Below, piece after piece: positions 1 through 64,000 of a stretch of 64,000 nt of DNA. The notes beneath the pieces were generated by a model. It was not told the DNA's origin and ran no database searches. It saw only the letters and a list, made by a program, of their open reading frames with translations. This stretch comes from Notolepis coatsorum (taxonomy: Eukaryota > Chordata > Actinopteri > Aulopiformes > Paralepididae), in assembly GCA_963971535.1 (NCBI GenBank), contig OZ020589.1, positions 75,830,811 to 75,894,810 of the forward strand, in the 5' to 3' direction. The stretch's first letter is position 1, and each line of letters opens with the position of its first letter. Position numbers and translations under genes: made by a program.

Positions 1-487
1 TAGATTGTTTCCGTCTGAGTCAGTACTGACTTTAACATTAAACTATTTTAAATCCCCAAGCGCCGACATCTAGAGGTAGAGTTCTCTGAGCGAGTGCTGC
101 TCTCGACCTGCTGCTGCGCAGCTCTCAGCTTCTGCTCGCAGACGCAGATTCAGCTGTTGTTGTGATGAGTCTGATGACGTAGCAGGGGGTGTACAGGCGC
201 GTTGCCAGATCGGTTGGTTTTTCCACATAATTTTAAAGCCTGTTTACGGTGTGTTTTCACTGGGTTTTCGGCTGAAATACATATGAAATCTGGCACATAT
301 TTGAACGCCGTTATAACAGAGTGCTGAGAATGAACGCACTTTTGAACTCCGTTACACAGCGCTGATAATGAACGCGTTCTCAATTACGTTCATTTAGCGG
401 ATAATCAGTACGTTCAGTTCACGTTCGCCCAAAATACGAACGCGTTCATGAACGATCGTTCATTGAACGCGTTCAGGTATATCACTG
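1..487 (-). mobile_element. hAT DNA transposon end (first copy)
   Basis: This is the terminal part of a hAT-like DNA transposon. Read on the minus strand it begins with CAGTGATATACC and runs into an A/C/G-rich block of repeated GAACGCGTTC and GAACGATCGTTC palindromes at about 400-480, as seen at the ends of several fish hAT families. The rest of the element lies outside the window or was lost. The same 487 bases recur almost unchanged at 2035-2521. Both copies abut the same BEL gag sequence, so the hAT had entered that gag before the block was duplicated. No transposase was recognised here; the short minus-strand frame at 150-383 is not convincing protein. Confidence 0.55.
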
Positions 488-1165
488 CCTGAGAGGATGC
501 AGTAATGCAATGAAGGAGCTTCACTATATGGATGAGCTGGACAATGCATCTAATCTACGACTGATCTTATCCAAGATACCCTTTAGGATCAGAGAAAGGT
601 GGGGGTCAACGGCCTACGACATCCAGGAGCGCACTGGGCAAAGAGCCAAATTCAAGGATCTTGTGGCTTATCTGGAGAAACAAGCCAAAATCGCCTCCGA
701 CCCATTGTGGGGCAATATTCAGGATTACAGTCCTGACGGAGCTGCCCCAAGGTACCTCAAGACTGCAGCCTCTGTATGGCAAACAAGAGCAGGAACAGCG
801 GCTGCACCAGTTAAAGAGAGAAGCAGCTTCGTCACGACAGTGACACCAGTCGCAAACATACCGTCAACCGTCGGTAATGTAGGATCCAAGGCAGATGGCT
901 CTGTAGCTTTTAGAACTCCTTGCTTGTACTGTGCAGGCGATCACTCACTTGAAGCCTGCAGGAGGATAAGAGCTCAGAAACATCTGAACAAAATAGAGTT
1001 CTTAAAGGTGAAAGGACTTTGTTTCGGTTGTCTCACCAAGGGACATCTCAGTAGGAACTGTAGCCAGCGGATGAGGTGTCAGCATTGCCAGAAAGAACAC
1101 CTGACTCTGCTACATATAGAAACAAACGACCAAGAAGGACCGGATGAGCAAAAAGGAACAGTTTG
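488..1165 (+). pseudogene. BEL/Pao gag fragment (first copy)
   Basis: This is a fossil gag piece of a BEL/Pao LTR retroelement. It shows a gag capsid-side segment followed by cysteine/histidine zinc knuckles (CLYCAGDHSLEAC, then CFGCLTKGHLSRNC). It matches 2522-3199 almost base for base and stops matching where a LINE fragment begins. It is a partial, dead copy. Confidence 0.8.
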
Positions 1166-1194
1166 AATTGTAAAGGGTGTCACCCCTCCTACCC

Positions 1195-1231
<37 letters not shown>

Positions 1232-1612
1232 AACCACCTCCAATGTACAGTCCCCCCCCCACCTACCCAACCTCCTCCAATGTACAGTTTCTATGTCAAA
1301 TGTATATAGGCCTACTCTCTTTTCTGGACTCTTTTTGTATCACAAACAGTACTGTATTTGCAAATCTGGTATGTCATAAATGTATAGATGTAGCAGTACT
1401 GTCTATCTGTATGTCATGTATGTCCTGATTTATTGAAAATGGGGGACCCTGATACAGTACAGCTCAATACATACAATTGTTAAGGGGATGCAGACCAGAG
1501 AAAGACTTTCGTCTTGTTTACAGCAGGGTCCCCCATTTTCAATTCATGACTGAGCTGTACTATACTGTACCCATTCTGCAATATGTTAATAAAGTGTTCA
1601 ATCAATCAATCA
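1166..1612 (+). mobile_element. LINE 3' end fragment with inner inversion and poly-C
   Basis: This is the 3' untranslated end of the CR1/L2-group LINE seen more fully at 25195-31718. It ends in an (ATCA)n tail (caatcaatcaatca). A run of about 30 C lies at 1199-1230. The block at about 1452-1547 is inverted relative to its flanks: the motif TTAAGGGGATGCAGACC reads on the plus strand here, while the flanking sequence and the tail read in the opposite LINE sense. The pieces of the 3' end that should be contiguous are therefore arranged plus, minus, plus. Confidence 0.7.
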
Positions 1613-2034
1613 CTTGGCCAAGGAACCTGGATAAACACTTAGATTCCCAAAAGTAGTGATAGACTGTAGCTTGTAGGTACCCAGGTCTGTTTGACATTTC
1701 GAACATAAAGGAGATATTGAATGGCCCATTTTGTTAGTTCTTTTTTCAATACGTTGCTGCAAACTATTATTTGTAAAAAATATTGAACCACACAGACAGC
1801 AATCAGAATACTGGCATTTCCATAACGCTTTGCCACCGCGCATTCAGTCCACACTGCAGCTTTCATCTCTACAGTATATTTTCAAAAACATGAGGAACAA
1901 CTTTGCTTGAATTGTCTTTATTATGAAAACTAAAACAGGACGTTTGCATATTCTCAATGTTGCTGTCGACGTCGTCGCGTCGATGTGGGGACTTGCTTCT
2001 TCAAACCGGGTGGACAAAGTTTACAGACAAACGT
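1613..2034. other. Unassigned 0.4 kb between the duplicate blocks
   Basis: No gene, RNA or clear repeat end was recognised. It lies just upstream of the second hAT end and may be further internal sequence of that hAT, but no transposase motif supports this. Confidence 0.4.
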
Positions 2035-2521
2035 TAGATTGTTTCCGTCTGAGTCAGTACTGACTTTAACGTTAAACTATTTTAAATCCCCAAGCGCCGA
2101 CATCTAGAGGTAGAGTTCTCTGAGCGAGTGCTGCTCTCGACCTGCTGCTGCGCAGCTCTCAGCTTCTGCTCGCAGACGCAGATTCAGCTGTTGTTGTGAT
2201 GAGTCTGATGACGTAGCAGGGGGTGTACAGGCGCGTTGCCAGATCGGTTGGTTTTTCCACATAATTTTAAAGCCTGTTTACGGTGTGTTTTCACTGGGTT
2301 TTCGGCTGAAATACATATGAAATCTGGCACATATTTGAACGCTGTTATAACAGAGTGCTGAGAATGAACGCACTTTTGAACTCCGTTACACAGCGCTGAT
2401 AATGAACGCGTTCTCAATTACGTTCATTTAGCGGATAATCAGTACGTTCAGTTCACGTTCGCCCAAAATACGAACGCGTTCATGAACGATCGTTCATTGA
2501 ACGCGTTCAGGTACATCACTG
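2035..2521 (-). mobile_element. hAT DNA transposon end (second copy)
   Basis: This is the second copy of the hAT terminal segment. On the minus strand the terminus is CAGTGATGTACCTGAACG at 2521 and inward, and the other end of the transposon is not identifiable. The BEL gag sequence resumes directly at 2522. Confidence 0.55.
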
Positions 2522-3927
2522 CCTGAGAGGATGCAGTAATGCAATGAAGGAGCTTCACTATATGGATGAGCTGGACAATGCATCTAACCTACGACTGATC
2601 TTATCCAAGATACCCTTTAGGATCAGAGAAAGGTGGGGGTCAACGGCCTACGACATCCAGGAGCGCACTGGGCAAAGAGCCAAATTCAAGGATCTTGTGG
2701 CTTATCTGGAGAAACAAGCCAAAATCGCCTCCGACCCATTGTGGGGCAATATTCAGGATTACAGTCCTGACGGAGCTGCCCCAAGGTACCTCAAGACTGC
2801 AGCCTCTGTATGGCAAACAAGAGCAGGAACAGCGGCTGCACCAGTTAAAGAGAGAAGCAGCTTCGTCACGACAGTGACACCAGTCGCAAACATACCGTCA
2901 ACCGTCGGTAATGTAGGATCCAAGGCAGATGGCTCTGTAGCTTTTAGAACTCCTTGCTTGTACTGTGCAGGCGATCACTCACTTGAAGCCTGCAGGAGGA
3001 TAAGAGCTCAGAAACATCTGAACAAAATAGAGTTCTTAAAGGTGAAAGGACTTTGTTTCGGTTGTCTCACCAAGGGACATCTCAGTAGGAACTGTAGCCA
3101 GCGGATGAGGTGTCAGCATTGCCAGAAAGAACACCTGACTCTGCTACATATAGAAACAAACGACCAAGAAGGACCGGATGAGCAAAAAGGAACAGTCGGG
3201 TCAATGGAATGGAAATCACCTCAACAGGAGAGGACACCACCCCTGACCAAGAAGACTGTGGGTAGTGCTCTGGTGAGGCTTGGTGAAGATAATGGGGCCG
3301 GTAAGGACTGTGCTTTACCCATCGTGCCAGTGAAGGTGAAACAGGCTGACGGAAGTGGGTATGTAACGACGTATGCCTTCTTGGACCATGGCAGCTCGGC
3401 ATCCTTTTGCACAGAGAGCCTCATGAGGAAGCTGAACGCTAAGGGCCGGAAAACATCAATTCTCCTTAAGACAATGGCACAAGAGAAACATGTCCCAGCA
3501 TATGAGATCTCAGGCCTGGAGGTAGGCAACATCAATGATGACACATTTATTGCACTGCCTACGCTATACACTCAACCAGCAATCCCAGTGTCAAAAGAAA
3601 ACATCCTTACTCAAGAGGAACTGAAAAAATGGCCCTACCTGAAGGATGTTCACATCACTTACATTGACTCAGATGTGGAGCTTCTGATTGGAGTCAATAC
3701 TCCGAGAGCCATGGAGCCTCGGCAGATAGTGAACAGCCAGGATGACGGACCATTATGCTGTAAGGTCACTCTTGGGATGGGCGGTCTATGGTCCACTGAA
3801 CATCAACGCGGTGGATGTGACAAGAAGACCCAAAGCCATCACCAACAGTTCGATAAACTTAAAAGATGGTCAGTATAACTTGCCACTCTCCTTTCGAAAA
3901 GGAGATGTGATGACTCCCAACAACGGA

Positions 3928-4106
3928 CAGGTGGCGACACGAGCCATGCACCTGCAAAAGAAGAGGAAGGATGAAGGGTACCATGCAGAGTACAGACAGG
4001 TGGCGACACAACGAGCCATGCACATGCAAAAGAAGAGGAAGGATGAAGGGTACCATGCAGAGTACAGACAGGTGGCGACACAACGAGCCATGAGCCTGCA
4101 AAAGAA
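3928..4106 (+). repeat. 72-base tandem repeat, about 2.5 units
   Basis: Units start at 3928, 3997 and 4069; the full unit is 72 bases, or 24 codons. The repeat lies inside the BEL fossil and keeps an open frame across all units (repeated word RAMHxQKKRKDEGYHAEY). A length that is a multiple of three may be chance in a dead element. Confidence 0.85.
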
Positions 4107-4783
4107 GACTGTAAGATCTAAGAGGAAAGAGGATGGAATATCTAAGACCACAGAAAAGGTACCTCTTCAAGAACCAAGGAAAGATGGCTGTGTCTGGTAC
4201 ATACCCCATCACAGGGTGTATCACAAAAGAAAGAAAGAAAGAAAGTGGAAAGAACATGAGTGGTGTTTGATTCACATCGTCATTCCAAGGCACCGCCATG
4301 GCAAACTCTGGAGTGAAGTGGATTGTGGATCAACTTGAAGATTTGTTATTTTGTGACGAGGAATGTTCTCAGTTGTATTGTGGTGATTCACGTGACAGGT
4401 GAATCTGCCACGGCGCAGCTGATAACATAAATAGGCAACGATTATGAACGATCGCCCACTTACCACGGTGTCCAACGACCCCAAAGATTTAGAACCCCTT
4501 ACACCAAGTGGCATACCCAGAAAGAGAACTTCGCCCCTGGTGACTTGGTGGTCATAGTGGACGACACAGAGCCCAGGAATTCCTGGCCGCTTGGACGGAT
4601 CCTGGAAACCTTTCCGGATAACAAGGGCCTGGTACGAAGTGTCAGGGTGAAGACCAAGACCAATGTGCTACAGAGGCCAATCACGAAGCTTTGCCTACTA
4701 CTGGAGTCAAAGGAGGATTGCCAGCTGTAATGAACACTCGCCCGACCATGTTTTGTAATTGTGTAGGCACAATTAGGGGCCGG

Positions 4784-4815
4784 TGTAAAGGCCGGATGAG
4801 TGTTTTTTGTTATAG

Positions 4816-4871
<56 letters not shown>

Positions 4872-5331
4872 CATTATTGTTATTATTATTTCCAATAGAA
4901 GGATATGATTTATGGGAATGTTATGATTGTCTGTGTAACCTGTTGGGTGGACTCTGTTGTACTGTGGGCGGATCACCTGCACCTGTCAGGTGGGTCGGCC
5001 CACGGCGCGGCAGAGATCATTAAATGGGTGATAGGGATCAGCTGTGGGTTGGTAGCCGACGGGGAAAGCATATAATTTTCTGACCGCTTTAGGACGCTTT
5101 AGGACGCTTAGGATCGTTTAGAACATTTTAGATAGGCTCTGAACCATTATAGGAAATAGGATCGCTTTGATCACCTCTCCCATGTAAGCCATACATTTTC
5201 TAAATAAATCGGATAGCCACGTCGGTATCTGATAACGGAACTCAAGGTGTGGAGGTGATTATTTGGATGGAGCGCGTACAGAATCACTCCCCGACTGCCA
5301 CTGGAAGCGGACCCTGGCAGAGGCCGCTACA
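4784..5331 (+). repeat. BEL fossil 3' LTR
   Basis: The LTR starts TGTAAAGGCCGG directly after the purine-rich tract and ends GAGGCCGCTACA, giving the expected TG...CA ends over 548 bases. It contains an ATT trinucleotide run at about 4817-4888. A large part of it recurs inverted in 5343-6694. Confidence 0.7.
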
Positions 5332-5342
5332 TTAACTCAGAA

Positions 5343-6612
5343 AATTATATGCTTCCGTTATCAGATACCGTTATCAGATACCGACGTGGCTATCCGATTT
5401 ATTTAGAAAATGTATGGGTTACATGGGAGAGGTGATCAAAGCGATCCTATTTCCTATAATGGTTCAGAGCCTATCTAAAATGTTCTAAACGATCCTAAGC
5501 GTCCTAAAGCGTCCTAAAGCGGTCAGAAAATTATATGCTTTCCCCGTCGGCTACCAACCCACAGCTGATCCCTATCACCCATTTAACACTTTGAGCGCCA
5601 CGCCTGGTTTTCCTTTTTACCGGCTGAATGCCACCATCGGCGCCAATGTTAACGTTAATATCGCCTAATCTATGTTTTAAATTATGGCTGTGTCTAATCT
5701 GCCCATCGCATTATCAAAGACTTTCCGTTTCAGAGCAGTTAGAAAAGCCCCCGTTTTGATATAAAAAACAGCTCATTCTGGAGCATTCTATGAAAATCGT
5801 CTTTTAGTGGAATATTCCACAACGTTGATATTCGTCGGCCTTTTTATGAATCGTTTTCAAATAAACGCTAGATGATCAATATTATACGTGCACGCAAGCA
5901 CATTACGGCCGCGCGCGGATAATCGCCTCGTTGATTTCCTCTCGGACTTTTACAGTGAAACCGAAAGAAGACATTTCACAAAACAGCCTATATCTTCATC
6001 AAACTTACTCTGATTATCCTAACACTGATAACATAGAGTCCTTACCTGACATCAGATGGTATCCAACTGGTATATTCCAATTCCTGATCACCATTCGAAA
6101 AAATCGATACGTGTATGGATCCAACGCGATACTGTAGAACTCCATGATCAGCGGGGATCTGAGGTTCCAGAATGAACTGTGGTAACCCCGGCTGGATCAG
6201 TGGACTGGAAAATGTGGAGTACCGGATTTTTTTCCCCATTTTTCCATTCCAAAATCACTTATGTCATCTGGGAGACGACAGGGGGCGCTTTTTTCCACAG
6301 TGATCGCCGGCGGCGCTCGGCTATACTCGGGTAGGCTCGGGTGATGCAATAATTTTTCAGATCACTAAAAAAAAGAAAAAAAAATCCGAGAAATCTTGTG
6401 AGTGGCATTCAATGTCACTATTAAAAACCCGAGATATCTCGTGAGTGGCACTCAAAGTGTTAATGATCTCCGCCGCGCTGTGGGCCGACCCACCTGACAG
6501 GTGCAGGTGATCCGCCCACAGTACAACAGAGTCCACCCAACAGGTTACACAGATAATCATAACATTCCCATAAATCATATCCTTCTATTGGAAATAATAA
6601 TAACAATAATGA

Positions 6613-6673
<61 letters not shown>

Positions 6674-6694
6674 CTATAACAAAAAACACTCATC
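5343..6694 (-). repeat. Inverted partial copy of the BEL LTR
   Basis: The reverse complement of 5024-5243 reappears at about 5349-5583, and the reverse complement of 4800-5024 at about 6464-6694. Together with 4784-5331 this makes a palindrome of more than 400 bases per arm, whose right arm is split by the TTAA element at 5587-6459. The sequence inside the palindrome's turn (about 5244-5348) includes the LTR's own 3' end, so two LTR pieces lie tail to tail. Confidence 0.85.
5587..6459 (-). mobile_element. piggyBac-like TTAA element, non-autonomous (copy 1)
   Basis: This 873-base insertion is flanked by TTAA at 5583-5586 and 6460-6463. The empty-site sequence is known from the uninterrupted LTR around 5028, which carries one TTAA. 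Terminal inverted repeats are CACTTTGAGCGCCA on the left and CACTTTGAGTGCCA on the right, read inward. TTAA duplication and ends of this type fit the piggyBac superfamily. No transposase is present. Its body matches the element at 23812-24816 in opposite orientation, including a conserved leader (CAGGTAAGG) near 6045 that looks like a splice donor. Confidence 0.85.
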
Positions 6695-7277
6695 ATGGGT
6701 CTGTTTCTCTAATCCTCATTTTGGCGGATTTCTCTAATTCAGTTGAGACAATCTCCTCCCCCAGTGAACTAGGTCATTCTGATTTGACTCGCTTGGCTAC
6801 GTAGCAAGGAGCTGATCTGCAGTAACGCCCTCTCTAAGGTTGTAGCGCAACCATTCGCTCAACAACAGAGCGAGTGGAAATACCAGACACTTCCTCAAGC
6901 GGGTTTTGACAGAGAGGCAGAGAACGAGCAAGCGAGAGAGAGAGAGATAGAGAGGGAGAGAGAGATAGAGAGGAACAGGAGCTCCTGTCGGGGAAACACA
7001 CGCATTTACACACACACAACCTCGACCGGCGCGCAGGGAAACACACGCATTTACACACACACAACCTCGACCGGCGCGCGGGGAAACACACACACATTTA
7101 CACACACACAACCTCGACCGGCGTGCAGGGAAACACGCATTTACACACACACAACCTCGACCGGCGCGCAGGGCTGGTATGAGTCTTCTCCCGGAGCACT
7201 CGCATATCACTGTCAAAATATCTTTGACTCCCACGTGCACGCCCGTATTCCGATCCGTGCAATAATATTCACAGGGG
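6695..7277. other. Unassigned 0.6 kb with a 45-base minisatellite
   Basis: No gene was recognised. It contains a GA-rich stretch at about 6920-6975 and the minisatellite listed separately. Minus-strand frames rich in CVCVN are translations of the repeat and are not considered real. Confidence 0.5.
6991..7173. repeat. 45-base minisatellite, about 4 units
   Basis: Units begin at 6991, 7036, 7081 and 7128, each starting gggaaacacac and containing acaacctcgaccggcg. Unit length varies by two bases through CA slippage. Confidence 0.9.
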
Positions 7278-8482
7278 CAGGGGCGGACCTAGCACATTTG
7301 GCGCCCTAGGCGAGATTTTTTTTATATATTTCTTTTTGCTCTGCGCAGTTTTGGTGCACCCCTCTATATCTGCAACCATTATTTTTACATAAAAAAAATT
7401 CTAACATAAGGGAAAATGAGCCAAAAATCTAAAACGGTCGGTCGGTCTGAGCCCCCCCCCCCCCCCCCCAAAGAAATCTAAATATCGCCGCGCTACCAAC
7501 CGGTTAACCCTTTTCACTGCGACAATACACCGAAGGTTAACCCTTTCACGACCGTCGGTTGTGTGATAGTAAAGGGTTAACCCTCCGTCGTGTGGCAGTG
7601 AAAGGGTTAACAGTTATACAGTAAAGTACTAATAATAATAATAATAACAAACAATAAAATAACGTGCAAATTTGCTTTAAAAGAAAATTATGTATTGTAA
7701 AATATGTTACACATATATATAATATGTAAATAAACAAACAAATAAATAGAAATTACAAATTCACTTTGTCTAAAGAACTATTTACATTCCACTCCCTATC
7801 ATCACACTTCAAGGTTAGCCTGTAGCTCCTACTGGTTTCCATTTACAGTGCAATCCTTCTGGCCTTCCTCGCTGCAAAGTCATCAATCACATCAAATTGT
7901 CCAACTCCTGAGCCAGCTCCTTCCCATCCAAATCAGATTGCCCTCCATGGTTTAAACTTTAAGGTGTGTACAAGTGCCTCTGCTTGCTTCATCAGCTCTT
8001 GGTGTGGCAGGTCTTGGAAGTTGTACAAAATTGCATACCTTTCACCTTGGCACGTTTCTCATCTTCTTCTTTTCTTCTCTTTTTAAACTGGATGGCTGGA
8101 TGGCTTTTGCCTCTTCATAGTTCTCTAACGATAGTCTTTCTTTCCTCAACGCTCAATTCTATAAACACTTGACCGATACCCATCAATGCACAGCGCTCTA
8201 GCATGTTCTGACTGTGAACACCTAAAGCTGAGGCTCAGACTGACCGTTTTAGATTTTTGGCTCATTTTCCCTTATGTTAGAATTTTTTTTATGTAAAAAA
8301 TAATGGTTGCCGATAGAGAGGGGGGCGCCAAAACTGAAAACGGAGAAAAAAAAATGTAAAATAAAAAGAAAACATTTTTTTTTTAAAGTTTTTTAATTTT
8401 TAATTTTTAATTTTTTTGGCGCCCCCCTCTGGGTGGCGCTCTAGGCGACCGCCTATATCGCCTGTAGGAAGGTACGCCCCTG
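7278..8482. mobile_element. hAT transposon, non-autonomous, intact ends
   Basis: The element starts CAGGGGCGGACC and ends GGTACGCCCCTG, and is flanked by an exact 8-base duplication, cacagggg (7270-7277 and 8483-8490). Both features are hallmarks of hAT transposons. Beyond the short ends the arms are inverted repeats for about 170 bases (7278-7455 against 8230-8482). No transposase is encoded. The centre (7500-8220) includes a nested TTAA MITE and AT-rich sequence. Confidence 0.92.
7508..7606. mobile_element. 99-base TTAA MITE nested in the hAT
   Basis: TTAA flanks lie at 7504-7507 and 7607-7610. Ends read CCCTTTTCACTGCGAC on the left and CCCTTTCACTGCCAC on the right, inward. This closely fits the published terminal pattern of Uribo-type piggyBac elements of frogs (CCYTTT...CTGCCA). 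A further TTAA-bounded inverted segment lies in its middle (about 7536-7579). Confidence 0.7.
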
Positions 8483-8958
8483 CACAGGGGTATATATTGT
8501 CATTTGAAACAAGATACCAATGCATTGTCCCGTGGGATTATGCCCCCTTGGCGAAATTAATTATTATCCCCCTCCTCTATCTCTCTCTGTCTGCCTGTCT
8601 GCCCACAACGACTAAAAAAAATTGGGACGGGAAGAAAACAGAGAAAATCTGAGAAAAAGAGGATTAAAAAAATAAAAAAAATAAAAAAATACAAAACAAT
8701 GAATTTTTCTGAAAAAAACTTTGCAGATGTGTTCCATAGACTCACCGGAATTGTGTAAAGTTGCCCAAATAGTGAAAGGAATAGCAAGACATGTCCCCTT
8801 TAAACATAAAAAATTGTTTAAAGATAATGGTCAAAACATGGAATTACTAGAAATTAGATTACAAGATCAAAAATAATCGCCCACATGGACGTCACAAGAG
8901 AGGCTATGTAGTATATTTTTTATTGGTTATTAAACAGTAAACAGCAGAAATTGTTATT
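8483..8958. other. Unassigned AT-rich 0.5 kb
   Basis: It contains a CT-rich stretch (8570-8605) and an A-rich stretch (8615-8700). No gene or repeat boundary was identified. Confidence 0.4.
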
Positions 8959-8974
8959 AGAAAACAATATGACA

Positions 8975-9457
8975 GGGCGGCTGGGTGGCGCAGTGGGCAA
9001 GGCGCTCGCCACTAACACAGGAGATGCTGGTATCGAGCCCAGCTCTCGGCGTTGCTTCCGGCTTGGCTACTAACTACAACTACTACATACTAACACAATT
9101 GGCAGTGTTAGAGGGTGGGAAAGCCGGTGGGTGGGGATTGGACGTTGTGGACAGCGACTCCTACAGGTCGGTTGGGTGACGCCTGTACAGCAGAAACAGG
9201 AAGTATCGGGGGCAGCGTGAGCCTCCCACGCGTTACTCCTCGCCACTGAGAGTTCGAGCTGTCTGGTGAAAAGATGCGACAGGCTGCCTCCTCGTGTACC
9301 AGAGGGGACACATGATGCAAGGCTTCTATCCTCACTACAGCCGACCAGTGGGAGGCATAGTCTAGCAACGTTCAAGACAGGGGAGGGGAGAATTGGAATT
9401 ACGAAATTGGGATGGGAGAAAAATTTAAAAATAAGGAGAAAAAGTGGATAAAAAAAA
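8975..9457 (+). mobile_element. tRNA-headed SINE (copy 1)
   Basis: This is a retroposed SINE of about 480 bases with an A-rich tail. The head has a pol III A box (tggcgcagtgg) and B box (gtatcgagccc, a form of GGTTCGAGCCC). A long body shared with the copy at 59286 follows (attggcag...gacgttgtggacagcgactc). Target duplications agaaaacaatatg flank it at 8959-8971 and 9458-9470. Frames across it are not genes. Confidence 0.88.
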
Positions 9458-9838
9458 AGAAAACAATATGGCCAAAATACCAGACAAAAATGTCAATTGC
9501 AGGAACTCTGATGTCACAACGACGGGGAGCGCTCACACCAATCAATACTGGCTGACCACGAAGGAACTTGATTTCATCAGGCAGGTCACAAACCAGTTCT
9601 AATGTGATTAACAATTGAGTGACAGAGACACACACACACACACACACACACTAGGGTGACCAGGTGTCCCCCTTTTGGTTGTACTGTCCCACCATTTGAC
9701 CGAATTTGGTTATAGTAATTTAGCGTGCTGTCAAAATGTTGCGCGCTGTCAAAATGTTGCGCGCTGTCAACGTTTAGCGAGCTGTCAAAAAAGAAAACAC
9801 AACAACATTACAAGCAAACTATGAATCAAGATGGAAAG

Positions 9839-10063
9839 TGTAGTATCTTAATAGAAGAGACCGTGGTAGTGCTCAGTTGTGCTTTATTCACAGTTGGTAT
9901 TCATACAGGTAAACAGTGAAACCCGCAGCCAGTCCCTCTGGCTGCTCCTTATTCTGACACAGAGCGCTCCGAGGCGCCTCTGGTTCACGTAACAGTAACC
10001 AATGATAAGCAAGACATGTGACACCTTAACATCAGGGGAGTTGTAGTCCTACACTACACTACA
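9839..10063 (-). repeat. Gypsy 3' LTR
   Basis: 225 bases, TGTAGTGTAG...ATACTACA on the minus strand; reads identical to 14161-14385. Confidence 0.92.
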
Positions 10064-10089
10064 CTCCTCCCCTACCCTGATTCCTGAGA

Positions 10090-13000
10090 TTACAGATCTA
10101 ATCTGTCTGGGGGTTTTGCATTTCGTTTTGGTCTACTACTTCCCCTGACCTGAGGACCATCAGGCCCTAGTATTACTCGCTCTTCCGTTTCAGGCTGTGG
10201 TAACTTAGTTGACACCATTTGATTCACATGTCTTTTACATACTTTGTTCTGAACCTCAACCATGTATGTAACCGGGCCTAATGGCCTCACAATCCTCCCA
10301 TGAACCCACTTTTCTCCTTCCCCTCCCCCATAGTTTTTCACCAACACCCGCTGGTGAGGTTGAAATGATCGGACCCTCTTCTGCGGTCCCTCCGGGCTCC
10401 GCTGTGTGCTCTGTTGTCCCGTCTCTGCACCGCTGGGCTGTATCAGCGACAGTCTCATTCTCAGTTTCCGTCCCAAGAACAGTTCTGCCGGTGTTTTACC
10501 CGTCACACAATGGGGGGTGCTCCTGTAACAAAACAAAAAGTCTTGAATAGAGTGCTGCGTTGTGATACTTTGACTCTTTGCTTTTTCCAGCGCCTTTTTC
10601 AGATTCTGCACCAGGCGCTCTGCAGCCCCATTAGAGGCAGGGTGGTACGGCGGCGACCGTGTGTGTTTCACCCCATTGTTCCTGAGAAAGTCCTGAAATG
10701 TCCGTGACTGAAATGGGGGGCCATTGTCTGACACCAGTTCCTCTGGCAGTCCATAGTTTGCGAAGAACCCCCTCAGAACCTCCACTGTTTTCTCCGCTGT
10801 CGTTGTCATCATCAATGACACTTCCGGCCACTTAGAGAAACTGTCTGTTAACACCATGAACTTATGTTTGCCTTTGTCTGCAAAATCCACGTGGACCCTC
10901 TGCCACGGTCTCACTGCCCCAGTCCATGCATGCACCGGAGCCGTCGGTGGTGTGTTCCTAGTCAGTTGACAAGGGTTACATGTGGCCACCAGGTTTTCAA
11001 TGTCTCTGTCCAGGTTTGGCCACCAAAAATGGCTACGTGCTCTGGTCTTCATTCTCACTATACCCAGGTGATCGTCATGTAACTCTTTTAACATTTGTGA
11101 CCTCAGTACGGGAGGAATGACCACTCTAAAACCCCACATCACACAATCACTCTCTACAGACAGTTCTGTACATCTCACCCAGTATGGTTTTAGTTCCTCC
11201 TCCGTGACATGCTTAGGCCACCCTTTCTGTGTGAAATCTTTCACTGTTCTCATTACTGCATCACTCTTGGTGTGCTCTGCAATCTCTCTAGCAGAGATAG
11301 GGATCTCATCTAAGAACGAGACTCTGAAGTCCGGGCTACACTCTTGTGCCTCTGCCTGCATCGGTAACCTAGATAATGCATCCGCATTCCCATGTGTCAG
11401 GGCGGCCTTATACTGAATATCGTACTGGTAGGCTGCTAGAATTAGGGCCCATCTCTGCAGTCTTGCTGCTGCTAATGTGGGAACACCTGTCTTTGGTCCT
11501 AAGATCTTGACCAGTGGCTGATGGTCTGTACAGAGGGTAAATTTTCGACCATACAAATATTCATGGAACTTTTTTACTCCAAAAATTATACTGAGGGCCT
11601 CCTTCTCTATTTGCGCATAATTTACCTCTGCCTTGGACAGGGTCCGTGAGGCATATGCTATTGGCTGCTCACTGCCATCTGGTAGCTTGTGTGATATCAC
11701 CGCCCCTATCCCGTATGGGGAAGCATCACAGGCCATTATCACTGGTAACTGGGGGTCAAAATGCGCTAGCACTGGTGCTGCTGTCAGCATCTTCTTGGTT
11801 CTCTCAAAAGCCTCTTGACGCTGCTTTGACCAGACCCATTCCTGTCCTTTCTGTAGTAGTTCTGTCATAGGTTTTATCTGTGTAGATAAAGAAGGCATGA
11901 ATTTCCCATAGTAGGTTAACAAAGACAGAAACGGCCTCAACTCTGTGGTGTTTTTGGGCACCGGGGCCTTTTCAATGGCCTCCGTTTTCTCCTGAAGGGG
12001 GTGTAACCCCTGCGCATCTATGCGATGGCCCAAATAGCACACACTGTCCTGAAAGAAAGCACACTTTCCCTTGTTTACTCTCAGCCCATATTGATCCAAC
12101 CTCTGCAGTACCCTTTCTAGATTTTTCATATGACTGTCTGTGTCATTGCCTGTCACCAATATGTCGTCTAGAAAACAGACTACCCCATCTAACCCTTGCA
12201 GCACTTGATCCATTGTTCGTTGAAATATGGCTGGAGCGCTGGCTACCCCATAAGGCAAGCGATTGTATCTGTACAACCCTTTTGGTGTGTTGATTGTTAA
12301 GTATTTCTTGCTCTCCTCTTCTAATTCCATCTGCTGATATGCCTGTGTCAAATCTAGCTTTGTAAAATGTTTCCCTCCTGCTAACTTGGCAAATAGGTCT
12401 TGTGTTCTGGGAAGAGGATACTGATCTACATCCAGAAATGGATTTACTGTTTCTTTGTAGTCCCCACATATGCGAACTGTGTTGTCTCTCTTTGGAATAT
12501 TCACTATGGGTGCTGCCCACTCACTGTGTGGCACTGGAGAAATAACCCCTTGCTTCTCCAAGTCATCTAGCTGTTTGTTTACAGCTTCCCGCAAAGCATA
12601 AGGAACAGACCTGGCTTTGCAAAACCTAGGTTTTGCATGTGGGGACACATACATTTTAGCCTTAACCCCTGTCACTTTACCCAAACCATTGCCAAATACC
12701 TGCATATATGTCTGACACAGGGACTCCACCGGATCCCCTATCCTGTTGACCTTAGACCAGTCTAGGTTTAATGGTCTTATCCAATTACGACCCATGAGTG
12801 CAGGACCCCGCCCCCTGGCTACCACTAAGGGTAACTGCCACTTCTGTTCCCCACTCTCAACTGTGACCATTATCTTCCCCATTAGCTCCAATGGCTCATC
12901 TGTGTACGTTTTCAACTTAGTCATACATGGAAGTAATGTTACATTTTTGAACTTGGCATGGTACATACTCTCTGATATGACTGACAACGCGGCACCTGTA

Positions 13001-14022
13001 TCCACCTCCATACATATTTTCTGATCATTACATTTCACAAACACATTGTATGGTTTCTCATACTCACAATCCATATTAGGTCGGACTGTATACAGTCCCA
13101 TTTGAGTCTGTTCCTCTGAACCGGACCCGTACTCTGCCTGTTCATGTTCAGTCTCTGAGATCATGTTGACTCCTCCTCCTCGCCCGCCTCTGTGCTGGGC
13201 CGCGCGCGTTGCTCTCCCTCGCTGATCTTGTCCATTGAATTGGCCCCTCTTCCTGCAAGCCCTCTCCAGATGCCCCGTCGTCTTGCAAAACCGACACTGG
13301 AAATCCTTGTAGCGACAATCTCCCGCCGAATGCCCTCTCCCGTTGCAGCGGTTACATTCCGACGCATTGCCGCTCTTCTGCTCTGTTCCTGCTCTCGGTG
13401 GTCGCTGTCCTCCCGTAGCGTCTTCACGTTGTCTTCCCGTCATCTCCACTCTGTCGGTTCTGAACTGCGGCTCTGGGACAAACCTTTTCATGCTGACCAC
13501 GGTGCATTCATAGTTGTTGGTGATCTCCAGCGTCTTGGTCCACGCTAAAACCCCATCACAAGCTGCATTCAGCAGCTTACTGCGCAGATCGTTACTTGTG
13601 ATACCGCAGATAAACTGGTCACGAAGCTGCTCTTCCATTGATGTTCCAAACGCACACCAAGAAGCCAATCCTTTCAATGCCGCCACATATTCCGTGAGCG
13701 ATTCACCAGAGAGCTGTTTGCGATTTCTGAACGTATACCTCTCTGCTAGCACATTCTTCTTTGGTGAAAAATAGGCTCTCACTGCCGTTAACAAGTCCTT
13801 CAAGTCCACGTCGCCTGGCCTGTCCGGCACCACCAAATCCTTGAGCAATGTAAACGTTTTAGCTCCTACCATGGAGAGAAACACAGCCCTTTGCCGGCCT
13901 GCCGCGATGTTGTTTGCGATGAAAAACTGCTGAAGTCTCTCTTCATAGGCTTCAAATGTCTCTATCGTCTCATCAAACACCAGTCCCGTTTCTAGACTGT
14001 ACAGCGCCATTCCTTTTTGCAC
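10090..14022 (-). CDS. Gypsy Gag-Pol polyprotein
   Basis: A single 1310-residue frame of a Ty3/gypsy retroelement. Parts in order, with approximate residues: Gag (1-210), two CCHC zinc knuckles (222-257), aspartic protease around VDTGAA (340), reverse transcriptase around FLDD (617), RNase H around ACDAS (763), integrase zinc-binding region (980-1017), integrase core (1045-1145) and a C-terminal tail without a recognisable chromodomain. Gag and Pol share one frame, as in some animal gypsy elements, so no frameshift is needed between them. The start codon at 14022 lies about 140 bases inside the 5' LTR edge. It looks whole; expression is unknown. Confidence 0.93.
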   Translation of the reverse strand: MQKGMALYSLETGLVFDETIETFEAYEERLQQFFIANNIAAGRQRAVFLSMVGAKTFTLLKDLVVPDRPGDVDLKDLLTAVRAYFSPKKNVLAERYTFRNRKQLSGESLTEYVAALKGLASWCAFGTSMEEQLRDQFICGITSNDLRSKLLNAACDGVLAWTKTLEITNNYECTVVSMKRFVPEPQFRTDRVEMTGRQREDATGGQRPPRAGTEQKSGNASECNRCNGRGHSAGDCRYKDFQCRFCKTTGHLERACRKRGQFNGQDQRGRATRAAQHRGGRGGGVNMISETEHEQAEYGSGSEEQTQMGLYTVRPNMDCEYEKPYNVFVKCNDQKICMEVDTGAALSVISESMYHAKFKNVTLLPCMTKLKTYTDEPLELMGKIMVTVESGEQKWQLPLVVARGRGPALMGRNWIRPLNLDWSKVNRIGDPVESLCQTYMQVFGNGLGKVTGVKAKMYVSPHAKPRFCKARSVPYALREAVNKQLDDLEKQGVISPVPHSEWAAPIVNIPKRDNTVRICGDYKETVNPFLDVDQYPLPRTQDLFAKLAGGKHFTKLDLTQAYQQMELEEESKKYLTINTPKGLYRYNRLPYGVASAPAIFQRTMDQVLQGLDGVVCFLDDILVTGNDTDSHMKNLERVLQRLDQYGLRVNKGKCAFFQDSVCYLGHRIDAQGLHPLQEKTEAIEKAPVPKNTTELRPFLSLLTYYGKFMPSLSTQIKPMTELLQKGQEWVWSKQRQEAFERTKKMLTAAPVLAHFDPQLPVIMACDASPYGIGAVISHKLPDGSEQPIAYASRTLSKAEVNYAQIEKEALSIIFGVKKFHEYLYGRKFTLCTDHQPLVKILGPKTGVPTLAAARLQRWALILAAYQYDIQYKAALTHGNADALSRLPMQAEAQECSPDFRVSFLDEIPISAREIAEHTKSDAVMRTVKDFTQKGWPKHVTEEELKPYWVRCTELSVESDCVMWGFRVVIPPVLRSQMLKELHDDHLGIVRMKTRARSHFWWPNLDRDIENLVATCNPCQLTRNTPPTAPVHAWTGAVRPWQRVHVDFADKGKHKFMVLTDSFSKWPEVSLMMTTTAEKTVEVLRGFFANYGLPEELVSDNGPPFQSRTFQDFLRNNGVKHTRSPPYHPASNGAAERLVQNLKKALEKAKSQSITTQHSIQDFLFCYRSTPHCVTGKTPAELFLGRKLRMRLSLIQPSGAETGQQSTQRSPEGPQKRVRSFQPHQRVLVKNYGGGEGEKWVHGRIVRPLGPVTYMVEVQNKVCKRHVNQMVSTKLPQPETEERVILGPDGPQVRGSSRPKRNAKPPDRLDL

Positions 14023-14160
14023 TTCCCCGCCACGAGTTCCAAGAGAGAAAAAAAAAACGTGGAAGCTAGCTTGACTATTATTCTTTCTTCGGCTACAAGC
14101 CTACAACCTCTATTTCCGAGGTGGACACAAACGTGTGTTTTGCTTTATCCTCGTCGCCAC

Positions 14161-14385
14161 TGTAGTATCTTAATAGAAGAGACCGTGGTAGTGCTCAGTT
14201 GTGCTTTATTCACAGTTGGTATTCATACAGGTAAACAGTGAAACCCGCAGCCAGTCCCTCTGGCTGCTCCTTATTCTGACACAGAGCGCTCCGAGGCGCC
14301 TCTGGTTCACGTAACAGTAACCAATGATAAGCAAGACATGTGACACCTTAACATCAGGGGAGTTGTAGTCCTACACTACACTACA
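14161..14385 (-). repeat. Gypsy 5' LTR
   Basis: 225 bases, identical by eye to the 3' LTR. The plus-strand flank after it is ctaagcag, where the host hAT resumes. Confidence 0.92.
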
Positions 14386-14485
14386 CTAAGCAGTAAAAAT
14401 AAACTGACCTGCAGTTACAACCAAGACTGGCAAACGACACATGCCTGGGTGAGGCCGATGTCAGGCAATCCTCAGGGAGCTTTCT

Positions 14486-14863
14486 GTGTTTTGTTTCATA
14501 GTTTGTTTTTCAATTGCTCATGGAGGAGAATACGACTTGAAGCGCCACAGTGGACGTGAGTCTCACATGAAAGTGGCTCACCAAAAAGAAACATCCAGAT
14601 CTATGGATATGTTTCTTCTTAAACCAAAAAATGATAGCCAGACGGACAAGGTCACTGCAGCGGAGATAACAAGCATCTATCACACTGTACAACACTCCCA
14701 TTCATACAGGTCAGCCGACTGTGGTAGCAAGCTAGCTCCTGTCATTTGGCCAGACTCAGATATTGCAAAAATAATATTGTGTGGTCGTACAAAAGCTACA
14801 TCCATAGTTATCCATAGTTATAGAGAAACACAATTTATTTGTATTATTATTTTTGTTCCCTAG
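14486..14863 (+). pseudogene. hAT transposase N-terminal remnant (zinc-finger part)
   Basis: The frame encodes HGGEYDLKRHSGRESH, a BED/TTF-type zinc-finger ending, followed by YHTVQHSHSYRSADCGSKL. I recognise this word pattern from fish hAT-derived proteins. In hAT transposases the N-terminal finger binds the transposon ends. The catalytic and C-terminal dimerisation regions are absent and the frame runs out into unrelated sequence after about residue 105. It belongs to the hAT at 9652-15156 and cannot make an active enzyme. The first roughly 7 codons (MFCFIVC) are probably intron or leader rather than coding. Confidence 0.65.
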
Positions 14864-15154
14864 TGTTCCCTAGTTCTGCATGTGTTAACAGGGAATATCG
14901 AACACAAGACATTCCTGTCAAGTGATAAAGTTTGAATATTTAAAACAGATGGTAACAAGCCGGCTGCCAGTGCCAAGATGAATGTGGAGAGATATAATTC
15001 TGTATTTAATTTGTATTTATTTTGATTTAACCTTTATCTATTTGGTGAAGACGAGTTATTCTAATAAAATAAATTACATTATCTAACTGTCCCACTTTGT
15101 CCCACCAAAATCTTACTGTTGTCCTGCTTTTGGACTTTTTGCATCTGGTCATCC

Positions 15155-15338
<184 letters not shown>

Positions 15339-15368
15339 TAGTTTCATGTGACAGACATTATCACTCAC

Positions 15369-16188
15369 TGTTGACAGAATTGGCTATGGGGCGACAATAA
15401 TATACTCATGAGGCATGGTTTCTACCTTGAGCCCTTAACCTGTTAATCTGTAGACCGTTTTCGCCTAAAGGTAAATGGAAGATTGCTCCACTTCTGCAAG
15501 GTCAATTTGCATGTTCTTGGTATCTAGGAACATCTAGGGACCTGGGGGTATGTATTTCCAGTGTCAGAAATATTGTGTCTGTTACTAGGCTGAGTAAATT
15601 GTAATGAATACATTAATTATGATTAATTATGATTTATGATTTTGATGATGATGATCAAAAATGTAAAACATTTTCTGAAAAATGCTTACTGATCTCATTC
15701 ACCACCTTATTGAGATCATGTGTACAAAAAATCTAAGCAAATGAACCGCGGGAAGATGATTAAACAGAAGGATTTGTAGATACAGTAATGAATTATAATC
15801 GACTTTAATTATAAATTCATATTTGACCTTGAACTTGACCTTGACCTTATTATGGCCAAATCATACATCTATGGATAGGAAAAATGCTCCTCTTTCCAAT
15901 GGCAGGGTTGAATCTGGATTTAGTCATTTCTTGCGGTTTTTCGGCGTGGTTTATTATTCACATTGGTTCATAGTACAGCAGCACATGAGGTCTCCTCTCC
16001 GTGAGAGGTAGATGGGGAAGAGATAGAGGGGGAGGAGACATCTCCTTAAATACCCTCCACCTGGCAGTAGCATTAGCGGCTCCGCCTATAGCACCCTCTA
16101 GTGGAAACAGTTATGTACAGTCAGTGGAAACAGTTGTGTACAGTTAGACAGTTACTTGTAATCCTACATATAACCTCTAACTTTAACA
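15369..16188 (-). repeat. Copia 3' LTR with 502 extra bases
   Basis: 15369-15438 and 15941-16188 match the right LTR. 15439-15940 has no counterpart there. The extra block is AT-rich, begins cctgttaatctg and ends ttcttgcggtttt, without clear inverted repeats or target duplication. Confidence 0.85.
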
Positions 16189-16639
16189 CTCCCACTTAGG
16201 GTTGTCTAGCACACTGTATAACTTCTTCAAAAACTATTTACAAAGAAAATAATACAGTTCAGAACATCAAAAAGAATATGGCAGTCAATATTTACACACC
16301 AAACATGACCTCTGCAAATCTTTTAAATTTCAGTTTGGAAGCTGGTTTCGTCATAGCGTCTGCTACCATGTCGTCTGTTGGACAATAAATCAGTGCCATT
16401 CTTTCTTCTCTGATGACAGATCTAATGAAATGGTATTTTATATTGACATGTTTACATCTCTATCGGCACACAGGGTTTCTAGCAATCGCAATGGTTCCCT
16501 GGTTGTCCTCGTAAACAACAGTCTTCTTATATACATAGGTATCCATCCCTTCGAGCAGTTGTTCTAGATAAATACATTCCTGTATTGTCATAGCTAGAGC
16601 CATATATTCGGCTTCACAAGTTGATAGTGCCACTGTGGG

Positions 16640-18300
16640 CTACGTCTTTGTTTTCCATGAAACCAGTGAGCTGTTTGAGTTCAAACTCACGCAATATCCT
16701 GTGGTACTTCTTCTATCTGTGGTGTCAGCTGCCCAGTCTGCATCACTGTAGGCTTTAAGCCCTAAGCCCTCGCTGCTCTTTCTGAAACAAAGCTGTTTAT
16801 CTGCTGTACCTTTGAGATAACGAAAAACATGTTTTACCGTAATCCAGTGCTCCTCTGTGGGATCAGCAAAATGCTGTGACAATTTACTCACTAAAAAACA
16901 TAGGTCAGGGCGAGTACATGTTGTCAAATAAATGAGGCTACCCACAGCTTCTCTGTAAATTTTTACATCTGTCAGTTTCTGAGCATCCTCCTGGTAGTCT
17001 AGTTTTTGATCACATGGTGTTTCCCTTGGTCTACATTCTTGCATGTCAAAACGTTTCATGATCTTTTCCACATATCTCTTCTGGGATATTTTTACACAAC
17101 TGGCAGGCTGTTCAAAGTCCATGCCTAGAAAATGCTTTAACCTGCCAAGGTCTTTCATTTTGAATCTGGTGGAGAGCATACCTTTCACCTGTTCTAGGTT
17201 TCTAGTGTTGTCTGCTGCGATGATCAAATCATCCACCCAAATGACGATTATCACTTTTCCTGACTCTTTTGACTCCCTTGAGTAAACACAGGGGTCTACT
17301 GGGTTCTGTAGGAAGTTATCTTCAATGAGACATGTGTGAAGCATCTCGTTCCAATTTCGCCCAGACTGTTTCAGGCCGTAAATGGATTTTTCTAGCTTGC
17401 ACACTAGCTTCTCTCCTTTCTTTTCGTAACCTTCAGGTTGTTCCATATATATCTTTCTATCTATGGGTGCGTGCAGATAGGCTGTCTTCACATCCATCTG
17501 ATGTAGAATCAAATTGTCCTCAGCTGCTTTCTGCATCACTACCCTTACACTGGTCAGATTGGCTGTGGGGGAGAATGTTTCACCGTAGTCTATCCCCTCC
17601 CTCTGACAGTAACCTTTAGCTACAAATCTCGCTTTGTACTTGTCGTGGCCTTCAATACCCTCCTTGATTGAATACACCCATTTACCTCCCACTGTCTGTC
17701 TGCCCTCTGGTAACTTGGTTAGAGTAAAGGTGTGGTTGTCCTCTAGGGACCTCATCTCCTCATCCATTGCTCTCTCCCATTTCCTTGATTCAGGGGACAC
17801 TATGGCCTCTTTAAAGGTCTGAGGTACCCCACTGACTACTCTGTAGCAGTAATCAATGGTGGTAAGTGTACTGTCATCCTCGTCACTTTCTCTCTGGGCA
17901 TAGTCTGTCAGATACTTTGGGGGTTTGTGTTCCCTTGAGGGATACCTCCCACTGCTTGGGGCACATGACGTCACCCTCGGGTGCTCCTCGTCATCGCCCT
18001 CTGGGGGTTGCTGACTGTCTGTCTGCACGACCGTGCTAAGTACACTGGGCTGAGGTGTCTCTGTTTCTTCACACCTTACTCTGGAGTCCAGCTCTGGCTC
18101 CTCTGTCTGTGTCTCGTTCTCACATGTTGTCTTTGTGACAAACTTGACTAGCCTGTGTTTCTGCACACCCCCTTTACCGGGATAATAAACTAGGAAAGCG
18201 GGGCTTCCTTTGTCGTGCCCTACAAAGAGTCCTTTTTCACATCTGGACTCGAGCTTTCCTCTGTCCTGCAGGTAAGCATAACACACTGATCCAAATTGGT
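16640..18300 (-). pseudogene. Copia reverse transcriptase-RNase H part
   Basis: Fossil pol part of the copia element. It shows the copia-type reverse transcriptase block (WVYSIKEG, then YKARFVAKGY, then WVDDLIIAAD) and the copia RNase H block (AYSDADWA, then STTGYC). The integrase tail precedes it. The order integrase before reverse transcriptase separates copia from gypsy. Confidence 0.88.
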
Positions 18301-18329
18301 GCATCCTAGCTAGATTACACTTCTTTCCT

Positions 18330-20100
18330 GTCAGTGCTGTATACGGGGTGTGCCCGTGTGCTTATTAAAGCACCTGTTTCTGGTGTAAGCGGCTTCTTGC
18401 ACTGCATAATGCCATAGACTCTTAGGTAAGTTACTGTCTACTAGCTTACACCTAGCCATTTTGAAAAGAGTGCGCCATTCCCTCTCTGCCACTCCGTTCT
18501 GGTGTGGGGAATATGGACATGACGTCTCGTGTCTTATCTTGTTCCGTCTCAACAGTGATTGGAACTCTCTGTTTGTGAACTTGTCGTTGTCATTACACTC
18601 TGTTTGCTGATAATACATTCTCTGGTACACCTCTATGTTAAATCGCGTACCGTTAGGCTCTGCAAGAAAATGTTTACCTTCATTGAAGAACACTTTGGCA
18701 CCGTTCGCAGTAGCAGATCTTACAGAGAATAGTTCTTGTGGGAACGAGGGTACGTAGAGAGCGTTCTTTAACGTCACTGTACGCCGGCGCCCCTCACTGT
18801 CTATGAGGCATACCTGTGCGTCTCATCTCTCTTGCGCCAACCCGTAGGTGCGCTTACCATCTGCCAGCTCCATGCTGTGTTTCTCCGGGTGGAAAGTGTT
18901 GTCAAGGTTCTTGAACCGACTCCCGTCGTTGATGACGTGGGACGACGCACCTGTGTCCACGATCAGTCTCTTCCTTTGGGCCTGCTGCAGCTGCGTTGGC
19001 CTGGTGACGTATGCTGTCTGCGCCCCGGGGATGAAGCCCTCTTGTCCCGCTACTCTCCGGGCGTCGCCTCCATTCATCTCACGTCAACCGTCGCCGCCAT
19101 CTTGTCCATGGCCGCCATCTTGTCCATGCGCGTATCGCGCGCTCATGCACGCTCTGTCTGTGTGCCCCGTGGATTTGCAGAAGCCACACCAGACAGTCCT
19201 TGTGCAGTTACCTCTCCGATGGCCTTTCTCTCCGCATCTCCAACACGCCAGCTCCGTCGTGGGCCTGGTCTTCTCCCTCGGCGTCGCTCGGGCCTTCAGC
19301 ACCCTCTCTCCCGCCTCCGCGGCGGCTGGGTGGATATCTTCTGAGGCCTCGAAATTTCGTAACTTGACCTTGAACTTTCCCAGCGTCATGTCCGCTGAAC
19401 CGTGTGTTACCAGGAGCGTGAACGGCTTGTACAGCTCCGGTAGTCCCCTCATCACCATCGCCATCATTAGCCCATCGCTTGGTGCTTCTCCTGCACTTTT
19501 CAATGCCGTAATGATCTGCTCAGCTCTGATGACGTATTTGGTCACAGTCTCGGTGTGCCCCTTCTTCAGTGCTGTTAGTGCTATGTAGAGGGCCACGACT
19601 CTGGGTCTTCCTTGCCCGATATAATGCTCTCTCAACACTCCCAGGCTTTCTCTGCCTTTGTCTTTAGTGTCGCGGAATATCAGCCCCAAGCTTGTGTCGT
19701 CGAGCAGTGGTGCTAACTCACAGTATGCATCTGCATTATGCTTGTCGTCCAGGGCTTGTGCTTCCGCCGCCAGGTCTCCCGTGGGGGCCGTCAAGATCGT
19801 CGTCTTCAGTCCCACAACGTGCATGGAGCATAACATGCGCTCTTCCCAGAGCTCATAGTCCTCTGCCTTTCCATTGAATGAGGGCCATTTGCTCCTTCCT
19901 TTTGTCGCCACGAGTTTGAAGACGGGGTTCTCCCCCTCGCCTCCGTTGGGCTCAGCATGCTCCGTCTCCCCGGTGCCGCCTCGCCGGGGCTCTGTGCGCT
20001 GCTCTCCGGGTGCGTCCGCTTGCCCGCCAGCAGCAGCGCGTCGGTGGGGTCGGTGCCCCGCTTCCTTTTGACATGCAGGATCGTCGTGTTGGATTCCATG
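18330..20100 (-). pseudogene. Copia gag, protease and integrase remnants
   Basis: Fossil parts upstream of the reverse transcriptase: a Gag segment with two CCHC knuckles (CWRCGEKGHRRGNC and CGFCKSTGHTDRAC) at about 19.1-19.9 kb, a retropepsin segment (VDTGASSHVI) at about 18.9-19.0 kb, and an integrase segment (YSPHQNGVAERE) at about 18.3-18.7 kb. Broken. Confidence 0.85.
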
Positions 20101-20243
20101 TTGCTCTTTTGATGGTGGGCGTAGCTTTAGCTCTGTTGGTATAGCCTTTAGCCACGCGGTGCACCCGGCGCTAAACTAGCCTATACTTCAGCTAAACTTG
20201 CTACCCTTATTATTTCGCCCCTGTGTGATCTGGGCCCATAACC

Positions 20244-20561
20244 TGTTGACAGAATTGGCTATGGGGCAACAATAATATACTCATGAGGCATGGTTTCTAC
20301 CTTGAGCCCTTAATCGGCGTGGTTTATTATTTACATTGGTTCATAGTACAGCAGCACATGAGGTCTCCTCTCCGTGAGAGGTAGATGGGGAAGAGATAGA
20401 GGGGGAGGAGACATCTCCTTAAATACCCTCCACCTGGCGGTAGCATTAGCAGCTCCGCCTATAGCACCCTCTAGTGGAAATTGTTATGTACAGTCAGTGG
20501 AAACAGTTGTGTACAGTTAGACAGTTACTTGCAATCCTACATATAACCTCTAACTTTAACA
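20244..20561 (-). repeat. Copia 5' LTR
   Basis: 318 bases, TGTTAAAGTT...TCTGTCAACA on the minus strand. The adjoining internal sequence (ggttatgggcccagat) sits where the primer-binding site is expected. Confidence 0.88.
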
Positions 20562-21109
20562 CTCACTCACTCATTCACTCACTCACACACATCAAAGACT
20601 ATGACCATTGTATTAGAGCAGTTGACCAGCTAGCTTGAATAGGCTGGCGTGTCCAGACGGCTATGTGGATTCTGTAACTATAAGGCATGTCTGTTGATAC
20701 CCAGAGACACAGTTTATAGCTGTCAGCTGGAAGAGAGGACGTTTTTGACTTGAATGCGGTACAACCCTTTTTGCCTGTTTGCTGAATAAAACAAACCAAA
20801 CCAGAAGCCATTTTGCTTTGAAATCGTGGTCCAGACTACTTTCCTGCTTTTGAACCAGAACCAGCTTTTACCAAAGGAATATACAACACGTATTTACTCA
20901 CGTTTCTGTTTATGCTGAAGCTAAAAGTGTCATGTTACCACATGTTGGACCATGAGTGGTTTAACCTATTAGTGACATCACACATACAACTTCATGTTAC
21001 AGAGAAGCTCTCCCTCTCCACTGGATGCAATTGAAAAGGGAGCTCTGGTGACAAATTCAGCACAAATAACAATCTGTATAGTACAGTATAGTCAAAGTCA
21101 TGTTAATGT

Positions 21110-21163
21110 AGCCACCTGAATATGTCTGGCTATTATTCAGGGTGGCTAACATTAATCTTTTGC
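21110..21163. repeat. Short imperfect hairpin
   Basis: taatgtagccacctgaata pairs with ttattcagggtggctaac across a 10-base loop, with two single-base bulges. Probably the remains of a MITE. A structured RNA is possible but unsupported. Confidence 0.6.
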
Positions 21164-22398
21164 ATTCCCTGTGCTCACGTGGACGTTGTAACCAGTTGAC
21201 CGCTCTTGATCATACCTACTCGGACATGGACAATTAACGTGCGGTTCTCTTTGATCACCCCTCCCTGACATTGACTATTAACTTGCTGCTCTTTGATTCT
21301 CCTTCTTCAAAACATTGGCGTTTCATAGCAGGACAGGACTACAGGTGCCGGCAGGGGGCGGTGGTGGTCGCTGGGCAGGAAGGACATCAGGAGAAGAAGA
21401 ACGAGTTCAACGCCAAGTGCAGCCGAGAGGAACCTCCTCTTTGGCGTTCTACACAGAGGAGAGAGGACGTCTTCAACGAGAGCACCAGCGAGCGAGCGAG
21501 CGAGGAACAGACTCAGCTACAAAACGGGTTATTCCAGAAATACATGCGGTAGTTGAGCGTTTGATTAATGCGCCGGATAAGCTCAGTTACACAACGGGTT
21601 ATCCTAGACATATCTGTGGTAGCTTAGTATTTGGTTCATGTGCCAGAGACACTGTGAAGGAATCAACAGGCGAGCATCGCCGAAGACCAAGTGGTAGGCA
21701 TTGGCCACCTTGTGTTAGCTGTGTATAGGCGGCATAGCAGGAGGGTTCAACACGACCCACAGTTTAGCTGTGTTTAGGCGAGTACCACAGTTTAGCATGC
21801 GCGCCGGCCCACCCCTTCAGCCCAGCAGAGGACGCCACTACACTCCACGCTTCTCCAGCCTCTCCAAGCCGTTGCCCAGCATCACCTGCCCCAGCGTCTA
21901 CTCCGCCCCGTTGACTGTTATCGCGGGATCTCCGTCTGCCATCTTAGCATCCAGACTAGCGGTGCTGAGGTTGGGCCCGTCATCTTGGATAAGTATCCGT
22001 GGTGCTCTGAGTGTGGAAACGTGTTCGGTAGACAGTCCACTGTGGGGAGCAGGCTCTGTAAGAGTGAAGATAAACGGTGCTTTGAACGCACACGGGAGAG
22101 CAGTGTATAGGGGCGCCCCAACCATTTCAAGCCGGCTTTAGATAGGACTTTATTTGCTAAATGTGGGCCCACTGTTAATTTCTTTTGAGTGTAATAATAT
22201 GTGTGTTCCTTTATAAAATTCCCATTCAGTAACCCCTTTATCCCTTCCCTCTTCCTCCCCTCTCTCCACACCTATGGAGTAGCGGAACAGTATATATAAG
22301 CCCTTAAAGGGAAGGTGTTGTTACTGTGTCTAGCCCAGTGTGGGAAGCACTTTAGTCTGTGTTACAGAGCGAGAGCACTGGGTGGCCAGGGCGTAATT

Positions 22399-22470
22399 GT
22401 AACTTGAATCAGACTGTAATTAAGTGTAACTTGAATCAGACTGTAATTAAGTGTAACTGGAATCAGGCTT
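22399..22470. repeat. 27-base tandem repeat, about 2.6 units
   Basis: Units start at 22399, 22426 and 22453 (gtaacttgaatcagactg). They follow about 100 bases after a TATA-like box. Confidence 0.85.
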
Positions 22471-23811
22471 CACTAAACAAACACTGAATGGGAGCACTGT
22501 GTGTGTCTGTTACTGAGTCTTTGTCTTAACCCTCTTCTGCCCGGGTAATGCTCATTATTATTTAACCCTTTCCCCACCCCTGCCTATAGTTTATTGTTAA
22601 AGGTCTCTACAGGTCATTAAGGGAGGGTACTGCTTTGGGGAGCGAAAACATTATTCATCTTACTGCCATCAGGTGTGGGAGGGCTCAGGAAATATTGGGG
22701 GAAGTGGGGGTGTGTGGGGAGCTACTGCTGATCGCCCTGGAAGGCAAGAAGGACCAGAGTACCATCCCTAGGTCAGTGAATCCTAGGCCCCATCCGCTCC
22801 TGCTGCTCGACCTCCATTTCGACATTCCTGGCCTACAGTCGGGGATCCAGCTAGACTCAGCTCTGCTGCATCCCGCTACCAGGTGTACAACCACTCTCAT
22901 AAAGCAGGGATAATCCACCATGCTACATTAACCATACAAAACTGGTGGATTGGATCTTTATATACTCACTGATTACCTTTTTTTCAGTTGTAGCTGAGGA
23001 GTAGAGAAATGTGAGTTCCAGTGACTGGTAGCACCATCAGTACCAAGTATCAATGATCTGCCAGGCTCAGAAATCCAGGGAGGCTCTTATAGTACCTGTA
23101 ACTTCTGTGATTGGTCAGTACAGGCTCTGCTCTCAAAGATGCTCTCAGTCAAAATCCATGCAAGCCTGACACGCATCCATTGATGATGTGATACTGACAA
23201 TATCGCAATACATAATAAGGTGGTAGGCTATAGCATGGTAGAGTAGAGTGAGAACTACATGATGGAATAGATTGATGCAGCAGAATGCACTAATGAGTGA
23301 GAAGCAGAACAGCTTACAAGCAGAACACCAAGCAGAACAGCTTACACCCCCTTGTTGTTAAAGGTTTTAACCATGTCTGATTATGATTGGTGCAGCACAT
23401 CTCTGATCAGTTAATGCCGATCGGAGCAGATGACTACCATGTCCTGCACCGGCGCTAAAAGCGTGTTACATGGGTAATTGTTCCAATTTCATGGTTCCAC
23501 TTCAGCTTCGCCTTGGGAGCCGTTCAGACCTCAGTGTCTCAGACTGATTGCCCTATAATGACCATAGTGGCATTGTTTATCTGTTAAATACTCACCCTAA
23601 TTACGATTTTTAAATACAGTATATAGGTATTGGATGATGACAGTATACCTACCTCCCATTGGTAGTCTTTTCACCTCCTCAATTGCAATACCACTGGCAT
23701 ACTGGGTAGTTTACAAGACAAAATATCTTGACCCACGGCACAAATAACATTATCTATAGGTGCAGCCAGTTGTGGAATGTGAAAGTTGTTAATGTTACAC
23801 TCACTAGTTAA

Positions 23812-24816
<1,005 letters not shown>

Positions 24817-24820
24817 TTAA

Positions 24821-25194
24821 TGCTAGCAGCCCATATGTCATCCTGACCTTGTATCTTTTGAAGACTGTACTGTGCTCAATGACTTAAGCTAGCGCAAAAT
24901 CATTGATATCATAGGAATCTTGAGATTGCACGGAATCCTTTGATAAGTTGCAGCAAACCCTGACACACTGCTAGGAAATGGGCAGAATATAATTCCAAAG
25001 TAGCGTTGTCTTTATATTATGTAGATGGCAGGCCGAGTGTGTCTAAAGTGAACTTGATTGATCTGTGTTGAGAGACTACACAATTCTTTGTGTGTGATAT
25101 CTAGTTATTATGTTGAGTCAAAATACGTTTGTTGGGCAGCCGTTTTGTGGTCATCGTTGTTCGTAATCTTACATTTAAATTAAATGTTTGCTCA
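24821..25194. other. Unassigned 0.4 kb
   Basis: No gene or repeat recognised. Confidence 0.4.
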
Positions 25195-25671
25195 TGAATG
25201 AATGAATGAATGAATGAAAACTTTATTTAACAGATTGCAGAATGGGTACAATACAGTACGGCTCAATACACACAATTGTTAAGGGGATGCAGACCTGAGA
25301 AAGACGTTTGTCTTGTTTCCATCAGGGTCCCCTATTTTCAATTCATATAGACATTTATGACATACACAACATACATGACATTTATGGCATAGGGACATAT
25401 AGGTATTTAGTACTGATACATTTGTGACATAAACGGTATTCAAATATACAGTACTGTTACCCCTAGATCCTGACAGAGTATATACATATGATGGGGAGGG
25501 GACTGTACATTAGGAGGGGGTGGGTGGGTGGGAGAGAAATATACATACGGCGGGGAGGGAATATATACATGCGGTGGGGAGGAGACTGTCTATTAGGAGG
25601 TGGTGGGGGTTTTGGGCATTTACGGTGGCCAGTTTCGAATTGCAGCCTCCCATAGGTGCTCTTTAAGAGCG

Positions 25672-25860
25672 GTTCTGTATCGTTAGTGGCTTAGCTTGGC
25701 ATCGCTACTGCACTATCTCGCGTACGTGCACGCGTACTGAATAAACCACAAATGTACCTCTAATACCAGTATTAGTCTGACCACACCCCTCATCAGCTTA
25801 CCTTCATAAGCAGGTGTGTGGTCACCTGCTCTCCTCCTTCTCGCTTTCACCACAAGGAAG
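25672..25860 (+). repeat. DIRS-like left inverted terminal repeat
   Basis: About 185 bases matching the reverse complement of the right repeat. It includes gtacgtgcacgcgtactg and ends in the CT-rich cctgctctcctccttc. Confidence 0.85.
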
Positions 25861-28800
25861 AGGTGCCTCGGTAGATCCCCACACTTGACACCATGATGGA
25901 AGAAATTGGATTAGGAACAGCTTGGGAAACAAGGATACGTTGACATCATATCTTTATTTTCTCTCTCACTATTTTCGAGAAAATACGGCGATATTGTCTT
26001 CGTACTGGAGTGTCTAGAAGATGATGATCATTCTAAAAAACCCTCCACCGGTTTTCGTATTGGGAGCACGCCGCTGCATGCTTCTCAACTGCAGTTCCTT
26101 GCTGTGTTTGTTGGGGTGAAACCTGTCAGGCCACAGCTGAACTGTCGGACATGCCGCTGTTGTGAGGAGCGGTGCGTTCCAGGTTGGGTGAGTAGTGTTT
26201 GCTGGCGGGCTCCACTTGTCTGTTAGTGCTATGGGGGCTACTTGACAAAGTTTATGGAAACCGGCCCCAGGCTAGGGTCCTTTGTTTAGCCGCCTAGGCG
26301 ACAGAAGGCCTTGGTCTGGCGACCATTATAGTTTTAACTAGTGGGCCGCGACCATTGACACTGGTGATCCCTGTGTGTTCTGGACGAGTGGATTCTCTCT
26401 GTCACCGTGTTAAGACCCCATCTTTCATATCCAAATGAGAGTATTCCTTCACGAGGGGATATGTGCATGTAATGTGCGATAGCGGCAGATTCATGTTCAA
26501 AGTCAGCTATACAGGCCAGTTGGTACTGTGCTGATTCCGCCGGACGTGGTAATGTCACCGTTGTGAAGCGGTGTTGACGTCTTGTTTTCTCTTTTCTCTT
26601 AAAAAGTGAGGAGGGGTTCAGAACGGCGGCCTGTCTGGGTGAGTGTTATGTCATTGTTTACATGTTCATGGCTTACGGTTAGCCGGTCAGTGGCCTGGCG
26701 CGGGGTAGCTTAGCTTCTCGCGCGCCGCCGGGAGCTCGCTTCTGATCGCGTGCGTCGTTAGATCGGCGTCTCGCGAGCGGAAGCAATAGCACCCGAACGG
26801 TTGGAGCAGCCGTTAGCTTGATGCTATTCTGTTGAACGTGCTTTGATTTTAACATGTTTTACACTCTTGACCACGACGTCATCCTTGACAGGGGATGTTC
26901 GTCGACCCTGCCTGAGCCTAGACGGGGATTGCGTCAACAAAGAGGACTGTAGCGACTGGTGGAGCGGCGACGCTGCCCGGGTCGAACAACACAGGACGGC
27001 TGTGTTCTACGGTGTCTTGTGACTGCACTTCGCTGATCTGCGTTCCGGGTAGGTACGGGGTTGGCCAGACCTCATGACACGTCTTCTGGTTTTACTTTGC
27101 TAAATGTATTGTGAATAACGGTGTTTTTTTTTTCCCAAAACGTGTGTTGTTGCAATGCATTTGGGATACGTTGCGGGTTGTGTGTGAGCTGTTTTTGTCA
27201 CTGGCAGTTAGCTTCTCCGTGCAGATCGTGATGTATTGATCTGGTTGTTGTGTGAGAAACATCATGGTGTTTATGTGTACCGTGTACTCACTACTAAGGC
27301 AACTGACCTATGAAGCTATGCTTGGTGACAAGTGAGTAAAAGAATGTTCTTTCTCAGACTGTAATGACAATGAACAGTGAGTTCACACATTAACAGGTTT
27401 TCCTGTTTTAACTGGCCGTATTGAGGGTAAAATAGGAGGATTGTGTTTTCCCCCCCCGGTTCCCTGGGGACTTTATCACCTCCTATCAGACATGTTGTGC
27501 ATTAATTGTGTCTTTTGTGTGGTAGGGATACGATGTGACTCTTAGCTTGATTGCTGAGGTTGTGCTAAATCTGCTGGAGAAACTTATTTCCTAAAGGGAA
27601 ATTGGTTTGGTTGCTGTCATGTGTGCTTAGCAAGGCCTGTGGTCGATACTAATCAAGAATGATGTATTCTCTCATTGTGAAAAAAACGGCGTTCCTCTGT
27701 TGAGTGTTTTTGCCATTTTTTGTAGGTGATGATGGGTTGTGTGTGTCATGTGACCTACAACTGGGTTGTACTGGCCACAGAAGCACATGTGTATGTTGGA
27801 CCGGGGTTCTTAGAGCCTTCTCTATTCTGTGTTTTTCCATAGTAAAAATCAGATAGCAGGTTAGCTCATGCGCTGTGTGGAGCTGTGAAACGCTTCATAG
27901 AGCTGACTATGACTGTGTCATATTCTCTTTTTGTCGTTACGTCGTATCATGGGTGTGGGGTCGTAAAGGGGTGAACTGGTAACCTTTCCTCTCCCCATTG
28001 TTCTGTCGGTCAGGGGTACACCCCCTGTCCTTCAAGGTTCCCGTCACGTGGCGGTTCGGCACGTTACGGGGGGGGGGGGGGGGGGGGGAGGGAGTTCCTG
28101 GTCCCACGGCCTGGTATATTGGGCGTGTGCACCGCAGGAATTCCCCCGCCATAGAGTACGTCACCGTGCGCGTCTCTGTTGGTAGGACTTCCGTGTGCTG
28201 TTCAGGTCCATGTGATGGATCTGTTTTCAGGGGGGGTGGTCAGGGCTCCTCCTCACCAAGCGCCTACTCAGGCCTTCTGTGAGTTCGGACTCCTTCTTCC
28301 ATGTGAGGAAGCCTCCATCAGAGTACAGAGCCTTCCTCCTCAGATTGTCAAAGTGAGTGGACCCTCTAGAAGGGTCCTTTTCTATTGTATGTATATTCGA
28401 TTCAATTCGTTTATTGAGTGTGTATGGGTTCGGTGCCTCTTCCCCGGAGGCCCTAAAACCAGTTTTTTACATGGCTCAAGGTGCAATATATTCTTTTCAA
28501 TCTGTACAGCTCGCGTGGGAAGTCTCTCTGGGGATCCCCGTCTCTTTCCTATGGGAGGGTGGTGGGATGTAAAAATGTGAACATTTTTTACCCCGGCTGT
28601 GTAGACTGGGATACATACTGTTGATGCTTCCTTCTTTCTATTCCAGAAGTGTTGGAGTTAGGGAGTGTCACACCCCTCTTGTCGTTCCCCTGGGCGCCTT
28701 GGGGATTCAATGACAGGTCTAAATAGCCTGTTCATTGATGGGGGTGTGTCCCGACGCACGTATAGTGCTAGCTCGCTGTAAACAGGCGATTGACTGGCAC

Positions 28801-29287
28801 GCCTTGGTTGCTTGTGGTTGAAACAGCGTTTTTATAAAGCAACTGAGATGGGGGTTTTTCCTCTTCCGGCGACCACATCCCATGACCTGGGTGGGTTGTC
28901 GACGGATTCTCGTTCATGTCTGGGGGATGATGACGGGATGGATCTGAACATATGTAGTGGGGTCTCACGCCCTTGGGGTGGGCCACCAGGCGCGGTTCGT
29001 CCGAACGTCTGGGTGGCGCCTTCTTTTCATGTTAAGATCAACACGCATATCTGCCCTTCTCCTGGAGTAGGCATGTCGGCGTGGTTAGGGCACGGGACTG
29101 GTTCTGGTCACGCTGGTCCAGATCAGTTGAACCCGTTGTCCGCCGGGGATGCAGATCTGCTGTTCTGGTACCCTGAGGGACTTGGGCTTTTTTCAGGGGG
29201 AAAAATGCCAGGTCGGTCTGGGTGTCACAGGGTTAAGCGCTATGGAGACCCTGGTTGGGTATGTTTTTACTCAGCACTGTCGTCATG

Positions 29288-29406
29288 GCTTACAGCCATG
29301 CCATTCTGTACGCGCTCGATCTCGTCGGATCTCGGCCGCTACACAGGTTGGTCCTGGTTAGTACTTGGTTGGGAGACCGCCGGGGAATACCGGGTACGGC
29401 GTGCTT
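29288..29406 (+). pseudogene. 5S rRNA-like segment 1
   Basis: 119 bases align by eye end to end with vertebrate 5S rRNA. Matching blocks are gcttacagccatgcc (5' end), gctcgatctcgtcggatct, ctggttagtacttgg and gggagaccgcc, then ggaataccgggt. Several substitutions are seen, including in the box A region (cgctacacagg for agctaagcagg), so it is more likely 5S-derived repeat sequence than a functional gene. It lies inside the DIRS-like element. Confidence 0.82.
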
Positions 29407-30066
29407 AGGGGCTGGTTCTCCATTATTTTTCGCTCCTCTCTCACGCATGGCGAAGAGGGGCCTGTGGGGGTGGTTTTTTGACCTCCTCTGGTGACCCTGT
29501 GCTTCCCGTACCGCCAGGCCCGGTCCGAAGTGATGTTTGCGACCCGTAGGCCTGGGTTAATCCTTTTTGGAAACTGAAACACTTGTACTGCGGTATAGCC
29601 GGTGTATACCCGCAGGTGTGTTTTGGAGTTTTTTCTTGAGGGGTTATAGGAACAACCACCGCATTGGGTAACACCGAGGTGGTTGATTCCCTGGTGTGTT
29701 GGAGCAGTGTCAACTCCCGGGTTCACCGTTTGAGGGTGCCCCTGCACGTTCATGACGTCTGCCAATCGTGTCAGCCTTCTCTGCCTCGACCCCTCTGGGT
29801 GGGGGTTGTTAAATGGAGGCTTGGTCATGCAACACCGCCAGCTTACGCTCCTTCCGCCGGGGCGGCTGTGTTCAGCTGTCCCCTCTGGCGCCTGTCTCGT
29901 CCGCAGTCTCCAGGCTAGGGTTAACAGCCTGTTGCCTGGTTTTTCCCCGGTGCGCTGCCTGCTTCCGTTGGTTAACCTTTTTTGTGTGCTTACGGCCATG
30001 CTGACTGCCTATTCTGCAGGGTCAGTGTGCCAGGCGGTGTACTATTGGGGGGACGGGGCCCGCTCG

Positions 30067-30170
30067 GCTTACGGCCATACCGACCTGAACACGCCCGATC
30101 TCGTCCGATCTCGGAAGCTGGGCGGGTTCTGGCCTGGTTGGTTCCGCCTGGGAATACCAGGTGCAGTAAC
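30067..30170 (+). pseudogene. 5S rRNA-like segment 2, internally shortened
   Basis: It matches vertebrate 5S rRNA (gcttacggccataccgacc, then acgcccgatctcgtccgat, then cggaagctgggc, then cctgggaatacc). About 17 bases around the tagtacttgg region (box C side) are missing. It is on the same strand as segment 1, 779 bases downstream. A functional 5S gene is unlikely with part of the internal promoter gone. Confidence 0.8.
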
Positions 30171-30658
30171 TGAGGGGCCTTTGTCCGAATACGCTGGCGA
30201 TGTGGGGGGCGGGGCACTACGTGCCCACCTGGTGGGGTCTTGATGCTGGCATCATGGACTTCTCCGGGCCCCCATTCTAGGGAGTCCAGTCCTTTTGGTG
30301 GGTCTGGGTCTTCCTTCGTGCTCCGCTGCTACGGCCTTGCCACGGGGTTGGGTTTGCCCTTGACCCCGTGATTCTGGGGGCAGTAACGAGGTTGTTCCTC
30401 CGTTCGTTCCCGGGTGGCATGCGGGTTGTGCGTGTGTGTAGTCGTGGGGTCAAGCCACGGTCTGCTCACCCTGTGCGTTGAGTTGCTTGAGTGCCTCTTC
30501 GCACGGTCGGGTCCGTCGCCCTCCCGTGACGTCCCTAATAGGGGGGCTACCCTCCATTAGGGGGGGTCGGGGGGGCTCGGCCCTCCCTGTTCTGATGGTT
30601 TTGGGGGGCTGTCAGCGGGGTGTATTTGTCAGCCAAGTGGCTCCGCTTGGCCTCCCTT

Positions 30659-30754
30659 GTGCAGTAGCGATGCCAAGCTAAGCCACTAACGATACAGAAC
30701 GTTAGGTTATGACTATAACCAAGTTCTGTTAGTTAGGGGCGATGCTTGGCATCG
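30659..30754. repeat. DIRS-like internal complementary region
   Basis: 42 bases complementary to the left tip and 54 bases complementary to the right tip meet at 30700/30701 (aac|gtt). In DIRS elements this region is thought to template the ends during circular replication. Confidence 0.78.
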
Positions 30755-30795
30755 GACGGCCGCTGCAGCCCTTGTCCTCACCTTGTGGTGAAAGC

Positions 30796-30992
30796 TTGGG
30801 AAGGAGGAGAGCAGGTGACCACACACCTGCTTATGAAGGTAAGCTGATGAGGGGTGTGGTCAGACTAATACTGGTATTAGAGGTACATTTGTGGTTTATT
30901 CAGTACGCGTGCACGTACGCGAGATAGTGCAGTAGCGATGCCAAGCATCGCCCCTAACTAACAGAACTTGGTTATAGTCATAACCTAACGTT
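30796..30992 (-). repeat. DIRS-like right inverted terminal repeat
   Basis: Reverse complement of the left repeat plus a right-only outer extension (cataacctaacgtt at the edge). Confidence 0.85.
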
Positions 30993-31718
30993 TTGAATGT
31001 GGGTAGGGATTCACATTCTTTTACAGCTTTGGGTAGGGCGTTCCACATTGATGTGGCATAATTGCGAAACGTATTTAGTCCCTTGTTTGAGCCGAATCTG
31101 GGTTTAACATGATTTGTTGAGCTTCCTCTGGTGTAGTGGTTGTGGTATTCACTGACCTTTGGGAAGTATTTTGACATGTACATGGGTACCTTAGTCGTAT
31201 AATGTATCTTGTAGACCAGGCCCATTGCAAGTGGCTGTACTCTGTCGTCTACTCTAAGCCATCCTAGGTTGTCAAAGTGGGCAGGGGTGAGGTGGGTTCT
31301 GGGGGTAAGGTCAAGTAGTAGTCTGACCAGTTTGTTTTGTGATGTTTGTAATTTTGTTTTAAGCGCCTTTGAGGTGCTTTGGTACCATAAGGTGCACGCA
31401 TAGTCGTAGTACCCTTGAATGAGTGCTCCTGCCAGAGTCTTCAGGGTATTCTTGTTTACCAGAGAGGAGATCCGGTACAAGAATCTAGTTTGTTGGTTGA
31501 CTTTTTTTTATTACATTGGATGCCATTTTGTCACAGGAAAGATTTGCCTCTAGGATGGAACCCAGGTAGGTAATTTCGTCTTTCCTTGTGACAATATTGT
31601 CACCCACTGCAACTGAGAAGCCGTCGGTCTTGCTGAGTTTGTTATTTGAACCGAAGAGAATGGACTCTGTTTTGCCCATGTGTAATGATAGTTTGTTATC
31701 AGAGAGCCATATGCATAT
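30993..31718 (-). pseudogene. LINE reverse transcriptase C-terminal region
   Basis: Minus-strand frames encode KTESILFGSNNKLSK and ITYLGSILEANLS (31679-31485), then NTLKTLAGALIQGYYDYACTLWY through SKALKTKLQTSQNKLVRLLLD and MWNALPKAVKECES (about 31500-30993). These words are typical of the connection and C-terminal region of CR1/L2-type LINE polymerases of fish. The two blocks are in different frames, shifted at an A-run near 31503-31512 (a run of T on the plus strand), so this copy is dead. The catalytic YxDD region would lie upstream and is not present. Confidence 0.82.
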
Positions 31719-33020
31719 TGTAACTGAGGGGTTACAAAACCCTGACTGTATTAAAGATTGTGATAGATTAAACCACTGTTAGGTATGTACTTTAATTACT
31801 GGCCAGACAGTACATCAAATATAGATGGTGAACACTCACAAGAACACGGCATTGACAAAGAAATAGTATTTGAGGGTATTTTATTATTATGCAACATTAG
31901 GTTACAGAATGAGAATTAGGGTCGCGCTTGTATGGCGAAGAATATGAATAAAGTCAGTCAGCAGCATGAGTCACTGGGAATAGCAGGATTCCTACGATGG
32001 GTCTAAGTTGACGCCACCTGTCGTATAATAGCAACTATATAAGGCAACGCTGGTACCGCCTGGAGACAATGGGTTCCCTCCGGGGTGTAAGGCATGGAGG
32101 GTAGAGGAATGTTCGGATACTCAGTCTGATTCAATGAAGAATAAAGAGACTCCACGTACAGGAGTCGGTCCTTGTAAATCCAACGATCAGCAGCAAAGCA
32201 ATAATTGTAATCCAAATGCTCGATAGCACTGATGACAGCTAGCCAGCCTCTGTCCATGAGGCCAGCCCGAGTTGTAATCCTCACGAGGTTGAATCCCAAA
32301 CGACAGTGGAAATCAACGAGGCTATTCTCCGGGTAACACGTTCCAAATCAATATAATCCAACCAGTAATGGTTCTGCAATCGCCGACGCTGGTTCTCCTG
32401 TGCACATGTCCAACGGTTCTCCGACTAGGCCTCCTCGGGTGCGGGCGACGTATTTAGGCCACACACCCTGGCTAAGGTACACTAGCTAAAACACGACGAA
32501 CCGCTGGGTAATGCTACACACGAACGAACTGTGGTTGCACGATATACAATAAATGAACGACTATTTACTTCACATTAGATTAGGTCGAACTTGATGTTAC
32601 TACATTAAACTCTGACACTTTACTATTCTATTCGCACATGTTCTCAACGCACGAGTGCTCAATTTACATGATGAACTACGTTGGCTTGTTTAGATGGTCA
32701 AGCAGGTGATCTTGAAGTTAACTACTACTGTGCGCACCTTGCGCTGTATATATACTTAAGTGATTATCTAGTCCCAAACCGCAGTCCTTGTCTGGGATCA
32801 ATACGCTGTCTCCGGGCATGTTCTGACATGCCTGAACTTGTCTTTGAACCTGACATTGGGGGCTTGCGAGGTGGCGCCTAGGGCGCTGTCCAATAAGGAG
32901 AGCGAATATTACTCTGGTTTGAATGCAGGTAAAGGGATATTCCGTGTATATATAAATAATATACAAAGTATAACTAACAATAAAGGTAGATTCTCAGTTT
33001 TAATCTGGCCCTTCACAACA
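31719..33020 (-). repeat. BEL 3' LTR (31.7-kb element)
   Basis: 1302 bases, TGTTGTGAAGGGCC...CCCCTCAGTTACA on the minus strand. Preceded on that strand by the purine-rich ttaggaggcggc. Confidence 0.92.
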
Positions 33021-33114
33021 GCCGCCTCCTAATTAGTCCGCACCTAATTAGTTAAGGGAGACAGATTAATAGTCCAGTCAACTGCTCAATGTCTGTTGTG
33101 AGGAGTAGGGCAAT

Positions 33115-34400
33115 CTACAAAGTCAGTGGGTCATGATCGTCATCAGGGGAGTCAGGGAGCCTCGGCAACTCTATCAGCCTCGCCACGGGTCGGGTGTAGG
33201 TCCGCCCTTGGACAATAACTTCTGCCGCTCTGACCTTCCCGTCGGCACCAGTGATCACCTTGCTTATGCGGCCGGCCGGCCACATAGCTCGGGGTAGTGA
33301 CTGGTCTATGATCATAACGACTGTGTCCACTTGTAAGTTGTCTCTGTCCTTTACCCACTTCTGACGGGTTTGGAGAGACGGTAGGTAGTGGAGGAGGAAA
33401 CTGTTCCAAAACTGGTCAGCCAATATTTGACTGTACCTCCACATTTTTCGGCCGTTCGCTTCTTCAGGTCTGTACACCGTCTGTGGAAGCGCAGGGTCCA
33501 GCCGCCCCATCAAGAGAGTGTTGGGGGTGACTGGGTCGACATCTGCTACATCACTTGAGACGTAACCGAGGGGCTTTGAGTTCAATACTCCCTCGATCTC
33601 CGTGAGGACTGTCGTGAGGACTTCTTCCGCCACGGTCTGGGCCCCAAGCACGGCGTACAGAGCTGTCTTTATGAAACGTACTTCTCTTTCCCAGGTTCCC
33701 CCGAAGTGAGGGGCGTTCGGGGGGTTAAACTGGAATTCGATCTGATAGGGAGCGAGGTGGGTCTTAAGTTCTGGGCCCATGGCCTGGAAGCTCTCTCTCA
33801 GCTCTCTTTCTCCGCCTTTGAAGTTTGTCCCGTGATCAGACAACAACGTAGACGGTTTTCCTCTTCGTGCTGTGAATCTCCGGAAGGACATGAGGAATGA
33901 ATCCATACTCATGGTCGGAAGGAGTTCTATGTGTACTGCTCGGGTGGTCATGCACTTGAATACAATGCCCCACCTCTTCTCTGTCCCTCTTCCTTTCTTC
34001 ACGTAGAGTGGGCCGAAGCAGTCCACGCCCGTGGAGTGAAAGGGCTTCTCGCCGAGTCGGAGGCGACAGGGAGGCAGGTCGGCAATCATGGGTATACTGG
34101 GCTGTGCTCGCCACTTGCGACAGTCTAGACAGGTCCGCTGGAAGCGACGTACTGCTTCTCTTACTTGCACTATCCAATAACGGCGTCGGATCTCAGCGAA
34201 GACTCTCTCTGCCCCAGCGTGGTGCACATCCTCGTCGTATTTCTTTATGATGAGCTCAGTGACCTTGTGTCGGCTGTTGAGGACTATAGGATACTTGACG
34301 TCATCCGTTAAGTCCGGGGCCCGTCTCAGACGACCACCCACCCTGATGAGGCCATGGGTGTCGCGCTCAGGGGCCAAGTGGAGCAGTCTGCTGTCTGACG
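33115..34400 (-). pseudogene. BEL integrase part with DUF5641-type end
   Basis: It contains an integrase zinc-binding region (HHAGAERVFAEIRRRYWI, then CLDCRKWR), the core (GVDCFGPLYV, LLSDHGTNFKG, PPNAPHFGGTWER) and the C-terminal BEL-specific domain (MWPAGRISKVITGADGKVR). It ends about 95 bases before the 3' LTR. Confidence 0.88.
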
Positions 34401-34599
34401 GGATTGGCTTTGTTCCCTGCAGGCAGTCTAGCTCATCGGGGAACGAGTCTCTTTGGGCTCGCTGTAGCAGAAGGAGTTCTGCCTCTGCGTAGTTCGATGC
34501 GTCAATGTCTGTAGTGGGGGGAACCTCAGGGTGGTGCCACAGGAATGTTTTTAGCTGCGCACTCTCAAAGGTGAGGCAGTCGTCTATGTTAGGGTCAGT

Positions 34600-36250
34600 G
34601 GGGACTGGGGTGTACGTCAGTCCACAGATTTCTTGATCTCTGCCTCCTCTTGACTAGCCTCCCGTGGGGTGGGGGTAGGCCACTCCTCCTCCGGGAGCTT
34701 GAGGAACTCAGGACCGTCACTATAGATATTGGGACGTGTGAGGTCATCTAGGGACATCCCCCGTGTGATGACATCGGCTGGGTTCTGTTTCGTGTCCACG
34801 TACCTCCAGCACGCTGATCCTACCAGGTCTTGAATCTCTGTGATTCTGACTCCCACGAAGACCTTGTATCTACAAGAATCGGACTGGATCCATGTGAGTA
34901 CGGTCATGGAGTCTGACCACAAGATTGTTCTTTGCACCGGGATGGTGAGTTCACGTTGGATTAACGTGGCGAGTTGCGCGCCTACCAGAGCTGCGCAGAG
35001 CTCTAGACGCGGGATCGATTGTTGCTTGAGGGGGGCTATCCTTGAGCGAGCCAGGATGAAGGCTGTGTGTATTTCTCCTCCCTCCTCTCGGGCCCGCAAG
35101 TAAGCCACCGAACCGTAGGCTACCTCCGAGGCATCACTGAAGACATGCAGGTCCATCTGGCACGTCTCCAGCCGCACCGTGGGTGGGAAGTAGCTCCGGC
35201 GTATGTTCACATTTTGGAGTGAGCTGAGTTCTCTCTCCCACTCTCTCCAGGTGGAAGCTAGGTGGTCGGGTATGGGGTCGTCCCAGCCCTGTTCCTTGTC
35301 CCACAGCTCTCGTACAATCATTTTCGCCCGAGTGGTGTAAGGTAGGATACACCCCAGCGGGTCGTATTGACTTGCGAGTGTTCTGTATACGCTCCGTCTG
35401 GTGGTCGGTAGAGGGGTCGACCTTCCCTGCTCCGGGGTCAGGGGTGTGTATTTGTAATGGAGCGAGTCTGTTTTGAAGCGCCAGACTAGGCCCAATGTCA
35501 TTTCCTGTGCTTCACCTGGGGTGGTCGCAATCCAGGTCTCGCTGCTTGCTGCCTTTGTCTCTGGGGAGAGGCTGCGAAGTACTTGAGGGTCACTGCTGGC
35601 CCACTGCCGGAGATCAAAGCCGCCTTTGATCAGTGAGGCGCGGAGCTTGAGTAGGAGGGCTTCGGCTTCTTCTGGCGTCAAGACGCTTTGCAGACAGTTG
35701 TCCACGTAGAAACTCCTCTCTACACTTTGTCTGACCTCCTCGTCAGCTTCAGGGTCTTCTGTCACATGTTTTTGTAGTGCGAACGTAGCACAGCATGGGC
35801 TGCATGTGGTGCCGAAGGGGAGGACCTCCCATTGGTCGATGGATGGTTGCTCATCGTTGATCCTCTCTCTCCATAGGAACCGCAGCAGGGGCTTGTCCTC
35901 CTCCACTAGTCGCACCTGCAGGAACATCCCTTTGATGTCGCCGCTGATGGCCACCTTGTCTTGGCGGAAACGTAGTAGTACGCCGAGGAGAGAGGGGCCG
36001 AGTGTCGGGCCGGGCAAGAGTTCTTTATTCAGATTCTGTAGTCCGATCTGGTAGCTGCAGTTGAATACAATGCGATCCTTGCCGTTGTGGTGGACCTTGT
36101 GGTGGGGCACGTACCAGGATTCAGTCGTCTGGTCGGCCTCTTGAATGTCAATTTTCTTTATGTGTCCCGCTGTGATCAGCTTGTCGATCTCAGCGCGGTA
36201 CACAGTGGCTTGAGTGGTGTCTTTGGCTAGATGCCGCTCGGTGTTCAGTA
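34600..36250 (-). pseudogene. BEL reverse transcriptase-RNase H part
   Basis: The polymerase part has the BEL words WYVPHHKVHH, FYVDNCLQSV and DPLGCILPYT and a BEL-type RNase H (HVFSDASEVAYG). Reverse transcriptase precedes RNase H and integrase, as expected. Confidence 0.88.
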
Positions 36251-36299
36251 GATATCGCTATGTCGCTTCTTTTGAGGCGTGGAGGGTGGGCATACCCTC

Positions 36300-39200
36300 T
36301 CGCCTCAAGAGTGGAGTTGCGTATCTCATCACTCCGTTGACCTCGACTCTCTTTGTCTTCTGCTCGAGGAGGGCTATGGCATAAGTGTCTTCCTTTGAGC
36401 GAACAAGTTTCTTTTCATTCTTAAAGGGCATCGCGTCTAATGTCCATAGCCTCTCGACGTGCTGCAAGAGGGTGGTGTCGTCTTCGTTTATCCTCGTGTA
36501 GAGGCAGCGAGGGGCTGTCGGTCGGTTGGAAGACCCGGAGAGGGGGCCTTGTAGTGTCCAACCCAGGCGGGTCTCGACCGCTGCTGGACAGCCTCTGGGC
36601 CCGATGTGGACCCGGTCCGTGGGGACGATGAGGTGTGCGTGGTCGGATCCTATAAGCAGGGTCGGGGTGGCGTCGTCGATGAGCGGTATAGGTAGTTGAC
36701 GTAGGTGCACGTATTTCTCCGTCAGCTTTGTGATGGGGTAGGTGTACCGTGACAGGCCTATGTCGTGGCTGGTGAAGGCGTTAGTGATGCTATACTGCTT
36801 CTCGGGCTGCTCGACCGCTGCTATCGTGAAGGAGACATTTTCACCCTTTATGGTCTTCAGGTCTCTTCTAATGGTACGGATTGTCATTGTTTCTTCGTTC
36901 CCCCGCAGACCCAGCCGGGCTGCGGCGGATGCGAGGAGGAGAGTCTTTTCTGACCCATCATCTAGGACGGCGTAAGTGTCCATGACCTTGTCCTCGTAGC
37001 TTAGGAGCACTCGGACCACCTTCAAGAGCACTCGGGAGCTCCCGCTCTTCGCAGGGTCTATGTACATGACGTTCACTCTCGAGCTGCTTGGGGGTACGGG
37101 TCTCCTCTTGTTGCTGTCGTGTAGGACCTCCAAGTGGGCGCCGTCACACTTGCTGCATCTTTTCTTTAGGCGGCACTCAGCTGCCATATGGCTGCGCGCG
37201 CAGCGGAAGCAGCGGCGGTTGGCTTTGATCCACTGACTCACCTCGTCAGCGGTCAGCTTCTTGAAGGTGTCACATTGAGACAGCCAATGTTCATTTTCAC
37301 AGTACTGGCATACAATCTTCCACTTCCCCTTCACGTGGGGGGTGCTGTGGTTCTTGTGCTGCGGCACTGACTCGGCCTGGTGCATAACTGTCACTGACCG
37401 GCGATTATCGTTGGACCTCCGAGGTCCATCTCTTGGGCTAGAGCCACTCCACACGAATGTGTCCAGTCGTAGACTGCTAACTTCCCTTGCGAGGAAAGCA
37501 GCCAGGTCTAGGAGGGATGGTTCTGGGCCGTTGGGGTCACGGTGGTCTCTCTGCCGCCGAAAACGCTCTTGGTGGGCTGGAGGGAGCTTCTCCAGTATCC
37601 GCTCCACATTAGAATTTGCATACAGTTCATATCTCCCCTTCTCCTTTTGGGACCCCAGCATCCCCACGAGGGATTGTACCTTGATAGAGAGGTCATCCAG
37701 TGCTCTATTGTCTTTGGCTGGGGGGAGGCGGTCGATATCTCGTATTTCTTGGATCACGTAATCCCATATGCGTCCATAGCGCGCGTCGAGGGCCACCAGA
37801 GCCGCGGAGTATGGGGTGCTTGAGTTGGAATATGCCAGCGCTATGTTATGCGCTCTGGGCACCTTGAGATGCTTGAGGAGGATGGCATATTTGTACGACT
37901 CGTCGTGGACATCGGACATCATAGTCTCTAAACACATGCGTAATTCCGTGTACTGTGCTCTGTCCTCGCGCGTAAAGTCTGGGAACGTCGGTGTGCCAAG
38001 GTAAGATGCCATGGATGGCTGGTTCATTGGTGAGCATAGGGGAAGAGGCCTCCTGGGCGAGTCTCCCCGTACGGGTGGTCGTGGGTTAGTACTTGGTGGG
38101 TACCAGAGGCCGGGTCCCCAGGTGCTGTTCCTCGGTGCTGACTGTACGTCAAACTCACCCTTGAGTTGGGTCGGGGGTTTGTAGTGCAGTGACTCGGGGC
38201 TGAAGTCGGGGCTGTACTGGGCCTCTTGGTCCAAAGTATGTTCGTGCTGGTGGGCTTGATATCCCTCCTCTTCCTCCTCTAGGTCCTGGAGTCTCCTAGT
38301 TAGTCTCTCGGCGACGTAGGCCGGTTCTTCCCGTTGGCTGGGTCTCGTATGGACCCGTCGGGGAGGGGTCTCGGAGACGTAGGCAGGTTCTTCCTGTTGG
38401 CCGGGTCCCGGGTAGCTTTGTCGGGTAGGGGACGGTGCCCTAGACCCTTGTCGTGATGATCTCCGGGAGCTCCGTGCGGAGAGAGGGGGTGTCGCCCTGG
38501 CGATCAATTGTTCTATCATCTGCGCCTGCAGCCGGTCGCGCTCTGCTTCGCGCTGCGCATTGGCGGCGTCGCGCTCTGCTTCGCGCTGTGCATTGGCGGC
38601 GGAGCGCTGTGCATTGCCGCGGTCTCGTTCGATGTTCTCTTCCGTCTGAAGGCGCCTCTCCTCCAGTCTGATGCGGTCGTACTCACTCCTTTGTTGCGCC
38701 TGGAGGCGCTCTCGTTCCGTTGCAGAGTGTTCGCGCTCGCTTAATTGTTGCGCCTGGAGGCGCTCTCGTTCCGCTGCAGAGTGTTCGCGCTCGCTCAATT
38801 GTTGCGCCTGGAGGCGCTCTCGTTGTTCGCGCTCGCTCATTTGTTGAGCCTGGAGGCGCTCTCGTTCCACAGCAGAGTGTTCGCGCTCACTTAATTGTTG
38901 CGCCCAGAGGCGCTCTCGTTCCGTAGCAGAGTGTTCGCGCTCACTAAGGGCTTGTGCTTGGAGTTGCGCGTGAAGGCGCTCTCGTTCCGTGGCAGAGTGT
39001 TCGCGCTCACTAAGCGTCTTTGCTTGAAGCCGGTCGCGCTCACCCTGGAGTCGGTCTCTTTCGGTTGAAGCTGTCAGCGTGGCGATCAAGGCTTGCGCCA
39101 GTCTCTGGTCCGCCTCGCTGGGGGATGACACTGACGGAGGTGATCGGGTGCTGACAGTGCTTGTTGGAGATCTGTTCTCCTGGAGCGCTCCGGGGTCTAT

Positions 39201-39485
39201 CCCGGTGACGCTGTCTGGAGGTATAGTCACGTCATGTCCCACTTGGTCCCCCCCGTGAGCTAAGTCAGTTTGGCTTGAACCCACTGGGGTCTCTACTGGC
39301 GGGGTCGCCAAGTCGATAGGATTGGGCATGCTTAAACTATCCGATTTATCCGTATTTAACGTCTGTTTAGATAAGCTAGGGGGTAAAACGACAGCGAAGT
39401 CCTCCAGATATGGAGGTAGCTGACGTTTGCGCTGCAGGCGTTCTAGCTTAGGGGAGCCGCTTGGAGAGTGTTCACCGCTGGCCAT
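36300..39485 (-). pseudogene. BEL gag and protease part (31.7-40.8 kb element)
   Basis: The gag-side protein begins MASGEHSPSG near the 5' LTR. A long glutamate/arginine-rich coiled coil follows, built of 18-residue repeats (ERERLQAQQLSEREHSA). Next come the BEL capsid-type region (about 37.4-38.0 kb), zinc knuckles (CQYCENEHWLSQC, CFRCARSHMAAEC and CSKCDGAHLEVLH) and a retropepsin-like domain (YAVLDDGSEKTLL). Confidence 0.88.
38690..38995 (-). repeat. 54-base minisatellite coding a coiled coil
   Basis: About five to six units of 54 bases, each coding an 18-residue heptad-like word in the BEL gag. One unit is shorter. The corresponding region of the 46.4-kb BEL has only a short ERDRLQG triplication. 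Confidence 0.88.
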
Positions 39486-39543
39486 GTCAATATTAATATT
39501 ATATTAAATATTACACTGATACCCTCCGGCTCGAAGGACCAAT

Positions 39544-40845
39544 TGTAACTGAGGGGTTACAAAACCCTGACTGTATTAAAGATTGTGATAGATTAAACCA
39601 CTGCTAGGTATGTACTTTAATTACTGGCCAGACAGTACATCAAATATAGATGGTGAACACTCACAAGAACATGGCATTGACAAAGAAATTGTATTTGAGG
39701 GTATTTTATTATTATGCAACATTAGGTTACAGAATGAGAATTAGGGTCGCGCTTGTATGGCGAAGAATATGAATAAAGTCAGTCAGCAGCATGAGTCACT
39801 GGGAATAGCAGGATTCCTACGATGGGTCTAAGTTGACGCCACCTGTCGTATAATAGCAACTATATAAGGCAACGCTGGTACCGCCTGGAGACAATGGGTT
39901 CCCTCCGGGGTGTAAGGCCTGGAGGGTAGAGGAATGTTCGGATACTCAGTCTGATTCAATGAAGAATAAAGAGACTCCACGTACAGGAGTCGGTCCTTGT
40001 AAATCCAACGATCAGCAGCAAAGCAATAATTGTAATCCAAATGCTCGATAGCACTGATGACAGCTAGCCAGCCTCTGTCCATGAGGCCAGCCCGAGTTGT
40101 AATCCTCACGAGGTTGAATCCCAAACGACAGTGGAAATCAACGAGGCTCTTCTCCGGGTAACACGTTCCAAATCAATATAATCCAACCAGTAATGGTTCT
40201 GCAATCGCCGACGCTGGTTCTCCTGTGCACATGTCCAACGGTTCTCCGACTAGGCCTCCTCGGGTGCGGGCGACGTATTTAGGCCACACACCCTGGCTAA
40301 GGTACACTAGCTAAAACACGACGAACCGCTGGGTAATGCTACACACGAACTAACTGTGGTTGCACGATATACAATAAATGAACGACTATTTACTTCACAT
40401 TAGATTAGGTCGAACTTGACGTTACTACATTAAACTCTGACACTTTACTATTCTATTCGCACATGTTCTCAACGCACCAGTGCTCAATTTACACGATGAA
40501 CTACGTTGGCTTGTTTAGATGGTCAAGCAGGGGATCTTGAAGTTAACTACTACTGTGCGCACCTTGCGCTGTATATATACTTAAGTGATTATCTAGTCCC
40601 AAACCGCAGTCCTTGTCTGGGATCAATACGCTGTCTCCGGGCATGTTCTGACATGCCTGAACTTGTCTTTGAACCTGACGTTGGGGGCTTGCGAGGTGGC
40701 GCCTAGGGCGCTGTCCAATAAGGAGAGCGAATATTACTCTGGTTTGAACGCAGGTAAAGGGATATTCCGTGTATATATAAATAATATACAAAGTATATCA
40801 AACAATAAAGGTAGATTCTCAGTTTTAATCTGGCCCTTCACAACA
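39544..40845 (-). repeat. BEL 5' LTR (31.7-kb element)
   Basis: 1302 bases, matching 31719-33020 at about 99 percent by eye. Confidence 0.92.
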
Positions 40846-41351
40846 CATATCTTTGGACACCTCTAGCTGATAAACCAATAAGGATACAGAAACGGGAATT
40901 AAGGACCCCAACATGTCAACAACGGAGAATGGATCTGACTGGAATGCTAGCTATGTCTGGATTATACATTGCAACATGAGACAGTAAATACTATTCTAAT
41001 AAAACGTTCAAAACTATGTTCAACTTGTGTATTGTTTTGTTACTATAAGATTGTATTTCGCACTGTATTAAGCCATACCGACGTCACAGATGAGCTTGCT
41101 AGCCATTAGATGGTTAACGTGATATTAACGTTAGATCTATCCGACCTAAATACTATTCTAATAAAACGTTCAAAACTATGTTCAACTTGTGTATTGTTTT
41201 GTTACTATAAGATTGTATTTCGCAGTGTATTAAGCCATACCGACGTCACAGATGAGCTTGCTAGCCATTAGATGGTTAACGTGATATTAACGTTAGATCT
41301 ATCCGACCACAATTTGATTCCATGTTTTTACATACCTCACTTTGTTGGTCT
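40846..41351. other. 0.5 kb with a 162-base tandem duplication
   Basis: Beyond the BEL target duplication no gene was recognised. 40985-41146 and 41147-41308 are a direct tandem duplication differing at one base by eye. Confidence 0.6.
40985..41308. repeat. 162-base tandem duplication, two units
   Basis: The unit contains tattaacgttagatctatcc. The copies are nearly identical, so the duplication is recent. Confidence 0.92.
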
Positions 41352-42712
41352 CTCACGAAAGTCTTTCTCTGGACTGCATCCCCTTAAAGGCCAACCTTCA
41401 CGTTGTATTTTTGTTCAATAAACAATGTGGACTAGGCCAACGGTGACTTTCATGAAGAAGGAAAAAAAAGTATTGAAATTGACCCAGTTTTAGCGTTTTT
41501 ATCAAACATTTTGTCTGCCCAACACAATCACCACGCACGTGGATATTTTAATCAATGGTTCATAACGTGCGTGTGTAATCTAAATGATCTCGTCACAACA
41601 GGTGCAGGGCACCAGGGGGCTCACCAGGGGGCGCTGAGAGTCACACACAGCTAGTGGCAGGCACTGCAGGCAGAGAGCCTTGCTACCATAGATATATGCT
41701 TGCTACTACTAGCCGAATGAAAATGTATCTGTTTCACCTAACACTATTGCTCCGTGATTATAGCCATCCATCTCTAAAGCGAACCACTATTTGTAAAAGC
41801 CACAACCACGTTACCATATTTGTAATAATGTAAATCATTGTGTCGTTGTACATATTGTGTTTATAACGTTAGTAGCTAACATAGCTTAGCTTGGTAGCTA
41901 TTGTGCTAACAATCCCGACATCCAGCTCGCTGGCCGGCATGAACGGCCGACCCAAAATGGTTCTCTCCTCTCTGTACACCCCGTCCCCACGGGTACCCTG
42001 CAGCCGTAGGGTGCTCGAGCCCGTAAAGGCTAGTGGTACACGATAGCTATGAGCTAACTAACGCTACAGTCTCAAACACCCTACGGCCGCCGCTGTTGTC
42101 GCGTCCACAAGCTCCTTCGCAGGACACCCGCGAGGACGGGGGCACACAAAGAGGAGAGAACCACCCGCAGGGACGGCGGAGCTATAGGCTAACGTCAGTG
42201 TAGTGGTCCCGACTGTAGCAGGGACGGCGGAGCTATAGGCTAACTGTGATGCACCGAGTGGGCCACCATTGATCTACATGCCCCGATCTCAAATGGTTCA
42301 CGACAGTAGACATAATGCTAACGTTAGCCAGCGCCATATATCGAGTAGTACTCTGACCCGGACAAGCAAGGCATACGTTTCCTGAAGTGACGTCACCGCC
42401 GTGCTAGCGTCTGATAAGCTTTTAGATTCGGCTCATTAATATGCACCTGTAGTGACGTCGGCGTTTGATAAGCTTTTTTGATTCGCGTGTGCATGTTATT
42501 CGTGCGTGGACCTTTTTAACTCTTTCAGAGTGGCATTTCCGGTGTCAAATGGACAAAAATAAATAATGAAATTATATACCAATGATGTAAACTACCCATA
42601 ATTGATCAGTAGGGTTTAACCTGGATGTTGGGCTTTAACAATTGTGTGTATTGAGCTGTACTGTATTGTACCCATTCTGCAATCTGTTAATACAGTTTTC
42701 AATTAATGTCAG
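41352..42712 (+). mobile_element. LINE 3' end fragment split by a TTAA element
   Basis: The LINE 3' UTR pieces gaaagtctttctctggac (41358-41387) and caattgtgtgtattgagc (42637-42712) are contiguous in other copies. They are separated here by 41388-42634. Confidence 0.75.
41388..42634. mobile_element. TTAA-flanked element, non-autonomous
   Basis: 1247 bases between TTAA at 41384-41387 and 42635-42638. Ends read AGGCCAACCTTCA on the left and AGCCCAACATCCA on the right, inward. The interrupted LINE confirms it as an insertion with a single TTAA at the empty site. The ends differ from the CACTTTGAGTGCCA family, so this is a separate TTAA-targeting family. Its GC-rich core (about 41920-42420) has repeated gcagggacggcggagctata (42161 and 42219 areas). 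No protein was recognised. Confidence 0.75.
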
Positions 42713-43192
42713 ACGTCCTCTCCATAAAAAAAAACGATTGAATTGCTCAGAATTTTTTATTATGTCCCCAATAGGACATAATAATATTAATATTATTCCC
42801 CAGTATGACACAATAAACACTGAATTAATGCCCCCCCCCCCATAAAAACATACTGCCAAATTACCCCCATGGGTGTTGAAGACACTGTACCACCACAATA
42901 GTCAGGAATTGAGAAAAAGAAAATGCAACTTTCTTCCAGCATCGTGATATTGTAATATTCTTACATCCACTCGGACCATGAACAAACAAAAAAGGTGTTG
43001 AGAAAGACAGCGAACACTACAGAAAGGAGGAACTTGGGGATTGAATGGAGAAATTAAGTAAGAGATGTAAAGATTATGCATTACAGTTGATGATTAATCA
43101 ACAATAATGGAAAACCAAACTATTCTTGCTCTTTACCATTTTTTGTTTTTCTTCCCTTCCACCCTCATCTCCAAAACAGTTGGCGTGAACAA
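42713..43192. other. Unassigned AT-rich 0.5 kb
   Basis: It contains a C run (42830-42841). No gene or element end was recognised. Confidence 0.4.
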
Positions 43193-43392
43193 ATAATACT
43201 CAGGGGTGTAAAAAGTACCCAGAAATTATACTTAAGTGAAAGTATGGGTACTGTCTCACAATCTGACTCAAGTAAAAGTCTAAGTATCTGGCTAAAAACA
43301 CACTTGAGTAAAAGTAAAAAAGTCCTACTTTTAAATGTACTTAAGTACTAAAAAGTTAAAGTATTTTTTAATTTTTTTTAAAGGGATAGACC

Positions 43393-43566
43393 GGGGGTCT
43401 CAAACTCATTCCATCGTGGGCCAAGTTTTCATTTTAACTACACAGTACATTGCACCAGGTGAGTTAGTTGAAGAGGTGAGCCAATTAGTGAAATCATCAG
43501 CTGGTGTTTAGGCAAGGCTGGAATGAAACCAAGCAGACACTCGGCCCACAATGGAACGTGTTCTGC
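43393..43566. mobile_element. hAT MITE nested in the composite hAT
   Basis: It starts gggggtctcaaactcattcc and ends cccacaatggaacgtgttctgc. The flanks gatagacc (43385-43392) and gatagaca (43567-43574) match at 7 of 8 bases. Confidence 0.68.
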
Positions 43567-43674
43567 GATAGACAATGCTGAAATGAAAGAACAGAGGACA
43601 CTTTTTTTGCATTAAAATTATTTAATGCACTTCTCCATTGAAGGTAAACTAACATAGACAGCATTCACATCACA

Positions 43675-43925
43675 GCATGAATAATATCACAATATTAAAG
43701 ACTGAATACTGTAGTATCCTGAATAATATCACAATATTAACCACAGCATACTGGATTATCCTGAATAATATCACAATATTAAAGGCAGAATACTGGAGTA
43801 TACCCTGAATAATATCACAATATTAAAGACAGAATACTGGAGTACCCTGAATAATATCACAATATTAAAGACAGAATACTGGAGTACCCTGAATAATATC
43901 ACAATATTAACCACAGCATAATGCG
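43675..43925. repeat. 42-base tandem array, about 6 units
   Basis: Units begin ctgaataatatcacaatatt and end in variants of agaatactggagtacc. Two unit types (agac and ccac variants) are interspersed. Confidence 0.92.
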
Positions 43926-44078
43926 GATTTTGTACTCCAAGTGAATGTCGTTTAAGGCACTGGCCAAAACATTGAAAGTATGGGAGCCCTTCAGTCTTCT
44001 GCAGGCAAGTGCAGCATAACGCATTTCAAAGCTTTCAGTGTCGATCCAGTGAGCGGTTACCCCAATGAAACTTCTTCG

Positions 44079-44381
44079 TCAGGCTGTCCAGCAATCTGTT
44101 GTTGTCGCGATCCATTCAACTTCACTCATAGCAGCAGTGACTTTCTCTTTCAAGGTTTGAGCAGCTTTTCTGATCTTCGAGCGGACAGTGGGCCTCGTAA
44201 TGACGTTAGTGCTTGGTCGAAAACCATTTATCAGGTTTTTTAATGATGGCAACTCAACAACACTATAAGGTTGGAGTCCTTGAACTATGTATTTTCTATG
44301 TAGATAGGGCCATGGATGCTCGTCTTGTCCGTCCACGCCATCGCCGACCGTTTCGTCCTCTTCATCACTCATTGTGGCCAT
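44079..44381 (-). pseudogene. hAT transposase N-terminal remnant
   Basis: A 100-residue frame runs from MATMSDEEDE to WIATTTDCWTA. The final TDCWT word is the start of the hAT transposase catalytic region, and the preceding LKNLINGFRPSTNVITRPT fits the segment upstream of it. The protein stops directly after the conserved word and the rest of the catalytic fold is missing. The element must have depended on an enzyme from elsewhere. Confidence 0.7.
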
Positions 44382-44975
44382 CTTCTATGGCTTGTCACTC
44401 TGACTGTCTATTCTTCTGATAACAGGTGTTTAATCAAAGATCCCCGCTTTCTAGTCTTGCACAAGGACCAATCAGCATGGGTATGGGCGGGTTAATTTTC
44501 CATTGATGGGGATTTGAGTGGCTGTTTACATGCGGTCGCAGGATTAATAACGTTAACGTTAGTTTGGCCAGATAAACAATTCAAATATACTAATTAAAAT
44601 GGTTGGACCTGCAAGATTTGTACTTTGTAGGTCTGCATTTTAAATGTAAGGAGTAAAAAGTATGTTTTTCTTCTCTGAAATGTAATGGAGTAAAAGTACA
44701 AAGTATACAAACCTAATAATACTCGAGTAAAGTACAAATCCTCCAAAACAGTACTTAAGTATTGTAACGAAGTACAATTACTCAAGTACTTTACACCCCT
44801 GATAATACTAGAGACAGAATGAGTTTTGCTTCTTTTTTTGGTTTTTCTTTTAATCAGTGAAATATATTCCCATCCATATCCCTAACTTTGTGATTTTTAC
44901 ATACTGATCAGACGGAGGCAGAATAGCCTGCACATACATCAATGCATCTCTTGTAAGATATGAATTGCGGCATAC

Positions 44976-45258
44976 ATTTTCCCAGACATGGTGCTGTTGG
45001 CGTCAAGCACAGGAGGTGAGGGGTGGATTGTCACCACCTGTTTAGCTAGGGCAGAGCGCATGTAGAGGGCATAGAAAAACCAGACGAGGCTGAAGATGCA
45101 CAGGCCGATGGAGATGTTGATGAACACTTTGCCCATGTCAACCTTCTTCTTCTTCTCCTTGCGGTGCAAGGCAGCAGGATTCTCCTCTTTCCTCTGGAGG
45201 GGAGCAGCTTCACCGGTCACCACCCTCTTCCTCTGCCTTCCCATCCTGCCCACTGGAG
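44976..45258 (-). CDS. MOGS: Probable MOGS (glucosidase I) N-terminal exon
   Basis: MOGS trims the outermost glucose from N-glycans in the endoplasmic reticulum and is a type II membrane protein. The minus-strand frame starts MGRQRKRVVTGE at 45244. A lysine-rich cytosolic stretch, a hydrophobic anchor (VFINISIGLCIFSLVWFFYA) and the lumenal start VVTIHPSPPVLDANST follow, resembling the human VTLHSAPPVL region. The preceding ttctccactcag gives a splice acceptor at 45259-45260, so the exon would begin 14 bases before the start codon. The downstream edge is uncertain: candidate donors follow 44988 or 44976, both weak. No further MOGS exon was seen to the left, so it may be a gene with very large introns or a stranded fragment. 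The family call rests on memory of the protein, not on a search. Confidence 0.5.
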
Positions 45259-45545
45259 CTGAGTGGAGAAGTGCAGAAGAGAAGATGTTTAGGTTCAAAG
45301 GGAGAGTCAATGGCATGCTTGAGGAAGACCGGTAAGGTCGAAACGTTGCATCTACTGCCTTTTTTGTTTATTAAAATCACCTTGGAACTACAAGTGAGTT
45401 GCGAGCCCCGCTTTGTTCTTATGTATTACTGTTTTTACAGTTTGGCTCAGCACCAACAAACGGAGGATGTGCGTTATTTATTTTTTCTGACTGTTCAAAT
45501 AAATAACATGTTATTTTCACACTTGTTATTGTGTTATAAATGTTG
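45259..45545. other. 0.3 kb with a hammerhead-like repeat motif
   Basis: 45312-45415 contains cttgaggaagaccggtaagg followed by tcgaaacgttgcatc and a T/A-rich tail. This resembles the hammerhead-bearing repeats of Penelope-like elements. The rest is AT-rich with no gene recognised. Confidence 0.4.
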
Positions 45546-45890
45546 ATTGATTGATTGAAAACGTTATTAACAGATTGCAGAATGGGTACAGTACAGTACA
45601 GCTCAATACACACAATTGTTAAGGGGATGCAGACCAGAGAAAGACTTTCATCTTGTTTACATCAGGGTCCCCCATTTTCAATTCATCATAACATATATGA
45701 CATACAGATAGACAGTAGGCCTACTGCTACATCTATACATTTAATTATGACATACCAGATTTGCAAATACAGTACTGTTTATGATACAAAGAGTCCAGAA
45801 AATAGAGTATATACATTTGATGTACAAACTGTACATTGGAGGAGGTATGGTAGGTGGGGTGGGGGAACTGTACATTGGAGGTGGTTAGGT
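45546..45890 (-). mobile_element. LINE 3' end fragment
   Basis: Same LINE family as 25195. The tail is (TTGA)n (tgattgattgattg), followed by the conserved 3' UTR including ttaaggggatgcagaccag. No coding part. Confidence 0.85.
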
Positions 45891-45922
45891 CGATCTACCA
45901 CTATGATCTTCGTCTCTTATAG

Positions 45923-46092
45923 GCTGTGTGATGCAGCAGAGGCCCCCAAAGATGAGCACCTGCTCCTCCATATACGTGGGGTGGATCTGGTTGCTGCAGA
46001 GTTAAAGTACCATTTCAGATGTTACAGAGATTACACAGTATTTCTGTACAAGAAAAACAACAGCACAGGGACCATCCAATATCAAACAATTG
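45923..46092 (+). CDS. Exon-like segment of an unrecognised protein
   Basis: After a pyrimidine-rich acceptor (cgtctcttatag at 45911-45922) the frame reads LCDAAEAPKDEHLLLHIRGV, then DLVAAELKYHFRCYRDYTVF, then LYKKNNSTG. The HxxCYRxYT pattern, with conserved histidine and cysteine, looks like a small metal-binding motif that I associate with uncharacterised fish and invertebrate proteins, some transposon-derived. No name can be given. The segment is cut by the TTAA element at 46097, and no matching continuation was found after 55320, where LINE sequence begins. It could be an exon of a host gene or of a domesticated or dead DNA transposon. Confidence 0.4.
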
Positions 46093-46407
46093 TTAACACT
46101 TTGATCGCCATGGTTAAATTCATAATTTACCATCCCTCGCCATCTCTATTTGTCTATGGAGAAGTTCCCCTTCTTTGCAGGGCTATAACTTTTTAAATTG
46201 TATTGCTAAATTGACATTATTATGGCCCATTCAATGTCCTATATCTATTGTTCAGGGTGTAGCAACGTTATACTTTTTCATTCACATATTTATACTAAAA
46301 TATATACTAAAGTATAAGTATGTTTTTATCGTTTTCTGCAGCTTTCTCCAGAACTTGATTTATAGCCCTAAATGCATTATATTGATGATCAAATACAGTT
46401 TGGTAGG

Positions 46408-47793
46408 TGTTGTGAAGGATCAGATTAAACCGAATATATATATTTATTTATGGATATATATTTAATAGTATTTGTATATCGTTTGATATCCCTTGTATAT
46501 TCCTTGTACATATACACTGAATATCCCTTTAGTCTACTAACAGCCCATAATAGTTTCATTCTCTCATTGGACAAGAACTTGGCGCCAGCAGCCAAGCCCC
46601 TTGGTTCAAGTTCAATCGTGCCGACGAACATGTCGTTACTAGCCCCGGTTCCGCGTAGGAATACGTCTGCCGAAATACGAATGGTACTATTTGTTCACAG
46701 CGCATATATATATGGCGCAAGTAAAGTAGAACTTTCTTTTAGTCCCTTAGCCCTTAGTTCTTTACCCTCCAACCTAGTGGCAAGACGTTAAGCCTCACCC
46801 ACGATCCACGTGTGGTGCAGTATGGTCAACTTGGCCTCAGAATGGCATTGAGACATCGTGTGGATTAATAGTTGAATTGTCATAGTTTGGCACCGTATTT
46901 CTATTAAGTTAATAATAGTCTATTATGTATGGTGCATCGTTCGGTTAGAGTTATAAAGTGAGCAGTACCCCCATCGTTCCTCGCGTTATCTAGAGTCTTA
47001 ACCAGGCTGGGCAGACCACGTGTGGTGCTTTCATCCGAGGAGTTCTGGGCCAGGACGAGTGGACCTGCACATTGGATTACCTTACCCGGACGACGGCGAG
47101 CCCTACACGGCTTGGATTATCTACTTGCTTTGGGTGCTTTGATTTATGTCATGGATAACAGCCAACACTGGTAAGTGTTGGAACTACCCCCCGAGAGGAG
47201 TCCAGGTGAGACGGCGCTCTACCCCGAGTGAGGTCGCCTCACGTCTCTTCGTTGTGGACCGGCAGCTACCGTCTACAAGAGGGCCCAGCTGTATTCATCT
47301 GTGGACCGAGGTTCTGTGGGCACCGTGTTCAGCACTCTGAATTCTCCCAAGAAATCGTTGGCCAGATGGGATATCGCCGGCGGCTCTCCTAACCCCCCCT
47401 CCCTCTACTGACTTACAACCAGCGGGACCCCCTTTTAGTATATCCAGCTATAATCATTTAAGTACCATCGCTATAGTTCCCTAAAGAACCAGGTTGTACA
47501 CTTGCTTCCTGCGTAACCAGAGATTGGACATTCAATGTTGATTTGCCTACGAATACTCGTTTGCCTTACAAGTGCATTCAAATCATAAATGTCATTAAGT
47601 GAACGTTGTATATACCCTTTGCTATATAAAATATTCGATTTATACATTTGTGTGGACTTCGTTTCATGGTGGGAAAGTGTTCATCATATCTATATCATGT
47701 ACTGTGTGGCCAGTAGTTAAAGTACATAATCGGTAGTGGTTTAATGATACCATACTTATCAATACAGTCAGGGAATTGTACCCCTCAGTTACA
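46408..47793 (+). repeat. BEL 5' LTR (46.4-kb element)
   Basis: Starts TGTTGTGAAGGATC and ends CCCCTCAGTTACA. Near-identical to 53288-54672. Confidence 0.93.
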
Positions 47794-47837
47794 ATTGGTC
47801 CTTCGAGCCGGAGGGTAACTAGTGTAATATTAATATA

Positions 47838-50800
47838 GTGTTATTAATATTGAAATGGCCTATGATGAACACTCCACGAAACGGTCCTCCTAACGTAGAA
47901 CGCCCGCGGCGCAGACGACAGACACCTCAGTACTTAGAGGATTATGCTGTCAGTCAACTACCTAGCCTTCGACAAACGGTAAACGCGGTAAAAGTAGAAA
48001 GTAAAATTATGTCTGACCTTAACGACCAGGTTACCCCGACCACAGAGGCCCTAGTGGGTTCTAATGTAACTGACCAAGCTCACGGTGGGGACCAGGAGGG
48101 AGCTGACATGCCTTTACCCCCCGCCAATACCGAAGAAGTAGTCCCCGACCAGCCCCGGGAGGAAGACAACCCTACAGAGAGAGAACTCTGCACGGAAGAA
48201 GAGGAGGAGAGCGCAGAGGAAATAGAGCTCCAGGACTCCCCAACGAGTACAGCCAGGAGCGGCTCACCTCTACAACCGTCTTCCCCCAGCGAAGCGGAGA
48301 GGATGCTATCACAGGCGTTCCTCGCCAGCCTGACAGCCTCTACCGAACGCGATCGACTTCAGGGTGAACGCGATCGACTTCAGGGTGAACGCGATCGACT
48401 CCAGACACAGCAACGGAGCGAAGAAGAGCGCATACGCCTGGAGATGAGACGCCTTCAGACGGAAGAGAATATGGCAAGAGACCGGGCCGACGCCCAGCGC
48501 GCCGCTGCCGGTGCCCAAAGAGAAGCAGATCTCACCAAGCGCGAAGCCGAGCGCGACAGACTACAAGCGCAGCTAATGGAGCAGCTGATCCTCAAGGCAA
48601 CACCCTCTCCCTCCGCCAGGGGTTCAAGGAACTCGTCGAGACAACAGTCAAGGGCAGCGTCTCCTAACCGAGCAAGCGACCCTGAACTTGACCAACAGAC
48701 CAAGCCTATACCCCCCGCAGACCCCCTTCCCAGACCGGTCCAAGCGAGACCCAGCTACAAGGAAGGAGCGGCATACACTGCGGAGAAGCTAAATAAACGA
48801 CTACAGGATCTAGAGGACCTGATAGAAGAAGAAGAGGGAGAGGAGGAGAACCAAGCCCGACGACAGCACAGTACTCCACCGGACCAGGAGGTCCAGTACA
48901 GCCCAGGCTATACCCCCGCGGCGCTGCGCTACAGACCCCCGACCCTATTCACGGGTGAGCACGACGCACGACCAGCCCCGAGGAATAGCACCTGGACCAG
49001 CGGGCCATGGTACCCTGCCGGTACCAGCCCACAGAGAGGCGCAAGAGGAGACTCGCCTAGGAGGTCTCTCCCCCAATGCTCGCCGATGTATCAGCCATCC
49101 ACGGCGTCATACATTGCCACACCGACGTTTCCAGACTTCACCTATGAGAATCGAGCACAGTACACAGAGCTCCGGATGTGCTTAGAGACAATGATGGTGG
49201 ATGTCGCTGATGAACGCCACAAGTATGCAATATTACTGAAGCACCTGAAAGTACCCCGGGCTCACAATATAGCGCTAGCCTATGCCACCTCTACGACCCC
49301 ATACACCGCGGCTCTAGCAGCGCTGGACCAGAGATATGGACGTATATGGGATTACGTAATCCAAGAGATAAGGCATATTGACCGCCTACCCCCAGCAACA
49401 GACAATTGCTCATTAGACGACCTGTCTATAAAAGTGCAGTCTCTGGTAGGGATGCTGGGAGCGCAACGGGAAAAGGGTATGCACGAGCTATACGCCAACT
49501 CTAACGTCGAGAGGATTTTAGAGAAGCTGCCACCCGCCAGACAAGAGCGCTTCAGGCGGCAGAGAGACCACCGTGATCCTAACGGTCCCGAACCATCCCT
49601 CCTCGATCTAGCCGACTTCCTGGCGAGAGAAGTCAGCAGCTTACGACTGGATACGTTCGTGCGGAGCACACCAAGCTCCAGAGAGGGACCCAGGAGAATA
49701 AACGATGGAAGAAGATCGGTGACTGTCATGCACCAATCAGAATCAGTACCGAGCAGTAAGAACCACAGTACCCCCTCGAGAAAAGAGAAGTGGAAGATGG
49801 TGTGCCCGTACTGCGAGAAGGAACACTGGCTGTCGCAATGTGACCTGTTCACAAAGATGAATGCAGAAGAAGTGAGTCAATGGATAAAGTCCAACAGGCG
49901 CTGTTACCGATGTGCGCGCAGTCACATGGCAGCCGAGTGCCGCCTAAAGAAGAGGTGCAGTCGGTGTGACGGAGCACACCTAGATGTCCTACACGACAGT
50001 AACAGAAGAAAGCCTGCACCTGCACCATCGAGCAGCACCAAGGCAAGTGTCATGTACATTGACCCCGCCAGCAGCAGCGGCGCCCAAGTGCTCTTAAAGG
50101 TAGTCCGTGTAACATTGAGCTACCAAGATAAAGTCATGGACACTTACGCCGTCCTTGATGACGGGTCAGAGAAGACCCTTCTGCTTGCGTCCGCTACGGC
50201 CCAGCTGGGACTGCGGGGGAACGAGAACCAAATGACGATTCGGACAATAAGAAGAGATTTAAAGACGATAAAGGGCGAGAATGTCTCCTTCACTATCGCA
50301 GCAAGCGGGCAGCCAGAGCGACGGTATAGGATTACAAATGCTTTCACCAGCCAAGAAATAGGACTATCACAGTACACCTACCCCATCGCCAAGCTGATGG
50401 ATAAATATGTGCACCTGCGTCAACTACCTATCCCGCTCATAGACGGCGCCACCCCGACCCTGCTGATAGGCTCCGACCATGCAGACCTCATAGTCCCGAT
50501 AGACCGGGTCCATACAGGACCCCGAGGCTGTCCTGCAGCAGTCGAGACCCACCTAGGATGGACACTACAAGGCCCCCTCGCTAAATCTCTCAACCGAACA
50601 GCAGCCACTAGCTGCCTCCACTCCAGAGTGACAGAAGAAGACACCACTCTCCTGCAGCATGTCGAGAGGCTATGGACACTAGAGACAATGCCCTTTAAGA
50701 ACGAAAAGAAAGACATTCGTTCTAAAGAAGACGTTTACGCCATAAACCTCCTCGAGCAAGGGACCAAGAGAGTCACAGTCGGCGGAGTGATGAGATACGC

Positions 50801-51100
50801 AACTCCACTCCTGAGGCGAGAGGGAATGCCCACCTTTCACGCAAAGAAAGACGCTACGGAGCGGTATCTATTGAACACAGAGCGGCGCCTAGCCAAAGAC
50901 CCCGCTCAAGAGAGTGTGTACAGAACACTCGCCAGACAATATGACCCGTTGGGATGTATTCTACCTTACACCACCAGGGCAAAGATGATTGTACGAGCAC
51001 TATGGGACAAGGACCAGGGCTGGGACGACCCAATACCCGCACCCCTTGCCTCCACATGGAGAGAGTGGGAGACGGAGCTCCGCTCACTCCCAGGCGTCAA
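47838..51100 (+). pseudogene. BEL gag, protease and start-of-pol part (46.4-kb element)
   Basis: Gag begins about 45 bases after the 5' LTR. It has an acidic stretch, a coiled coil with the repeated word ERDRLQG, and a BEL capsid-type region (about 49.1-49.7 kb). Zinc knuckles follow (CPYCEKEHWLSQC, CYRCARSHMAAEC, CSRCDGAHLDVLH), then the retropepsin-like domain (YAVLDDGSEKTLL) and polymerase words (DPLGCILPYT). Confidence 0.88.
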
Positions 51101-53195
51101 TATACGCCGCAGCTACTTCCCACCACAGTGAGGCCAGAGACATGCAAGATGGATCTACACGTCTTCAGTGACGCCTCCGAAGTAGCCTATGGATCGGTGG
51201 CCTACTTGCGTGCCCAAGAGAAGGGAGGAGAGATACACACTGCTTTCATCCTGGCCCGCTCAAGAATAGCCCCACGAAAGCAACAATCTATCCCGCGTCT
51301 AGAGCTCTGCGCAGCCCTAGCAGGAGCGCATCTAGCCACGTTAATCCAACGTGAACTCACCATTCCGGTGCACAGAACAATCTTGTGGTCAGATTCCATG
51401 ACAGTACTCACATGGATCAAGTCTGATTCATGCAGATACAAGGTCTTCGTGGGAGTCAGAGTCACCGAGATTCAAGAGTTAACAGAAGCAGCGAGCTGGC
51501 GGTATGTGGACACCAAACACAACCCAGCTGACGTCATCACCCGGGGAATGTCCCTAGATGACCTCACCCGTCGCAACATCTACAGTGACGGACCCGAGTT
51601 CCTCAAGCTCCCGGAAGAAGAGTGGCCTACGCCCACCCCACGGGAAGCGAGTAAAGAGGAGGCTGAGAACAAGAAACCTATGTTCTGTGGACTGAGCACA
51701 GTCGCCTCCACAGACCCCAACATAGATGATTGCATTACCCTACAGAGTGCGCAGCTAAAGACATTCCTGTGGCACCACCCAGAGATTCAGTCCACTGCCG
51801 ACATTTCAGCAGCTGACTACGAAGAAGCAGAACTTCTTCTACTACAACGAGCCCAGAGAGACTCGTTCCCCGATGAGCTAGACTGTCTACAGGGAGGAAA
51901 GCCCGTCCCATCAGACAGCAGATTGCTCCACCTGGCACCCGAGAGCGACGCCCATAATCTCATCAGAGTGGGTGGTCGTCTGCGGAGAGCCCCCGATCTA
52001 CCGGATGACGTTAAGTACCCGATAGTCTTGAACAGCCGACACAAGGTCACAGAGCTGATCATAAAGAAATACGACGAGGATGTACACCACGCAGGAGCAG
52101 AGAGAGTCTTCGCAGAGATCAGACATCGCTATTGGATACTTCAAGGAAGAGAAGCAGTGCGACGCTTCCAGCGAACCTGTCTAGACTGCCGAAAGTGGCG
52201 CGCGCAGCCCAGCATACCCCGGATGGCTGACCTACCTCCCTGTCGCCTCCGACTCGGCGACAAGCCATTCCACTCCACAGGCATGGACTGTTTTGGCCCG
52301 TTGTATATAAAGAAAGGAAGAGGAACCGAGAAGCGGTGGGGTATTGTATTCAAATGCATGACCACCAGAGCGATACATATCGAACTCCTTTCAACCATGA
52401 GCACAGACTCATTCCTTATGGCCTTCCGAAGATTCACATCGCGGAAAGGAAAACCGTCTACATTGTTGTCTGATCACGGGACAAACTTCAAAGGCGGAGA
52501 AAGAGAGCTGAGAGAGAGCTTCCAAGCTATGGGCCCAGAACTTAAGACCCACCTCGCTCCATCCCAGATTGACTTCCAGTTTAATCCCCCGAACGCACCC
52601 CACTTCGGTGGAACCTGGGAATGAGAAGTACGTTCTATAAAGACAGCCCTGTACGCCGTGCTTGGGGCCCAGACTGTGGCAGAAGAAGTCCTAATGACAG
52701 TCCTCACGGAGATCGAGGGAGTATTGAACTCCAAGCCCCTCGGCTACGTCTCCAGTGATGTAGCAGATGTCGACCCAGTCACCCCCAACACACTCTTGAT
52801 GGGGCGGCTGGACCCCGCGCTACCCCAGACCATGTACAGGCCTGAAGAAGCGAACGGCCGAAGAATGTGGAGGTACAGTTAAGTACTAGCTGACAAGTTT
52901 TGGAACAGCTTTCTACTCCACTACCTACCGTCTCTACAGACCCGCCAGAAGTGGGTAAAAGAGAGAGACAATTTGACAGAAGGAACAGTCGTCATGATTA
53001 TCGACCAGTCACTACCCAGAGCTATGTGGCCGGCTGGCCGCGTAAGCAAAGTGATCACCGGTGCCGATGGCAAGGTCCGAGCAGCTGAAGTGCTCGTCCA
53101 AGGGCGAACTTACACACGACCCGTGGCGAGGCTAATAGAACTGCCCAGACTCCCAGACACTATCGATGACGACCATGACCCCATGACTTTGTGAG
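51100..53195 (+). pseudogene. BEL RNase H and integrase part
   Basis: RNase H (HVFSDASEVAYG, then ILWSDSMTVLTW), the integrase zinc region (HHAGAERVFAEI, then CLDCRKWR), the integrase core (GMDCFGPLYI, LLSDHGTNFKG, PPNAPHFGGTWE) and the DUF5641-type end (MWPAGRVSKVITGADG). Part of a broken element. Confidence 0.87.
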
Positions 53196-53287
53196 TTGAC
53201 TGACCCTTACAGCGGACCTTGAGTGGTAGACAGTGCGGTTAATCTGTCTCTGCTTAGCTAATTAGGTGGGACTAATTAGGGGGCGGC

Positions 53288-54672
53288 TGTTGTGAAGGAT
53301 CAGATTAAACCGAATATATATATTTATTTATGGATATATATTTAATAGTATTTGTATATCGTTTGATATCCCTTGTATATTCCTTGTACATATACACTGA
53401 ATATCCCTTTAGTCTACTAACAGCCCATAATAGTTTCATTCTCTCATTGGACAAGAACTTGGCGCCAGCAGCCAAGCCCCTTGGTTCAAGTTCAATCGTG
53501 CCGACGAACATGTCGTTACTAGCCCCGGTTCCGCGTAGGAATACGTCTGCCGAAATACGAATGGTACTATTTGTTCACAGCGCATATATATATGGCGCAA
53601 GTAAAGTAGAACTTTCTTTTAGTCCCTTAGCCCTTAGTTCTTTACCCTCCAACCTAGTGGCAAGACGTTAAGCCTCACCCACGATCCACGTGTGGTGCAG
53701 TATGGTCAACTTGGCCTCAGAATGGCATTGAGACATCGTGTGGATTAATAGTTGAATTGTCATAGTTTGGCACCGTATTTCTATTAAGTTAATAATAGTC
53801 TATTATGTATGGTGCATTGTTCGGTTAGAGTTATAAAGTGAGCAGTACCCCCATCGTTCCTTGCGTTATCTAGAGTCTTAACCAGGCTGGGCAGACCACG
53901 TGTGGTGCTTTCATCCGAGGAGTTCTGGGCCAGGACGAGTGGACCTGCACATTGGATTACCTTACCCGGACGACGGCGAGCCCTACACGGCTTGGATTAT
54001 CTACTTGCTTTGGGTGCTTTGATTTATGCCATGGATAACAGCCAACACTGGTAAGTGTTGGAACTACCCCCCGAGAGGAGTCCAGGTGAGACGGCGCTCT
54101 ACCCCGAGTGAGGTCGCCTCACGTCTCTTCGTTGTGGACCGGCAGCTACCGTCTACAAGAGGGCCCAGCTGTATTCATCTGTGGACCGAGGTTCTGTGGG
54201 CACCGTGTTCAGCACTCTGAATTCTCCCAAGAAATCGTTGGCCAGATGGGATATCGCCGGCGGCTCTCCTAACCCCCCCCCCTCTACTGACTTACAACCA
54301 GCGGGACCCCCTTTTAGTATATCCAGCTATAATCATTTAAGTACCATCGCTATAGTTCCCTAAAGAACCAGGTTGTACACTTGCTTCCTGCGTAACCAGA
54401 GATTGGACATTCAATGTTGATTTGCCTACGAATACTCATTTGCCTTACAAGTGCATTCAAATCATAAATGTCATTAAGTGAACGTTGTATATACCCTTTG
54501 CTATATAAAATATTCGATTTATACATTTGTGTGGACTTCGTTTCATGGTGGGAAAGTGTTCATCATATCTATATCATGTACTGTGTGGCCAGTAGTTAAA
54601 GTACATAATCGGTAGTGGTTTAATGATACCATACTTATCAATACAGTCAGGGAATTGTACCCCTCAGTTACA
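53288..54672 (+). repeat. BEL 3' LTR (46.4-kb element)
   Basis: 1385 bases, with the same ends as the 5' LTR; followed by the gtagg target duplication. Confidence 0.93.
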
Positions 54673-55319
54673 GTAGGAATCTGTGCGAGATAAAAAAAAA
54701 TTTCAACTGGATGTGCTTCTAGGAGTTACTACGTATGATCTGATGTTGACCGGATGGGCGGGGGGTCGTTTATAATTCCGTGGGCAACGTTATATCATTC
54801 ATCTAGTGTGGGTGATATGATCATCAGAGCAGTTAGTAAAGAACACGTTGGAAAATAAGGCTGGATCTTACCGTATCTTCCTCGCGCCGTTGGGCGATGA
54901 GTGTGGAGCAGAGATATTCCTATTATGGGATGTATAAATACCCGATCCATTTCCAGGTTGTATAATAGTATATACGTCCAAATCATGTTGTTTATCGAGT
55001 TATTTGCACCGATCGGTGTTCACTGTGTCAAGATGGAGTCCCTCTAACGATAGCGAGTGCCCGGATGAAATATGGGTGAGCACCACTTCATCCACAGATC
55101 ACTTCCTGTTGGGCGATCTGCCGATCGGCCACCAGATGGCGCTCTTGAACCGTTAGAGAGTTGAGTGGAGCTCAGCAGTATATCTCAGGTCCCCGGGGGA
55201 GAAATATGATTTCGATCACAGATTTTTGAAATATTGATATCAAAGACGTGTTACGGCGTCTTCGGCAGAATGAGCATGGCGGGGAATGACGAGTTTCGGT
55301 GTCTCCGGCGATTAAAGTG

Positions 55320-55390
55320 TTAAGGGGATGCAGACCAGAGAAAGACGTTTGTCTTGTTTACATCAGGGCCCCCCACTTTTAATTCATAGT
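55320..55390 (-). mobile_element. LINE 3' UTR fragment
   Basis: ttaaggggatgcagaccaga and the following gtcttgtttacatcagggcc match the LINE 3' UTR copies at 25264 and 45610. It is the right-hand flank of the split TTAA element. Confidence 0.75.
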
Positions 55391-56732
55391 GACAACCGCA
55401 TCTAAAACAATATATTTATATGTATATTTATATATTGGAAGAGTATATTTATGAGACAGTATATTTTGTACATATGTAACGGTTGTGACAACGTCACCTC
55501 AAACTTCTAACGTCACGGGCAACAACACAGACCGCTATACCGTCATTCATAGTGTAACACCCAACAAGAATGTGAAACAACTTATTAGTATTGGGTTAGA
55601 GTTGTTTGATTTCCACTAACGTAATGTTAGATTGCTATCTGAGAAAGTTACAATGCTAACGTAACGTTAGTCTATGTGAGCTGGCTACACCATTTGCCAT
55701 GTGTAATCTGTAGGCAAAACGGACTGCATATAAACTGCTGATGACTCATAACTTCCTATCACGTTTGAATAATGCTGTAAAGTTAAGTAAAAATGCATTT
55801 CAATAGTAATGTATATGAATTAAGAGCTTACCGATTGAGAGCTAAATCCACTGTTGTCAACAGACGAGACGCAATATTTACTTCCTAGTTCCTGAGTTGG
55901 AGGAATGTCATTGGGAGAAATCAAGTCACTTGACGTTGTAACGTGTTTTGATTGGTTCCGCACAAACGTAGGTAGTTTTTAGCTTATCAAAACATTAATT
56001 TTCATAAAGGTATGACGCAAAAAACGTTGCCAACAAACGGAAATGTGTTAATATAGTATATTATGTAGTTCATATTACAATATCATATACTCTCTAAAAC
56101 CAGACCAATCATTTCACTAACGGAAGCCTCTAGCAAGGTACGGCCCACCGTCTATATGGGGATACATCCAATCCCTATAGCGCAATAATAAGATGACCCC
56201 CCTTAGTAGGGGTGGTATTTAGAGAACCGAGGTGGTTAACTTAACATAAACTACCATCCACTCGCAATTTAAGCTAGTGCACCTTGGTTCATTAATTCGT
56301 TTTACAAACACAAACTGGGAAATACACAAAGATATGCATGTTAACACGAAATACATGTGCTCTACAGTTGCACTACTCATCTTGAGGAAAGATGAGTAGA
56401 TTATCACCTTAATCACAAATGTACACAAATAACAAAGGAAAAGTTGAAGAGGGTTAATTGTCTGTGCTGAGCTAAACTGAATCTGCCTCTGGCAATGTGC
56501 GGATCTGTGCACATCCAATTCGGTAGCCTAATTCTTATGATAAAACCACATTTCCCATAACCCCAATCGTCACACTTCCCTGCACGTCATAGCACTGCAC
56601 ATTCAGGTTCAATTATTACCTTTGAAATTAACTCGGTTTGACATTTTTGGCAACTCCTGGAAATCCCACAATTTTCCCACAACAAATCACATAAAACTGT
56701 GCAAATTGCATTGCTACTTTTTATTTGATTTT
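55391..56732. other. Unassigned 1.3 kb
   Basis: No gene, RNA or clear element end was recognised. Several aacgttag-type words occur, as also around 41.1 and 42.3 kb. Confidence 0.4.
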
Positions 56733-56963
56733 ACAAGTTGTAGCTGACAAGTAAAGAAGTGTGATTGAGTTTTAGTAACCAGTAGCTCCTCAGTAATCAG
56801 CGATTGCCTTCCGACACTTTCTGCTGGGCTTGGACGTCCAACCAATCAGGGAAGCACTTTGTACCCATGATTGGTTGAACGCTGGAGCCCAGCAGAGAAG
56901 TTCAGGTACTGCAGTCACTGAAACTCAAACACATTTCCCTACTCATCAGCGACAACTTCTTGT
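56733..56963. mobile_element. Foldback (MITE-like) element
   Basis: The left arm acaagttgtagctgacaagt and the right arm (inward acaagaagttgtcgctgatg) are inverted repeats extending for about 100 bases each, including ccaaccaatcaggg against its complement. One arm-like copy also lies near 22983-23045. The superfamily was not determined because no clear target duplication was seen. Confidence 0.6.
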
Positions 56964-58109
56964 GATATTTTTCTAGCAGAATTATTATTATTGAATTAAG
57001 TTATTATTAATTTAACTCAACTAAAAACTCTCCTGATCCTTAGAAATCTTTCATACACCACTTCCCATTAGCTCAGGAGAGGGCTGAGTCTGATTGTGTT
57101 AATTGGGACATCAAATGCTATAACGAGAAAGAGAGAGAGAGAGAAAGAGAGAGGGAGAAAGAAAGAGAGAGGATAGATAACCGTGGTGCTGGACTTCCTT
57201 CCTGATTAAAACCTAACACTGTAATTACCACATACGATGGGGACTCTGGGCCTCTTCCGCACCGTTGAGTGTTTTTGTTTCGTAGTTGACATGCTCCAGT
57301 TCACCTGTCCCCACGAGGCTCCACATTTACCTCTCTGTCATGTCTGTGGTTCCTCTCTGCTTCTGGAGTCATTTGCTGTGCGTCCAAAACTGTAGTGGAT
57401 GCCCGGCCTCTAATCACAGTAATCACTCATCCGTGAGGACTTTCCCTCCTTTCCGCAAATCAAATGGGCTATTTTTAGAGCCCAATGTATGTGGATTGTG
57501 TCCAGTCTAGGGTGATTACCATTGATTCGACTAAAACAGCACTGCTCGAAAGCATGTAGAGATTCAATAGTCCACATTAAATGTTCAACCACGGAAGGCA
57601 GCCAATTATTCCTTTTTTCCCCACATCTACCCAAACCCGTGCCATCAGTCGGCGCATTCCTCTAACTCTTTGTCACACACTGTGGTAGAAGCTTTGTTAT
57701 GGAGCAAAATTAGATTTGCAGGGCAGAATTGATTTTGCGACCATTTTCTGTGATGGAAGAGTGGGAGATCTGTGTGAGTGGATGTGGGAGACGGGCTCTC
57801 CTGGGGAGCAATTTTCCTGTTCTTTTAAGCAGGTTCATCATGGGGGATTAGCAAGTAGAGCAGGGCTGTAGTGCTGCAGGTCTGGCTCAGACTAACCCAG
57901 CTGCTGCTTCCTCTCACTGGCTACATTTGGGAACTTAGGGTGTTCATGTGAAACAGCACTCCAAACTTACTCCAAGCCCAAATGTTAGAAAGAGAACACA
58001 GGGTTTTGTCCTGTTCTTGTGGAGCGTTGTGTGTGAATGAACTGATTTCCTTATTTTTTTCTTCTTTCTTTTGTTACCAACACAGGGTGTGATGTAATTA
58101 TCCCTTGTG
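56964..58109. other. Unassigned 1.1 kb with a GA-rich microsatellite
   Basis: A GA-rich tract lies at 57127-57173. No gene was recognised; short frames at 57286-57510 and 57410-57634 lack known motifs. Confidence 0.4.
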
Positions 58110-58117
58110 CCATAGAC

Positions 58118-58722
58118 CAGGGGTTCCCAAACTTTTCAGGCCGGGGCCCAGAAAATAAGGCGTCAGAGAGCCGCGGCCCAATGCACATCGTCTGGCTTTT
58201 TTTTTTTTTTTTTTTTCTTTGCCAGGCGACCGATTTTTTAAGCCAAATGTCACTTCAATCCTATTAAGTTAGTTCAAGTTAGTTATTCATTTATATGTGC
58301 TATTTATGAGAGGGCTAACTTGTTGCAAAATAATAATGATAATAATAATAGCCTCATTAAAATACTATTGTTGCTTCGGTTGTTTTCAGCGTTTTATGTG
58401 CATAATCTGTTATTTAGTTTGAAATGTTCGTTGAAATAAGTAGATTTTTCGTTTTTGTTTATTTATTAAGTTAATATAAAACCATATAGTCACATTTTAG
58501 AATACAATAGAATAGAATTTTAGAATACAACTAGAAACACTGTCCTGGCCTGCTTCTAAGTTCAGTGGCCTGACAAAAAAAATTAAAATAAAAAAATAAA
58601 AAATAAAAAAATAAAAAATAAAAAAAATATTTTTTTTTATTTTTTTTTATTTTTTTTAAATCATCTCGCGGCCCACCCGTGGCTGCTCGCGGCCCACCTT
58701 TGGGTCGCGACCCCGACTTTGC
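58118..58722. mobile_element. hAT transposon, non-autonomous, decayed right end
   Basis: The left end CAGGGGTTCCCAAACTTTTC is a familiar hAT end. The right side has the matching cggcccacctttgggtcgcg in inverse sense, but its last bases are altered. Flanks ccatagac (58110-58117) and gcatagac (58723-58730) match at 7 of 8 bases. The interior is AT-rich with A/T runs at 58577-58660. Confidence 0.72.
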
Positions 58723-58730
58723 GCATAGAC

Positions 58731-59278
58731 GACTGGGGCGAGTAGGCCTATACATTTGGTACTTAACCAACCGTTATGTAAAAAGTTTACACACATCCTA
58801 TCCACTGGAGAAAAGATACAGGCCAGTAGGCCACGTGGGTCACTTCCGTGGGGGGGGGGGGGGGGGGGGGGGGGGGCAAATGTGTAGATATGTTATTGAG
58901 GGCTACACATCAATGCCAGATATAGATATTGGCAACCCAGTTCAACAAGAGCAACTACTTATGTCACAGGTTGACAGAAGTATTCTTGTGTTTTTTTCCT
59001 GAGTGTTTTTCCTAGGACTGTGAAGGTCCATTTTGTGCAGCCTCACTGAGAACATTAACCGTGATTTAATTTCAAAACTTTATTTAAACTCAAAAGGCAA
59101 CTGAGGTTTAGAGTTAAAACCCCTTAAGCTTACCCCCCTTTTTTTGCAGAGCTTAGCTTTATACGTTATACTTATAAATGCACATGCATGAGTCTGGTCT
59201 CTTTTGAAAGGTAACATTCTGAAGTTGCTAAAGCAATAAAGAAAAATCACTTTGAGTGCGAATGTATTAGAAAAACAG
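58731..59278. other. Unassigned 0.55 kb with a long G run
   Basis: A run of about 27 G lies at 58850-58876. No gene was recognised. Confidence 0.45.
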
Positions 59279-59285
59279 AGGTTTA

Positions 59286-59752
59286 GGGCGGCTAGGTGGT
59301 GCAGTGGGCAAGGCGCTCGCCACCAACGCAGGAGATGCTGGGTTCGAGCCAGCTCTCGGCGTTGCTACCAGCTTGGCTGGTCGTTCATACTAATACAATT
59401 GGCAGTATTAGGGGGTGGGAAGCTGGTGGGTGGGGATCGGACGTTGTGGACAGCGACTCCTACAGGTCGGTTGGTGCGCCTGCGCAGTAGAATCAGGAAG
59501 CGACGGGGGCGGCGTGTCCCTCCCACACAGACCCTCACCGCTGAGAGATCGTGCTGTGCAGGTGAAAAGATGCGACGGCTGCCTCCTCGAGTACCGGAGG
59601 GGACACGTGATGCAAGGCTTCATCCACATTGCAGCCGGCCTGTGGGAGGCATGGCCAACAGCGTTCGAGACAGGGGAGGGTAGAATTGGACAATACGAAA
59701 TTGGGAAAGGGAGAAAAATAGAAAATGGGGAGAAAAAGTAGAAAAAAAAAAT
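59286..59752 (+). mobile_element. tRNA-headed SINE (copy 2)
   Basis: Second copy of the SINE at 8975: A box tggtgcagtgg, B box gggttcgagcc, the same body and an A-rich tail. Short flanking duplication aggttt (59279-59284, 59753-59758). Confidence 0.85.
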
Positions 59753-59758
59753 AGGTTT

Positions 59759-60587
59759 GATCACACTGAAATAAAATATTTGTCCTTACTTTTTTGTTGA
59801 CTTGTTGCCAGATTCCTTTTTTTATGTTCCAGCATAGAGGTATCAGCTGGAAAACATTGCTGTTCCATATACCTGTAGTCTTATGTAGTACAGGTAAAAA
59901 CCCATTAAAAAATGTGTGCTTGAGAATGTTTTTTGTTAACCGTGTACCGGGAAAGAACTGCGTGAAAATCCAAAATGGCAATCCACTTCCATTCGTTCTT
60001 AATTCATTCTGACAACAACGTTCTTCTTCGTCACCTTTCACTACCTTCCCAAACTATCACCCGCTCGACTCCAGTCTCTTTCAGAGCGGATGCTCGTTGG
60101 CTACAATGGTGATCAATCATTTTCGCCATCAGAGGTGATTGGTCAGTTCCAGACCGTTCTAGACCGGAAGTGGTCATGACCGGACGTGGTCATTTTGGAT
60201 GACGCTCACCGGATATATCGCCATGTAACTCGGGACGCGAAGCACACAGCTGGTTGAGTCTGGTGGCGATTGAAAGGCGGCAAATTAAACTTTCGAATGG
60301 TGCATTGGATGATCCTCGAAAAATGCAACTTCGACCCGGTAGACGAGCGCAAAGTGCCACGACGTGCACGAGTGCAAAGTGTACTGTATGAGACCCACCA
60401 AACCTTAAAAGCAAAAGAAAAATGCATATACAATCACACAGCATATAAAATCATAACAATAAGACACATAAGGAATGGATAACAATCAATTAAAACATGT
60501 ACAACTTGATTGACAATGGTTGGAGATGAAGGTTTTAAACTATCTCAAAATGCAGATTTACCCTGTTCAGAGCAAACTCTGGGGACC
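59759..60587. other. Unassigned 0.8 kb
   Basis: No gene or repeat was recognised. Two repeated words (gaccggaagtggtcatgacc and gaccggacgtggtc) lie at about 60162-60193. Confidence 0.4.
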
Positions 60588-60591
60588 TTAA

Positions 60592-61260
60592 CTCATTCAC
60601 GGCCAATCGCGTAATATTACGTGTTTGCTCGCCAACCGTTGGGCGCCAAAAACGTAATATTACGTTTTTAGATCGTTTTTTCTTTTATTTGATTTGATCA
60701 ATATTACACTCACGGACCTATATGTCACAGCTGAAAGCCATACTGAGACACCAAAAGTGCAGTACCGGTCAGATCCTGCTAGGTTGCAGTATCGCCCACC
60801 CTTTGAAACCCTGTTCCAGACTGTGTCACATCTAATGTCCTCTGGGCGGAGAATTTTGGTCCAGGCAAGTCTAACGCTTCACCCGATCACATTGGAACTC
60901 GTCCATGGCCCCTCGATGCATGTGTTGTCCCGGATTATGTCGGGGACCCGATGGACACCAATACTGGAAATCACGATCAGACAATTGGAATATTCTTTTT
61001 GGAATACTCCTGATCAAAGGTAAGGACTATCTGACGTCAATTCCACCTTGATCCTACAATAATTTCATACCGATCCAGCTGATCAGCGTGTGTGGTGTTC
61101 AAAACGAATGCCGTTGATGACGATCAGAGCATCAAGAAACTATATATATATAATACCTATTATATACATTTGATTTGGAAATAGTAGCGTGTCCAGGCGA
61201 GAAACGCCAACGACTTTAGCAAAATTCACATAGTGCCCTATAACTCAGCTTTTCAGGAAT
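60592..61260 (+). mobile_element. piggyBac-like TTAA element, left part
   Basis: It follows TTAA at 60588-60591 and starts ctcattcacggccaa. The leader at about 60960-61030 (ggaatattctttttgga, then caaaggtaagg) matches the copies at 23812 and, in reverse, 5587. No right end with TTAA was found; it fades before the L1/hAT at 61.27 kb. The frame at 60694-61023 lies in this leader and is not a known protein. Confidence 0.6.
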
Positions 61261-61666
61261 TAGCCCAGATCCTTGCTGCACGTATCAATTGTGCAGGGGT
61301 GTAAAGTAGACCTACTTGAGTAATTGTACTTTGTTACAATACTTAAGTACAGTTTTGGGGGATTTGTACTTTACTCAAGTATTATTAGGTTTGTATACTT
61401 TGTACTTTTACTCCATTACATTTCAGAGAAAAAATACATACTTTTTACTCCTTACATTTAAAATGCAGAACTACAAAGTACAAAGTACAAATCTCACAGG
61501 TCCAACCATTTTAATTAGTATATTTTTATTGTTTATCTGGCCGAACTAACGTTAACGTTAATAATCCTGCGACCGCAGGTAAACAGCCAATCAAATCCCC
61601 ATAAATGGAACATGAACCCGCCCATACCCATGCTGATTGGTCCTTGTGCAACACTGCAACACTTGT

Positions 61667-62016
61667 GGGGCGGCGTGGCTCAGGGGTAGAGCGGGTCGTC
61701 CAATGATCGAAGGGTTGGTGGTTCGAATCCCGCTCAAGCCCATGTCCATCCCACTGCCGTTGTGTCCTTGGGCAAGACACTTAACCTACTTGCCTCGTAT
61801 GAATGTGTATGCATGTGAATGAATGTTGGTGGTGGTCGGAGGGGCCGTAGGCGATGATTATTCGCCACGCTTCCGTGAGTCTGCCTCAGGGCAGCTCTGG
61901 CTGCAATTGTAGCTTACCACCACCGGTATGACTGTGTATGAACGAATAATGGACTCTGTAAGCGCTCTGGGGTGTCACGAAGAGCGCTATATAAATCCAA
62001 TCCATTATTATTATTA
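61667..62016 (+). mobile_element. tRNA-SINE with L2-like tail, inside the hAT
   Basis: The head has A box tggctcaggggtagagc and B box ggtggttcgaatcccgc. The body includes gtgtccttgggcaagacact, a core word shared by many vertebrate SINEs, and the tail is gcgctatataaatccaatcc followed by (ATT)n. It is absent from the composite hAT copy at 43201, so it was inserted after the copies separated. Confidence 0.85.
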
Positions 62017-62081
62017 GAAAGCGGGGGTCTTTGATTAAACACCTGCTATCAGAAGAATAGACAGTCAGATCCGCATTATGC

Positions 62082-62282
62082 TGTGGTTAATATTGTGATA
62101 TTATTCAGGGTACTTCAGTATTCTGTCTTTAATATTGTGATATTATTCAGGGTACTCCAGTATTCTGCCTTTAATAATGTGATATTATTCAGGATAATCC
62201 AGTATGCTGTGGTTAATATTGTGATATTATTCAGGATACACCATTCTGTTTTTAATATTGTGATATTATTCATGCTGTGATG
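62082..62282. repeat. About 41-base tandem array, 5 units
   Basis: Reverse complement of the 43675-43925 array (ttaatattgtgatattattc). One unit is shorter. Confidence 0.9.
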
Positions 62283-62353
62283 TGAATGCCGCCCATGTTA
62301 GTTTACCTTCAATGGAGAAGTGCATTAAATAATTTGTATGCAGCATTGTCTAT

Positions 62354-62524
62354 CGCAGAACACATTCCATTGTGGGAAGAGTGTATGCTTGGTTTCATTC
62401 CAGCCTTGCCTAAACACCAGCTGATGATTTCACTAATTGGCTCACCTCTTCAACTAACTCACCTGGTGAAATGTATAGTTAAAATGAAAACTTGGCCCAC
62501 GATGGAATGAGTTTGAGACCCCTG
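62354..62524. mobile_element. hAT MITE nested in composite hAT copy 2
   Basis: Inverse of the MITE at 43393-43566 (ends gagtttgagacccctgg at the right), at the same position within the host hAT. Confidence 0.68.
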
Positions 62525-62717
62525 GTCTATCCCTTTTTAAAAAAAATTACTTTTACTTTTTAGTACTTAAGTACATTTAAAAGTAGGACTTTTTTACTTT
62601 TACTCAAGTGTGTTTTTAGCCAGATACTTAGACTTTTACTTGAGTCCGATTTTGAGACGGTACCCATACTTTCACTTAAGTATAATTTTTGGGTACTTTT
62701 TACACCCTAATTGCGTT

Positions 62718-64000
62718 AAGATGAACTCTCTATCAAGGTTCTCTTATCTTGTCCAGTGCCTGCCTATCTTTCTTCCCCACTCATTCTTTCACAAAATTTA
62801 CAGCCTAGTGTCTAAATTCATTTGGAATAATAAAGTTCCCAGAATTAGTAAAGCTCTATTGCAAAGGCCTAGACCTCTGGGTGGCATGGCTTTACCTAAC
62901 TTCAGAGCCTAATATTGGGCAGCCAATCTCAGAATCATACAGCACTGGTTACAGTCAGACAAACCTCTGGTGTGCCCTATGTGGGTTGACATCGAAGCCT
63001 CATTCGTCAAACCTGCCTCACTAACCGGTCTTATACATGCCCCCAGTGGTTTTCCAATGGCCCCCTACTCCAAAAATATTATTGTTAAAACTACATTCAG
63101 AATTTGGAATCACTTCAGACGCCACTTTGGGTTTCAAACTCAATCCCACTTGGCCCCGATAGCAGCTAACCCTTTATTTCACCCCTCACTGATGGATGGA
63201 GCATTCTCCTTATGGGCCTCACTCAGTATTAACACACTAGGTGACCTGTATATAGATAATGTTTTTGCCTCTTTTCAGCAATTATCAGAGAAATATTCAA
63301 TCCATAGCCGATATTTCTTTCGGTATCTACAGATTCGTAGCTATGTTTGTAGCATTAACCCTATATTTCCCAACCTTCCAGAGGTTACACCTATCGACTC
63401 CTTTTTAACCCCGATGTCTTCCACCAAGGGCAGGATATCGACTTTATATAATCTCATTCTCTCCTTATGTCCCACCCCAATACACAATATTAAAAGTAAA
63501 TGGGAGGAGGATTTAGAGGAGGAGATCTCGGATGACATTTGGGATAACATTCTGCGTCTTGTTCATTCTTCTTCTATTTGTGCAAGACACGGGCTGATAC
63601 CATGCAAAATTGTTCATCGAGTACACCTCACGAAAGTCAGATTAGCCTAAATATATGAGGATATCGATCCTATATGTGATAGATGTCACTCGGCCCCAGC
63701 CACATATACTCACATGTTTTGGACATGCCCCTCCTTGCACAGGTATTGGACAAATATTTTTGAGACCATCTCGGGAAGTATTGAGACAAATCTTGAACCA
63801 AATGTATTGACAGCGCTTTTTGGATACTCTCCACCTATTTTATCACTTTCAAAGCACAAAGCACACATTGTGGCATTTACCACTCTACTGGCCAGGCGGC
63901 TGATTCTGTTTAAATGGAAGTCCGCTGCTTTCCCCGGCCCTCTCACCTTCACTGGTGAAGGATGTCGAAGTTTTTTCAATGTATATATTGGGGGAGATGA
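62718..64000 (+). pseudogene. L1 ORF2 C-terminal region
   Basis: ORF2 is the L1 endonuclease/reverse transcriptase; this is its C-terminal third. Words seen are FLPHSFFHKIYSLVSKFIWN and RPLGGMALPNF, typical of fish L1/Tx1-group LINEs, then the C-terminal cysteine region CHSAPATYTHMFWTCPSLHR. One frame covers the whole stretch of about 430 codons, broken only by two in-frame TAA codons at 62910-62912 and 63648-63650. The conserved frame suggests a fairly recent insertion. The catalytic YxDD part is missing upstream. Confidence 0.85.

Follow-up and report, generated by a model that had tools for sequence, protein, structure and literature searches.

What is a segment that has the ends of a DIRS retrotransposon and no recognisable gene between them? 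The question is raised by positions 25672-30992 of a 64-kb stretch of DNA (the window). The boundaries of this DIRS-type element are exact: it spans 5321 nt, beginning with GTTCTG... at 25672 and ending with ...CCTAACGTT at 30992. The left inverted terminal repeat (ITR; 25672-25840, + strand) is made up of GTT and a divergent part (25672-25693, 22 nt) that lies outside the conserved block, followed by a conserved part (25694-25840, 147 nt), while the right ITR (30800-30967, - strand) has its conserved part at 30800-30946 and its divergent part at 30947-30967. The longest exact inverted block between the two ITRs was 147 nt (25694-25840 and 30800-30946), compared with at most 11 nt in 200 mononucleotide shuffles of both ends, the absence of mismatches being partly by construction because the limits of the conserved ITR were set by identity. 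Immediately inward of this block come a few differing bases, after which the two arms agree again over 15 nt (25843-25857 and 30781-30795). Outside the right ITR is a 25-nt extension (30968-30992, + strand) with GTT at its end. The only AATAAA on the + strand, at 25740, is within the left ITR, which leaves no obvious polyadenylation site in the sense orientation. An exact search with 23 nt of the right tip gave no match in viral, bacterial or archaeal contigs, in keeping with an animal origin of the element.

The tips recur inside the element as two internal complementary regions (ICRs). The left ICR (30659-30700, + strand) is the exact complement of the left tip at 25672-25713 (42/42), and the right ICR (30698-30754, + strand) is the exact complement of the right tip at 30936-30992 (57/57), and thus includes the right extension, which is missing from the left tip. 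The two ICRs overlap by AAC (30698-30700), the circular-junction trinucleotide. When the whole internal block (30659-30754, 96 nt) was aligned with the modelled junction of a circle carrying one GTT, predicted to read ...CCTAACGTTCTGTATC..., all 96 positions matched. The 64 kb contain four copies of an 11-nt motif, GCTTGGCATCG: one per ITR and one per ICR. ITRs with conserved and divergent parts (147 and 22 nt), an extension found only in the element's own ICR (25 nt, on the right) and two tip-complementary ICRs sharing a 3-nt circular junction are the structure of a DIRS1-like element. These results bear out an earlier note on this DNA, which had reported inverted terminal repeats, a right-only extension of about 26 bases (25 by our count) and an internal block composed of the complements of both tips joined at aac-gtt. 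A tyrosine-recombinase (YR) element of the PAT, Ngaro or VIPER type, with split direct repeats (A1 ... B1 A2 B2), was rejected, given that the long terminal match is inverted and that the two tips both find their complement in the block close to the right end; the ITR-ICR arrangement accounts for the short direct repeats D5 and D6 of the element.

GTT is present at both borders of the element, and the bases outside it, GAGCG on the left and TTGAA on the right, are not duplicated. Judged from the flanks, there is no target duplication beyond the shared trinucleotide, as in DIRS1-like elements. When the flanks were fused with a single GTT kept, the minus strand read ...LPTFKTALKEHLWEAAIRNWPP followed by a stop, a C-terminal motif that we take to be that of a LINE. 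All three flank joins tried, including one a base out of phase, kept some frame open across the junction, so this test does not discriminate, and a Pfam scan of the two LINE-like flank pieces gave no match. Of the earlier description of GTT borders inside an otherwise continuous LINE, the borders are thus confirmed, while the continuity of the LINE rests on this motif and on the earlier reader. The element was seen as a single insertion in one assembly, in which an assembly error could be hidden.

In structure and size, the element closely resembles the DIRS1-like elements of ray-finned fishes. Table 3 of PMC3266345 lists GaDIRS1 with 5322 nt, GTT/GTT/AAC, a divergent ITR of 19, a conserved ITR of 148, a right extension (rE) of 27 and ICR 46-56; GaDIRS2 with GTT/GTT/AAC, divergent 21, conserved 144, rE 26 and ICR 38-57; and TnDIRS1a with GTT/GAT/AAC, divergent 21, conserved 146, rE 27 and ICR 36-57. 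The same columns for the present element read 5321 nt, GTT/GTT/AAC, divergent 22, conserved 147, rE 25 and ICR 42-57. It shares with the three listed elements the GTT start, the AAC junction, and an extension on the right only; its ICRs and ITRs differ from theirs in size by no more than a few bases, and its length is nearly equal to that tabulated for GaDIRS1. A tip motif common to both ITRs and both ICRs is likewise described for the fish elements in PMC3266345. This likeness is one of structure and sizes rather than of compared tip sequences. DIRS1-like elements code for GAG, for a reverse transcriptase (RT)-RNase H-methyltransferase protein and for a tyrosine recombinase, whereas none of these was recognised here.

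The body of about 4.8 kb (25841-30658), which is G/T-rich on the + strand and has the additional 15-nt ITR match (25843-25857) at its left edge, looks non-coding. Pfam searches of its 76 ORFs of at least 40 aa gave no credible match (best E 0.024, unrelated) and none to RT, RNase H, methyltransferase or YR, so that the RT/RNase H, methyltransferase and tyrosine recombinase genes of an autonomous DIRS1-like element were not found; the earlier note had anticipated that a profile search of a non-coding body would return neither a DIRS RT nor a tyrosine recombinase. Among eight control ORFs from elsewhere in the window, Pfam recognised RT in three and gave no match in four, so the profile test by itself is not fully sensitive. 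Triplet periodicity was also absent: in 39 windows over 25861-30658 the median was 0.76 and the maximum 1.7, compared with medians of 1.71-2.71 in four retroelement coding stretches and a 95th percentile of 2.15 in the shuffled body. The two longest body ORFs, both of which overlap a 5S-rRNA-like stretch described below, had no relatives at E 0.001 among 265 and 89 word-sharing candidates. Profiles, homology and periodicity therefore uphold the earlier statement that the body holds no recognisable protein, and the element is not classed as a coding DIRS, given the lack of both Pfam matches and periodicity. Compared with the rest of the window, the body shared only poly-G, and a single poly-G run was the only tandem repeat in 25600-31100. 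Its composition differs from that of the A-rich BEL coding strands nearby. A tRNA scan of the window found none. A search with a Gypsy ORF gave 55 hits; the few of them that carry organism names come from two fish, two cnidarians, an insect, a flatworm and a crustacean, plus one record labelled as a bacterial MAG.

The body is not featureless, since it carries two 5S-rRNA-like stretches that the earlier reader had missed. Stretch 1 (29288-29405, + strand) is full length, matching Rfam RF00001 with 61.1 bits over model positions 1-120 of 120. Stretch 2 (30067-30172, + strand; RF00001, 54.3 bits) has a 13-nt deletion that takes out most of box C. A possible third fragment of 18 nt (29988-30005, + strand) resembles the first bases of the 5S gene and matches the start of stretch 2 at 16/18 positions, a weak match (E 0.22). 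With a human 5S sequence, rather than the 5S of the host, as reference for identities and boxes, stretch 1 is 84.9% identical over 106 nt and stretch 2 76.8% over 112 nt; stretch 1 retains the IE at 6/6 positions and box C at 16/18, and stretch 2 retains 7/18 positions of box C. Both stretches are interior, in the 3´ third of the element and outside the ITRs. Capture of a piece of 5S array together with its spacer was rejected: the two lie on the same strand at a distance of 779 nt, but apart from the 5S sequence itself nothing recurs with that spacing. A working 5S gene was rejected as well, as four of the nine pairs in the outer helix of stretch 1 are non-standard, although 28/33 scored pairs are kept overall, and fold stability relative to shuffles is not notable (z -1.54 for stretch 1 and -1.07 for stretch 2). 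SINE3 elements have a LINE-derived tail behind their 5S head and insert separately, with duplications of their own; a repeat scan of the present element detected no common tail downstream of the two stretches. The stretches have the appearance of relics, not of functional genes or promoters, and most probably stem from host 5S sequence that was captured long ago and is now carried as a passenger.

DIRS ends combined with no protein gene are most simply read as a non-autonomous DIRS derivative, and this proposal of the earlier note is supported both by the DIRS structural features found and by the lack of a detected protein gene. We consider it likely that 25672-30992 is a non-autonomous DIRS retrotransposon for which an intact DIRS elsewhere in the genome supplied the proteins for reverse transcription, circularisation and insertion. 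The tips and ICRs have hardly diverged, with 96/96 positions matching in the internal block and a single short patch of differences where the ITRs end on their inner side, so the body was probably gene-less already at insertion; change since then amounts, roughly, to 1% per copy at most, too little to erase three genes. We infer that the element was mobilised in trans. Transcription by host polymerase II would start from the left ITR, and a partner DIRS would provide the reverse transcriptase that copies the RNA. On the ICR, the two cDNA ends would then be held adjacent and the absent tip bases filled in from its sequence, so that a circle with a single GTT at the junction would form. Recombination of this GTT with a genomic GTT by the partner's tyrosine recombinase would leave GTT at both borders.

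Several alternatives were weighed against such mobilisation in trans. A standard DIRS could have had its interior swapped for unrelated genomic DNA in one chance event, by template switching in reverse transcription or by recombination between copies, so that no family exists, or the locus could be an assembly chimera. The body's lack of matches elsewhere in the window save poly-G and its composition unlike that of the nearby BEL strands are compatible with such a swap, and the 5S pieces could derive from host DNA. However, both tips end at GTT without other duplication and the ICR is exact to both, which indicates that the ends were inserted as a unit, and the 15-23% difference of the 5S-like stretches from the human 5S, the host 5S not being the reference, fits long residence better than fresh capture; we regard this origin as unlikely. 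Loss of the genes of a once-autonomous DIRS by mutation after insertion has a parallel in Xenopus, for which degenerate DIRS-like copies are reported (PMC9210276), yet here the exact ICR block and the exact 147-nt ITR block leave little time for a decay that would have removed all periodicity and every profile match, and we judge such loss very improbable.

We give hardly any credence to the idea that the 5S-like stretches are an internal RNA polymerase III promoter for the genomic RNA, as proposed for the Cassandra and Ajax LTR elements. The well-kept IE and box C of stretch 1 might suggest this, and its base pairs survive slightly above random (28/33 kept compared with 24.1 expected if changes are placed at random, reached in 4.9% of 5000 trials). 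Against it, conservation in the promoter boxes of stretch 1 (32/39) hardly exceeds that in the rest of the stretch (65/82), most of box C is gone from stretch 2, and neither stretch is in an ITR, both being in the 3´ third of the element. In addition, Pol III would probably stop at any of the nine runs of at least four T that follow stretch 1 before the right end of the element is reached. It is extremely improbable that this is an autonomous YR element whose proteins are so unusual that existing profiles miss them: the longest ORF, at 216 aa, slightly exceeds the 95% value of 209 aa in 200 mononucleotide shuffles (maximum 244), but periodicity stays below the shuffled 95th percentile in all 39 windows and the two longest ORFs, without relatives, both overlap stretch 1.

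Retroelements without genes, or with 5S sequence, are known from other groups. SIRE is likewise a YR retroelement derivative without genes; it differs in being about 0.4 kb long and in being read as the A2-B2 part of split direct repeats, whereas the present element has ITRs, an ICR and a 4.8-kb body. In the large retrotransposon derivatives (LARDs) of LTR elements and in TOC1 of Chlamydomonas, functional termini likewise enclose a long interior that lacks the usual genes, but these termini are LTRs or split repeats rather than DIRS ITRs with an ICR. As retroelements with 5S-rRNA-derived sequence, the Cassandra and Ajax TRIMs and SINE3 are also comparable; according to PMC10886601, whose main text does not contain the term DIRS, the 5S piece lies in the LTR of the former and at the head of the latter, with promoter boxes conserved. 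The present element instead has two diverged copies, both interior rather than in terminal repeats, whose boxes are not preferentially conserved, stretch 2 lacking most of box C, and it does not fit a TRIM with a 5S promoter.

The presence of two 5S-like stretches inside a DIRS-type element is a new observation here. A literature search by titles and opening abstracts of openly accessible papers found neither a gene-less DIRS with ITRs and ICR nor a DIRS carrying 5S sequence, though an entry in Repbase may exist; the terms 'non-autonomous DIRS', 'nonautonomous DIRS' and 'DIRS derivative' had no occurrence in 11 text-searched papers, two of which contain 'DIRS-derived', and a single 'nonautonomous' hit elsewhere appears to be the title of a reference. 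There is a small chance that the element belongs to a lasting family of large DIRS elements without genes in which 5S was captured at least twice and retained because it serves some function, such as an RNA handle for host proteins that bind 5S. If so, it would be, within the literature searched, the first tyrosine-recombinase retroelement seen with 5S sequence and the first ICR-bearing DIRS parasite detailed. The survey in PMC3266345 is described there as having begun from RT, MT or YR profiles; gene-less DIRS elements would be missed by searches led by such profiles and may thus be under-counted. The observation extends the pick-up of 5S rRNA sequence to tyrosine-recombinase retroelements. 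If the element was mobilised in trans, a DIRS that has no genes could be copied and inserted by virtue of its ends (ITRs, right extension, ICR and one GTT). These ends would then define a minimal substrate with which the replication cycle of DIRS elements, still mostly inferred, could be tested.

The element, a DIRS-type stretch without a recognisable protein gene, occupies 25672-30992 (5321 nt, starting GTTCTGTATC and ending CCTAACGTT). The inverted terminal repeats (ITRs) claimed for it in an earlier note were found, with an exact conserved part of 147 nt (25694-25840 with 30800-30946) and a divergent part of 22 nt. Chance is not a serious alternative for these inverted ends, since the longest exact inverted match in 200 mononucleotide shuffles was at most 11 nt, compared to 147 nt. 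The right end carries 25 extra nt (right extension, rE) with no left counterpart, in agreement with the right-only outer extension of about 26 bases described before. An internal block built from the complements of both tips had also been reported, and this internal complementary region (ICR) adjoins the inner side of the right ITR, where the left ICR (30659-30700) and the right ICR (30698-30754) are exact complements of the left and right tips, respectively, and have AAC in common. When the circle junction was modelled with the right and left tips sharing one GTT, the ICR block aligned to it over 96 nt with 0 mismatches. There are exactly four sites of the motif GCTTGGCATCG in the 64-kb window, one per ITR and one per ICR. 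A strong hairpin is predicted for the ICR block (30655-30758, z -7.63); it arises because the two tips are partly complementary and hence is not independent evidence.

This plan was compared with the 28 DIRS elements in Table 3 of PMC3266345. In the terms of that table, the element has the trinucleotides GTT, GTT and AAC, with divergent 22, conserved 147, rE 25 and ICR 42-57. The corresponding entries are GTT, GTT, AAC; 21, 144, 26 and 38-57 for GaDIRS2, GTT, GAT, AAC; 21, 146, 27 and 36-57 for TnDIRS1a, and 19, 148, 27 and 46-56 for the 5322-nt GaDIRS1. By the tabulated sizes, the ray-finned-fish entries are nearest to the element in plan, while the hemichordate SkoDIRS2 has the same trinucleotides (GTT, GTT, AAC) but different ICR sizes (63-65 vs 42-57). 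PMC3266345 also describes a motif at the tips, 10 nt or longer, common to both ITRs and both ICRs, as seen here for the four GCTTGGCATCG sites. Judged on plan and sizes, this suggests that the element belongs to a fish-type DIRS lineage.

GTT is present at both borders, as the earlier note stated, and the bases outside differ (GAGCG on the left, TTGAA on the right), which rules out a duplication of more than three bases. The same note placed the insertion inside a continuous LINE. Joining the flanks with one GTT leaves an open frame on the minus strand that reads through ECESLPTFKTALKEHLWEAAIRNWPP to a stop, but all three joins tried keep some frame open over the junction, which makes this a weak test, and a Pfam scan of the two LINE-like flank pieces gave 0 matches. 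The one-GTT and no-GTT joins give the identical frame, while the third shifts it. We prefer the one-GTT join because the FKTALKEHL in the joined flank resembles the C-terminal end of LINE ORFs.

The LINE-like flank adjoins a BEL/Pao-type LTR retrotransposon (31717-40845, minus strand; LTRs 98.9% identical, CATAT on both flanks) with Pao peptidase, RT, DUF5641 and integrase zinc-binding domains (Pfam, two ORFs). A second, related BEL-type element (46408-54672, plus strand) has LTRs 99.6% identical and an apparent 5-bp duplication, GTAGG. When the two are aligned, ~800 nt of the first element (35395-36197), where Pfam locates its RT, are left out, and for this reason the second BEL-type element may itself be non-autonomous. 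The window also holds a compact Gypsy element (9839-14387; 227-nt flanking repeats 100% identical, a single open 1336-aa gag-pol frame), a Copia-type element (15941-20564; 251-nt repeats 97.6% identical, coding stretch over three ORFs), a direct duplication of 1162 nt (1-1162 and 2035-3196, 99.7% identical) whose frame has zinc-knuckle-like motifs by eye and no Pfam match, and a long inverted repeat (5020-5586, 87% to its own reverse complement over 577 alignment columns).

The ~4.8-kb body (25841-30658) had been said to lack recognisable RT, RNase H, methyltransferase and recombinase, with an empty six-frame profile search expected if it is non-coding. Scanning the 76 stop-to-stop ORFs of at least 40 aa in the six frames of the element against Pfam revealed none of the four and nothing credible (best match E 0.024, to an unrelated family). 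Among eight control ORFs elsewhere in the window, four had retroelement domains (three RT) and four had nothing at E 0.01; the scan thus detects intact pol genes and misses some TE proteins. Triplet periodicity, computed in 351-nt windows, was absent from the body (median 0.76, maximum 1.7, n=39; shuffled 95th percentile 2.15), compared to medians of 2.71 (52 windows) and 1.92 (26) for the BEL elements, 2.23 (32) for Gypsy and 1.71 (12) for Copia. Some single control windows likely fall below the shuffled limit as well, so the contrast is between whole stretches. The longest body ORF (216 aa) slightly exceeds the 95% limit obtained from 200 mononucleotide shuffles, which is 209 aa (the longest shuffled ORF had 244). 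The two longest both overlap the first of two 5S-rRNA-like stretches, and a word-filtered search among 5.8 billion proteins gave 0 relatives for them at E 0.001.

If DIRS1 is taken as the guide, the position of the ICR beside the right ITR marks the plus strand as the sense strand. In the body this strand has little A (17% over 25861-30658 and 13% within the final third) and is rich in G and T, whereas the BEL coding strands in the window are richer in A (27-29%). The plus strand of the element has a single AATAAA, in the left ITR, and no ATTAAA, so that the end of a sense transcript is not evident. The body also contains a nearly pure 25-nt G run (28068-28092), to which runs near 1200 and 58850 are similar (one of them in reverse), and a segment (28395-28500, starting ATTCAATTCGTTTATTGAG) that is reminiscent of a LINE or SINE 3´ tail and has no match elsewhere in the window.

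The only two Rfam matches at the gathering score (38) in the entire window, both RF00001, lie on the plus strand of the body: stretch 1 at 29288-29405 (61.1 bits) and stretch 2 at 30067-30172 (54.3 bits). Against a human 5S reference, they are 84.9% (106 nt) and 76.8% (112 nt) identical, and 70.6% (109 nt) to each other. Since each is nearer to standard 5S than to the other, the sequences would fit two independent captures as well as an early duplication with later drift. Both retain 10/15 positions of box A and 6/6 of the IE, with box C at 16/18 in stretch 1 and 7/18, with a 13-nt deletion, in stretch 2. In stretch 1 there is no clear preference for the boxes (32/39 kept vs 65/82 elsewhere), and the retention of pairs (28/33 vs 24.1 expected at random substitution, reached in 4.9% of 5000 trials) is marginal and could reflect variants of 5S in the host itself. 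Compared with shuffled sequences, neither of the two shows notably stronger folding, and nine T runs of at least 4 lie between stretch 1 and the right end of the element. We regard both as relics; a role is possible, not supported. LTR elements and SINEs carrying 5S are already known, as noted in PMC10886601. The titles and opening abstracts in our literature search yielded no DIRS carrying 5S sequence and no gene-less DIRS with ITRs plus ICR; for VIPER, a derivative without genes is known, namely SIRE.

In the DIRS model as outlined in PMC3266345, tips and ICRs agree in every round, and here identity is 96/96. The 147 identical columns of the conserved ITR are delimited by identity itself; its inner edge has one short differing patch and then 15 further matching nt. 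Counting the patch as one change in ~260 columns gives at most ~2% pairwise divergence, or 1% per copy, since insertion. With so little divergence, genes intact at insertion would remain readable today. Direct sequence evidence supports a DIRS-type insertion without recognisable genes, and the putative non-autonomous family has this one insertion as its basis. The body was probably already gene-less when copied, in which case the element would have been copied by enzymes supplied in trans.
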